Part shown: one piece after another, positions 1 through 48,207 of the stretch
Layout of the letters: each line of letters starts with the position of its first letter
How positions within the stretch are numbered: position 1 is the stretch's first letter
Assembly (NCBI GenBank): GCA_020630805.1
Contig: JAHDIM010000005.1
Span: forward strand, 6,329 to 54,535
From: Anaerolineales bacterium
GTDB lineage: Bacteria > Chloroflexota > Anaerolineae > Anaerolineales > UBA6668
Direction of reading: 5' to 3'
Length of the DNA: 48,207 nucleotides
Made by a program: the position numbers and the translations under genes
The notes under the pieces: generated by a model
Told to the model about the DNA's origin: nothing
The model's database searches: none
The model's input: only the letters and a program-made list of their open reading frames with translations

Positions 1-51
1 CGCAAGCTGTTCAAGCAATTTACAGACTTGATGGCCGCCAACAAAAGCTAA
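1..51 (+). CDS. 3' end of an unidentified protein (partial)
   Basis: Frame 1 is open from the window edge and ends with a TAA at 49-51, giving the tail RKLFKQFTDLMAANKS. A strong hairpin follows ten bases later, as expected behind a real gene end. Only 16 residues are visible, so no family can be assigned. It could also be a chance open frame, but stop plus terminator make a true gene end more likely. Confidence 0.5.
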   Translation, partial: RKLFKQFTDLMAANKS

Positions 52-60
52 GTCGATTTA

Positions 61-91
61 CAAAGCGTCTTTCTTCAAGAAAGGCGCTTTG
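61..91 (+). terminator. hairpin, probable terminator of the upstream partial gene
   Basis: CAAAGCG followed by CTTTCTT pairs with AAGAAAG and CGCTTTG around a very short loop, with one or two mismatches. It lies ten bases after the TAA of the partial gene. No clean T-run follows (TCGTTAAG), so termination efficiency is uncertain. Confidence 0.5.
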
Positions 92-125
92 TCGTTAAGC
101 CACCAATGTCGATACAATTCCCTAT

Positions 126-797
126 ATGCGATATTGGCCTTTACTTCTGTTTGCGTTTCTAATTGCCTCCTGTAGTCAGACGCAAACCTCACCTGTGTCT
201 CCAACCGAAGCGCCTGCACCTTACCCAGCAGCAGCCACCGTTTTCAAAGTTAGTCCCAGTCAGTCCAACGCCAATTACATCATTACTGAAACATTCTTGG
301 AAAATGCAAGTGAGCTGTTGCGGTCGAATCCGAGATATGGCGAGATTACGACGATTGGCGCCACCCGCGCGATCAAAGGGGAGATCGCCATCGACTTTAC
401 ACAGGTTGAACCAACCTTAGTCGGCGGACAAATTACTGTCGATTTGACGATGCTGCGCACAAGTAAAGCGGAGCGTGATGAAATTCTGAAGGTCAACTGG
501 CTTGAATCCGTGCGATATCCAACGGCAACGTTCGATCTTCATGAGGCGACCAACGTGACCCGCACGGGCGAACAGCTCAATTTTGACTTAGTTGGGGACT
601 TGACCATTCACGGCGTGACGCAGCCTGTGAGCTTTGCGACAACTGCGACTGTTTCAGACACCATCGTTAGTGGCGAAGCATCCACCACTTTACTCATGAC
701 TGACTTTGATGTTGATCCACCCAAAGTGCCAAAGATCGTAGAAGTGGCTGATGCGTTTGAGATCAAGATCAAGCTTGTGGCCAATGCTACAGAATAG
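126..797 (+). CDS. YceI-family lipoprotein
   Basis: Residues 1-16 form a lipoprotein signal peptide ending in a lipobox-like LIASC, so Cys16 is the likely lipidation site and the protein should sit on the outer face of the membrane. After a short Pro/Ala/Thr spacer, residues about 38-220 match the YceI fold: ALRAIKGEIAID-like strands, a VDLTMLRTSKAERDE segment and the typical DLTIHGVTQPVSF motif. YceI proteins are lipocalin-like beta barrels that bind isoprenoid or other hydrophobic ligands; the ligand here is unknown. The gene overlaps the convergent TspO-like gene by 11 bp. Length (223 aa) is normal for a YceI protein with a signal peptide. Confidence 0.87.
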   Translation: MRYWPLLLFAFLIASCSQTQTSPVSPTEAPAPYPAAATVFKVSPSQSNANYIITETFLENASELLRSNPRYGEITTIGATRAIKGEIAIDFTQVEPTLVGGQITVDLTMLRTSKAERDEILKVNWLESVRYPTATFDLHEATNVTRTGEQLNFDLVGDLTIHGVTQPVSFATTATVSDTIVSGEASTTLLMTDFDVDPPKVPKIVEVADAFEIKIKLVANATE

Positions 798-1554
798 TCG
801 CTAATCGTTTACGACCGCGGACTAAGACAAACGCAATCAGCAGCGCACAAAGCAAGAGCGTCATCGTGCCAATGGGCGCAATATCGCCGTTCCGCACCCA
901 AATGCCGCTAAATGCCCAGACCAGCACCGCCACAAAAGCCGGCGACCAATAGCGAATCTGCACCGTAATTGCGATGAGACTTGCAATCGTCATCAACGCC
1001 ACTGTCCAGACTGGCTCTGAAATGCCAAACCCTGACCAGCTCATTTGCTTCAAGGCAATTGCAATATTCGCAATAAGCGCCACGCTCAACCAAGCTGGGT
1101 AAATTGAAAACGGCAAATGACAGAAGATGAAGTCTAGCTCCGAGACCTTGTGACGCCCTACGCCTAGTCGCATAAAGACTGTCAGTACCAGTGCCAACAT
1201 TATTGCCAAAATAAGCGCCGACCACCATAGATAGAGCAAATGCCATGTCACCAACCAGACACCGCCAATGACATTGACAATGGTCAGCGGCCAACCAATC
1301 GCCCGGTGAATAGGTCGCGCACTTTGTCCCGGCACAAGTTGATACACCGCATAGCCAATCAGCAGCATGTAAATAATGCCCCAAATAGAGAACACGTAAA
1401 ACTCTGGCGTGAACAGTGTGGGGAACATAAACGCAATCTCGCCTTGCGTGACGCCGCCAAGCCGCACTGCGCCCGTCCACCAGTTCATAAACAGGAAAAA
1501 GCCCATCGTGGTGGGCACAGCAAATTGTCTAATTCGATCTTTGGGGGTTGGCAT
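787..1554 (-). CDS. TspO/MBR-related tryptophan-rich membrane protein
   Basis: A 255-residue integral membrane protein with about eight hydrophobic segments and many Trp residues. The segment FTPEFYVFSIWGIIYMLLIGYAVYQ region (residues about 49-73) resembles the helix 1/2 region of TspO/MBR proteins (FxPP...W.IWY..YAVYQ). At 255 aa it is longer than classical TspO (about 160 aa) and matches the longer bacterial group usually annotated as tryptophan-rich sensory protein. Classical TspO binds porphyrins and cholesterol; no ligand can be inferred here. It starts 44 bp after the stop of the sensor kinase gene on the same strand, so the two may be co-transcribed. Confidence 0.65.
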   Translation of the reverse strand: MPTPKDRIRQFAVPTTMGFFLFMNWWTGAVRLGGVTQGEIAFMFPTLFTPEFYVFSIWGIIYMLLIGYAVYQLVPGQSARPIHRAIGWPLTIVNVIGGVWLVTWHLLYLWWSALILAIMLALVLTVFMRLGVGRHKVSELDFIFCHLPFSIYPAWLSVALIANIAIALKQMSWSGFGISEPVWTVALMTIASLIAITVQIRYWSPAFVAVLVWAFSGIWVRNGDIAPIGTMTLLLCALLIAFVLVRGRKRLATIL

Positions 1555-1598
1555 ATCTAATTGTATGCCTGCAACTGGAGAATTGCCTGTGACGCGGG

Positions 1599-3026
1599 TT
1601 ACGCGAGCATCGGGATACTGTCTGCTTCTGATACCGACTGGGTATGCGGTAAGAAGATGCAGAACGTTGTCCCAACACCTTCTTCGCTATCTAGCATAAG
1701 TAAGGCCTTGTGTTCTTCCAAGATACTTAGGATTGCTGCCATTCCAAGTCCGCGACCTTCCTTGGCCTTTGTGGAGAAAAACGGATCAAAGATTTTGCGT
1801 TGCGTTTCTAATGACATCCCACAGCCGTCGTCACTGACGCGCAGGACTGCATAGTCTCCGGGCACCCAACGTTCGTTACCATGGGTAAAATTTGGCTCGT
1901 CAATGTCAGAATAGGATACGAAGTCAGACATGACATAGACCTTACCTCCGCCATCAATTGCTTCAGACGCATTGATAACCAAGTTCATGATCACCTGCTG
2001 TAATTGCGCCGGATTGGCTTGTACGCGCAAAGGCGGGGCATCTTCCAAGTCATGCACCAAGCTCACGTTACTTGGGATCAGCAGCCGCAGTGCTTCGCAG
2101 GTTTGATGTGCAAATGACGTGAGCTCAACTTCAGACACGTTCGATTCAAGCTCGCCGGTATACACCAAAAGCTGATTGATGAGACTAATCGTGTTCAGCA
2201 GCGTGTCGTTGGCCTTCATGCTATGCCGAAACGCGCGATGGTCTTCATCTAAATGACGCAGCGACAATTCAATTTGCATGCGTGCCGCTGCCACCAAGTT
2301 GCGGAAATCGTGGGCAATAGAACTGGCTGAGACACCAACCGTTTGCAAGCGCTGCGCGGCACGCAGGGCCTGCTCTGTACGTAAACGTTCGTCATTCACA
2401 AGGGTCACTTCCAACGCCTTGATCATCAGTTGGTCATCTAGCTTTTGATTCAATTTTTTCAGTTCAACCGCTTGTTGTTGCAACTGTCGTCGATCATCTT
2501 CACGCAGTCGGCTGGCGTACCAAACTAGACCACACACAGACAGAATCACGCCAACTGGGCGCAGAAAGCCTTGTTCAATCATGATCGGCTGCGACAAAAT
2601 CAGCGCCAACATCAAAATGGTGACAACGCCGGTCAAAATTGCGAAACGCCTATTCGACAGGGTAATCCCAGCGAAGACAAGCAAAGGCAGGAGCCAGTAC
2701 AGCGTTCCGCTGAACAGACGGTCCGTTTGAAATTGATCAAAAATGGCAAGACCAATGTATCCAAGGAACCCGATGACAGCCACAAACACACTAATCTCAA
2801 AGCCTTTCGTTCGGCTCAACCAATACGCGGTAAACATCGTCAGCGTAAACGCCCAGCCTGACAAATATGTAATGGAGGTCAGCGGATAAACCGTGATGAG
2901 CACAAGTGAGTTAACCAACGCAAGACAAGCCATGATGAGTAGCAGGCTTGTCGTAAGGCGATATTGAAGTCGAGTTTCAAATACCGCTAGCTGACGCTTG
3001 GGAGCAATGAGGTTTAAGTTGCGCAT
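1599..3026 (-). CDS. membrane sensor histidine kinase
   Basis: Residues about 25-170 contain around six transmembrane helices with no obvious extracytoplasmic sensor domain. A coiled segment (about 173-225, Gln/Leu rich) leads to an H-box SSIAHDFRNLV with the probable phospho-acceptor His239. The ATPase half shows an N-box (QVIMNLVINASEAI, about 345-357), a D-box (VSDDGCGM, about 397-404), an F-box (FDPFFSTK) and a G2 box (GRGLGMAA, about 425-432). This is the HisKA/HATPase_c layout of GHKL-type sensor kinases similar to the NtrB/hybrid PAS kinases, but there is no receiver domain and no adjacent response regulator, so the partner is encoded elsewhere. The short gap to the TspO-like gene suggests one transcript. 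Confidence 0.88.
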   Translation of the reverse strand: MRNLNLIAPKRQLAVFETRLQYRLTTSLLLIMACLALVNSLVLITVYPLTSITYLSGWAFTLTMFTAYWLSRTKGFEISVFVAVIGFLGYIGLAIFDQFQTDRLFSGTLYWLLPLLVFAGITLSNRRFAILTGVVTILMLALILSQPIMIEQGFLRPVGVILSVCGLVWYASRLREDDRRQLQQQAVELKKLNQKLDDQLMIKALEVTLVNDERLRTEQALRAAQRLQTVGVSASSIAHDFRNLVAAARMQIELSLRHLDEDHRAFRHSMKANDTLLNTISLINQLLVYTGELESNVSEVELTSFAHQTCEALRLLIPSNVSLVHDLEDAPPLRVQANPAQLQQVIMNLVINASEAIDGGGKVYVMSDFVSYSDIDEPNFTHGNERWVPGDYAVLRVSDDGCGMSLETQRKIFDPFFSTKAKEGRGLGMAAILSILEEHKALLMLDSEEGVGTTFCIFLPHTQSVSEADSIPMLA

Positions 3027-3256
3027 CTAAATACGTCCACAACCGCTTCATTCCGATGTTGTAGACGTATTTAAAGTATATGGCTTTCTATTGGAGTTTG
3101 GGATGAAGGTTTGCTTGGGAACTAAAAACTAATTCTATGAAGTTCACGCCAGATTTTAGACAAATTTTTCTTCAGACTACGCTATCTGAAGTTAATCACT
3201 AATCTATAGTCCCGCCTATTAAGTAGACAGCTGCCTAGTTCTTAATATCTGTCAGG

Positions 3257-4816
3257 TCAAAACATTGGCAGGAACGCCAAGTTTGGTTCAGTGCTTGTGA
3301 ATGGATTATTGAAGCGGCCTAAGTTCGGGAAGATCTCTTCCATGGCATTACTTTCAACGCCAAACCAGCGCGCTAGCACGGCTGAATATTGGTCCACCGC
3401 CGTCGATGGGATCCAGCGTCCACGTGTCGTGTGGGCATCAATTGAGCCTTCTTGATCGCCAACTTTGAGTGAGGGGTAATAGCCATATAGCTGACCACCA
3501 ATGACGGGGCCACCAGCCACCACCATGTGACTGCCCCACGCATGGTCCGTCCCATCTTCAGCATTAGGGCCATTGGCCGTGAACGTGCGGCTGAAGTCTG
3601 ACGCTGTGAATGCAACGGTTTTATCCCAGTCCCCCACATCAATCATGGCACTGCGGAAGGCAGCGAGGGATTTAGACAACTCATCCATCAAATCTGCATG
3701 AGCGGCCAAGTGATTCTTGTGAATATCGTAGCCGCCGACGCTGACAAAGAAAACTTGTCGACGATTGCCAAGGAATGAGCGTCCGGCAATTAGACGCGCT
3801 ACCATTTTCATTTGGCGCGCAAGGTTTGTATCAATCGCCGCAAAGTGACTATCAAAATCGACGCCGCTGTTATCGGCTTGGATCAGCGCGTCACCAATGG
3901 CGTCTTCAACATTACGCGCGCTGACAATTTTGTTAGCATACGCGTCTTCCATGAGATTAGCATGCGTCAACTTCACCAAGCTTTCCATAGCTTTTAAACG
4001 ATGCCCTTGCTCATTGGTTTTGTAGACAGGGTCATGAAACGTTGAGTCGCCGGAATAAGCAGCGCTATAGCTTGTCCCAAAGCCTTTGATGGGTGTCACA
4101 CCGCTAGTGCCAACAGAAAATGCAGATGTTTCGTTGCTAATTCCACGTTGGAAAGCATTGATGCCATTCATTGACATTGACATCGAAACCCGTGAGGCAT
4201 CACTGTTGTAAGCACCGTGTAACAAGTCTGCAATCCGCCCGCCCCAGCCGGTTTCAAACGGTTGGTCTGGAATTGACGTTTGCCACTGCATGACTTGGTC
4301 AGAGTGCGAATAGAGAGAGGGCGGCAAGACTACACGTCCATCCACCAAGTCTTGCCGACTTTCAATTGGAAATGCCAGTGAGCCAACGTTACAGACCAGC
4401 GCCAAATCACCTGAGTTGAACATCGTTGCGAGTTCAGGGGCGCTGGGATGTAGCCCCATTGAGTGTACAGACCCACCGTGGAATTTGTTGAATGCTGTAC
4501 CAGAATTCGCCAGATTCAACGAATGCATACCTTCAGACAATGCCAGTTGCCCCCGACCCGCTTCATAATCGGCGCGTAGGTCGCTACTTGCGGAGGACCC
4601 CATAGGCACCAGCAAATTGTTCGAGTCATTCCCACCAGACAAAAAGATACAAATCAGAGCTTTGTAATCGTTTAGATCTTGCTGTGCTAACGCCGCCGAC
4701 GCCAGCCGTAATGGCGCAAGCTGATTGACCATAGTCGTGAGACCTAAGCCAACGCCAGCGCACGCAGCTTGGCGTAGAAATTCACGGCGGGAAAACGTTT
4801 TGCTAGAGTTCGTCAT
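3257..4816 (-). CDS. DUF1501 protein with Tat signal
   Basis: The N-terminus SRREFLRQAACAGVGLG is a twin-arginine signal, so the folded protein is probably exported. The rest matches the DUF1501 family, which belongs to the alkaline-phosphatase/sulfatase-like superfamily: ICIFLSGGNDSNNLL near residue 55, SVGGYDIHKNH (about 365-375), and DHAWGSHMVVAGGPVIGG (about 430-447). The Asp/His residues in these motifs are the likely metal ligands. The biochemical role is unknown. It lies 6 bp behind the DUF1800 gene; DUF1800-DUF1501 pairs are widespread and the two are thought to work together outside the cell. Confidence 0.9.
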   Translation of the reverse strand: MTNSSKTFSRREFLRQAACAGVGLGLTTMVNQLAPLRLASAALAQQDLNDYKALICIFLSGGNDSNNLLVPMGSSASSDLRADYEAGRGQLALSEGMHSLNLANSGTAFNKFHGGSVHSMGLHPSAPELATMFNSGDLALVCNVGSLAFPIESRQDLVDGRVVLPPSLYSHSDQVMQWQTSIPDQPFETGWGGRIADLLHGAYNSDASRVSMSMSMNGINAFQRGISNETSAFSVGTSGVTPIKGFGTSYSAAYSGDSTFHDPVYKTNEQGHRLKAMESLVKLTHANLMEDAYANKIVSARNVEDAIGDALIQADNSGVDFDSHFAAIDTNLARQMKMVARLIAGRSFLGNRRQVFFVSVGGYDIHKNHLAAHADLMDELSKSLAAFRSAMIDVGDWDKTVAFTASDFSRTFTANGPNAEDGTDHAWGSHMVVAGGPVIGGQLYGYYPSLKVGDQEGSIDAHTTRGRWIPSTAVDQYSAVLARWFGVESNAMEEIFPNLGRFNNPFTSTEPNLAFLPMF

Positions 4817-4822
4817 TGTAAA

Positions 4823-7750
4823 TTAGTGTTGCATGATGCACTGTGGTGCAGTGCTAAGTAATAAAACAGCTTCACGGACCCGACGATCACGAGCCGTTGC
4901 GGCAGCTTCGTCTGAGCCGCCATCGCGCCAGAAGTGCGCGTCATAGACGCCCGTAATCACAATCTCACGAGGATCTGTGAGCGTGTCACCAGTTGCATTT
5001 GCAGCCAGATAGCCACCACATAGATAGAGATCCAAAGCATCTACCAGTGCAGCTGAGGCGTTGCGGATGGCGTTGGGGTCATCAAATGTTTCATCTACCG
5101 ATGTGAATAAATTGTCATCATTGGTATCTAATGCTGCGGTATAAATGTCGTGGAATGGCGAGGTGACCGGGAAGACCACCTTCGCAACTTCACCATTGTG
5201 TTGCGGGCGCTGCCCCCAAATCCCGCTCCAAAGCGCAAGATTCTGATACGTGTTGTAGGTATTGATGACGTTGTTTTCAGTGGCAATCTGCATTTCGGGC
5301 GTGACCAAACCAGCTTCCGAAACAGCGCCAGCCGGTACGTAGTCTGGTGAGAACCAATTGAAAACACTTGGCGCATACAACGGGGACTGCCGCAACCCAT
5401 CGCCATACAGCATGGAATTTTGCGAAATATAAATAATGCTGGTGTTCGCTTCATACAGCGCATTTTGTTCAACTGGAAGTCCAAAAGAGTTGAGCGTAAT
5501 TAGTTGAAAATCGTTATGCAAGGTAGACGTCGCATTGATCGTGCGTAACGCGCCAGCTAAGCGCACCAGCGGTTCTGACAAACGCCCTTGGCTAACGCGG
5601 TTCAGGTGATCTAAATTGCGCGCCTCTGGATCCAGCAAAATCGCTTTGAGCACTTCACCTAAGTCACCATTTGTATTGGTAAAGACTTGCGAAACGCGGT
5701 AGATATACCCTGGCGACGGGTTCGATGTCACTAAGCGTTGGATCAAGCGGTAGCTAATAAAGGGCGCCGTATTTGCGTGTGTCGCCAACATCGCCATGGC
5801 CTGATCAAGGTCTTGTTCGCCCGTTTGTCCAGCCGGGAAGGTCTGGCCAAGAATCGTCTTTTGTAAATTGTCGTGATACCGCTGATACCCACCTTGTGTC
5901 GGGTCTAAGCCATTGTCTTCAAACATCTTCATCGATTGCATGAAGTGGGGGTGGTAATACGCTTGGTTGTCTCTAGAGTAGCCACCAAAGTTGAAATTGG
6001 TGTTCTCAATGGTGGAATCGGTGACGCCATTGTCAGGCGTGGTGACCGCATAGCCCCAGCCGGTAAAGACGCGCGCCAGTTCGGTAATGTCGGTTTGGTC
6101 ATAGGTTTGCGTTGGCAGACCTTCTGAACTGAGCTTAATGGAGCCATCTGGGTGCAATTGCACGAGACCAATTGAAAACAACTGCATGACTTCGCGCGCA
6201 TAGTTTTCATCCGGTGACGAGATGACGTTCCCGTCACCATCGACACGTTCCATACTGTTGCGCAAATGTGACAAGTAATTCCCCATTGCCGGATGTGTGG
6301 AAACATCGGTCAAAAGAGTCTGATAGTCAGTAAATGCATGCCCTTTGAGCATGTCGTAATAGCTACCAATCATCCACGGATTTGCACGTAACGCATTGTC
6401 ACCCTGCGAAATGACAAGAATTTCACTTAGGGCAAAGGCCATGCGCTCACGGAGTTGGGCCTTGCTATACACAGCGCCGGTATACCAAGCAGGTTCAAAC
6501 CCAGACACTCTAGCGCCCCAGTTGATGTTGGTGCCGTTTGTCTCGGCATACATGCGCATTTGCGCCAATGAAAAGTCTGCCGCAGAAGGCGCTTCTAACA
6601 GCATTTGTTCATCTAACCATTCGGTATATGCCGCAATACGATCCCCACCATGATTGGCAACGCGGGTTTGCATGTCTGCTACCGTCGCCGGTGTGGGGCC
6701 AAAGGTTGCTTGCGTCAAGAAGCGCGCAATGTCGCGTTCTAATTCAGCACCAGTCAAAGATGCAATCGGGTCTGGGTCTGGCGGCACTTGCATCGCAATG
6801 CCCCCTTCAACCGGCGCAAACGTCCCGCGGATCTCACCGCCGTTATAGTCTGCACTGTGCACATTGATATACAAGTGCCCACCGATTAGCGCGTCTAACG
6901 TGTCTTGATTGGTGACTAAGTGGTGCGCCGCTTCAATATCCCACCGATCTCCATTAATCTGACCCATGCCCACACTGTAGACAATTGGGCCACTGAGTGG
7001 CGTTCCAACGTGAATATGCGCTGCGGTTTGTTCTGAAGTGAGGTTGCTATATTCCATGTCAAGCATGGCATAGCTATTGTCATTTGAAAGGCGCAGGGCG
7101 GCTAATCCGTTAGCGTTTGTGTCGGCATCCCCTTCAGCATGCATTTGTGCAAATAACAACAAGCTGTCTTGGGTAATGCCGGGCGCATCGTCAAGAATCT
7201 TCATCTCAACACTACGGTTCGTTGGATTGATTTGATAATCCGAATGCTCAACAAGTGCAAAGTTGAGTTCTTCAGGCACTTCAAGCGTGTCGTCCGGAAC
7301 AGGAACAATCTCAATGTCTTGCGCCCACTGTCCAACGCCAAATTCAATAAAACTATCGATGACGGTGCCGTCTGTTTTTCGCAGAATATAGTCTGTTCCA
7401 GACGCAGAACTGAGCGCAGCGTTGTCTGACCCTGTTGTCGCAACTTCAAGGATGATTGCGCCGAGTCCACCTGTGCGCGAGACCCGCAAAGAGATGGGTT
7501 GATTGGTCGCCTCAATCGCATTGTGGTCATCTGAGATCACGCGAATTGAGAAGACGCTGTCATTTGCGAGTGTTGGTCCGGTGGGTTTGAACACCACTGG
7601 CAAATACACCTCAGTAGACACTAATAGATTGCTAGTTGCACCATATTCAAACGGAATTTGAAATGTGAATCCTAGCAACACACCAATGAGGCCAAGCGTG
7701 CGAAGCCAGTTATTGCGAAACCAATCAGCGAGTTCTTTTCGTAAAACCAA
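4823..7750 (-). CDS. DUF1800 protein with Calx-beta and CHRD modules
   Basis: Order of domains: an N-terminal hydrophobic segment (about 16-33) acting as signal peptide or anchor; a Calx-beta-like region (about 55-190; SGTDYILRKTDGT and DDTLEVPEELNFAL are typical); a CHRD domain (about 200-315; HIHVGTPLSGPIV and GHLYINVHSADYNGGEIRGTF are its hallmarks); and a DUF1800 domain (about 335-970) with FLTQATFGP, REVMQLFSIG, and ELARVFTGWG motifs. DUF1800 itself has no known reaction. The only in-frame start is a TTG at 7750, directly preceded by an in-frame stop two codons earlier, so the start is forced unless translation begins further inside. The gene is upstream of and nearly contiguous with DUF1501. 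Confidence 0.88.
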   Translation of the reverse strand: MVLRKELADWFRNNWLRTLGLIGVLLGFTFQIPFEYGATSNLLVSTEVYLPVVFKPTGPTLANDSVFSIRVISDDHNAIEATNQPISLRVSRTGGLGAIILEVATTGSDNAALSSASGTDYILRKTDGTVIDSFIEFGVGQWAQDIEIVPVPDDTLEVPEELNFALVEHSDYQINPTNRSVEMKILDDAPGITQDSLLLFAQMHAEGDADTNANGLAALRLSNDNSYAMLDMEYSNLTSEQTAAHIHVGTPLSGPIVYSVGMGQINGDRWDIEAAHHLVTNQDTLDALIGGHLYINVHSADYNGGEIRGTFAPVEGGIAMQVPPDPDPIASLTGAELERDIARFLTQATFGPTPATVADMQTRVANHGGDRIAAYTEWLDEQMLLEAPSAADFSLAQMRMYAETNGTNINWGARVSGFEPAWYTGAVYSKAQLRERMAFALSEILVISQGDNALRANPWMIGSYYDMLKGHAFTDYQTLLTDVSTHPAMGNYLSHLRNSMERVDGDGNVISSPDENYAREVMQLFSIGLVQLHPDGSIKLSSEGLPTQTYDQTDITELARVFTGWGYAVTTPDNGVTDSTIENTNFNFGGYSRDNQAYYHPHFMQSMKMFEDNGLDPTQGGYQRYHDNLQKTILGQTFPAGQTGEQDLDQAMAMLATHANTAPFISYRLIQRLVTSNPSPGYIYRVSQVFTNTNGDLGEVLKAILLDPEARNLDHLNRVSQGRLSEPLVRLAGALRTINATSTLHNDFQLITLNSFGLPVEQNALYEANTSIIYISQNSMLYGDGLRQSPLYAPSVFNWFSPDYVPAGAVSEAGLVTPEMQIATENNVINTYNTYQNLALWSGIWGQRPQHNGEVAKVVFPVTSPFHDIYTAALDTNDDNLFTSVDETFDDPNAIRNASAALVDALDLYLCGGYLAANATGDTLTDPREIVITGVYDAHFWRDGGSDEAAATARDRRVREAVLLLSTAPQCIMQH

Positions 7751-7820
7751 AACTTAGTACCGTCTATCGTCTAAATAAAGTGCCTTTGTCCTCAATAGTT
7801 AGTCTAGAATGTCACGCAGA

Positions 7821-7854
7821 TTAGATTGTTTAGAGTCAATTGAGGTTTGTTGAG
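7821..7854 (-). promoter_or_regulatory. conserved upstream block of the DUF1800 gene
   Basis: On the plus strand this reads TTAGATTGTTTAGAGTC followed by AATTGAGGTTTGTTGAG. Nearly the same block lies upstream of two of the large LPxTG genes (16087-16120, 20911-20944), and a looser version near 24290. It sits 71-104 bp before the start codon. The function is inferred from conservation and position: a promoter or operator shared by exported-protein genes. Confidence 0.5.
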
Positions 7855-7937
7855 AAAAAATATTATTTCGACGTAACTGTGACCTTGGTTGATTTGCAGC
7901 AGGAATAACATTAGTAAGGTACTAAATCTGGGGAAAT

Positions 7938-7974
7938 AAAAAGCCCGTGCTTGAAAATTCAAACACGGGCTTTT
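7938..7974 (-). terminator. intrinsic terminator of the 7998-11135 gene
   Basis: AAAAGCCCGTG pairs with CACGGGCTTTT around a short AT-rich loop. Read on the minus strand, the stem is followed by a TTTTTATTT run, which is a clear Rho-independent terminator 24 bases after the stop codon. Confidence 0.9.
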
Positions 7975-7997
7975 GCACGTTTATATGTTAGCAACGG

Positions 7998-10900
7998 TTA
8001 GCGCTGCTTTGTAACAGAGGACACTGCGCCACCGAACATCATGAAGACCCCCACGACGCCAACAATTAGAGCCGCTATTCCAGCAATGATGAACATCATT
8101 GGGTTGAAGAACCCTGTTTCTGGGAGAGCATCTGGAATAATTTGCACGCCCGCCACATTACTGCGAATTTCAGTCGTGGTATCTGCACTGGCCACAAGCG
8201 CAAAGCTGTCAATTGCAACACCGGCAGTTGCGGTTTCATTGACCTTCACCGTGACGCGAATTTCAATCGTCTGCGCAACACCCAGCGTGTCCAGTTCGGC
8301 CACAATTTCACGGGTCGCGCTGTCATAGCTGACCTTGCCCTTTTCGCTAAACCCACCGATGTAGTCCAGCTGTGGGGAGAGTTCTGAACGCACCACGACA
8401 TCATCTGCCGGTTCATTGCCTTGGTTAGAAAGCGAGATGGTGTAGACCAAGTCACTCCCAACTCTGCCAATTGCGGCATTACTGCGGACATCTACTAAGA
8501 GCTGTGGTGCAGTCGCTGGTGTTGGCGTTGGCACTGGGGTTGCCGTGTTTGGTGCTTCTAAGTTTGCCGTGACAACGGTATTGTCATTGATGACATTGTT
8601 AGTTTGCGCAACGGCAACGGGAGTAGACGTAGCCGCACTTGTCGTTTGATTACTCACCTGCGTTGGCGTTGCAGTGTTGGTAGCGACACCGGCTTGTGGC
8701 GTAAAGGTCGCTGTTGCGGTGTTCGTTGCCGTCGCCCCAACTGGCGGCGTAAACGTTGGCGTTGCCGTATTCGTTGCAGTTGCGCCCGCTTGCGGGGTAA
8801 ATGTAGGCGTTGCCGTATTGGTCGCTGTTGGGTTGCTACCTGCTTGCGGCGTAAACGTTGGCGTTGCTGTATTCGTTGCAGTTGGTGTTGCTGTTGGATT
8901 ATCGCCGGTGCTCACACCAATCCCTAATGGATCATAAATGATGCCATCAGCCGCAGTGTCATCGCCGAACATCCCGTCTTGCAGGGTGAAGGTCACGGTG
9001 ACAACCGTTTTGCCATCAATTTCGATAGTGTCAAATTCAGCGTCGTATTCGTACCAGTCGGTCACTGGGCCGTTTGGCTCTGTTGGCCCAAACTTCCGCA
9101 ATACAAGCCCTTCCGGATCGCTAACGTCGTGCAAGATGAGGGTCACTTCACTTTCGCCACCAGTTTCTCCACAGCCAAGGCGGTAGTCAATGAGACCAAA
9201 TGGATAGTCGTAGTCTTCATCGTCACGGACGACTTCGTCTTCGCGCAGCGTATTGTCTACGACGAGATCTTCACACGTCCCTTCAAATTCAACGGTGACA
9301 TATTCTTCATCGTCTTCAGCCGTGGTCAACGACGCAACATTATTTTGCAACGCATCTGGTGTACCATCGTTATTGCCATCACCGTCATTGGGAGCATTGA
9401 CTTCAACAATGGTGTCAACACCGTTACCGTCATCATCTGAGTCTAGATAGTCAGGCGTCCCGTCCTTGTCGGTGTCTTGCGCGTCAGAAGGATCACCGTC
9501 TCCGTTCGGGTCTGGGTTTTCCAATGCGGTATCTAGACCATCGTCTTCGTCATCGGCGTCGGCCCAGTCTGGGATACCGTCTTTGTCTGTATCGCGACAA
9601 GCATTTTCCCCTTCTGGACATTCTGCTTCGAATGACAACCCGTCTGTGTCAACTTGGAATGTAGGTATTGGTTCAGGTGTTTCCGTCGGTGGCACATCGG
9701 TCGCAGTTGGCGCTGGTGTTTCTGTCGGAGGCACATCTGTTGCGGTTGGTTCAGGCGTTTCCGTCGCCGGAACTTCTGTCGCAGTTGGCTCCGGTGTTTC
9801 CGTCGGTGGTACGTCCGTTGCCGTTGGTTCTACTGTATTTGTCGCCGTTGGCTCTACATTTGATTCAGCAATTGGTGGTGCGTCAGACACCGGCGATTCG
9901 ACCGGTTCATCAGTCGGCACAACAGTTGCTGGGGTTTCGGTCGGTGGCACAACAGTTGGTTCTTCAGTTGGTGGCACATCCGTTGCTGTTGGTTCAGGCG
10001 TTTCCGTCGGTGGCACGTCGGTAGCCGTTGGTTCTGGCGTTTCCGTTGGTGGCGCATCGGTTGGAGCTGGCTCTGGCGTTTCCGTTGGAGTGACTGGATT
10101 TGGATCAATCACAGTAAAGGAAGCAACATCATCTGGGATAACCACGTCAGTCGCTAAGGTGCCATTGGTTTCTAGCTTGAGTTGCAAGTCATAGACACCA
10201 GCCTCCAGCGCCGCAAATTCCGCAAACATATCTTCATTGAAAACTGCACTCGGATAATCGCCTTCAGCAAACGTTGCGAGGTAGTCCCCATTCATATAGA
10301 GCTTGAGGATTTCATCATCGCCAAACTCAAAATTCTGATCTAAGTTGAAGAAAAAGAATGCAAATGGAATGTCGTTTCCAATTTCAAACTCACGTCCGTC
10401 ATGTGGACGTGTGAGGCGCACATAAGGTCCATAGCCAGGGTTATGGTTCAGTTCAGACCATGTCTGAACTGAGAACATCGGCAGTGGTTCATCAGTCGTA
10501 GGATCCACCGTCCCTGCTTGCGCTGCGCGGTAAGGGGTTTCTACCCGACTAATCGATTCGTCATCTTTTACTTTCTTATAATCGACTTCAAGCACTGTGC
10601 CCTTGTTCGCTTCAAGTGCATAGTTAGCAAAATAGGGAACGTCTGACACGTCTGTATCCCAAAACAGAAAGTCGACCATGACGTCTTTAAATTGCGCTTC
10701 ATCGAACACGTTTGGATAGTGCGTGTAAAGGGCAACTGTCACATCTTTTTTGGGAATATCTGAGTCCCAGTAAAACACGAGCACATCACCCGGCGCAAAA
10801 TCTTCATATGGGGGATTAGGGTCGTCCCCATAAAATGTCTTGATTTTTTCACACTGAATTTGCACACACAAATAGTAGTCGCCAAAATTCTCATCTTGCG

Positions 10901-11135
10901 TGATACCAAGGTTTACCAACTCAATCCAGTCTTGGTCATTGGCAGAGCCATCACCATTGAAATACACCTCATTGATATAAATTTCAGTTGCTGGAGGTTG
11001 GGTGTTCTCTGCTGAGTCGCCAAATGCGAAAGTCAGAGACACATTACTTGCATTAAGCAACAAAGCCAACAGGGATGCGATCCCAATTAGTAACAAGCGC
11101 TTTGCAGCTGCTGGTGAAGTAACAATACGTGCCAT
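7998..11135 (-). CDS. LPxTG surface protein A: LTD, one TSP3 unit, choice-of-anchor U, DUF11
   Basis: A secreted 1045-residue protein. I prefer the ATG at 11135 (preceded by AGGAAA five bases upstream) over the GTG at 11168 used by the ORF track. Layout: signal peptide (about 10-38); lamin-tail-like domain (about 51-165; [20 protein letters not shown]); a beta-sandwich-like region (about 235-345); a Pro/Thr/Glu linker of repeated [12 protein letters not shown] units (about 350-490); Asp-rich thrombospondin-3-type calcium repeats (about 515-600); a choice-of-anchor-U-like domain (about 610-745, [15 protein letters not shown]); a second Thr-rich linker; a DUF11 domain (about 865-985); and LPETG at about 1004 followed by a hydrophobic stretch and a KQR tail. 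This is a complete sortase sorting signal. Role is inferred: cell-wall-attached adhesin or structural filament. It is the last of four paralogues. Confidence 0.88.
8685..8895. repeat. tandem DNA repeat encoding [14 protein letters not shown] linker
   Basis: About four imperfect units of roughly 45-55 bp built around GCTTGCGGCGTAAACGTTGG and a GTTGCCGTATTCGTTGC-like tract. They encode the Thr-rich linker of protein A, between its choice-of-anchor-U and DUF11 domains. Coordinates are approximate. Confidence 0.75.
9655..10095. repeat. tandem DNA repeat encoding [12 protein letters not shown] linker
   Basis: Repeated units of 36-48 bp with the core GGTGTTTCCGTCGGTGGCAC, each encoding a [11 protein letters not shown](D/E) segment in the minus-strand gene. 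The array explains the long shadow ORFs the track shows on the plus strand here. Such arrays change length readily by slippage or recombination. Coordinates are approximate. Confidence 0.8.
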
Positions 11136-11524
11136 AAAATTTCCTATACGATCCAAGTTTTTCTCCACTCTTAGTGTAAGTAATTACACATTTTGCAAAA
11201 TTGAGGTTGGATTGTTTTTTATTGAGGAAAAATAAAAAGTAAGAATCTGGTTACCTTGGTTGGGCAGGCTTAAGAGAATCTTTAGCAAATGCACCTGTAC
11301 TACTGATTTACGACCACCGTCATAGGTGGACATTTCACACCAATGCAAGATTCAGCCACTGAATTAGGCGCTGCGGGCTACCGCAAATTCAGGTAAATAA
11401 GTGAGATTTCAGTCGAGCTCTCCGTAACATGACTGAGAAATTGTTAGTGCGCAAAAGTTGGCATCAAGCGAAGGCAGCGACTGGCGCGTCTAGGTAAGCC
11501 ATGCCACAGTAACCAAACCAAAAC

Positions 11525-11548
11525 GGCTCCTCGTAAATGAGGAGCCGC
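11525..11548 (-). terminator. hairpin, probable terminator downstream of gene B
   Basis: CGGCTCCTC pairs perfectly with GAGGAGCCG around GTAAAT. On the minus strand the stem is followed by TTTTGG. It lies 145 bases beyond the stop of gene B, further than the terminators of the three other paralogues, because the REP-like element intervenes. Confidence 0.7.
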
Positions 11549-11582
11549 AATGACTTCAAGGGATTAGGACTTTCGGATGTCA

Positions 11583-11660
11583 GAGCGCATTGAGCCTGTC
11601 GAAATGCCACATTGTCACTAGTGGCAAGCCTTACCTGCAGGCGACAAGCTCAGTGAGCAA
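11583..11660. repeat. REP-like palindromic element
   Basis: The outer arms are imperfect inverted copies: GCGCATTGAGCCTGTCGAAA at the left, and GGCGACAAGCTCAGTGAGCA at the right, whose complement reads TGCTCACTGAGCTTGTCGCC. The inside carries GGCAAGCCTTACCTGC, itself a short hairpin. The same core (GGCAGGCCTTACCTGC) occurs in the element at 28520-28707. The CTGAGC.TGTCG wording is typical of dispersed intergenic repeats. Confidence 0.6.
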
Positions 11661-11693
11661 AAGTCCTTGAGGGGTTGAAAGCAATCTCAGGCG

Positions 11694-14600
11694 TTATCGC
11701 TTGGCAAATTTAGTCACGAGGCCACCAAAGACCAGCGCCCAGCCAGCTGTTGCCAGTAACAACGCCACAATGCCGGCAATAATGAGAAATTGCGCATTGA
11801 ACACGCCCGTCTCAGGCAATTCACTCGGAATGACCTGCACACCTGCAACATTCGTCTTGAGTTCGGTGGCCGCATTTGCGTCTGCCGCAAACTCAAAGGT
11901 TTCAATCGGCACGCCGGCTTGGGCATTTTCATTCACTTTGGCCGTCACGCGGATCGTTACCAGTTCACCAACCGGAATGTCAGTCAATTCTGCATATAAC
12001 TCGCGCTTCTCATTGTCGAATTCAACGCGGCCTTTTGAGCTAAACCCACCAATATAAGTCAGTTGCTCTGGCAAGATGGTTCGCAGTGCAACATCTTGGG
12101 CTTGCTTATTCCCTTCGTTCATCACCGAAATACGATACACAATATTGTCACCAATTTGAGACACGGCTGCATTCGCTCTGACATCCACAAATAGCTTCGC
12201 CATCTGATCAGCGTCAGTTGAAGCGGTTGTGTCCTGCGGGGTTGCGGTCGGCTCAGATGTTGCCGTATTGGTAGGTGTTGGCGTGTTCGTCGCTGTATTC
12301 TCTAGCGCTGCTGTTGCAATTGGCGTTGGCGTATTTGTATTGGTGCCTGTTGGGACAACCGTGCCGGGTCCTACCGTATTTGTTGCCGTCGGCGTGCGCG
12401 TTGGCGTATTTGTCGCCGCGCTTGTGCCGGTTGGGCTTGCTGTGAACGTGGCGGTTGCCGTATTCGTTGGGGTCGGAGTGTTTGTTGCGTCAGACTGCGA
12501 CTGGAGTGCAATCTCTGCAGTTGGTGTCAGCGTTGCCGTACTCGTGGGGGCTGACGTTGGCGTACTGGTCGCGGTAGCCGTGTTTGTTGCCGTTGCAGTT
12601 GGGGCAATAGAGAACATTGGTGTGTTCGTCGCGGTTGCGGTTGGGGTAACGTCATCGCTTTCTACACCAATTCCAAATGGATCTAGAATCATACCGTCTT
12701 CAACTGAGTCATCCCCAAGGACGCCATCAGTCAAAGAGAAGGTCACCATCACGACAGTCTGTCCGCCAATGACAGTAGTTGAAAAGTTTGCAGGGAAGTC
12801 GTACCAATCGCTGGTGGCGCTCCCTGGGGTCACTGGGCCATACTTGCGCATCACCAACCCTGTTGGGTCATCTAACTCATGAATGAGTAGCGTGAGATCG
12901 CTCTGTTCGCCTAAGTCACCACAGCCCAATTGATAATCGATGAGGCCAAACGGATAGTCATACATCACGTCTTGCAACGCAATGTCACCTTCAACAATTG
13001 CTGCATGCAAGTAGAACTCAGCACAGTCCCCTTGTGATTCCATAGTGACATAGCCACTGGTGATTTCAGCATGAGGGAAAGACGCAACGTGATTTTGCTC
13101 AGCATCTGGAATGCCATCATCGTTGGCGTCACCGTTGTTTGGTGCGTTCTGCTCTAAGGCTGTGTCTACATTGCTGCCGTCATCATCTTCATCAAGATAG
13201 TTTGGCGTGCCGTCAGTGTCACTGTCGGCTGCATCTGCGGGGTCGCCATCACCGTTCGGGTCAGCGTTTTCTTGAAGGGTTGGAATCCCGTCTTCGTCAT
13301 CGTCAGTGTCCAGATAATCTGGCGTACCATCGGCATCTGTGTCTAGCGCATCAGCTAGGTTACCATCGTTATTCGGATCTGCGCCTTCAAACCCATTACT
13401 GATGCCGTCCCCGTCAGCATCGGCACCATCATCAATCGCATCGAGATAGTCTGGAACGCCGTCCGTGTCTGAATCAAGCGCATCTGCTGGGTCAGTATCC
13501 CCATTCGGGTCTGGGTCTTCGCCGCTGGTCAGCGTGCCGTCTTCATCATCGTCACGATCGATGAAATCTGGAATACCGTCCCCATCAGAGTCGAGCCCGT
13601 CAGCAGGATCACCGTCACCATTCGGGTCTGGATCTTCGTAGATGGTGGCAATCCCGTCGTTATCATCATCAGTGTCTAGATAGTCTGGCGTAACCGTGCC
13701 ATGCGTGTTGCGGGCATCATCTGGGTTCCCATCACCATTCGGGTCTGGGTCTTCAAAAATTGTATTGACGCCATCATCATCGTCGTCAGCGTCCAAGTAG
13801 TTCGCAGTCGTATCTGTGTCAGTGTCAATTGCGTCATTGTCGTCACCGTCACCATCTGGATCTGGATCTTCGTAAATCGTATCGACACTGTCACCATCAT
13901 CATCTGGGTCACGATAGTTTGGAATGCTATCCGTGTCCGTATCTAGCGCATCACTTGGATCTAAGTCATTGTTAGGATCGCTGTATTCAAAAATAGTTTT
14001 CAGCGTGTCGCCGTCATCATCTTGATCAAGGTAGTCTGCAACGCCATCGCCATCCGTATCTACGGCATCGTCTGGGTTACCATCACCGTTCGGATCTGAG
14101 AGTTCAAAGATTGTGCCGACACCATCGTCATCGTCGTCATTGTCAAGGTAATCTGGCAGCAGATAACCGTTGTGACTGTTTTGAGCATCGGCCGGGTCAC
14201 CATCACCATTCGGGTCTGGATTTTCGTACAAAGTCTTGACGCCATCATCATCGTCATCGTTGTCTAGATAGTCTGGGATCGAGTCCGTGTCTGAATCTTG
14301 GGCGTCTGAGATATCATGGTCGCCATTGGGATCTGACCCTTCGAGGTCACCAAAGAGACCATCGCCGTCATCATCACGATCTAGATAGTCTGGGATGCCG
14401 TCGCCGTCCGTATCTTGCGCATCTGAAAGATCACCGTCGCCATTTGGGTCTGGATTTTCATACAGGGTGCTGACCATGTCGCCGTCATTGTCCCAATCGA
14501 GCCAATCGGCTTTCGTCGCACCATGGGTTCGAAGCGCATCATCTGGATTGCCATCGCCATTTGGGTCAGCTTGTTCCAAGATAGTTGGCAGACCGTCGTC

Positions 14601-15893
14601 ATCATCGTCAGGGTCTAGATAGTTTGGTAAGGCATCGCCATCTTCATTGTCAGCGTCAGCTGGGTCACCGTCACCGTTGGGATCTGGCCCTTCGTAAATC
14701 GTGAGAATGCCGTCACCATCATCATCTGGATCTTGATAGTCAGCTAAGCCGTCACTATCGGTATCCACACAGTCTGGCAAACCAGTTGGACACTCAGTGG
14801 CAAATGAGAGGCCATCGCCATCGGTGTCTTCATAGCCGTTTTCAACAACGGTGAAATTCACAATATCTTGCAGGTTGCTTGATGCGCCAGCAGCAGCGTA
14901 GGTGAATTGAACCGCCTTCAGTTCGTAAGTTCCCGGAGCTAGGCCCTGTAATTCAACGTAGTCAACTAAGGTAACGTTCTGTTCACCAATATCTGCTGTT
15001 GAATGTTCAGCAATAAGCACATCATCCAGATAGACCCTGATGACATCATTTCCGTCTGTGCCTGTGCTGTAGTTCAGGTCAAAATTACTATGGAAGTATT
15101 GGTAGTCAATCGGATCCCCTTCCATGTAGCCCGCGCCGTCTAGCGGTGTGACAATGCGTAAATACGTCCCAAACTGAGGATTATGCAACCCTTCTGAAAC
15201 CGCGACATATTCAAAGTCTGACCCGTAAGCAAAGTTACCATTGGCCGGGTCTGGCGTAATTGGACCGTTGTTTTCTAATTTGGTGCGTTGTAAGGAGTCG
15301 TTTGGTGGCAGTACTGTCAGGCCTTCTTTGTAGAAGAAACTCGCTTTGCCTTCTGCTGCTGCATCTAAGGTAAGCAGAGGCAAGTTACCTGTGCCATCGC
15401 CCCAGTGTACTAAGTCCACCAGTTGGTCAACCAAGTCTGCATGCGGTTGCCCTTGCGTCGGATCTTCCGTGTGCAAGGACAGCGTGGCGTTGTGGTCTGG
15501 CATGTCTTCGCCCCATGAGACAAAGAGCAGGTCTGGAGCCGCAAGATCCACATAAAATGGATCTGTTCCAGTCGGCACCAAGTCTGCAATCCGTTTACAG
15601 TTGGTCAAATCAATACAGACATAATATTGATCGAACCCCATCGCCACATCAGTCCCCAGATTGACCACTTCAAACCAATCGGTGTAGCCTGAGCCAGGTA
15701 TCACCTTGAAATTGACTTCATTGATGTAAACACCTTGTCGCTCAACTGTCAGATCTGTGGGGTTGCTCCATTGCGCATATAAAGGCTGCACCATAACTAA
15801 CGTTAGCAGCACGCCAAGAATGGCCCAAACGCTCATGCGGGATCTTGTGAGGGGTGAGTAAAACGCGGTTACTACGTTTCGTTTTGCACTCAT
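11694..15893 (-). CDS. LPxTG surface protein B: LTD and 13-unit TSP3 array
   Basis: A 1399-residue secreted protein, the middle-downstream member of the four-gene array. Order: signal peptide ending near PLYAQ (about 22-41); lamin-tail-like domain (about 52-170; [21 protein letters not shown]); a beta-rich region (about 240-350); 13 Asp-rich units of about 39 residues plus a terminal partial unit (about 356-937; unit core [20 protein letters not shown]), of the thrombospondin-3 calcium-binding type; choice-of-anchor-U-like domain (about 940-1085; [15 protein letters not shown]); Thr-rich linker; DUF11 (about 1233-1350); LPETG at about 1359, a hydrophobic helix and a KFAKR tail. ATG at 15893 is preceded by GAGAGAAAG. 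Calcium binding would stiffen the stalk; surface attachment by a sortase is inferred. Confidence 0.88.
13085..14830. repeat. TSP3-encoding DNA repeat array in gene B
   Basis: About 13 degenerate units of roughly 117-120 bp encoding the Asp-rich calcium repeats. Recurrent words are CCATCACCATTCGGGTCTGG and ATCATCATCGTC. Units are diverged enough to show independent histories, and some have lost the DTDGDG loop (for example those with RTHGATK or NTHGTVTP instead). Confidence 0.8.
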
Positions 15894-15934
15894 AGAACTT
15901 TCTCTCGTGGTATACCGTTACAATCAAAAAAATT

Positions 15935-15969
15935 GACAACAGGCAAACTGCCCAGTTTCAACCTGTGTC
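15935..15969 (-). promoter_or_regulatory. leader hairpin upstream of gene B
   Basis: GACAACAGG pairs with CCTGTGTC (one bulge). On the minus strand the stem is followed within two bases by a run of seven T, resembling an intrinsic terminator placed in the 5' leader, about 40 bases before the ATG. A hairpin at the equivalent place precedes gene C (20754-20789). Possible attenuator; function is inference. Confidence 0.4.
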
Positions 15970-16086
15970 AGCGCTAACATGTATTGACCTGTATAGCGCG
16001 CTGAAACAAATAATCACTTCTCTCCCAAAATAATTATTCGTCTCCAAATACTTATTAGATGTATTTAGTGTAATTAGAATCCACAA

Positions 16087-16120
16087 TTTAGATTGTTTAG
16101 GGTAACTTGAGACTTGGTAA
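16087..16120 (-). promoter_or_regulatory. conserved upstream block of gene B
   Basis: Plus-strand reading TTTAGATTGTTTAGGGTA then ACTTGAGACTTGGTAA. It matches the block upstream of gene C (20911-20944) at most positions and the one before the DUF1800 gene. Immediately downstream in the direction of transcription, genes B and C also share a TCTnATTACACT box, so the conservation extends over about 70 bp. Confidence 0.55.
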
Positions 16121-16397
16121 AAGCCAGCGGTGCGCGTCGAAACGCCAAAGGTCATGCAGGATTTAGGAAAGTTTAGAAGCTCAAGCCGAGTCACATCTGA
16201 ATCTCCTAGTCGTTTGAAGAATCTAGTCAAATTTTTACATTGTCAGATTAAATAGCAGTGCCCCTTGTGAGGCAATCGACTCGATTATTGGTTTAAATTC
16301 AGTAGAAACTGGTTAGACCAGAGTCTAGAGATTAATTATTGGCGCCGCTAACATTAAGGAGATGCGCTGTAGTAAAACAGTCACATCCAGAAAACAA

Positions 16398-16427
16398 AAC
16401 AGGCTAGCCTTGTCGAGCTAGCCTGTT
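16398..16427 (-). terminator. intrinsic terminator of gene C
   Basis: AACAGGCTAGC pairs perfectly with GCTAGCCTGTT around CTTGTCGA. On the minus strand it is followed by TTGTTTTC, 29 bases after the stop codon of gene C. Confidence 0.9.
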
Positions 16428-16456
16428 GATATTCACAAATTACCGCGCGGTTTCTG

Positions 16457-19400
16457 TCAGCGTTCGTCGCGAGAAGCCCGAGACAGAATGCCGCCAAACA
16501 GCAGCGTCCAGCCTGCCGCAGCGAGACCAAGTGCCACAGCGCCGGTTAGCAACAGCATGCGCGTATCAAATGCGCCCGTATTGGGCAATTCCCCTGGCAC
16601 AACTTGAACACCAGCCACGTTGGTTTGCAATTCAGTGACAGCATCTGCCTCTGCTGCAAACAAGAACGTTTCAATTGGTACACCAGCAACGGCGTCCTCA
16701 TTGACTTTTGCCGTAACGGTAATAGTCGCTAACTCACCCGCCTCAAGCGTGTCTAAGTCAGCAAAGACTTCCCGTTTTGCGTTGTCAAAGCTGACTCGTC
16801 CTTGCGAGCTAAAGCCACCAATGTAGTCCAACTCTTTTGGAAGCCCAGTCCGTAAGACCACGTTATTGGCGACATCATTGCCATCATTCATGACAGAGAT
16901 TTTGTAGACAATATCGTTCCCAATGCGGCTGATGGTTTTGTTTGCACGGACATCAACAAACAACTTAGACATACTATCTTTATCGTTCTCTGTGCTGATA
17001 TTTTCAAGCGTAGGTGCGACCGTAGCTGTCGGCGATGGCGTTGCCGTTGGGGCAGGCGTTGCTGTCGCGGTGTTCGTTGGCTCAGTTGTTGGCACCGCCG
17101 TATTGGTTGGCGTCGGCGTATTGGTAGCCCCCGGCGCCGCGGTTGCCGTATTGGTTGGTGTCAACGTTGCTGTCGGCGTATTGGTAATAGTAGCTGTGGC
17201 TGCTGGCGTTGCCGTGTTTGTTGCCGTAGCAGTTGCACTGGGCGTTGTTGTTGGCGTTGCCGTATTGGTTGGCGCTGCTTGCAGGGCTGCATTGAATTCT
17301 TCAACCGCTTCTGTTGCCGTTGGCAGAATTGGGAAGAGCGGTGTGGGGGTCATGGTTGGCGTTGGAGTCGGTTCTCCAGTTTCAACACCAATCCCCAATG
17401 GATCTAAGATCATGCCGTCTTCAATACTGTCATCCCCAACAATACCGTCTGTGAGTGAGAAATTGACCATCACCACCGTTTGACCGCCAATCACAGTAGT
17501 TCCAAATGTTGCCGGATAGTCATACCAATCGATATCGGTACTCCCTGGTGTTACTGGCCCATATTTGCGGAAGACCAGCCCTGCTGGGTCTGAAATTTCG
17601 TGAATCAGAAGAGTGACATCACTCATCTCACCAAGGTCACCGCACGTCAATTCATAGTCAATCAGACCAAATGGGTAGTCGTAGTAGATATCCTGTGTTG
17701 CGACATCACCTTCGACCAAGGTGCCTTGCAAAACAAAGTCGGCACAGTCTCCTTGAGATTCCATCGTGACATAGCCCATGCTGGTTTCTGCATGTGGGAA
17801 AGAGGCAACGTTATTTTGCTCAGAGTCAGGCGTACCATCGTCATTGGCATCGCCATTATTTGGAGCATCGTTTTCAATGACAGAGTCAACGTTGCTCCCG
17901 TCATCATCGGTGTCGAGATAGTTCGGAATGCCGTCATTGTCAGTATCTAACGCGTCTGAATAGTCACCATCTCCATTAGGATCAGCGCCTTCTTCTAGGT
18001 TGCTAAGTCCATCATTGTCGTCATCATCATCAAGATAGTTTGGAATGCCATCTGCGTCAGCATCTGCGGCGTCACTAGGGTCAGCGTCGCCGTTTGGGTC
18101 AGCGTCTTCCAAAGAAGTGAGAATCAGGTCGCCATCATCATCGGTATCGAGATAATCCGGCGTGCCGTCATTGTCAGTATCAACCGCATCTGCTGGGTCT
18201 TTATCTGCATCTGGGTCCTGATTTTCTAATTCACTTTCGAGCCCATCGCCGTCGTCATCTTTATCAAGATAGTCTGGGATTCCATCAGCATCCGTGTCTT
18301 GGGCATCGTCTGGATTACCGTCACCATTCGGGTCTGGATTTTCATGCAGAGAGTAGATGCCGTCGTTATCATCATTCCGATCCATGAAGTCAACTGCAAT
18401 TGCACCAAATGTGTTGCGGGCATCGTCTGGATTACCGTCACCATTTGGGTCTGGGTCTTCATAAATACTGTGAACACCGTCGCCATCATCGTCTTCATCC
18501 AGATAATTTGGAATGCCGTCACTGTCTTTGTCATCCGCGTCACTGGGATCATTGTCGCCATCTGGGTCAGCAAGTTCAAATTCAGTATGAACGCTATCCC
18601 CATCATCATCGATGTCTAGATAGTCAGCAATACCATCGCCATCGCTGTCTTGCGCATCGGCAACGTCTTGGTCATTATTCGGATCTGGGTTTTCAAAGTC
18701 ACCAAAAATACCGTCCCCATCATCATCACGGTCAAGGTAGTCTGGCGTGCCATCACCATCAGTATCTTGCGCATCTGAAAGGTCACCATCTCCATTCGGA
18801 TCTGGGTTTTCATAGAGCGTGCTAACCAAGTCACCGTCATTGTCCCAGTCTAAGTAGTCGGGACGCGTTGCGCCGTGTGTTCTTAGCGCATCATCTGGGT
18901 TGCCATCCCCATTCGGGTCGGCTTGCTCTAGATTGGTGGGCAATCCGTCGCCATCATCATCAGCATCTAGGTAGTTTGGCAGCGCATCGCCGTCTTCATT
19001 ATCAGCATCGGCTGGGGAACCATCACCGTTTGGGTCTGCGCCTTCAAAAATAGTCCAGACACCGTCATTGTCATCATCGATATCTAAGTAATCTGGGCCT
19101 GCAATGGGGTCGCTATCTTGGGCATCAGACGGTTCACCATCACCATTGGCATCCGGATTTTCATGAATAGTGAACACGCTGTCACCATCATCGTCTTCGT
19201 CCAAATAGTCTTTGATGCCGTCCCCATCAAAGTCACGCGCATCAACGGGATCTAGATCATCTAAAGCCGGTGCTTGCTCATAAATACTATGGATGCCATC
19301 GCCATCATCATCGACATCTAAGTAATCTGGCAGCGCGTCGCTGTCCGTATTTTGCGCATCGGCGGGGTCACCGTCACTATTCGGGTCAGGATTTTCATAG

Positions 19401-20710
19401 AGCGTCCCAATCCGGTCGCCATCATCATCGGCATCCACATAGTCAAAGCTCCCATCGCCATCTGTATCTTGCGCGTCGGCCACACTGCCGTCGCCATTCG
19501 GGTCAGGATTTTCGTTGATTGTGAGAATGCCATCGCCATCATCGTCTGGGTCTTCCCAGTTTTCCAGTCCGTCACCGTCAGTATCGACACAGTTGCCAGT
19601 GCCAAGTGGACACTCGACCGCAAAGGGCAATCCATCACCGTCAGCATCGGGTGGTGCTGCAACGACTTCAAAGTTAATAATCTCTTGCAACGTAATAATG
19701 GGCGTTGTGCCAGAGGTATAGTGCTTCTGTGTCAAACGAAGTTCGTAAGTGCCCGGCGCTAGACCTTGAAACTCAACATAGTCTGCTTGCAGTCGATTGT
19801 GCTCTGTATTGTTTGCAGTCTCAACTTCATCAATACTGGTGCCGTCCAAAAAGACTTCAACAGTGTCATTGCCATCAAAGCCGTTGACATAGTTTTGATC
19901 AAAATTCATGACAAAGTATTGAAAATCAATCGGAGCGCCTTCATTGAAGGTGTCACCATCTTGCGGCTGAATAATGCGCAGATAAGGCCCAAAAGCTGTA
20001 TTTGGTGCCCCTTCCGTCATTGCAATGTATTCAAAGTCTGTCCCATATGCAAAATTCCCATTGGCCGGATCTGGCGTAATGGGCCCATTACTTTCTAGCT
20101 TCGTGCGTTGGAGCGTATCTGTTGGGGGAAGTAAAGCCGCAGTCACATATGAAAAGCTAACCTTCCCTTCGACTGCAGCGGCATCAATTAGCGGGTCAAT
20201 TGCTGCGGTTCCATCACCCCAGTAGACCAAGTCCACTAATTGCTCAACAAGTTCTGCTTGCGTCTGACCTTGGGTTGGATCTTGCGTGTGAATGGAAAGA
20301 GATGCGTTTACGTCTGGCATATCCTCACCCCAAAAGACGTGAAGGATGTCAGGCGCAGCAAAGTCAACGTAGAAGTTGTCTGTTCCTGGGGTAATGATGT
20401 CAGCAATCTGCTTGCAGTTCGTGAGATCAATACAAGCGTAATACTGATCAAAACCCATTGCTACGTCTGTTCCGAGGTTAATGACCTCAAACCAGTCTGT
20501 GAAAGCCGCTGTTGGGTCTACTCGAAAGTTGACTTCATTGATGTAAACACCATGGCGCTCAACAGTGAGGGTTGTTGGATTGCTGACTTGTGCATATAGC
20601 GGATGCACCACTAAAAAAGCCAAAAGCAAGCCTAATAAAGCTCGCATTCCAATGTGGGATTTTCTGAGGGGTGAAAAAAACGCGGTTACAACGTTTTGTT
20701 TTATACCCAT
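16457..20710 (-). CDS. LPxTG surface protein C: LTD and 14-unit TSP3 array
   Basis: A 1417-residue close paralogue of protein B: the first 350 residues align almost throughout ([32 protein letters not shown]). Order: signal peptide, lamin-tail-like domain, beta-rich region, 14 Asp-rich units plus a terminal partial unit (about 354-968), choice-of-anchor-U-like domain (about 970-1110), Thr-rich linker, DUF11, then LPNTG at about 1375, a hydrophobic helix and a RASRDER tail. The sorting motif has Asn at the third variable position (LPNTG) unlike its LPETG sisters, still within LPxTG. ATG at 20710 is preceded by GAGAGAG. Its calcium-repeat array holds four extra units before the block shared with B. 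Surface attachment and adhesion are inferred. Confidence 0.88.
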   Translation of the reverse strand: MGIKQNVVTAFFSPLRKSHIGMRALLGLLLAFLVVHPLYAQVSNPTTLTVERHGVYINEVNFRVDPTAAFTDWFEVINLGTDVAMGFDQYYACIDLTNCKQIADIITPGTDNFYVDFAAPDILHVFWGEDMPDVNASLSIHTQDPTQGQTQAELVEQLVDLVYWGDGTAAIDPLIDAAAVEGKVSFSYVTAALLPPTDTLQRTKLESNGPITPDPANGNFAYGTDFEYIAMTEGAPNTAFGPYLRIIQPQDGDTFNEGAPIDFQYFVMNFDQNYVNGFDGNDTVEVFLDGTSIDEVETANNTEHNRLQADYVEFQGLAPGTYELRLTQKHYTSGTTPIITLQEIINFEVVAAPPDADGDGLPFAVECPLGTGNCVDTDGDGLENWEDPDDDGDGILTINENPDPNGDGSVADAQDTDGDGSFDYVDADDDGDRIGTLYENPDPNSDGDPADAQNTDSDALPDYLDVDDDGDGIHSIYEQAPALDDLDPVDARDFDGDGIKDYLDEDDDGDSVFTIHENPDANGDGEPSDAQDSDPIAGPDYLDIDDDNDGVWTIFEGADPNGDGSPADADNEDGDALPNYLDADDDGDGLPTNLEQADPNGDGNPDDALRTHGATRPDYLDWDNDGDLVSTLYENPDPNGDGDLSDAQDTDGDGTPDYLDRDDDGDGIFGDFENPDPNNDQDVADAQDSDGDGIADYLDIDDDGDSVHTEFELADPDGDNDPSDADDKDSDGIPNYLDEDDDGDGVHSIYEDPDPNGDGNPDDARNTFGAIAVDFMDRNDDNDGIYSLHENPDPNGDGNPDDAQDTDADGIPDYLDKDDDGDGLESELENQDPDADKDPADAVDTDNDGTPDYLDTDDDGDLILTSLEDADPNGDADPSDAADADADGIPNYLDDDDDNDGLSNLEEGADPNGDGDYSDALDTDNDGIPNYLDTDDDGSNVDSVIENDAPNNGDANDDGTPDSEQNNVASFPHAETSMGYVTMESQGDCADFVLQGTLVEGDVATQDIYYDYPFGLIDYELTCGDLGEMSDVTLLIHEISDPAGLVFRKYGPVTPGSTDIDWYDYPATFGTTVIGGQTVVMVNFSLTDGIVGDDSIEDGMILDPLGIGVETGEPTPTPTMTPTPLFPILPTATEAVEEFNAALQAAPTNTATPTTTPSATATATNTATPAATATITNTPTATLTPTNTATAAPGATNTPTPTNTAVPTTEPTNTATATPAPTATPSPTATVAPTLENISTENDKDSMSKLFVDVRANKTISRIGNDIVYKISVMNDGNDVANNVVLRTGLPKELDYIGGFSSQGRVSFDNAKREVFADLDTLEAGELATITVTAKVNEDAVAGVPIETFLFAAEADAVTELQTNVAGVQVVPGELPNTGAFDTRMLLLTGAVALGLAAAGWTLLFGGILSRASRDER
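17815..19650. repeat. TSP3-encoding DNA repeat array in gene C
   Basis: About 14 degenerate units of roughly 117-120 bp, with words such as CATCACCATTCGGATCTGG and GTCATCATCATC. Units 5-7 of C match units 1-3 of B nearly residue for residue, including an irregular LRTHGAT unit, while other units cannot be paired simply. Confidence 0.8.
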
Positions 20711-20753
20711 ACTACACTCTCTCTAATTGTGATACCTACACAAACAAAATTTT

Positions 20754-20789
20754 GACAACAGTTGGCCTTCCCACTTGCATTCTGTTGTC
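20754..20789 (-). promoter_or_regulatory. leader hairpin upstream of gene C
   Basis: GACAACAG and CTGTTGTC are perfect inverted copies separated by 20 bases, about 45 bases before the ATG of gene C, followed on the minus strand by AAAATTTTG. It is at the same position as the hairpin in the gene B leader although the loop sequence differs. Confidence 0.4.
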
Positions 20790-20910
20790 TTTTGCACACG
20801 CATATCCATGTTTGAAACAAAAGGGATCTGCGTGGCAGTCTTTTGCCTGCCCAACTAAACTGAGCCCATAAGAATTTGCGTACTGATCCAGTGTAATAAG
20901 ATTCGACAAT

Positions 20911-20944
20911 CCAGATTGTTTAGAGTCCATTGAGACTTGGTAAG
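20911..20944 (-). promoter_or_regulatory. conserved upstream block of gene C
   Basis: Plus-strand reading CCAGATTGTTTAGAGTCC then ATTGAGACTTGGTAAG, about 200 bases before the start. See 16087-16120 and 7821-7854 for the matching blocks. Confidence 0.55.
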
Positions 20945-21076
20945 AGGCTCTGAACATCATCACAACAAGAACCAAGTCATACTTAAAGGTCTTTTATTTA
21001 GCAGTCTCCTATAACTTACACTCCTATTTCTCAGCGTACATGCGAGTCATCCTTTTTGTTACTCTGATTAAATAAA

Positions 21077-21106
21077 AAAGCCACCTTGTGTCGGCAAGGT
21101 GGCTTT
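21077..21106 (-). terminator. intrinsic terminator of gene D
   Basis: AAAGCCACCTTG pairs perfectly with CAAGGTGGCTTT around TGTCGG. On the minus strand the stem runs into TTTTTTATTT, 31 bases after the stop codon. Confidence 0.92.
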
Positions 21107-21137
21107 ACATTTGAAGTTTGAGTCCAGTATGAAGCCG

Positions 21138-24128
21138 CTATTTCTCGCGACCAAGCTTAACAATTGCACCACCGAACATTAAGGACCAGCCCAATGTACC
21201 CAGCGCCAGTGCAAGCAAGCCCGCAACAATAAGATGCCAAGACTTGAAGTAGCCAGTTTCCGGTAGCGCGTCTGGAATAACCTGTACCCCGGCCACATTT
21301 GAGTCGGTCGCCGTTGTCCCAGCGCCGATGACCGTTGCCGTGTTATTGATGGTAATCCCCGCTGATGCAGACGCATTGACGCGGGTGTCAATGGTCACCG
21401 TTGCACTTTGGCTGACTGCCATGTCACCAATTGGGATAGAGACCGTGCGGCTACCTGGATCATACGAAGCTCCATTTGAGCCGCTAACGAAGTCCAATTG
21501 CGGACTGAGTACATCCGTAATGGTGACGCCGCTCAGTGCCACTCCACTCGTGTTTTGAATGGTGATGGTGTACGTCAGCGTACCATTGATGCGGCTAATT
21601 GACGCACTTGACGACTTACTAATGGAGAACTGTGGCCCCGTGTTGGGCACAACTGGCACAGCCGTTGGGTTCACAATGGTCGGCACCGCAGTCGGGACTG
21701 CTGTCGCTGGCACCGGTGTCGGCGTGCTGGTTGCAGCTGTGTCTGGTGTTGGGGTCGCCGTCGCAGCTGGGTCTGGCGTTGGAGATGGCGTTGGTGTTGC
21801 ATCTTGCAGCACGGCCACACCCAATGGGTCATAAATCACCCCATCAACTGCTGTGTCATCACCGGCAACACCGTCAGTAATGGTGAAGGTTACGGTAACA
21901 ACCGTTTTGCCATCAATGGTGGTGGTGCCAAAGGTTGCGCTGTAGTCGTACCAGTCGCTTTCGCTGCCGCCTGGTGTGGTTGGCCCATATTTACGGATAA
22001 CCAAACCAGTTGGGTCGCTCAAGTCGTGCAGGATCATGGTGACATCACCACTTTGACCGGCTGCGCCACAAGTCAGTTCATAATCGACCAAACCATATGG
22101 ATAGTCATATTCACTGTCTTGCTCAGCGACCTCACCTTCTGTGAGCGCGCCGTTGACGTTCAAGTCATCACAGTCACCAGTGAAAACCACAGTGATGTAA
22201 TCATCTTCGCCTTCTTCAGACTCTGCGGACACAAGGGATACCACGTTGTTTTGCAACGCATCCAAGGTGCCATCATCGTTACCGTCACCATTGTTTGGTG
22301 CATTTACTTCAACAATAGTTTCAACACCGTTCCCGTCATCATCTGAGTCGAGGTAGTCTGGTGTACCGTCTTCATCTGTGTCTTGGGCGTCTTCATCGTC
22401 ACCGTCGTTATTTGGATCTGGATTTTCTTGTGATGTGTCAAGACCATCGCCTTCGTCATCATCATCCGCCCAGTCTGGGATACCATCATCGTCAGTGTCT
22501 TGACACGTATCCACGCTATGATCTGGATCTGGTGTCCCTTCTGGACATTCCACATCTTGATCTAGGCCATCGCTGTCGTCGCTAAACGGTTGTGGTGTTG
22601 GCGTAATAGTTGGTGTTGAAGTCGCTGTCGCGTTTGGATCCGCCGTTGGCGTTGCCGTTGCGTCCGGGTCAACCGTTGGGGTTGCCGTTGGTTCGTCAGT
22701 CGGTGTTGCCGTCGGTTCGTCTGTTGGCGTTTCAGTCGGCGTCGCCGTTGGTTCTTCCGTTGGCTCTTCCGTTGGTGTTTCGGTTGGGACTGGCGTTGCG
22801 GTCTCAGTTGGTGTTTCCGTTGGGGTGCTCGTGGCTTCAACCGTATTGGTTGCTGTTGGAACCGTGGTTGGCGTGTTGGTTGCCGTCCAAGTTGGTTCTG
22901 CTGTGCCTGCAGGTGTCCCCGTTGCCGTTGGCGTTGACGTCATTGGCGTGCCAGTAGCTGGCGGTTCCGGGGTTTCTGTTGGTGTATCCGTTGCTGGCGT
23001 GGCCGTTGGCGGAACCTCAGAAGTTGCCGTGGCCGTTGCTTCTACTGTTGCGGTCGGCTCTTCAGTTGCCGTTGCAGCTACCGTCGGGGTTTCGCTTGGT
23101 GTTTCTGTAGCAGGCGTGGCCGTCGGCGGTGTATCCACGGTGGCAGTTGGCGTTGCGGTAAGCGCCACAATGTCAACAGAGATCATGTCAGAGACATTGA
23201 TCAACGTGCCATCCGTTTGGGCTAGTGACAATTCAATGGTGTGTGTACCAGCGGTCAGCGAATTGATATTCACCGTGCCAGATGGATTATAGACAGCACC
23301 AAGGTCGGTTTCATCGACAATCACGCGTAAGTGTGGACCTGGGTCACCATCAATCGCGTGGCCGATCACGAAATATTCAACTGAAACAGCGTCCCCTTCA
23401 TTGACCTCGGCACCGGTAAGCGGTTCATCAATGCGAATGAATGGCCCGAAATTGGTGTTGTAGTCGTCTGGAGAGGCTGTGCCGTTTTCCCAGATGTCCG
23501 TGACATTCGCAGACACAGGGTCATTTACAGCGTCATAGTGCGTCCGAGACGCGGCTATGCGTTGCAATGTTTCCGCGCCAGTCGCCACTGGCACAAATTC
23601 AAATACATCGGTTGAGGGTTCTTCCCAAATGCCTTTCGTGACAGCCACATCAACGCGCCCAACATCAGATGCGGTTCCATATTGGACAAAGTCCATCATG
23701 TTGGCCGCATCGCCAAAATTGGTATTGTTGATATACAGTGCCATGTCACCGGCAGCGTCGTTTAGATCTTCATCAGTTGGAATTTGAACGACCATGACTT
23801 CACCGGGTTCAAGGTTGTAGTCAGCCGCATTCAGCGTTGTCAACTGTCCAATTTGCCAATACACAAATTCAGCACACAAGTAGTAGTCGGTAATGTCTAC
23901 CGTTTCAGTGCCAAGGTTTGTTAGTTCAACCCAGTCTTCATTAGACGCAGTCCCATCACCCAAATAGGACACTTCGCTAATCATAATTTCTGGGTTATCT
24001 GGGTCGCCTACTGCTGCAAACGCCTGTGGGGCAGATGCAAACACTAAGAGCAGCATGGTGAGGACCGTGCTGACCCCAGCAAATAGGGCACCAAATCTCG
24101 AGTTCTTCTTTACAATATACTTATTCAT
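21138..24128 (-). CDS. LPxTG surface protein D: LTD, one TSP3 unit, choice-of-anchor U, DUF11
   Basis: A 996-residue secreted protein, first of the four paralogues in transcription order and most like protein A. I place the start at the ATG at 24128 (GGA eight bases upstream); the ORF track uses a GTG two codons earlier. Layout: signal peptide (about 10-40); lamin-tail-like domain (about 48-165; [22 protein letters not shown]); beta-rich region (about 235-320); a very long Thr/Pro/Glu linker (about 325-505); short Asp-rich calcium-repeat segment (about 510-600); choice-of-anchor-U-like domain (about 610-750, [15 protein letters not shown]); Thr/Pro linker; DUF11 (about 830-940); LPETG at about 955, hydrophobic helix, KLGREK tail. 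Predicted sortase substrate; adhesion or scaffold role is inferred. Confidence 0.88.
22600..23160. repeat. low-complexity repeat encoding [13 protein letters not shown] linker
   Basis: Short degenerate units (GTTGGTTCTTCCGTTGG-like and GTCGGCGTTGCCGTTGG-like) code for the Thr/Pro/Glu linker of protein D. They also create the shadow ORFs listed on both strands. Coordinates are approximate. Confidence 0.7.
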
Positions 24129-24289
24129 AATCACAATCCATTTCCGCGTTTGTGCATTACCAACCCAATGTCATCTACTGTCGTTAACGTTAAGATTTCG
24201 TTTCTTTCGACAATTTGTGAGTAGACAGATATCACTACACGAGTCTAAATTTCCATCTACTAGTGTAGAGAGCCAGCAAATCGCCAAAG

Positions 24290-24322
24290 TTTAGATTTGG
24301 TTTAGACAAACTTGAGGAATCC
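24290..24322. promoter_or_regulatory. looser copy of the conserved upstream block, between gene D and the kinase-like gene
   Basis: TTTAGATTTGGTTTAGACAA then ACTTGAGGAATCC resembles the blocks before genes B and C. The GAGGAA inside it also serves as the ribosome-binding site of the GTG start at 24329, so part of the resemblance could be coincidental. Confidence 0.3.
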
Positions 24323-24328
24323 TTTACC

Positions 24329-25336
24329 GTGCGTAAACCGTTCTATAACCTGACTATGACCGGCCGAACGCGGCGCATGCATGTGCTTGCGCGGGCCGCG
24401 CTGCAGCACTATCCAATTGAGATCAAGTCCATTCGACAAATGAGTGACGATTGGAACTACATCTTTCGCGTTGTCGCCACAGATGGGAGCAAATACGTCT
24501 TACGGGTTGCATATCCCGACTGTTACTCAGTGCAAGAAACGCGCTCAGAAATGACCTTCCTAAATTGGTTGGCAACCGAAACGGAGTTGACCGTGACACG
24601 TCCTGTCTCCGGCAAAGATGGCGAACTGGTATACATAGTGAAGGTGGATGGTGTCCCAGAAGCGCGCAACTGCGTGTTGTTTGAATGGATTACTGGGTCG
24701 GACTTGGGGGATCAGCCTTCTGTCGAAAACTTTGAGACCTTGGGCCGCTTGAGCGCCACCTTGCACACGCAGTCTTACAATTTTCCCGCCCCAGATGACT
24801 TTGACATTATGGTGGCAGACACGCTCTACAACCCAAAAGATGAAGCGTTTCTATTCAGACCAGAACACGCCCATCTGATGACCGCTGAACAACGCGCGAC
24901 GCTAGAACGCGCTGCCACAATGGTTGAAGCCGCCACGAAGGCACTGTGGACACAACCAGGCAAATGCGTCATCCATGGTGACTTACACGGCTGGAATGTC
25001 ATGCTCGCCAAAGACGGCACGCCAATGCTGATTGATTTTGAAGATATTGCTTGGGGCTATCCACTGCAAGACATTGCAGTGACGTTCTACTATTTATTTG
25101 TCGAAGATGATGAAGAAGGCTACGACTATGCCACCGACACAGAGGCCTTCAAACGCGGCTACGAAAGCGTTACCGAATGGCCAGTGCCAGACCAAGACAC
25201 GCTGAACACCTTCATCATCCGCCGCGCGTTGGATCTATGTAATTTTGTCGTCGGGTCAGAAGACCCTGAAATGAAAGAATTCGCCCCGAAGATGGTGGAG
25301 CGGACAGTGACGCGGATTGAGAAGATTTGGGCGTAG
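24329..25336 (+). CDS. APH-fold phosphotransferase (kinase-like) protein
   Basis: 335 residues of the aminoglycoside-phosphotransferase/homoserine-kinase-II/RdoA superfamily. The catalytic loop HGDLHGWN gives Asp218 and Asn223, and the metal-binding motif IDFED gives Asp236; an N-lobe Lys/Glu pair is likely in YVLRVAYPD and ETRSEMTFL. The WGYPLQDIAVTFYYL segment after the metal motif is typical of the Ser/Thr-kinase RdoA/homoserine-kinase branch rather than drug-modifying enzymes. The substrate is unknown and a resistance role is not supported. It starts with GTG, with GAGGAA about ten bases upstream, and ends 17 bases before the convergent small ORF. Confidence 0.82.
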   Translation: MRKPFYNLTMTGRTRRMHVLARAALQHYPIEIKSIRQMSDDWNYIFRVVATDGSKYVLRVAYPDCYSVQETRSEMTFLNWLATETELTVTRPVSGKDGELVYIVKVDGVPEARNCVLFEWITGSDLGDQPSVENFETLGRLSATLHTQSYNFPAPDDFDIMVADTLYNPKDEAFLFRPEHAHLMTAEQRATLERAATMVEAATKALWTQPGKCVIHGDLHGWNVMLAKDGTPMLIDFEDIAWGYPLQDIAVTFYYLFVEDDEEGYDYATDTEAFKRGYESVTEWPVPDQDTLNTFIIRRALDLCNFVVGSEDPEMKEFAPKMVERTVTRIEKIWA

Positions 25337-25356
25337 TGACATGGCTTGCCATGTCA
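25337..25356. terminator. perfect palindrome between convergent genes
   Basis: TGACATGGC and GCCATGTCA are perfect inverted copies around TT, directly after the TAG of the kinase-like gene and overlapping the TGA of the minus-strand small ORF. It may terminate both transcripts, though no T-run follows on either side. Confidence 0.45.
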
Positions 25357-25527
25357 GGTGAGGTTACCAAGATCTGGCGTGTCTAGATCGAACTCCCACT
25401 GGATATCAACAATGTCGTCCGGGTCTCCAATGATGCCCTCTGGGCGGTAAACAAGATTAGCAAATTTGTCTGGTGGAGCTGCTTGTAATCCCAGTATTTT
25501 TTTGAGAAGTTGGAGCAAGCATTTCAT
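25354..25527 (-). CDS. 57-residue acidic small protein downstream of HigA-like gene
   Basis: Not in the ORF track because it is under 60 codons. It reads MKCLLQLLKKILGLQ at the start and ends LDTPDLGNLT before TGA. The first 14 residues are basic and hydrophobic and could form an amphipathic helix; the rest is acidic (EGIIGDPDDIVDIQWEFDLD). The ATG is six bases after the HigA stop, on the same strand, with no other gene between, so co-transcription is likely. I do not recognise the family and it does not resemble HigB. It could be a genuine small partner protein or an accidental ORF; the regular spacing favours the former. Confidence 0.5.
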   Translation of the reverse strand: MKCLLQLLKKILGLQAAPPDKFANLVYRPEGIIGDPDDIVDIQWEFDLDTPDLGNLT

Positions 25528-25533
25528 TTGTAT

Positions 25534-25821
25534 TTAACCTACTAAGCTCACCACGTCCAATTCATCCTGATATTGCTCAACTTGCCACAAATCATATGTG
25601 GTTTGATGTCCTAACCAACTTTCAGCAGAACTTCCCAGCGCAAGCGAAAGCCGCACGGTCATTTCTGGCGTCACGCGGGCATTACCATTGATAATTTTTG
25701 ACAGCGTCTTTCGACTGACTCCAATGGCTTCAGCAGCAGTAATTGAAGTATCAAGCGGGTCTAGCCAAAGTCCTTTCAGAATTTCACTGGGATGGGGTGG
25801 GTTATGTTGCTTAATTGTCAC
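25534..25821 (-). CDS. higA: HigA-family antitoxin-like XRE protein
   Basis: The ORF track runs to 25935, but the real protein starts at the GTG at 25821, where GTG overlaps the TAG of the helicase (TAGTG). The 95-residue product begins [22 protein letters not shown] and has a helix-turn-helix ([35 protein letters not shown]) followed by [15 protein letters not shown], all hallmarks of the HigA/VapI antidote family. HigA normally represses its own operon and neutralises the RelE-like mRNA interferase HigB, usually encoded directly upstream. Here the upstream gene is the helicase, so this is a solitary or repurposed antitoxin. Overlap with the helicase stop suggests translational coupling. Confidence 0.82.
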
Positions 25822-28373
25822 TACCCCAACGCCCGCGCCACCATCATCGTCGCCTGCTTCAGACCCAACGTCCCTACATCCTGCTCTACAATGACGGGTC
25901 CCACACACGCTGGGCAGCCGTGCTGACACGGGCAATTTTCGACTAACTCCAACACACCCTCTAACAAGTCATCGTGCAGTTCGTAAAGACGCGTGCTGAA
26001 GCCAACACCACCCGGTGATTTATCAAACACGGTCACTGTCGGCGCGCCGGTTTCTTTGGAACGCATTTCGTGTTCGGTGGAGATGTCGCCAGGGTCACAC
26101 ATCAGATACAGCGGTGCGAGGTTGCCAATGGCGTGCGAGATGCCGGCCAAGGCAGTGCGTTCGGCGGTTTCGAGCTGCGAATGGCAGGCTGGGCACAGCG
26201 TCAGCAAATTCTCTAAAACATTGGCTTGAATGTAGTTCGCATTCTCACCGGGGATATAGCCAAACGTCCGAAACGGCTTGATGTGATGCACATGATGCTT
26301 GATGCCATCGACCGGCTCTGGCTTGGCACACTTGCGACAGGTATGCGCGTCGCGACGTTTGGCGGCTTTGCGCTGCTGGTCCCAGTTTGGGCCATAGTCA
26401 TTCGGGCGCAGGAACACACCTTGGCGTTCCAGATTGCGACAAACATCGTCAGCGAGCCAGAGCCAGTAGGCGGTGGTTTCATATTGACGTGAGGGGAGAT
26501 CGATCTGCCCATACCCCAACACTTCATGCGTATACAGCTTGATCTTGCGATAGCCCACTGGCGTCGAGGTCACCAGAATTTCACCATGGGCTTTTCGAGC
26601 AAGGCCGCTTTCGTCAGCATCGTAGACGTCTAAGACTTCGAGCTTGGTATCTTCATGCGCACGGGTGTAGTAATCCAAGTCTGCCGGTTTGACGTAAGCA
26701 ATCTTTTGCTCGTAGTCAAACTCTGCCACAATGAATTGCTTGGCGTCATGCACATAGACTGCGCCACGGTGCACCTGCTGCGGTGCAATTTCAGCATCAA
26801 TTTCGCCGATCACAATGGCCTCGTCTTGGCCCATCTCGTGGATCAAGACGCGATCATCACCAGCCGTGCGCAATGACACCGACTGCGCGGGATACGACTG
26901 ACCAATCCAGTAGCTGCTTTCGCCTTCCCGCTCCGGTCGATGCACTTCTTGGTTTTCTTCTAGGAGTTCCAAGAATTCATCAATGTCATCTAGCGGTCCA
27001 AAGCCTTCATTTTCTTCAAACGGCAGTTCAAACAGCGCACAGCGGATGTGATTGAACAGAATCGCCAAATTATCTGGATTGATAAGGCCATGCTCTGGCG
27101 AAGTCTCAAACACAAACCGCGGATTCATTGCAATGTATTGATCTAGCGGCGCACCTGAAGCAACAAAGACAATCCCAGCGGTTTCACCGCGCCGTCCAGA
27201 ACGCCCAGCTTGCTGCCACAGACCTGCAATCGTGCCCGGATACCCCGCAATCACCACTGCACCAAGTTGACCAATATCCACACCCAACTCAAGTGCGTTG
27301 GTGGCCACCACGCTGCGGATCTTGCCGCTACGCAGTCCAGCTTCAATCTCGCGCCGTTCAGTTGCAAGGTATCCCCCGCGATAGCCACGCACCAATTCAG
27401 GCGCAAGGCCAATCTCTGCCGCTAAGCCGTGAATATAGCTGAGCATCAGTTCAGTGGTGACGCGGGAGCGCGCAAAGACTGCGGTTTGGACGTCATCCAT
27501 TAGAAATCGGCCCACAATGTTTTTCGTTTCTAGCGTGTATGCCCGCCGCAGCCCAGTGTCATTTTCTAGCAATGGCGGGTTGTAAAGTACAAAGTGCTTC
27601 TCTGGCTGAGGTGAGCCATCCGTGTCAACCAAGGTAACCTGCTGGTCGATGAGGTTTTCAGCTAGTTCTTTAGGATTCGCAATGGTTGCCGAAGTGCAAA
27701 TAAACTGCGGCTGGGAGCCATAAAACTCACAAATTCGGCTGAGACGCCGCAAGACATTCGCCACGTGCGACCCAAACACACCACGGTAGACGTGCAATTC
27801 ATCTAACACGACATACCGCAAATTCTGAAACAGATCGATCCATTTGGGGTGATGCGGGAGAATCCCCATATGCAACATATCTGGATTCGATAGAATAACG
27901 TTGGCTTCAGTGCGGATATTTGCTCGCTGTGACTTTGGCGTATCGCCATCATAGACAGCGGCTGTGACTTGCACGCCCGTTGATTGCTCTAAGCTATTAG
28001 ACAAGCGTTGAAAGCTGCTGAGTTGATCTTGCGCAAGAGCCTTTGTTGGAAATAGCCATAGCGCACGCGCAGTCGGATCACGGTAAACTGACTGTAGGAC
28101 AGGGACGGTGTAACAAAGCGTTTTACCCGACGCAGTGCCCGTAACAATTACCGTGTTATTGCCATTCAATGCCGCGCCAATCCCCTCGGATTGATGAGAA
28201 TACAAAGGCAAAAAGCCTTGTGCTTGCAGCACATTGACCAGCGCAGTATCAAGCTGTGGAGGCGTCATACCGCGTTGCGCTTGCCGCGGCGCAATGCGCT
28301 CCCAAGCTGCAACATTGCGCATGAAACGGTCATCGATGCGCATATCATTTAAGGTAGATTCAGCGTTACTCAC
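25821..28373 (-). CDS. MrfA/YprA-like DEAH helicase with HNH-type insert
   Basis: 850-residue superfamily-2 helicase. Motifs: Walker A GTASGKT (about 79-85), DELH box (about 191-194), SAT motif (about 228-230), helicase-C motifs [11 protein letters not shown] and [11 protein letters not shown] (about 365-400), and a C-terminal DUF1998-like cysteine cluster [10 protein letters not shown] (about 821-830). This matches the YprA/MrfA family (with the eukaryotic Hrq1 relatives), which in Bacillus takes part in repair of mitomycin C damage. Unusual: an HNH-endonuclease-like zinc module, CRKC (near 689), HHVHHIKPF (near 703), N-N and CPACH (near 737-741), sits between the helicase core and DUF1998. 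Downstream HigA overlaps the stop by one base. Confidence 0.87.
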
Positions 28374-28857
28374 AACCTAGAGTCTAACAGTAGATAGTAG
28401 AATGTAGTTTTTGGGCTTAGAAGTGATTTGAAGTTCATTATAAAAACCAATTGTTTTTACTTTGTTAATAACTTTCCCGTAAACTTAGTGATCAGCTATT
28501 TTTCAATGTAAACAATTTAGAGGAGTGCATGAAATCTGAACTCGTCATCTTGAGCACATTTGCGATGCGAATCCACATAAATTTGCATGGCGTGCGAAAG
28601 ATCAGGCGCGGAATTTAGCGAAATTTCACATTTTTTCATAGCCTGATGCTAGCGGCAGGCCTTACCTGCGGACAGCATGACGAAGCTCAATTCTATGCAC
28701 ACTCCTCAAATAATTCGTCGGTAATATTTTTGTAAAGTAACGTGTGAGCCACAATATACACACATTTACGTTATCAGCCTGCAATTTATTAGATCTATAA
28801 GTCTGTCTTTTTGAGGTCCAGACCTAAACATAAAACAACAAATAAAGGGAACACTCT
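28374..28857. other. intergenic region upstream of the antiporter
   Basis: No gene seen. AT-rich. It separates the divergent helicase and antiporter genes, so both promoters should be here. It contains a 188-bp palindromic element (28520-28707). GGGAA eight bases before the antiporter ATG is the likely ribosome-binding site. No riboswitch or tRNA was recognised. Confidence 0.55.
28520..28707. mobile_element. MITE-like element with long terminal inverted repeats
   Basis: The left end GAGGAGTGCATGAAATC.. and the right end, read in reverse complement as GAGGAGTGTGCATAGAAT.., are imperfect inverted copies over about 33 bp, both continuing into a CGTCAT word. Inside there is a second nested inverted pair, ATCAGGC (about 28601) and GCCTGAT (about 28641), and the GGCAGGCCTTACCTGC hairpin also found at 11583-11660. 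There is no transposase ORF. Size (about 188 bp) and structure fit a non-autonomous element or large REP/BIME-like repeat. Target-site duplications were not seen. Confidence 0.55.
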
Positions 28858-30648
28858 ATGGAATTGAGTATTTTGAACCTTCTTTTTGTTTTGTTGGCAG
28901 CACTTATTGCTGGCAACATTAGCAAGCGGTTTGGTTATCCATCTATTTTTGGTGAATTGGCAGCTGGGATTATTCTCGGCCCGCCAATTTTGGGATTGTT
29001 GAAGGGCAGCGAGGCGCTAGAAGTCCTTGCTGAGATCGGTGTTTTGCTGATGATGCTTTACATCGGGATGGAGATCGATCCGAAAGAGCTCTTCAAAGCG
29101 TCCTGGGCGGGCATGCTCGCCGCAATTGGTGGGTTCATTACCCCATTTGTCGCAGCGTATTTGCTCGTTGTTTCGCTAGGTTACTCCCCTTTCGCCGGTC
29201 TGTTTGTCGGTATCGCAGCTGGGGTAACGTCACTCGCAACCAAGTCGAGAATTCTCGTCGACCTCAATCTGCTCAACACTCGGATTGCGCATGTCATGAT
29301 GGCTGGCGCATTGATTTCCGACACACTGGCACTCATCGTGTTTGCCGCCATTATTGGTGTCTTTGAAGCTGGCGGTCTGGAAACCTCAGAACTTGCCATA
29401 GTTGCTGGTAAGGCCGTGCTGTTCTTCGCCGTTGTGTTCTACATCGGTCTGAAAGTCTTCCCGCCCCTCTGGCGGCGCCTCGCAAAGTCTGGCTACACGG
29501 GGCGGACCTTCAATGCCACGCTCATTTTGCTCATTGCCCTGCTGTTTGCAGAATTCGCACACTTGGCAGGCCTGCACGCCATTCTGGGGGCATTCATGGC
29601 CGGTCTTTTCTTACGTGAAGGGACTGTCCTAGAACCAAAACTCTCGCATCAACTTACAGACTTAGTCCACGATGTTTCGATTGGTTTCTTAGCGCCAATC
29701 TTCTTCGTAACGGCTGGCTTCCACGTCTCGCTTGACGTCTTCCAAAGTGACCTACTGTTCTTGTTGGTTGCCGTTACCGTCGTTGCGACCGTTGGGAAGA
29801 TCATTGGGACAGCGCTGTTCTACATTCCAAGTGGCTATGGCTGGCGCGAAGGGATCACCGTCGGTGCAGGGATGAACGGACGTGGCGCAGTAGAAATCAT
29901 CATCGCCCAAATCGGTTTGGAACTCGGCATTATTACGCCAGAGATCTTCTCTGTGCTAGTCTTCATGGCAATCTTCACCACGGCAACAGTGCCAATCTTC
30001 TTGAAGTGGACCACAGAGTGGCTAGATAAACGCGGTGAATTGGTACGCTCGTCAGACGAACGCAAAGGGGTGCTCATTCTTGGCGCCTCGCCAACCGCAC
30101 GCTTGCTCGCAAAACATCTTGCCAAGTTAGGCCCGGTGTCCCTGATTGATATCAATCAGCACAATTGCGAAATGGCAAAGGAAGATGGCTTACACGCTGT
30201 CCAAGGTGACGCTTTAGATGAAGACATTCTCAACGAAGCGAATGCCGAAAACATGCGCACCTTCTTAGCACTTACGCCAAATCCGGAAATCAATGTGTTG
30301 GCAGCCGGTCTGGCGCGAGACGTATTTGCCATTTCTGATATCAAAGTTATTCTTACGAACGCCAATAGTCTGCTGCGCAACTCGGCAGAACGGCAAGGGT
30401 TCTCGCCAATTAATGCCGTTTGGGAAGACATCACCCGTTGGGATCGTTGGATCAAACATGGTGAAGTTGAGAGCGTCGACTACACAATTGACAAAGCTCA
30501 AGATATTGGAACGTTATTCGATGAGCTCGAAGATGGGCCAGATGCATTGGCGCTTGTTGCCGAACGCGATAACACGCCCATTCCATTCCCATCGGAAGAG
30601 ATGGTCGAAGCTGGAGATCAGATTGTTGCGTTGAAGCGCACAAGCTAA
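28858..30648 (+). CDS. CPA2-family cation/proton antiporter (Kef-type)
   Basis: 596 residues. The first about 385 hold some 12 transmembrane helices of the Na+/H+-exchanger (CPA2) domain, with conserved GFLAPIFFVTAG and GAGMNGRGAVEIIIA stretches. From about residue 402 an RCK/TrkA-N Rossmann domain follows (GVLILGASPTARLLAK, then DALDEDIL), which binds NAD(H) or nucleotides and gates the transporter. A TrkA-C-like tail (about 535-596) ends the protein. The predicted job is K+ or Na+ exchange for protons across the cytoplasmic membrane. AAGGGAA is a good ribosome-binding site 9 bases before the ATG. Followed by a strong terminator. The ion cannot be told from sequence alone. Confidence 0.88.
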   Translation: MELSILNLLFVLLAALIAGNISKRFGYPSIFGELAAGIILGPPILGLLKGSEALEVLAEIGVLLMMLYIGMEIDPKELFKASWAGMLAAIGGFITPFVAAYLLVVSLGYSPFAGLFVGIAAGVTSLATKSRILVDLNLLNTRIAHVMMAGALISDTLALIVFAAIIGVFEAGGLETSELAIVAGKAVLFFAVVFYIGLKVFPPLWRRLAKSGYTGRTFNATLILLIALLFAEFAHLAGLHAILGAFMAGLFLREGTVLEPKLSHQLTDLVHDVSIGFLAPIFFVTAGFHVSLDVFQSDLLFLLVAVTVVATVGKIIGTALFYIPSGYGWREGITVGAGMNGRGAVEIIIAQIGLELGIITPEIFSVLVFMAIFTTATVPIFLKWTTEWLDKRGELVRSSDERKGVLILGASPTARLLAKHLAKLGPVSLIDINQHNCEMAKEDGLHAVQGDALDEDILNEANAENMRTFLALTPNPEINVLAAGLARDVFAISDIKVILTNANSLLRNSAERQGFSPINAVWEDITRWDRWIKHGEVESVDYTIDKAQDIGTLFDELEDGPDALALVAERDNTPIPFPSEEMVEAGDQIVALKRTS

Positions 30649-30670
30649 ACGCAACGCCATTACACAAACA

Positions 30671-30706
30671 AAAAAGGCACTTGAAGGAAACTTCAGGTGC
30701 CTTTTT
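30671..30706 (+). terminator. intrinsic terminator of the antiporter gene
   Basis: AAAAAGGCACTTGAAG pairs with CTTCAGGTGCCTTTTT around GAAA with one mismatch; a T-run follows on the plus strand, 23 bases after the stop codon. The A-run on the other side could also allow use from the minus strand. Confidence 0.9.
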
Positions 30707-30879
30707 CATTTATTCACATATTCGCATGGGTGTAGACACAGAGCATGCAATTCACTTCCGGCAGCACTGGAACATGGTGATGACTAGGCTGACCGTAGGC
30801 GATGATCGATTTATGCAGTCTTCCGCTAAATCCTGACACTACACGGGATTAGTAAATCTCATTACAATGATGTGCACTT

Positions 30880-32061
30880 ATGGCCACAGTAGACAGCTCA
30901 CCGACAACTGCAAATCGACGTTTGGATAAGCGCTTTCCATCCATTCCGTATATGGAAAAAGCGGCGGCGCGGCGGATGCCAAAATTCATTCACGACTATA
31001 TGGTCGGCGGCATTGGCTTGGAACACGGTGTCAAAAACAATCGGGAAGCCCTGAATGCAGTCAAGCTGATGCCGCGCTACTTGTCCGAAGCGCAAACCCC
31101 AGACATCACGGCCAAAATTCTAGACTACACCTTTGACGCCCCCTTTGGCGTTGCCCCACTAGGTCTTTCCGGATTGATGTGGCCGAACCTCGAAAGCATT
31201 CTGGCAACATCCGCGCGACAGCACAACTTGCCGTACATTCTGAGTACCTACGCCTGTGTCAGTCTAGAGCGCATCAAGCCGATTGCGCAGGCGCATGGCT
31301 GGTTTCAGTACTATCCTTCAAATGACCCTAACGTGGAGCAAGACTTGCTCGACCGCAGCAAAGAAGCTGGCTACAAAACGCTGGTCTTAACAGTCGATAT
31401 TCCCGTTGAAACACGTCGTGACCGCGATATTCACAACGGCCTTTCCGTACCGCCGCGTTTTGACTTACGAACGCTATGGCAAATGATGACGCGCCCAGCT
31501 TGGGCGTTGGGTATGTTGCAAGCCGGTGTCCCACATTTTGAAACGCTGACCACGTATAGCAAACCCGGTGCGCGTCCCATTCAAGGTTCGTTAGATTTCA
31601 TTTACACCACCATGAAAGGCCATATTACCGCCGAACGCTTCCAAACAATTCGCGCCAATTGGGATGGCGACCTAATTGTCAAAGGCGTGTTAGATGTCGA
31701 AGAGGCCAAAACATATTCTGCCCTCGGCGCAGATGGCATTGTGGTCTCAAATCACGGCGGACGCCAATTCGACGCTGCGCCAACTTCAGTTGAGATGCTG
31801 CCTAAAATTCGGCAGGCACTTGGGCCAGACGCTCTCATCATGGCAGATGGTGGTATTCGCAATGGTGTAGACATCGCGCGGATGTTAGCGCTGGGGGCAA
31901 ATTTTGTCTTACTCGGTCGACCTTTTGTCTATGCCGTTGCTGCCATCGGAAAACAAGGGGGAGATCACGCCATGAGCATCTTGAAGGCAGAATTACTGGG
32001 CGCGATGTCACAAATGGGGTGCCCCACGCTTGACGAATTGCCGAGCTTTTTAGTTCAGTAG
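30880..32061 (+). CDS. FMN-dependent alpha-hydroxy-acid oxidase/dehydrogenase
   Basis: 393 residues of the TIM-barrel family that includes lactate oxidase, L-lactate dehydrogenase LldD and glycolate oxidase, which oxidise L-2-hydroxy acids to 2-oxo acids with FMN. The active-site motif SNHGGRQ puts the catalytic base at His292 with Arg295 for carboxylate binding. The FMN-phosphate site ADGGIRNGVDIARMLALGA and GRPF follow at about 320-348; YYPSNDP and VDIPVETRRDRDIHNG carry other family residues. Substrate cannot be fixed from sequence; lactate, glycolate or mandelate-like are all possible. It precedes the dioxygenase gene by 68 bp, so co-transcription is possible. Confidence 0.87.
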   Translation: MATVDSSPTTANRRLDKRFPSIPYMEKAAARRMPKFIHDYMVGGIGLEHGVKNNREALNAVKLMPRYLSEAQTPDITAKILDYTFDAPFGVAPLGLSGLMWPNLESILATSARQHNLPYILSTYACVSLERIKPIAQAHGWFQYYPSNDPNVEQDLLDRSKEAGYKTLVLTVDIPVETRRDRDIHNGLSVPPRFDLRTLWQMMTRPAWALGMLQAGVPHFETLTTYSKPGARPIQGSLDFIYTTMKGHITAERFQTIRANWDGDLIVKGVLDVEEAKTYSALGADGIVVSNHGGRQFDAAPTSVEMLPKIRQALGPDALIMADGGIRNGVDIARMLALGANFVLLGRPFVYAVAAIGKQGGDHAMSILKAELLGAMSQMGCPTLDELPSFLVQ

Positions 32062-32129
32062 TATCATCAAAAGAATCACACTAGCTAAGGGCCAATGCGC
32101 CCACACCAATCGATGCAAAGGACGCAATT

Positions 32130-33311
32130 ATGATTTCGATTTCAGCAAGTACTCCAACCCATGCTGCCTCTGAGCGCGCAACAGTGCGCACACTTGCACC
32201 AAATGGAAGCACGTTAACAATTGAATGGGGAGACGGCCACACCAGCACGTTCCACAACATTTGGCTACGTGACAACTGTAGCTGTGACAGTTGTGGTGAC
32301 CACAGTGGCGGTGCCCGGTTCTATGAACTCAATATGATGTCTGACGACCTCAGCATTTCAAATGCGACGGTTGCAGAAGATCTCATCCAACTGACGTGGA
32401 CTAGCGATGATCACGTCACGCTTTACGATCCAGACTGGCTCCGGTCACACTGCTTGTCAGAGTCTGAACGCACCGCACGACGTCACCAGCCCATTCTGTG
32501 GGACAACAGTTTGGAAGGCAACGTCCCAGAAGCAGACTACACCCTCGCCAAAACGGATGATGCTGAGAAGCTCAAGATTTTTGACGCGGTGCGCACTTAC
32601 GGAATCTGCTTATTACGCAATGTGCCTGCGGATGCCTCTGAAACGAAAAAGCTAGCCGAAATGGTCGGCTACATTCGCGAAACCCACTATGGAGATATCT
32701 TCGAAATTATCTCTACGCCTAACCCCACTTTAGTTGCAAACCAACCTGTGCCACTGCGTCCCCATACCGACGAAAACTGGCGTAACACCTTAGTCGGCGT
32801 GATGATTTTCCACACCATTCGCGCCAGCGAAGACGGCGGTGGCGCGTCTGTGATGACGGACGGCTTCAAGCTAGCGGAAGAACTAAAGCGCGTCGATCCG
32901 GATGCCTACGAATTACTTAGCAATGTACCCATCCCACACCGTCGCTTTATTCATGATGTTGGGCTCCGTGCAGAAACGCCTGTCATTCAACATGACTATT
33001 TTGGCAATATCAGAGAGTTTCGCTTGAACGAACGCACCATGGGCCCCATTGATTTACCGCATGAGCTAATTGAACCGACCTACGCGGCGCTGAAGACACT
33101 GTATGACATTTCATATGATCCAAAATTTCATATGACGCATTTATTAGAGTCTGGAGAAGCCATGGTCTTTGACAATGCACGTGTGCTGCATGCCCGTACG
33201 GGGTTCAACGGCAACCGTCACGTGCGTCTGACGCATGTGGATATTGATGAATTCCAAAGCCGCTGGCGGCAACTGCGCCGTCAGTTGCACGGGGATATCA
33301 ATTTGATTTAG
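32130..33311 (+). CDS. gamma-butyrobetaine hydroxylase-like dioxygenase (DUF971 + TauD)
   Basis: 393 residues. The N-terminal domain (about 20-110) is DUF971-like with a Cys cluster (WLRDNCSCDSCGDH; Cys50, Cys52, Cys55) that binds zinc in gamma-butyrobetaine hydroxylase. The C-terminal TauD/TfdA domain carries the iron facial triad: His212 and Asp214 in RPHTDEN and His354 in VLHARTGF; Arg366 or Arg369 in GNRHVRLTHVD would bind 2-oxoglutarate. Family enzymes hydroxylate gamma-butyrobetaine or trimethyllysine, in carnitine metabolism, but related proteins act on phosphonates or other quaternary amines, so the substrate is open. Follows the FMN oxidase gene on the same strand. Confidence 0.85.
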   Translation: MISISASTPTHAASERATVRTLAPNGSTLTIEWGDGHTSTFHNIWLRDNCSCDSCGDHSGGARFYELNMMSDDLSISNATVAEDLIQLTWTSDDHVTLYDPDWLRSHCLSESERTARRHQPILWDNSLEGNVPEADYTLAKTDDAEKLKIFDAVRTYGICLLRNVPADASETKKLAEMVGYIRETHYGDIFEIISTPNPTLVANQPVPLRPHTDENWRNTLVGVMIFHTIRASEDGGGASVMTDGFKLAEELKRVDPDAYELLSNVPIPHRRFIHDVGLRAETPVIQHDYFGNIREFRLNERTMGPIDLPHELIEPTYAALKTLYDISYDPKFHMTHLLESGEAMVFDNARVLHARTGFNGNRHVRLTHVDIDEFQSRWRQLRRQLHGDINLI

Positions 33312-33377
33312 AGGATAAAACGAAGGTGTAGCGCTTTGGCTTGCCAAGGCGCTACGGCAAGAGGCGGTGACTTAGAG

Positions 33378-33442
33378 ACGAGACTGCTTGCTGTTGAGGG
33401 ATCTTATTTGCAAAGATCTAAATTGATAGCAAGCAGTCTCGT
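33378..33442. terminator. bidirectional terminator between convergent genes
   Basis: ACGAGACTGCTTGCT and AGCAAGCAGTCTCGT are perfect 15-bp inverted copies, with an inner GATCTT/AAGATC stem. On the plus strand TTTTAG follows; on the minus strand the A-run complement is weaker. It lies between the dioxygenase and the MDR oxidoreductase genes. Confidence 0.85.
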
Positions 33443-33448
33443 TTTAGC

Positions 33449-34444
33449 TTAAACCGTAATCGCGATGTTGGCGGTGTATTGACCTGATTCGAGGTAGCGG
33501 TGCGCGTCAGCAGTTTGCGCAAGCGGGAACGTTTTATCAACTACGACCTTGAAGACGTCTTGTTCGACTAGCGCCTGAGCACGTTCCAGCGTTTGTAGCG
33601 TTTCAGACGAGAGAGCACAGATCACGCGTTTCGATTTCCCGCGCGTTGTAAGCATCTGCCACAGTTGCTTCCCTTTGAAACTGACTGCAAAGTAAGTTCC
33701 CGTATCCGTCAAAGACTGTTCACAGCGTTCGAAAGAAGACTTCCCTAAGACATCCAGAATAAGGTCGTACTGCTTACCATTATTAGTGAAGTCTACTGCT
33801 GAATAATCAATGATATGGTCTGCACCGAGCGCTTTGACCATGTCTATCCGACGCGTTCCGCAGACTCCAGTGACCTCTGCACCATAGTGCTTTGCGAGTT
33901 GCATCGCAAAGGAGCCAATGCCGCCAGACGCACCATTGATGAGAACTTTGTCGCCCGATTGAATGTCCACGCGGTCGAGCAGACTAATCGCAGTCATCGC
34001 ACCATACGGCACTAACGCCGCTTCTACAAAACTCAATGTCTCTGGCTTATGAACAACAGCCTTCGTTTCTTTTAGGCTGACATATTCAGCATTTGCGCCA
34101 AAGCTCTGGCCTAGATAGGCCATGACGGCATCCCCAACCTTGAAGCGAGTTACGCTACTACCAACATCAACCACTTCACCTGACAATTGCGCCCCCAAAA
34201 TATTGATGCGCGGCTTCCGCAGTCCAAATACAAAGCGTGAAATGAGCCAAAATGGCGCTGGCATTGAAAATTCCCGCGGCGTTATCGATTTGAAATCGCG
34301 CACCCATAGGTCCCCAACGCCAATTGGCGTTGCTTTGACTTTGATCAGGATCTCGTCAGCTTTAGGCGTTGGCTTCGGAACCTCAGTCAGGTGCAGCACC
34401 TCAGGCCCTCCATATTCGGTCAAGGTAATTGCTTTCATCTTCAT
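33449..34444 (-). CDS. MDR-superfamily NAD(P)-dependent oxidoreductase (zeta-crystallin-like)
   Basis: 331 residues of the medium-chain dehydrogenase/reductase family. N-terminal GroES-like domain (MKAITLTEYGGPEVLHL), then a Rossmann motif LINGASGGIGSFAMQLAKHYGAEV (about 166-190). It lacks the Cys/Glu ligands of zinc ADHs, so it is of the quinone-oxidoreductase type. Last gene of a five-gene operon: its ATG overlaps the DUF2306 stop by four bases (ATGA). Physiological substrate unknown. Ends near the bidirectional terminator. Confidence 0.83.
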   Translation of the reverse strand: MKMKAITLTEYGGPEVLHLTEVPKPTPKADEILIKVKATPIGVGDLWVRDFKSITPREFSMPAPFWLISRFVFGLRKPRINILGAQLSGEVVDVGSSVTRFKVGDAVMAYLGQSFGANAEYVSLKETKAVVHKPETLSFVEAALVPYGAMTAISLLDRVDIQSGDKVLINGASGGIGSFAMQLAKHYGAEVTGVCGTRRIDMVKALGADHIIDYSAVDFTNNGKQYDLILDVLGKSSFERCEQSLTDTGTYFAVSFKGKQLWQMLTTRGKSKRVICALSSETLQTLERAQALVEQDVFKVVVDKTFPLAQTADAHRYLESGQYTANIAITV

Positions 34445-35118
34445 AAGATTGTCGTCTCCCGACGCTTCATTCGCATAATAATCAGTTCAGCAACGACTAT
34501 GTTGATGATCCAGCCAGCCCCCATCATCATGGCGCGGCTAAACTCGCCTCGAATTTCAGGGAAAAGAAGCCACGGCAGATGGGTAAAGACTTGCGTTCCG
34601 GCTCCCAACGCAATCGCATAAGCGCGGATCATCCAAGCCCCATGCGCTTGAAAGTCTCGCGTGTTGATGCTCAACACAGCCTTGAACAGAGCGTACAGCA
34701 TTAGACTGCCAATAAAAATACGCTGCCAATACAACAAGATGCCGTCAAATTCTGGCCATGGATAGTAGTGCGTCATCCACAGTCCAGACAACGCAACCAA
34801 TAGGCCACTCGGCCATAGGATCCAACCCGCAACGCGGTGCCACTCTGGTCGCCGCAGTCTGAAATTGGGCGCGAACTGAAATGCGCCAATCATTGAATAA
34901 ATTACTGCTGCAAAGATATGTACCAGCACCGGAACCGGCTGCGCAAAAAAGCGAGCGTTCTCCGCCGTTGCGCCTATCTCTAACGTCAGTTGCACAACGC
35001 GGACAGAGCCACCTAACGCTGGTACAGTACTAAGCAAGAGCAGCCCCCCAACAATGAACCAATCACGGTTTGGGGTTAGTCGTTGAACCCTCGGTGAAGT
35101 CGTTTCAATTGTTGCCAT
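34441..35118 (-). CDS. DUF2306-type membrane protein
   Basis: 225 residues, about six transmembrane helices. The segment LVHIFAAVIYSMIGAFQFAPNFRLRRPEWHR and GWILWPSGLLVALSGLWMTHYY are characteristic of the DUF2306 family of predicted membrane proteins, whose function is unknown. Fourth gene of the operon: 2 bp after the upstream membrane gene and overlapping the oxidoreductase start by four bases. Confidence 0.75.
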   Translation of the reverse strand: MATIETTSPRVQRLTPNRDWFIVGGLLLLSTVPALGGSVRVVQLTLEIGATAENARFFAQPVPVLVHIFAAVIYSMIGAFQFAPNFRLRRPEWHRVAGWILWPSGLLVALSGLWMTHYYPWPEFDGILLYWQRIFIGSLMLYALFKAVLSINTRDFQAHGAWMIRAYAIALGAGTQVFTHLPWLLFPEIRGEFSRAMMMGAGWIINIVVAELIIMRMKRRETTIL

Positions 35119-35120
35119 GA

Positions 35121-35528
35121 TTAGCCTTGAGGTGCAACAGCAAGCACATCATCGGCTGGCTGCAACTGCCAAGATTTCCAAATGATGAACAGCAGTGCAC
35201 AGACTTCAACAATCGCGAAGAACGCGTCATCAAGGTCAGGTGCCAGATTGTTGACAATAATCAACGTGCCAAACAACAGTGCCGCGCCAATATTTGCCCA
35301 GCGCAGTTTTGGCAATGCTAGGAATAAACACAGCACAATCATCAGCAGTGGAATTTCTAAGATGATCCCAGCGGCCAAGAAGAGATACTCTGAGACGTGC
35401 GTCACAAGTGCTTTTTCCAGAAACTCCGGTTTGCCAATCTCATGAACGTCACGAAACAACATGTTGAGCAGCACAAACACCCAAAGGGCGGACAGTTGAA
35501 TGCGGGAGATGAAGTTATCCATAGTCAT
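35121..35528 (-). CDS. small integral membrane protein
   Basis: 135 residues with four hydrophobic segments (about 10-25, 45-65, 70-85 and 95-115), no recognised domain. Its ATG overlaps the XRE stop by one base (TAATG), so translation is likely coupled. The stop is two bases before the DUF2306 gene. A membrane partner of the operon is likely but its function is unknown. Confidence 0.6.
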   Translation of the reverse strand: MTMDNFISRIQLSALWVFVLLNMLFRDVHEIGKPEFLEKALVTHVSEYLFLAAGIILEIPLLMIVLCLFLALPKLRWANIGAALLFGTLIIVNNLAPDLDDAFFAIVEVCALLFIIWKSWQLQPADDVLAVAPQG

Positions 35529-35770
35529 TAGAGTTCCTCTTCTTGAGCGTCCGCGTCGTATGAAAAGACTTCTTCAAGCGGACAGTTGAAAACTTGTGCA
35601 ATTTGAAATGCCAATTCCAATGTCGGCGAGTACTTGGCACTTTCAATTGCATTGATGGTTTGACGCGTAACGCCAACGCGTTTGGCGAGCTCCTTTTGGC
35701 TCATTTCATCATTCATAAACCGCAAGGTACGAATGTTATTTTTGATGCGACTCGGTCCACGCTTGCCCAT
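35528..35770 (-). CDS. XRE-family transcription regulator
   Basis: 80 residues. A short basic arm, then an XRE helix-turn-helix: MSQKELAKRVGVTRQTINAIESAKYSPTLELAFQIAQVF, typical of the small YgzD-like regulators. The remainder (CPLEEVFSYDADAQEEEL) is acidic. The start overlaps the upstream membrane-protein stop by one base (TAATG). It is a good candidate to bind the two 11-bp boxes in the divergent promoter at 36256-36308. Confidence 0.87.
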   Translation of the reverse strand: MGKRGPSRIKNNIRTLRFMNDEMSQKELAKRVGVTRQTINAIESAKYSPTLELAFQIAQVFNCPLEEVFSYDADAQEEEL

Positions 35771-36225
35771 TAGAAGCCTCTCCTGTAGAGCGCTAGTCGC
35801 GTAACATCGCCGACAACCTGTGCCACGATGCCAACAAAAATCAGAGCGGTGAACATCACCAGCGGAGGTTGACCTAGCACATAGGTCAGCATCGCAAGTG
35901 CCACGCCTGTAGATGACACCATATAGGTCACTTTCGTGCCCTGCATATCGATGTGAATGTCACGCTCATCTTTCGTGTCATCAACAGCCTCATCGGCTTC
36001 GCCATGTTCCATATATTCACGAATTGCTGACACAATGTGCGTGCCAATCATGCCAATGATTGTGACAACAGTTGCCATCACAATCACAATTCCCCACATC
36101 CAAAAGACATTTCGGTTCGTAAAACTATCGGTTCGCAACATCCAGGTAATGCGAACAATTAGGAATAACAAAATCAGCGAAAAGCTGACCAAAGTGACTG
36201 CTGCATTTTTCTGATGAAAAGACAT
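35770..36225 (-). CDS. membrane protein paired with XRE regulator (DUF2178-like)
   Basis: 151 residues, four transmembrane helices with a cytosolic loop between the second and third (residues about 70-95; VDDTKDERDIHIDMQGTKVTYM). The DERD...G.K.TYM... signature and immediate linkage to an XRE gene resemble proteins usually called DUF2178 or 'XRE-adjacent membrane protein'. No enzyme function known. First gene of the operon; GAGG four to six bases upstream of the ATG. Confidence 0.6.
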   Translation of the reverse strand: MSFHQKNAAVTLVSFSLILLFLIVRITWMLRTDSFTNRNVFWMWGIVIVMATVVTIIGMIGTHIVSAIREYMEHGEADEAVDDTKDERDIHIDMQGTKVTYMVSSTGVALAMLTYVLGQPPLVMFTALIFVGIVAQVVGDVTRLALYRRGF

Positions 36226-36255
36226 ATATCCTCGTTTTTCATAGTTAAGAGTTGT

Positions 36256-36308
36256 TATGTGTCAAACTCAATGGACATACTGTAATAAATTTTTTACTAT
36301 GTGTCAAA
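36256..36308 (-). promoter_or_regulatory. two identical 11-bp boxes in the divergent promoter
   Basis: TATGTGTCAAA occurs at 36256-36266 and again at 36298-36308, exactly 42 bp start to start (four helical turns). Read on the minus strand each is TTTGACACATA and contains a consensus -35 TTGACA. From the upstream box, a -10-like TACAGT lies 17 bp on. The boxes could be tandem promoters or an operator for the XRE regulator. Confidence 0.6.
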
Positions 36309-36364
36309 TATTTTTTACACAACAGTTTGTTTTCATACTTAGTGAGGCATGAAATAACATTTTT

Positions 36365-36392
36365 GTTGACAGAAAAAAGCGGTAGTATGAGA
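36365..36392 (+). promoter_or_regulatory. promoter of the P450 gene
   Basis: A TTGACA at 36365-36370 is followed 14 bases on by TATGAG (36385-36390), just before the ATG at 36395. The spacing is short for sigma-70, and no Shine-Dalgarno is apparent, so a leaderless transcript or a further upstream start are both possible. Confidence 0.35.
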
Positions 36393-36394
36393 GT

Positions 36395-37726
36395 ATGTCT
36401 AACCAAAAACCAACGCCCCCTCAGGTCTCTGGGGCACTGCCCGTTCTGGGCCACGTATTGGAATTTCGTAAATCACGCGAAACAATATTTGCACGCGGCT
36501 ATGCTGAGCATGGCGAGGTGTTTTCTTACAAGCTAGCAACTCAGAATGTTGCGGTGTTAGGCGGAACAAAAAATCAGCGCATCTTTTTTAGCGAAACAGA
36601 TCAGGCACTCAACATGCAAGAGTCCTATCGCTTTCTCCAAGCGATGTTTGAAGATGCCTTGTTCTTGGCCCCACATGATGAGTACCTAAAACAACGCCCC
36701 ATGGTGATGGAATTGTTCAAGCGTCAAAAAATGCTGGACTATCTCAACATCATGCAAGTTGAAGTGCAAAAAATGCTAGATCGCTGGGGTGCGTCTGGAG
36801 AAATTGAATTTACGCAAGAGATGGATCTCTTGGTACAAGAAGTGGCCGGCTATTGCTTTCTTGGGGCGGAGATTCACGAACAGATTGGCCGCGAATTTTG
36901 GGATTCGTATCGTGTCTTAAGTGCCGCACTTGACCCAGTGTTGCCGCCGAATTTACCGCTCCCCAAGTTTCGAAAACGAGACCAAGCAAAAGCAAAAATG
37001 TCTGCAATCTTGAAACCAATGATTGCAACTCGGCGTCAAAATCCAGATCAGTATGATGACTTGTTGCAGCACCTAGTCAGCTACAGCATGGAGCATGTGG
37101 AAGGCAGTACCGATGATTCAGTCTTGAATCTGCTGCTAGCGCTAATGTTCGCCGGTCATGAGACCACTGCGGGGCAAGGCGCTTGGGCGGTCATTCAACT
37201 CTTGCAAAATCCAGACTATTTAGCGCTAGTCCAAGCCGAAATTGATGCACATACAACAGCCGGAGAAATGTTCGATCATCGTGCAATGGCAAAGCTGACA
37301 CACACCGCTTGGGCTGTGCGGGAAACCGAACGCATGCGCCCCTCAGCCGATATTCTGATGCGCACGGTGCATGAAGAATTAGATCTTGGCGAGTATGTCG
37401 TCCCCAAAGGCTGGATGGCGCAAGTTTCAGCAGATATTGCCCATAACTTGCCGGGGGTGTGGACAGACGCAGACAAATATGACCCGCTGCGTTACGCCCC
37501 TGACCGCGCTGAAGATAAGCAAGACCGCTATTCGATGATTGGGTTTGGCGGCGGCATGCATAAATGCACGGGCATGAACTTTGCCAATAATGAAATGATC
37601 ATCATCATTACCAAGCTTTTTCAGCAGTTTGAGGTGGAGTTGGTCACGCAGAACCCTGGCATTGAGCGCGGTTTAGGCGCTAACCGACCTGACAAGACCG
37701 TCTTGCGTTACAAGCGCAAACGTTAG
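36395..37726 (+). CDS. cytochrome P450
   Basis: 443 residues with all P450 hallmarks: I-helix AGHETT (residues 253-258), ExxR (ETER, about 309-312) and the heme-binding loop FGGGMHKCTG with thiolate ligand Cys391. The heme loop and overall layout resemble CYP51-like and related bacterial class-B P450s. Soluble, with no N-terminal membrane helix visible. Redox partners are not in the window. It is divergent from the five-gene XRE operon, and its -35 region lies near the XRE-type boxes, so shared control is possible. Substrate unknown. Confidence 0.9.
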   Translation: MSNQKPTPPQVSGALPVLGHVLEFRKSRETIFARGYAEHGEVFSYKLATQNVAVLGGTKNQRIFFSETDQALNMQESYRFLQAMFEDALFLAPHDEYLKQRPMVMELFKRQKMLDYLNIMQVEVQKMLDRWGASGEIEFTQEMDLLVQEVAGYCFLGAEIHEQIGREFWDSYRVLSAALDPVLPPNLPLPKFRKRDQAKAKMSAILKPMIATRRQNPDQYDDLLQHLVSYSMEHVEGSTDDSVLNLLLALMFAGHETTAGQGAWAVIQLLQNPDYLALVQAEIDAHTTAGEMFDHRAMAKLTHTAWAVRETERMRPSADILMRTVHEELDLGEYVVPKGWMAQVSADIAHNLPGVWTDADKYDPLRYAPDRAEDKQDRYSMIGFGGGMHKCTGMNFANNEMIIIITKLFQQFEVELVTQNPGIERGLGANRPDKTVLRYKRKR

Positions 37727-37806
37727 AGACATTATTTTGTACGCGGATTTACGGGATTCCACGGATTAGAATTTTCGAGATCTGGACAATCTACGACATC
37801 CGCGTA

Positions 37807-39771
37807 CTACTTTCCAATTGGTAGCGTAATTAATAAGCGCGTCTGGTCAGTATGTTTTTCTAAAGCCAGCGTTCCGCCAAACACGGCGAGTAACGTGCTA
37901 TTCAACGCCAAGCCCGCACTTGCACCTTCTGCCCCAGAAGGCTGGGCAGATCCTTCGTCTACAACCCAGATCTGTAACTGCGCATTAATCACTTGCGCCC
38001 CGATTTCTACATTTGGGCCACCATGTTTGACTACATTGCGCAGCCCCTCGCGAACTGTGAAATACAGGGTTTCTACAACTTGAGGCGCTAGCGACTTCAT
38101 TACGCCATGGGCATCGACCGCAATTGTCCATGTCACAGTTGCAAATGTGTCACGAAAGTCGCGTTCAACCAAGTCTTGCAACGTGGCCACTAACCCTTGC
38201 TCGCTGAGATCTGGTACAACATCAATCGGGATTTTGCGTAGCAGTTGCGCAACTTGTTGATGCACACTCGCAAGTGTCTCCAGCCCAGCAGACTGATCAT
38301 CACCGCTAAATTGCAGCATCGCAGCCTGCAACGTGGGCAAGACGTCATCATGCAATAATCGGCGTACACGCGGGTCGTGCAGCCGCTGTTGCGTGAGGTG
38401 TTCATGCTGAAGTAACAAGAGCCGTCGCGCAATTTCCGCCGTCATCTGCTGATTGAGCCATTGTTCGCCAACAGCACGGGCTAGCTCAATTTCTTCAGCC
38501 GTGTAACCATATCCATCCGCCCGATTTCCAAGCAACAACGCGCCTATCAGGCCTGAGGTGGTCCGCAACCCAACGGCCCACTGTGTCGTCGCCATCGGGT
38601 ATTCCACAATCGGTTCTTGTGACAAGCGTTGTTGCGTTTCAGGGTCAATGGTCTGGTCAAGGGAAGGGACAAGCGTACTGGCTCCAGCCAATGGCACCAA
38701 CGCAATACTGTCAGTATGCAAGACATCTTTTGCAAACGTTTGTAAGTTGACCTGTTGCCCTGCAATAGTGTCCGCCGTCATTAGATCTGTTGGCGGGTTA
38801 CCACTAATGAAACGGCGCAAACGCGTGATAAACCGTTCTTGCTCGCCTAGAGCGCGCCACGTTGACAGCGCATGAAACGTAATCATCACCATAGCACTCA
38901 GCAAGATGGCATAAATTGTGGGGAGGCGTAATGCTAATGGCAACGTGATGGCAAAGCTAAAGCCCAGCGCAAGAATTACTAATCGTCGCCATTCGCGTTG
39001 CAGCCCATACCGTGGTAAGGGCCGTTCGGCAAAAACTTCGTTGACCGCCAACGCTTGACCTAAGCTGTATATGCCCCAGAATAGCAGCAATAAAACGACA
39101 CTATCTAACAGCACTAGCAAAGTATCGAATGTCTGATAGATAGTGCTCCGCGCCGAACCAAAGGGAGCCGGCAAAAGTCCAATCAGCACGCCCAGTAAGG
39201 CAAGTCCAACGCCCCAACTAACAATATGCAAGCTCAACGACGTCTGAAATAACCAGCGGTCTTGGCGTGACTGCTGCATCTGCTGATAGGCATGCCAAAC
39301 GCTAGCAAAGGTAATCCCGAGCACATACGGCACATAGCCAAAGAAGGCGCTAGGCCGAATAGTCGTCGGATATAAGATGAGGATAATGTCTGCCGTAAAT
39401 AACGTTGCAGTCAGCATCGCAATGGCCGCAAGCGCAAATAGGATCAACCCCCAGCGGCCAACTCGTAAGTGATTGTCACGCCGCCAAAGCAACATTAAGT
39501 GCCAGCCCAACGGCAGCAACACAATCGCGACCCAGCCAACGCGCCACAGGCCTAACAACTCGCGATCAAGCGTTTGCATTAGCGTTTCATCAAATGCAAT
39601 TCCACTTGCAATCAGTAACGTGTGGCGCGCAAAAAATAACCCACCGCCAAGAAGACCCAGCGTTGCTAACCACACACCCAGCGTGCGCCGAGCCGCGTTT
39701 AGAGGCACCGTGAGGGCCAGCCACAACAGTAGAATGGTGTTAGTCAGGGAAAGCGGGATAAGAATGATCAT
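37807..39771 (-). CDS. membrane-bound sensor histidine kinase of the NarX/DegS group
   Basis: 654 residues. Residues 1-310 contain about eight to nine transmembrane helices. A GAF-like region (about 345-445) is followed by a dimerisation helix with LLHDDVLPTLQ, whose His474 is the likely phospho-acceptor (HDDVLPTLQ is the HisKA_3-type box), and a HATPase domain (about 560-650; VREGLRNVVKHGG, QIWVVDEGSAQPSG, GLALNST). This is the layout of the NarX/LiaS/DegS family, which pairs with LuxR-type regulators like the one encoded next on the same strand. The gene precedes by 83 bases nothing else but is downstream of the regulator gene, consistent with one transcript. Confidence 0.85.
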   Translation of the reverse strand: MIILIPLSLTNTILLLWLALTVPLNAARRTLGVWLATLGLLGGGLFFARHTLLIASGIAFDETLMQTLDRELLGLWRVGWVAIVLLPLGWHLMLLWRRDNHLRVGRWGLILFALAAIAMLTATLFTADIILILYPTTIRPSAFFGYVPYVLGITFASVWHAYQQMQQSRQDRWLFQTSLSLHIVSWGVGLALLGVLIGLLPAPFGSARSTIYQTFDTLLVLLDSVVLLLLFWGIYSLGQALAVNEVFAERPLPRYGLQREWRRLVILALGFSFAITLPLALRLPTIYAILLSAMVMITFHALSTWRALGEQERFITRLRRFISGNPPTDLMTADTIAGQQVNLQTFAKDVLHTDSIALVPLAGASTLVPSLDQTIDPETQQRLSQEPIVEYPMATTQWAVGLRTTSGLIGALLLGNRADGYGYTAEEIELARAVGEQWLNQQMTAEIARRLLLLQHEHLTQQRLHDPRVRRLLHDDVLPTLQAAMLQFSGDDQSAGLETLASVHQQVAQLLRKIPIDVVPDLSEQGLVATLQDLVERDFRDTFATVTWTIAVDAHGVMKSLAPQVVETLYFTVREGLRNVVKHGGPNVEIGAQVINAQLQIWVVDEGSAQPSGAEGASAGLALNSTLLAVFGGTLALEKHTDQTRLLITLPIGK

Positions 39772-39775
39772 TTTT

Positions 39776-39861
39776 CAATGGTCAACAGTCAATTTTCAAT
39801 GGGGCATGCTCAAGGCTGCGCGTTTTCCATTGACCATTGACTGTTGAAAATTGACTATTGG
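39776..39861. repeat. inverted word repeat between regulator and kinase genes
   Basis: The plus strand reads CAATGGTCAACAGTCAATTT on the left and CCATTGACCATTGACTGTTG on the right, each extended by AAAATTG/CAATTTT words. The two arms are near-perfect inverted copies. The right arm runs into the last codons of the regulator gene, so the stop TAG and its C-terminal residues lie inside the repeat. The word family recurs in intergenic gaps of this window. Confidence 0.6.
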
Positions 39862-40592
39862 AAGTTAAATGTTTCCCAATCTCCATTGGCATTCAACGCC
39901 TGTACCGTGCCATCCACATCCCATTGCAGCATGCGGCCAGTCTTGACGATTAACGCAGCGCGGGTACGGGCAGTTTTTTCATCCATCGCAGTGGCTTTCA
40001 ATCCCCAAACGGTATAGATTGCCCCATTCACACGACTGATGGTGCGCTTGTCTTTGAACCCAAGGCTTTTGGCAATCTGAGCATTGGTCAGACCGTTGGC
40101 AATCATCCGCGCGACGACTTGCTCATTAGGTTCTAGCAGCGACATTGGATTATTTGCATCTTGCACGCGGACTTCGTTGACACGAATCTCAATTTCAGGG
40201 TCGATGAAACTGCGCCCGCTAATCGCATCGCGCAGCAGCGGCAAGAGCATTTCGGGTAAGAGGAAGTTGGACTTCCGCACGTACGCATAGTGACTCAAAA
40301 TGCCCGCGTGGCGAAAGTCGCGGAAGTAACGGTCATCATCTTGAATGGAATAGAACACCACTGGCTGACGTGGGCGTTCGCGCCGAATGGCAACTGCCGT
40401 TTGGATACCATTGCGGTCGGTCGCCAACTGCACGTCCATCAAAATAACGTCCGGCGCAACATCGATTGCCAGCGTTACAGCGGAGTCACCATCGGCGCAA
40501 CTCCCAATCACAGTCACATCTTCACAGCGCTCAAAGCCAGTTTTTAGCGCAGCCCGCAAGCGGTCATTGTCTTCAACAATTAGGAGGTTCAT
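39855..40592 (-). CDS. LuxR-type response regulator
   Basis: 245 residues. A receiver domain (1-125) has the acidic pocket VEDND and the phospho-acceptor Asp53 in VILMDVQL. A LuxR-like helix-turn-helix follows at about 155-205 (NEQVVARMIANGLTNAQIAKSLGFKDKRTISRVNGAIYTVWGL). The tail (GRMLQWDVDGTVQALNANGDWETFNFQ) is Trp/Asn-rich and unusual for this family; its final codons overlap the intergenic inverted repeat. Pairs with the kinase encoded immediately downstream on the same strand. Confidence 0.86.
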   Translation of the reverse strand: MNLLIVEDNDRLRAALKTGFERCEDVTVIGSCADGDSAVTLAIDVAPDVILMDVQLATDRNGIQTAVAIRRERPRQPVVFYSIQDDDRYFRDFRHAGILSHYAYVRKSNFLLPEMLLPLLRDAISGRSFIDPEIEIRVNEVRVQDANNPMSLLEPNEQVVARMIANGLTNAQIAKSLGFKDKRTISRVNGAIYTVWGLKATAMDEKTARTRAALIVKTGRMLQWDVDGTVQALNANGDWETFNFQ

Positions 40593-40895
40593 TGTTCTAA
40601 TGATGCCGTTTGTAACCTTGAAGGGTCAAGCACTCGGGTGCTTAAATGACAGTGAGACAGAGATAAGCAGAGGCTATTGGGGACGCGAAATTCGCGAATA
40701 AGGCGGATTTCTGCTGAGCTTGCCGAAGTAGTAATACGAATTCAAATACACAGCCATAGCAATTTGAATTGCCAAAACAAGTAGCAAAATCCGTGTTCAT
40801 CTGTGCTCGTCAGCGGCTAATCTTCTGCACTCAAGTGCTTAAGACGCGGGACTCAGGCGGTCGAAGCTAACAATCGATCTCAATACCATTGCAGT
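40593..40895. other. intergenic region with two GCACTC..GTGC palindromes
   Basis: No gene seen. It separates divergent genes, so two promoters are expected. AAGCACTCGGGTGCTT at 40628-40643 is a palindrome, and a second GCACTCAAGTGC lies at 40827-40838. GCGAAATTCGC near 40684-40694 is another short palindrome. No riboswitch recognised. Confidence 0.5.
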
Positions 40896-41393
40896 ATGAA
40901 ATCGATCCGAAAGAAATTCCTCCGTTGGCGCAAACGATTTGTTGTCAAACTCGCGCCGTTTTTTATTGCGCAGGTCGCCAAGATCTATGCGGCGCGCACG
41001 TTCCCTTGGACAATGGCCGACCTCCATGCAATGCCTGAGAATTCGCTGGGGAAGCTGACTGCCCTACACCTCGATACCCTGTCGTTCAATCTATTGACGC
41101 ATCACGAAACGCATGACTTCATCCACACCTTGGTAGGCTATAACAACACACCGACGGGTGAAATTAGGCTACAAGCATTTATGTTTGGCAACGGTGGCGG
41201 GTCACCTTTAGGACGTCTGCTATTCATTCCAGTTGCATTGTTTCTCCCTGAAATGTGGGCGCAATTCAAAACAGATATTGTGGCTGGCGCAAAAGCAAAG
41301 CTCATGACGCCAGAGTGCATGGTGAGTTTGGCAACGCTAGACATTGACCACGCACGGTCATATCTAGAGATCAATCCAATTGGTCACAGTTGA
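40896..41393 (+). CDS. COQ4-like protein
   Basis: 165 residues. The segment HDFIHTLVGYNNTPTGE gives the COQ4 zinc motif HDxxH(x11)E: His73, Asp74, His77 and Glu89. EIRLQAFMFGNGG follows as in COQ4. In mitochondria COQ4 is needed for the ubiquinone-biosynthesis complex and for C1 decarboxylation/hydroxylation of the quinone ring; bacterial homologues are poorly studied. The N-terminus is basic (RKKFLRWRKRF) and could bind membrane. Chloroflexota usually use menaquinone, so the role here is not clear. Convergent with the YeaQ-like gene. Confidence 0.8.
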   Translation: MKSIRKKFLRWRKRFVVKLAPFFIAQVAKIYAARTFPWTMADLHAMPENSLGKLTALHLDTLSFNLLTHHETHDFIHTLVGYNNTPTGEIRLQAFMFGNGGGSPLGRLLFIPVALFLPEMWAQFKTDIVAGAKAKLMTPECMVSLATLDIDHARSYLEINPIGHS

Positions 41394-41402
41394 GAATCAA
41401 AA

Positions 41403-41427
41403 AAGCCAACGCATAACACGTTGGCTT
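41403..41427 (-). terminator. intrinsic terminator of the GlsB/YeaQ-like gene
   Basis: AAGCCAACG pairs perfectly with CGTTGGCTT around CATAACA. On the minus strand it runs into TTTTTTGATT, 29 bases after the stop codon. It may also serve the convergent COQ4-like gene. Confidence 0.9.
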
Positions 41428-41455
41428 CCACTCTAACTGGATCAGAAAATGAAGG

Positions 41456-41719
41456 TTAGCGGCGTCGGAAAATAATTCCGGTGATGATTAGCAACACAAT
41501 CGCACCGACCAGTGCCGTGGCGATGATACCGAGAAAGCCACTGCCAAGGCTAATCCCTAAGGTCGAACTCAGCCAACCACCAATGAATCCACCAAGTAAC
41601 CCCACGATTATATTTCCGATAATGCCAAAGCCACCGCGGCGCATAATGCGTCCAGCTAACCACCCGACTAAGCCAGAAATAATCAGTGACGGGATCAAAG
41701 GTAAGATATCGATTTCCAT
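41456..41719 (-). CDS. GlsB/YeaQ/YmgE-family small membrane protein
   Basis: 87 residues, three transmembrane helices rich in Gly with GWLAGRIMRRGGFGIIGNIIVGLLGGFIGGWL, typical of the GlsB/YeaQ/YmgE ('transglycosylase-associated') family, stress-induced membrane proteins in other bacteria. The C-terminus ends in RRR. AGGAG upstream of the ATG is a good ribosome-binding site. Function in this organism is unknown. Confidence 0.88.
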   Translation of the reverse strand: MEIDILPLIPSLIISGLVGWLAGRIMRRGGFGIIGNIIVGLLGGFIGGWLSSTLGISLGSGFLGIIATALVGAIVLLIITGIIFRRR

Positions 41720-41857
41720 TTCAGATGCTCCTATGAGAAAAATCTATTTGTATTGTTGCCTGTCTTGGGCAACTTACTTCTTTAGACACCAAACCCTAAA
41801 TCTGGACACCAGAAAGCAGGGTAATCCGCTTGCAAAGAACAACGAGATTTACGCAAA

Positions 41858-42694
41858 ATGACCAATTCCAATCTCACATTCTCACCAAACTCATTACTCT
41901 GGCAAGTCAATCAGGAGCTTCTGATTTTCACCTTGGCTACCCGTGCCGTGCTGCTCGAAATGGCGCATCCGCTTGTTGCCCAAGGCATTAACGATCACAG
42001 TAACTTTCGCAAGAATCCATATGGGCGCTTAGTACGCACAATGTTAGCTGCGTCAGCCGTCACGTTCGGCACACGTAAACAAGGGGCAATGGGCGCAAAG
42101 CACGTCCACCGCTGTCACCGCGAAGTCAAAGGCACACTGGACTATGCAACCGGTCCATATTCAGCTGGCACACCATATGACGCGTTTGATCCTGAACTAC
42201 GTCTGTGGGTCTTTGCTACTTTAGTTGATGCTCCCATCACTGCATACGAGTTATTTGTATCGCCGCTGTCTCAGGCTGAGAAAGTAAATTACTATGCCGA
42301 GTGCAAGACTCTAGGTCGCATGCTCGGCGTGCCGCCAAAAACGCTGCCTGCAGATTGGACGGCTTTCGATACTTACTATCAGGGCATGTTGAACAGTGAC
42401 ACTCTCACTGTTGGGCGTACCGCCCGTGAACTCAAAGACGCCTTATTCACCGTTCCGGGCGGCCGCGTCATCAAGCGCTTGAGCTTTATCAGTATTGGTC
42501 TGCTCCCGCCCCACATTCGGGACGGATTCGGATTTGAGTGGGATGCGAAGGATCAGGCTAAGTTAGAGCGCAATCTCGGTCGCTGGGCTTGGGTGCGGCA
42601 GCGTACTCCACAGGCACTCGCTGTGTCACCGGTTGCAACTTGGCATCAGTGGCGGCATGTAGCGGTGGTAAACCCAACCGTGATGACCGAATGA
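41858..42694 (+). CDS. MpaB/DUF2236-family oxygenase-like protein
   Basis: 278 residues. The stretches LEMAHPLVAQGINDHSNF, GAKHVHRCHREVKG and AYDAFDPELRLWVFATLVDAPITAYELF are characteristic of the DUF2236/oxygenase MpaB family, whose fungal and latex-clearing relatives (Lcp, MpaB) are heme oxygenases that cleave polyisoprene or terpenoid side-chains. The His residues in this part could bind heme, but which ones cannot be told here. The TGA stop overlaps the ATG of the GNAT gene by four bases, so the two are translationally coupled. Confidence 0.85.
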   Translation: MTNSNLTFSPNSLLWQVNQELLIFTLATRAVLLEMAHPLVAQGINDHSNFRKNPYGRLVRTMLAASAVTFGTRKQGAMGAKHVHRCHREVKGTLDYATGPYSAGTPYDAFDPELRLWVFATLVDAPITAYELFVSPLSQAEKVNYYAECKTLGRMLGVPPKTLPADWTAFDTYYQGMLNSDTLTVGRTARELKDALFTVPGGRVIKRLSFISIGLLPPHIRDGFGFEWDAKDQAKLERNLGRWAWVRQRTPQALAVSPVATWHQWRHVAVVNPTVMTE

Positions 42695-43179
42695 CCAGCA
42701 TCAACGGGTATACGTTTCAGCCAATGGATGAAGCAAGCGTCCAGCAGATTTGGCAATGGCGCTACCCAGCCCCTTACGACATTTACAACGCTACCGATCT
42801 AGAAAGCACACTTGAGTGCTTTCTAGATCCGAGCTATCACTATTATTCGCTTTGGCAGTCGGGTGAATTGATTGGGTTTCGCTGCTTTGGTAAGGATGCC
42901 CAAGTCCGAGGTGGAGACTACAGCGCAGCGGCATTAGATCTAGGCGGCGGCTTGCGACCAGACTTGACTGGACAAGGCCTTGGCGCGCACGTGATGCAAG
43001 CCGCCTTTGAATTTGCACAATTGAAATTTGCGCCGACCGCTTTTCGCTGCACGGTGGCTGCATTCAACGTGCGGGCGCAAACAGTTTGTCAGCGCGTGGG
43101 ATATGAAGAACGATCGCGATTTCAGCATCCTCTAACTGACAAAGAATTTATTGTCTTCTGGAAGTCATTAGCAACCTAA
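42691..43179 (+). CDS. GNAT-family acetyltransferase
   Basis: The track starts at 42589, but the ATGA overlap at 42691 gives the true start; product 162 residues beginning TSINGYTFQPMDEASVQQI. The acetyl-CoA site is GLRPDLTGQGLGAHVMQAA (about 89-107), close to the RxxGxG/A loop; YEERSRF and LDLGGG strands support the fold. Substrate unknown. Coupled to the MpaB-like gene. The DNA at 42796-42829 inside the gene is a long perfect inverted repeat. Confidence 0.82.
   Translation: MTSINGYTFQPMDEASVQQIWQWRYPAPYDIYNATDLESTLECFLDPSYHYYSLWQSGELIGFRCFGKDAQVRGGDYSAAALDLGGGLRPDLTGQGLGAHVMQAAFEFAQLKFAPTAFRCTVAAFNVRAQTVCQRVGYEERSRFQHPLTDKEFIVFWKSLAT
42796..42829. repeat. perfect 14-bp inverted repeat inside the GNAT gene
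   Basis: GATCTAGAAAGCAC, a 6-base loop ACTTGA, then GTGCTTTCTAGATC. The arms are exact reverse complements. It lies wholly in coding sequence (residues about 36-46, TDLESTLECFLD). Its core resembles the two intergenic GCACTC..GTGC palindromes at 40628 and 40827. Confidence 0.85.
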
Positions 43180-43282
43180 CGTAGTTTCGCAAGCTCTGCT
43201 TTCAGCAGTTCATTCATGTCAACCAATGCGGGCGCAGCATCTTCGACGTTTGCTACATTTTGAAATCGAGTACACTTTGACT

Positions 43283-43789
43283 ATGGGAAAAGTCGAGGCC
43301 AAAAAACAGCAGGTTGTATTAGCCGTTACACAATATATGGTGATGAACGGACTGCAAGACATGGGTATTCGCGCCCTTGCCAAAGCGTCCGGCACTAGCG
43401 ATCGGATGCTGATTTACTACTTCGGCACCAAGGATGCTCTTATTGGTGCAGCATTGCATGCAGTGGCCGCGACGTTAGGACAACAACTTGATGCGGTTTT
43501 AGGGGAACATCAACGGTCCGCAGACACATTAGTCAAAGAGCTTATTCAGTTAGGCGATGTTCCAGAGTTTCAAGCCGTGGTACGGCTCTGGTTTGAGGTC
43601 GTGGGTAAAGCTGTCCGTGGCACGTCACCTTATGCAGAAAATGCCAAAGCCATTGGTGGCAACTGGCTCCAGTGGATGGAAAGTCATCTCATTCCAGAAG
43701 ATGCAGACCAAGCGCTGGCAGCATTCGCAGAAGTTGAAGGCAATCTGATGTTGAAGTTACTCGGTCTAGGCGACGAAAAATCGGCATGA
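43283..43789 (+). CDS. TetR-family regulator
   Basis: The track starts at 43226, but the protein most likely begins at the ATG at 43283 (GKVEAKKQQVVLAVTQYM), where the usual TetR N-terminus starts; product 168 residues. Residues about 8-55 form the helix-turn-helix domain (LQDMGIRALAKASGTSDRMLIYYFGTKDALI). The rest is a ligand-binding domain of unknown specificity. Its TGA overlaps the ATG of the D-2-hydroxyacid dehydrogenase by four bases, so the enzyme is the likely regulated or co-expressed partner. Confidence 0.85.
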   Translation: MGKVEAKKQQVVLAVTQYMVMNGLQDMGIRALAKASGTSDRMLIYYFGTKDALIGAALHAVAATLGQQLDAVLGEHQRSADTLVKELIQLGDVPEFQAVVRLWFEVVGKAVRGTSPYAENAKAIGGNWLQWMESHLIPEDADQALAAFAEVEGNLMLKLLGLGDEKSA

Positions 43790-44787
43790 AACCCAAATTA
43801 CTCGTTCTAAACGACCATGAAGGTGTCCTCGCCGCCGCACCTGCCATGGCGCAACTGCGCGAACTCGCAGATGTCACCATCATGGATCGCCCTGTTACGC
43901 CGGAAGACTATCCAAATCTAGCGCAGTATCAGGTCATTTTCGCCTTACGCGAACGCACCAAACTTGACGAGGCATTCTTTCAACACTGCCACAATCTAGA
44001 ACTGATCTTGCAATCCGGCGGGCATGCCTATCACCTCGATCAAGATGCTGCGACAAAGCGCGGCATTGTGGTCGCCCTAGGACGCGGTGCAAAAGGCCCA
44101 GTCAACGTCATGCCGCAGCTCACGTGGGCACTCATTCTGGGCTTGAGCCGCCAGATTGTGCCAATGCATCAAAGCATGCAAGCTGGCAAATGGCGCGAAA
44201 CGGTGGGCACCTCTATTTATGGCCGCAAAATTGGCATTCTGGGCTATGGCCGTCACGGCAAGCCGATTGGCAAGATTGCGCGTTTATTTGGAATGGAGAT
44301 TTTGGCGTTAGACCGCGGCGGGGAGTATGCAGACGACGAACCAGACGTCACGCGGTTACCACTTGCAGCGCTCATGGCAACCGCCGACATTGTCTCGATC
44401 CATCTCAAACTGTCAGACCAATCACGCGGACTGATCAGTCGCGAGTTGCTTTACAAAATGAAACCCACGGCACTGCTCATCAACACCTCACGCGGTGCAA
44501 TTGTCGATGAAGACGCCTTGATTGACGTGCTGCGCGAAGGCCGCATTGCAGGCGCTGGCCTAGATGTCTTTGCCATTGAGCCACTGGCCACCGACAGCCC
44601 CCTACGCACATTACCCAATGTATTGCTCACACCACACATCGGCTGGAAAGTGGATGATGTATTGCATGAGTGGGTCGGCTTTGCTGCAAATCAGCTACGC
44701 GGATATTTGCGTGGTGATCTGGATCCAAAAGTTGTTCTGAATCCAGCTGCGTTCGATGTTGCGCGCAATCGGCTGCACAGCAACTAA
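43786..44787 (+). CDS. D-2-hydroxyacid dehydrogenase family protein
   Basis: 333 residues of the D-isomer-specific 2-hydroxyacid dehydrogenase family. NAD-binding GILGYGRHG (about 150-158), then catalytic residues Arg236 (NTSRGAIV), Glu265 (FAIEP) and His284 (LTPHIGW). The family reduces 2-oxo acids or oxidises D-2-hydroxy acids (phosphoglycerate dehydrogenase, hydroxypyruvate reductase and others). Start overlaps the TetR stop by ATGA. Substrate cannot be fixed. Overlaps the convergent cupin gene by 4 bp. Confidence 0.88.
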   Translation: MKPKLLVLNDHEGVLAAAPAMAQLRELADVTIMDRPVTPEDYPNLAQYQVIFALRERTKLDEAFFQHCHNLELILQSGGHAYHLDQDAATKRGIVVALGRGAKGPVNVMPQLTWALILGLSRQIVPMHQSMQAGKWRETVGTSIYGRKIGILGYGRHGKPIGKIARLFGMEILALDRGGEYADDEPDVTRLPLAALMATADIVSIHLKLSDQSRGLISRELLYKMKPTALLINTSRGAIVDEDALIDVLREGRIAGAGLDVFAIEPLATDSPLRTLPNVLLTPHIGWKVDDVLHEWVGFAANQLRGYLRGDLDPKVVLNPAAFDVARNRLHSN

Positions 44788-45197
44788 TCCATCGGATACA
44801 ACGTTACGCGCTCGTGCTCTAAGGCATCGTTGCGGGCAATGATGGCGCGGGCTGGCTCTGTGTCACTCAGGTTCCGTGGCTGGTGCGGCACAAACGGTGG
44901 CACGAAAATAAAATCGCCCGGTTCGCTAACAAGCGTCTTCTCCAAATTCAAGCCATAGCGCGTTTCAACGCGGCCTTCCAATACATAGATCGCTGTCTCA
45001 AAGTCGTGATGATAGTGAGACGCAGCTGCAGCGCCTGGCGGGATCACAACGAGGTGCATTGCCAGACCTTGGGTGCCAACTGTTTTTGTGGAGATCCCAT
45101 TGAAATAAGGTAAGCGTTGCACGGTCATGACGCTCTTGTCTGGACGGACATTGACTAGTTCGCCATCTTTAGGTTCAGGAGGTGTATCGTGTGTCAT
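44784..45197 (-). CDS. cupin-domain protein
   Basis: 137 residues. A single conserved beta-barrel cupin: PPGAAAASHYHHDFETAIYVLEGRVE is motif 1 (His ligands HxH, Glu), and PGDFIFVPPFVPHQPRNL is motif 2. The His/Glu set would bind a divalent metal. Small cupins of this kind may be sugar-nucleotide epimerases, dioxygenases or ligand-binding proteins; no closer assignment. Convergent with the dehydrogenase, overlapping by four bases. Confidence 0.85.
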   Translation of the reverse strand: MTHDTPPEPKDGELVNVRPDKSVMTVQRLPYFNGISTKTVGTQGLAMHLVVIPPGAAAASHYHHDFETAIYVLEGRVETRYGLNLEKTLVSEPGDFIFVPPFVPHQPRNLSDTEPARAIIARNDALEHERVTLYPMD

Positions 45198-45281
45198 GTT
45201 TGCATTCTAGCAGTCGACTCCAATGCGTAACATATGTAACTTGTCAGGGTCAGACACCTTGCTAGAATTAAACTCAGCCTT

Positions 45282-45599
45282 ATGACTTCTTCTGACCAAG
45301 ATCCACTTGAAATTGATCGCCAAATTGATCAGCTCGATGAACGCATTGCGGGCACGCTACCCATGCGCGAAGGCATGCGCAACCTAAGTTGGATTGCGCT
45401 TGGTGGCACTGCACTGGGCGGCATATTACTGAACTATCAATTCCAACTGGGGATGGTGTGCTTAGGTCCAGCAGCAATGGCATTGTTCGTGGTGTCAGTT
45501 TGGCGCTTACTGCTAACACTCGAAGCGCGCGTGTTTGAGCAACGCGTTGCCAAGCTACTTGAACAAAAAGAAGCCCAACGCGAGAAATTGCGGCGCTAA
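45282..45599 (+). CDS. small two-helix membrane protein
   Basis: 105 residues. Two hydrophobic segments (about 34-50 and 58-76) flanked by charged, helical ends (IDRQIDQLDERIAG and AKLLEQKEAQREKLRR), which may form a coiled coil. No known family recognised. Its TAA overlaps the ATG of the GNAT gene by one base (TAATG), so translation is probably coupled. Function unknown. Confidence 0.6.
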   Translation: MTSSDQDPLEIDRQIDQLDERIAGTLPMREGMRNLSWIALGGTALGGILLNYQFQLGMVCLGPAAMALFVVSVWRLLLTLEARVFEQRVAKLLEQKEAQREKLRR

Positions 45600-46096
45600 T
45601 GGTCACACTTCAGCCTGTAACCTTTCACGAACGCACGCAACTGGGCGAACTACTGGTGACGTATTTATCTGAACTCAGCACATACGATCCTGATTACCCA
45701 CTAATTCAGACCGCTACCGACTATCCTTATTTCGATGCCTACTGGCCCGAAAGTCGCGCGAATACTGCCTTTGAGGGCGAAGAGCGCCATCCCTTTTTTA
45801 TTCAAGCAGCGTCAAATGTGATTGGATTTACGCTTATTCGCGCCAATGACGGGTACGATTCACGCGTGTGGCAAGTGGCTGAGTTTTATATCAAACCAAG
45901 CCACCGAAAAACCGGATACGGCAAAGCAGCATTCAAAACGATCTGCACCCAATATGGACCAGACTGGGAACTACAAGCCTTGACTAGCAACACTGCCGCC
46001 GTGAGGTTTTGGGATGCAGCTATCGCAGCCAATGCGAAGCGGCTTCGCAAGACCCAAACGACACCGCTCTTTTGGCATTACACCTTTAGCGTCTAA
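45599..46096 (+). CDS. GNAT-family acetyltransferase
   Basis: 165 residues. VWQVAEFYIKPSHRKTGYGKAAFKTI holds the acetyl-CoA motif (RKTGYGKA, about 101-108), and SNTAAVRFWDAAI is typical of motif B. Substrate unknown. It starts one base within the stop of the small membrane protein gene, and the thioredoxin gene follows six bases on, so the three genes are probably one transcript. Confidence 0.85.
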   Translation: MVTLQPVTFHERTQLGELLVTYLSELSTYDPDYPLIQTATDYPYFDAYWPESRANTAFEGEERHPFFIQAASNVIGFTLIRANDGYDSRVWQVAEFYIKPSHRKTGYGKAAFKTICTQYGPDWELQALTSNTAAVRFWDAAIAANAKRLRKTQTTPLFWHYTFSV

Positions 46097-46102
46097 CGAT
46101 TT

Positions 46103-46633
46103 ATGACTATTCCTTTGTGGCGGATTTTGCTAGTGGCCGTGCTGGGTAGCGCGTGGATTTATGTTTCGCGCGTTCCGGCAGATGAAGTCAATCCAACTGG
46201 CCGACCACCAGCGGCGCAGGCGGGACATCCAGCGCCCGAGTTCACGCTTGAGACAGCCGACGGCATCCCGATCTCACTCAAAGACTTTCGCGGCACACCG
46301 ATTGTGCTCAATTTTTGGGCCTCCTGGTGTGGCCCTTGTCGGGCCGAAATGCCTGCGTTTCAACGCATTGCCGAATCACATGCTGGTGAGATTATGTTCA
46401 TCGGCGTGAATACACAAGATCAAGTCGATCGAATGTTGGCGTTTGCAGAAGAAGTGGGCGTCACCTATCCACTACCGATTGATACAACCAATGCAGTGAC
46501 AGCAACCTATCGTGTCAGCGCCTTCCCAACCACATATTTCATCGATTCAGATGGCGTCATTACGGATATGGTGTTTGGTGGAATGGATCAGGCGTTGTTA
46601 GAGGCGAAGGTGTTGGGGTTGATTGAAAAGTAA
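46103..46633 (+). CDS. TlpA/ResA-type thioredoxin
   Basis: 176 residues. N-terminal signal-anchor (about 6-22), then a thioredoxin-like domain with NFWASWCGPCRAEMP, redox pair Cys76 and Cys79, and the cis-Pro loop SAFPTTYFID. Family members (ResA, TlpA, CcmG) are membrane-anchored disulfide reductases on the outer side of the membrane, often for cytochrome c maturation. No cytochrome-maturation genes lie close by. Next to the Lgt-like gene, which is convergent. Confidence 0.87.
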   Translation: MTIPLWRILLVAVLGSAWIYVSRVPADEVNPTGRPPAAQAGHPAPEFTLETADGIPISLKDFRGTPIVLNFWASWCGPCRAEMPAFQRIAESHAGEIMFIGVNTQDQVDRMLAFAEEVGVTYPLPIDTTNAVTATYRVSAFPTTYFIDSDGVITDMVFGGMDQALLEAKVLGLIEK

Positions 46634-46689
46634 TGAGTAATGAGTAAAAAGTAACGAGTGAATTCAAGATCCCCCTTACGTATTACACC
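46634..46689. repeat. word-repeat gap between convergent genes
   Basis: AATGAGTAATGAGTAAAAAG and TTACGTATTACACCTTACGC are made of short repeated words. They look like the word-type intergenic repeats at 39776-39861. No terminator stem was found. Confidence 0.45.
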
Positions 46690-47430
46690 TTACGCATCAG
46701 CTACTCGCCAGTCCCGCGACTGCCATAGCAAGAGGACGACCAAAATCGCCAACAAACTCACGACCTGCGCACCACGCAAGCCACCGAGCATGACCCAACT
46801 GTCTGCGCGAAAGGCTTCCAAAATCAGTCGAATACTTGCATAGCCCGCAACTGCCATAAAAAAGAGTTGACCGGGTTCACGGTCTCGCAGTCTCGTCTGC
46901 CATAGATAGGCAAACAATCCTAGAATAGCGAACACTTCATACATTTGCGCCGGATGTCGTTCAGCGCCCCACAGATCAATTGCCCAAGGTAATGTCGTTT
47001 CCGTGCCATAGGCATTGCCACTGAAAAAATTAGCAAGCGCAATGCCAGCCACAAATAAGGCGAGCGCTGGGGCAAAGATATCAAGCGTCTGCCGATTGAG
47101 CATATCCTGTCGCCAGAGCAAAACACCCATTACCAGCAAAAAGCCAAGCAAGCCCCCGATCCAGTCAAGGCTATCGACGCTTCGTGCAAAGACATCTAGC
47201 GGGGCATTTTGATAGGCTGGAAAATTCCGCACCACAAACAACAAGCGCGCCCCAATGAGCGCGCCGATTAGTCCATAAAAAGCACTATTCCAAGTCGATG
47301 CGCCTTTTTCCTGTCCATAGGCTCGTTCAGCTTCGCGTGAATAGACATCCAGCGCCAACCAAACTGCACCAATGATGGTCAGCGGCGGCAGAGGCAGCGC
47401 GAGGCCGAAGAGATTTAGAACCGGCAACAT
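46690..47430 (-). CDS. Lgt-like membrane protein (diverged prolipoprotein diacylglyceryl transferase family)
   Basis: 246 residues, about seven transmembrane helices. GARLLFVVRNFP, FFSGNAYG, RHPAQMYE and GYASIRLILEAFR align with Lgt of E. coli (GGRIGYVLFYNFP, FINGELWG, RHPSQLYE and GYGAFRIIVEFFR). Two essential residues differ: E. coli His103 (SFHGGLIG) is Ile here (LDWIGGLLG), and Arg143 (AGRLGNFING) is Ala (GIALANFFSG). Arg239 (here in ASIRLILE) is retained. A genuine diacylglyceryl transferase is thus doubtful; it may act on other lipids or be a paralogue, the true Lgt lying elsewhere. The alignment is by eye from memory of the E. coli sequence. Confidence 0.72.
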   Translation of the reverse strand: MLPVLNLFGLALPLPPLTIIGAVWLALDVYSREAERAYGQEKGASTWNSAFYGLIGALIGARLLFVVRNFPAYQNAPLDVFARSVDSLDWIGGLLGFLLVMGVLLWRQDMLNRQTLDIFAPALALFVAGIALANFFSGNAYGTETTLPWAIDLWGAERHPAQMYEVFAILGLFAYLWQTRLRDREPGQLFFMAVAGYASIRLILEAFRADSWVMLGGLRGAQVVSLLAILVVLLLWQSRDWRVADA

Positions 47431-47541
47431 GGATAATTGCTTAATTGGTGAATTGACGAATTGTTGAATGGTTAACGCGGTTTCAGCGCGTAGAGGCGTG
47501 TCCGCTGGGCCGACTCGGTCTCCGCCAACATCCAGCCGAAT
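47431..47541. other. intergenic gap with AATTG-word repeats
   Basis: ATAATTGCTTAATTGGTGAA and TTGACGAATTGTTGAATGG consist of repeated (A)ATTG words with no gene, a third instance of the intergenic word repeats in this window. The remaining part (about 47477-47541) is unremarkable. Confidence 0.5.
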
Positions 47542-48207
47542 TTACCCGCGATTCATGTCCCAGATAATGCGCAGGCCGTCTAAGGTCAACCATGGCGAAA
47601 TCACATCGATAATGTCGGTTTCTTTGGCGATGACGTTAGCAAGTCCGCCGGTAGCAATGACTTTCATATCGTCACCTAGTTCAGCACGGAAGCGTTTGAC
47701 CATCCCCTCGACCAAGCCGACATAACCAAATAAGAGGCCGGACTGCATGGCATTTGGCGTATTGCGTCCAATGGCAGAATTTGGCCGTACCAGATCAACC
47801 CTCGGCAGTTTGGCAGCCCGTTGATAGAGCGCGTCCGCTGCGATTTCAATCCCCGGCGCAATGGCACCACCTAGATAGTCACCTTTGTAGTCAATTGCGT
47901 CAAAAGTAGTCGCCGTGCCAAAATCCACGACACAAGCTGGGCCACCATAATATTTGATGACAGCCGCCGCATCGACGACGCGGTCCGCACCAACTTGGCG
48001 CGGATCTTCATAGCGAATGCGCACGCCAGTCTTGACGCCTGCATCGACGACAAGCAAATCTTGCTTAAGATAACGTTTACAGGCTTTTACAAACGTGCTG
48101 GTCAATGGCGGCACGACTGACGCCATCACGGCTCCGTCAATGGTATCAATCTCAATGCCCTCATGCCGGAACATATCTAACATTTGAAGGCCATATTCAT
48201 CCGCTGT
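47542..48207 (-). CDS. coaX: type III pantothenate kinase (5' end outside the window)
   Basis: At least 222 residues; the frame stays open through TADEYGLQ to the window edge, so the N-terminus with its phosphate-1 loop (DxGNT) lies outside. Visible CoaX motifs: SVVPPLT, GADRVVDAAAV, VVDFGTATTFDAI (ATP- and pantothenate-binding) and GGAIAPGI. The enzyme phosphorylates pantothenate, the first step of coenzyme A synthesis, in an ATP-dependent and monovalent-cation-dependent way, in the cytoplasm. The internal ATG at 48183 in the ORF track is not the true start, since TADEYG belongs to the family core. Confidence 0.9.
   Translation of the reverse strand, partial: TADEYGLQMLDMFRHEGIEIDTIDGAVMASVVPPLTSTFVKACKRYLKQDLLVVDAGVKTGVRIRYEDPRQVGADRVVDAAAVIKYYGGPACVVDFGTATTFDAIDYKGDYLGGAIAPGIEIAADALYQRAAKLPRVDLVRPNSAIGRNTPNAMQSGLLFGYVGLVEGMVKRFRAELGDDMKVIATGGLANVIAKETDIIDVISPWLTLDGLRIIWDMNRG

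Follow-up and report, generated by a model that had tools for sequence, protein, structure and literature searches.

Four tandem genes for probable sortase-anchored surface proteins with divergent heads and two predicted stalk types in a genus of Anaerolineales

Four consecutive minus-strand genes in a 48,207-nucleotide stretch (the window) of the genome of an uncultured Anaerolineales bacterium (Chloroflexota) probably encode calcium-stiffened display proteins that are anchored by a sortase and carry divergent heads. Their open reading frames comprise 1056, 1399, 1417, and 998 amino acids (genes A, B, C, and D as listed; Table 1), and, judged by orthologues, the starts of D and A are probably internal ATG codons (24128 and 11135, respectively). 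B, C, and D are paralogues of A, with 38 to 46% identity to it over a full-length alignment, and a search within the genome with D as the query retrieved A at an E value of 1e-129. The initial annotation, which described four consecutive paralogous surface-protein genes, was borne out by the open reading frames, the full-length alignment, and the shared domains. All four proteins are large and very acidic (net charge, -141 to -275), begin with a signal sequence, and have conserved cysteine pairs, which fit an exported protein. Together, the signal sequences, the LPxTG tails, and the sortases of the genome point to exported, sortase-type surface proteins, as was originally proposed. Head, repeats, choice_anch_U, DUF11, and LPxTG tail are present in all four, and to this extent the single shared domain order first described holds; the Thr/Pro linker that it placed ahead of the repeats is confined to A and D. 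The array is new as a combination; each of its building blocks is already known. The source assembly is a metagenome-assembled genome (MAG) of 500 contigs, 84% complete with 6.8% contamination.

Table 1. Positions of the four genes and of associated features in the window
Feature	Position	Strand	Description
Gene A	7998-11168	minus	1056 aa as listed; LTD/Ig-like head, 150-aa Thr/Pro linker, 2 Asp-rich units, choice_anch_U, Thr/Pro linker, DUF11, LPETG tail
Gene B	11694-15893	minus	1399 aa; LTD/Ig-like head, 14 Asp-rich units, choice_anch_U, Thr/Pro linker, DUF11, LPETG tail
Gene C	16457-20710	minus	1417 aa; LTD/Ig-like head, 15 Asp-rich units, choice_anch_U, Thr/Pro linker, DUF11, LPNTG tail
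Gene D	21138-24128 (ORF to 24134)	minus	996 aa from ATG 24128; LTD/Ig-like head, 195-aa Thr/Pro linker, 2 Asp-rich units, choice_anch_U, short Thr/Pro linker, DUF11, LPETG tail
Asp-rich units of A (two)	9366-9599	minus	residues 524-601
Asp-rich stalk of B	13122-14774	minus	residues 374-924, 14 units
Asp-rich stalk of C	17843-19591	minus	residues 374-956, 15 units
Asp-rich units of D (two)	22275-22505	minus	residues 544-620
LPETG of A	8112-8126	minus	below TIGR01167 cutoff
LPETG of B	11805-11819	minus	over TIGR01167 cutoff
LPNTG of C	16574-16588	minus	over TIGR01167 cutoff
LPETG of D	21252-21266	minus	over TIGR01167 cutoff
Box upstream of D (11-bp direct repeat)	24279-24327	minus	four units, CTMAAS-N5; TACACT at ~24262-24267
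Related box upstream of B	16087-16111	minus	CTCAAGTTACCCTAAACAATCTAAA; TACACT at ~16067-16072; similar place to D box
Degenerate box upstream of C	20913-20934	minus	TACACT at ~20890-20895; not significant alone
Intrinsic terminator after B	11523-11548	minus	strong; ~146 nt past B
Intrinsic terminator after C	16398-16427	minus	strong
Intrinsic terminator after D	21077-21106	minus	strong

The choice_anch_U domain (NCBIfam NF041766; cutoff, 32 bits) scored 60.2, 54.8, 53.3, and 51.2 bits in A to D, and these were the only matches in the whole genome. It is the best conserved part of the proteins, with 52 to 90% identity across copies. DUF11 (PF01345) was found in all four at 40.7 to 54 bits, over the curated cutoff of 24.6 bits. 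The domain searches therefore confirmed both assignments made from the first inspection.

Each protein ends in LP[EN]TG, a hydrophobic stretch, and a basic terminus, as previously noted, and the tails of the orthologues are also LPxTG at a fixed place ahead of the hydrophobic stretch. The TIGR01167 cutoff of 15.9 bits was exceeded by B, C, and D; the tail of A scored 13.1 bits. The motif ahead of LPxTG is NVAGVQ[VI][IV]P, so that the NVAGVQ(V/I)IP ascribed to all four holds for A, B, and D but not for C, which reads VVP. The motif was absent from the 15 other loci for surface proteins or sortases sampled from the same genome. With the pattern NVAGVQ..LPxTG..FGG, the tails of the array stand apart as a group from the IPxTG type that is frequent in the genome and accounts for 11 of 13 other sorting-signal-like C termini of surface proteins in the sample. 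Beyond the array, LPxTG was seen in the sampled loci in one LPNTG protein on contig C196 and one LPTTG protein adjoining a sortase on contig C423. Taken as a lead from a sample rather than a census, this suggests that the array may use a sortase preferring L.

No sortase lies within the window. The search of the genome that was suggested with the initial annotation returned 15 sortase-domain matches at E values of ≤0.001, 12 of them above the cutoff, in agreement with the proposed dependence on a sortase encoded outside the window. A genome devoid of sortase genes, which the initial annotation had named as contradicting its proposal, is therefore not what was observed. The two congeners (G001 and G002) also have 15 matches each; the sister genus has 1, and the other relatives mostly have 0 to 4 (maximum, 8). 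Several other sortases of the genome adjoin likely substrates, whereas the array has no adjoining sortase, and the absence of one from the window means that the idea of a self-contained "dedicated system" is not supported. Assignment of the array to one sortase by class was also abandoned, as none of nine classical sortases tested reached a class-level cutoff. The sortase on contig C383 contains a membrane segment, carries His, Cys, and Arg at the positions expected of a sortase, has a similarly high-scoring counterpart in most relatives, and resembles the class E and D models below their cutoffs. A putative YLP-type sortase on C196 (locus L028, 4795-5418; genome G000) passes its own model, NF053836, alone among the sortases tested; two weak sortase matches, on C436 and C423, are similar to it. 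Literature searches on sortases of Chloroflexota and Anaerolineae gave no relevant study.

A separate observation concerns a 2273-residue surface protein on contig C163 (locus L023, 809-7627, minus strand), which has eleven DUF7507 stretches, DUF11, and SdrD_B domains and ends in a sortase domain (residues 2135 to 2269). In many relatives, sortase matches likewise fall inside open frames of 2000 to 4000 amino acids. A fusion of this kind, in which a surface protein carries its own sortase, may merit separate study.

The same tails could instead be plain C-terminal membrane anchors that retain the proteins at the membrane without sortase processing. The subthreshold tail of A, the lack of a linked sortase, and the difference between the array tails and the IPxTG tails of the genome would all agree with this. 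However, an exact LP[EN]TG in all four proteins, its fixed position in orthologues, the passing scores of three of the four tails, and the many sortases of the genome are better explained by sorting, and we consider simple membrane retention unlikely.

The repeat unit is rich in Asp and 39 amino acids long, giving a 117-nucleotide period in the DNA. A hidden Markov model made from the B and C units counted 2, 14, 15, and 2 units in A to D, which replaces the earlier counts of one unit in two of the proteins and 13 to 14 in the other two; the same model gave 17 units for the G001 orthologue of B and 13 for the single complete B/C-type gene of G002. In A and D, a Thr/Pro linker precedes the repeats (54% and 57% T+P, respectively). 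In B and C, the repeats directly adjoin the head, and the long repeat stalk takes the place of this linker. All four have a further Thr/Pro linker, which joins choice_anch_U to DUF11 and is short in D. By this layout, the predicted stalks are of two types, short in A and D and long in B and C. Units within one protein share only about 52% identity, yet many of them keep their order from one species to the next: B units 2 to 7 and 9 to 14 correspond to units 5 to 10 and 12 to 17 of the G001 orthologue, and C units 1 to 9 correspond to units 1 to 9 of the G002 gene. Block insertions or deletions set the repeat arrays of different species apart. As read from these correspondences, the stalk is an old feature that has changed block by block.

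There are 39 DxDxDG loops in B and 43 in C, compared to a mean of about 1.2 in shuffled sequences. The initial annotation had likened the repeats to thrombospondin type 3 (TSP3) repeats. This identity was rejected, because no Pfam TSP3 model, nor any other Pfam family, matched the B and C repeat regions even at an E value of 5. The nearest solved relative in a PDB search was BamM of Flavobacterium johnsoniae (PDB 9n2d; E value, 0.0003 to 0.00045), in which seven metal ions, assigned as calcium, are bound by the domain matching the repeat (PMC12611786). Given the loops and this relative, the claim that the repeats bind calcium is well founded, and they probably do so.

The N-terminal head consists of a lamin-tail-like domain (LTD) and an Ig-like domain in A to D. 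The LTD model (PF00932; curated cutoff, 34.3 bits) was passed only by D, at 35.8 to 38.6 bits; A scored 17.8 to 21.8 bits, and the B and C heads gave no direct Pfam LTD match. Profile-profile comparison tied the heads to that of D, at E values of 8e-18 for A and 8e-11 for B/C. The LTD label first given to all four can therefore be kept as secure for D and, by sequence comparison, as indirect for A, B, and C. The head is the most divergent part, with 22 to 34% identity between the A, D, and B/C types, and the A head has only 37 to 47% identity among orthologues. Structure prediction gave low-confidence models (mean pLDDT, 61 and 51.5) of the B head with the first repeats and of the A repeats with choice_anch_U. 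The modeled head resembled only generic Ig/FN3/CARDB folds, the choice_anch_U model had no convincing fold match, and neither a stiff stalk nor a choice_anch_U fold was visible.

Several copies of large, very acidic repeat proteins might also be the blocks of an S-layer or filament sheath that assemble into a regular, calcium-stabilized two-dimensional array. An S-layer homology domain was not found in Pfam scans of the four proteins, however, and heads as divergent as these fit a recognition function better than a lattice, making such an assembly quite improbable. Binding of extracellular DNA by the LTD head, as proposed for bacterial LTDs fused to secreted DNases (PMC4486849), is highly improbable given the strong acidity of the proteins, the weak LTD in three of the four, and the finding of no nuclease domain in Pfam scans of the four.

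Conservation was surveyed in 61 genomes (G000, which holds the array, and 60 relatives). The full array was present in three, all of one genus and comprising all three searched of that genus, and was not detected in the 58 other relatives, four of which matched the DUF11-tail part only. The contigs of G001 are those of GenBank JAHDBS01, an Anaerolineales MAG; they keep the order D-C-B-A and, after it, the DUF1800 and DUF1501 genes, with the run spread over two contigs. In G002, D adjoins a B/C-type gene and A is on another contig. This synteny indicates that the array is native and maintained, despite the MAG source. The genes directly downstream of the array (window positions 3257-7750) encode a CHRD-containing DUF1800 protein and a DUF1501 protein, in the same place as in G001. 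A MrfA/Hrq1-like DEAD-box helicase with MZB and HNH domains is encoded at positions 25821-28373 of the window.

In domain trees, A, D, and an ancestor of B and C had already separated when the three species diverged, in line with the earlier view that the array was built by duplication. The G002 contigs end at the B/C-type locus, and the split of B and C may lie before or after the divergence of G002. Concerted evolution of the four copies was rejected, because genes A, D, and C mostly cluster with their orthologues in the other species; B groups with its own orthologue in the tail tree and not clearly in the choice_anch_U tree.

Upstream of D, an 11-bp direct repeat runs GTAAAGGATTC CTCAAGTTTGT CTAAACCAAAT CTAAACTTTGG and is followed by TACACT. 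A 27-bp core of this box is identical in the three species. The degenerate C box is no better than background (59 of 200 simulations), and A is preceded by a different conserved leader, with a weaker box match further up. Perfect or one-mismatch sites numbered 8, 5, and 6 in the three genomes, compared to 0, 1, and 1 for a reversed control, an enrichment that speaks against a chance origin. Sites also precede the gene of a giant DUF11 protein and lie close to other genes, among them a kinase-like gene and an aminotransferase gene, indicating that the box is not an element of surface-protein genes only; sites were seen in loci L208, L211, L220, L226, and L227. Sites of OmpR/PhoB-type response regulators typically have an 11-bp period, and the CTMAAS-N5 box is probably a response-regulator site. 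A terminator had been placed at or near the end of every gene. Strong intrinsic terminators do follow B, C, and D, whereas a terminator search downstream of A found none.

In the favored reading of anchored display proteins, each protein would be exported by Sec, and a sortase encoded elsewhere would cut the LPxTG tail and join the protein to the cell wall. DUF11 and the Thr/Pro segment would form the wall-proximal part, and the conserved choice_anch_U would cap the stalk. The stalk would be short and flexible in A and D (Thr/Pro and two repeats) and long in B and C, where 14 to 15 repeats of 39 amino acids would be stiffened by bound calcium. The lamin-tail and Ig-like head at the outer end would likely be the contact surface for neighbors, matrix, or substrate. 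As a more specific version, which we think rather unlikely, the array may be a genus-specific display of two reaches, in which one conserved anchoring chassis carries the four divergent heads on stalks of either type, the genes are coregulated via the 11-bp box, and extracellular calcium changes which heads are presented.

The array shares the signal sequence, the repeat region, the LPxTG-hydrophobic-basic tail, and the presence of sortases in the genome with the LPxTG proteins of monoderm bacteria (TIGR01167). Unlike them, it combines LTD, 39-amino-acid Asp repeats, choice_anch_U, and DUF11, a combination specific to the genus among the genomes searched, and has no class-defined sortase linked to it. 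Staphylococcal SD-repeat adhesins likewise have an N-terminal head, an acidic stalk, and an LPxTG tail and occur as tandem paralogues. Their likeness to the array is one of layout, with no sequence relation claimed, as the heads here are LTD/Ig-like and the stalk consists of a 39-amino-acid D-rich unit, not SD dipeptides. Only the Asp-rich repeat is common to the array and BamM (NF053691), which is itself a lipoprotein of an outer-membrane complex with a PPI domain, unlike the array; NF053691 scored 30 to 124 bits in the repeat region only, below its whole-protein cutoff of 315 bits. With TSP3 repeats, the array shares the Asp-rich DxDxDG loops but neither the length of the unit nor its pattern. 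Choice_anch_U (NF041766) proteins of other Chloroflexota have, as in the array, the domain and a preceding Asp-rich DGxxD..E.GAPN.GDGN segment. Several end in ..LP...R soon after the domain, a possible substrate signal, and none of those examined had LPxTG.

Literature searches for wall-anchored surface proteins of Anaerolineae-type Chloroflexota gave almost nothing. The finding extends the known kinds of LPxTG surface protein and breaks none. The likeness of the 39-amino-acid repeat to the recently solved calcium-binding BamM domain provides a structural handle, and the array and the 15-member sortase set of the genus are concrete genes for testing surface decoration in such bacteria.
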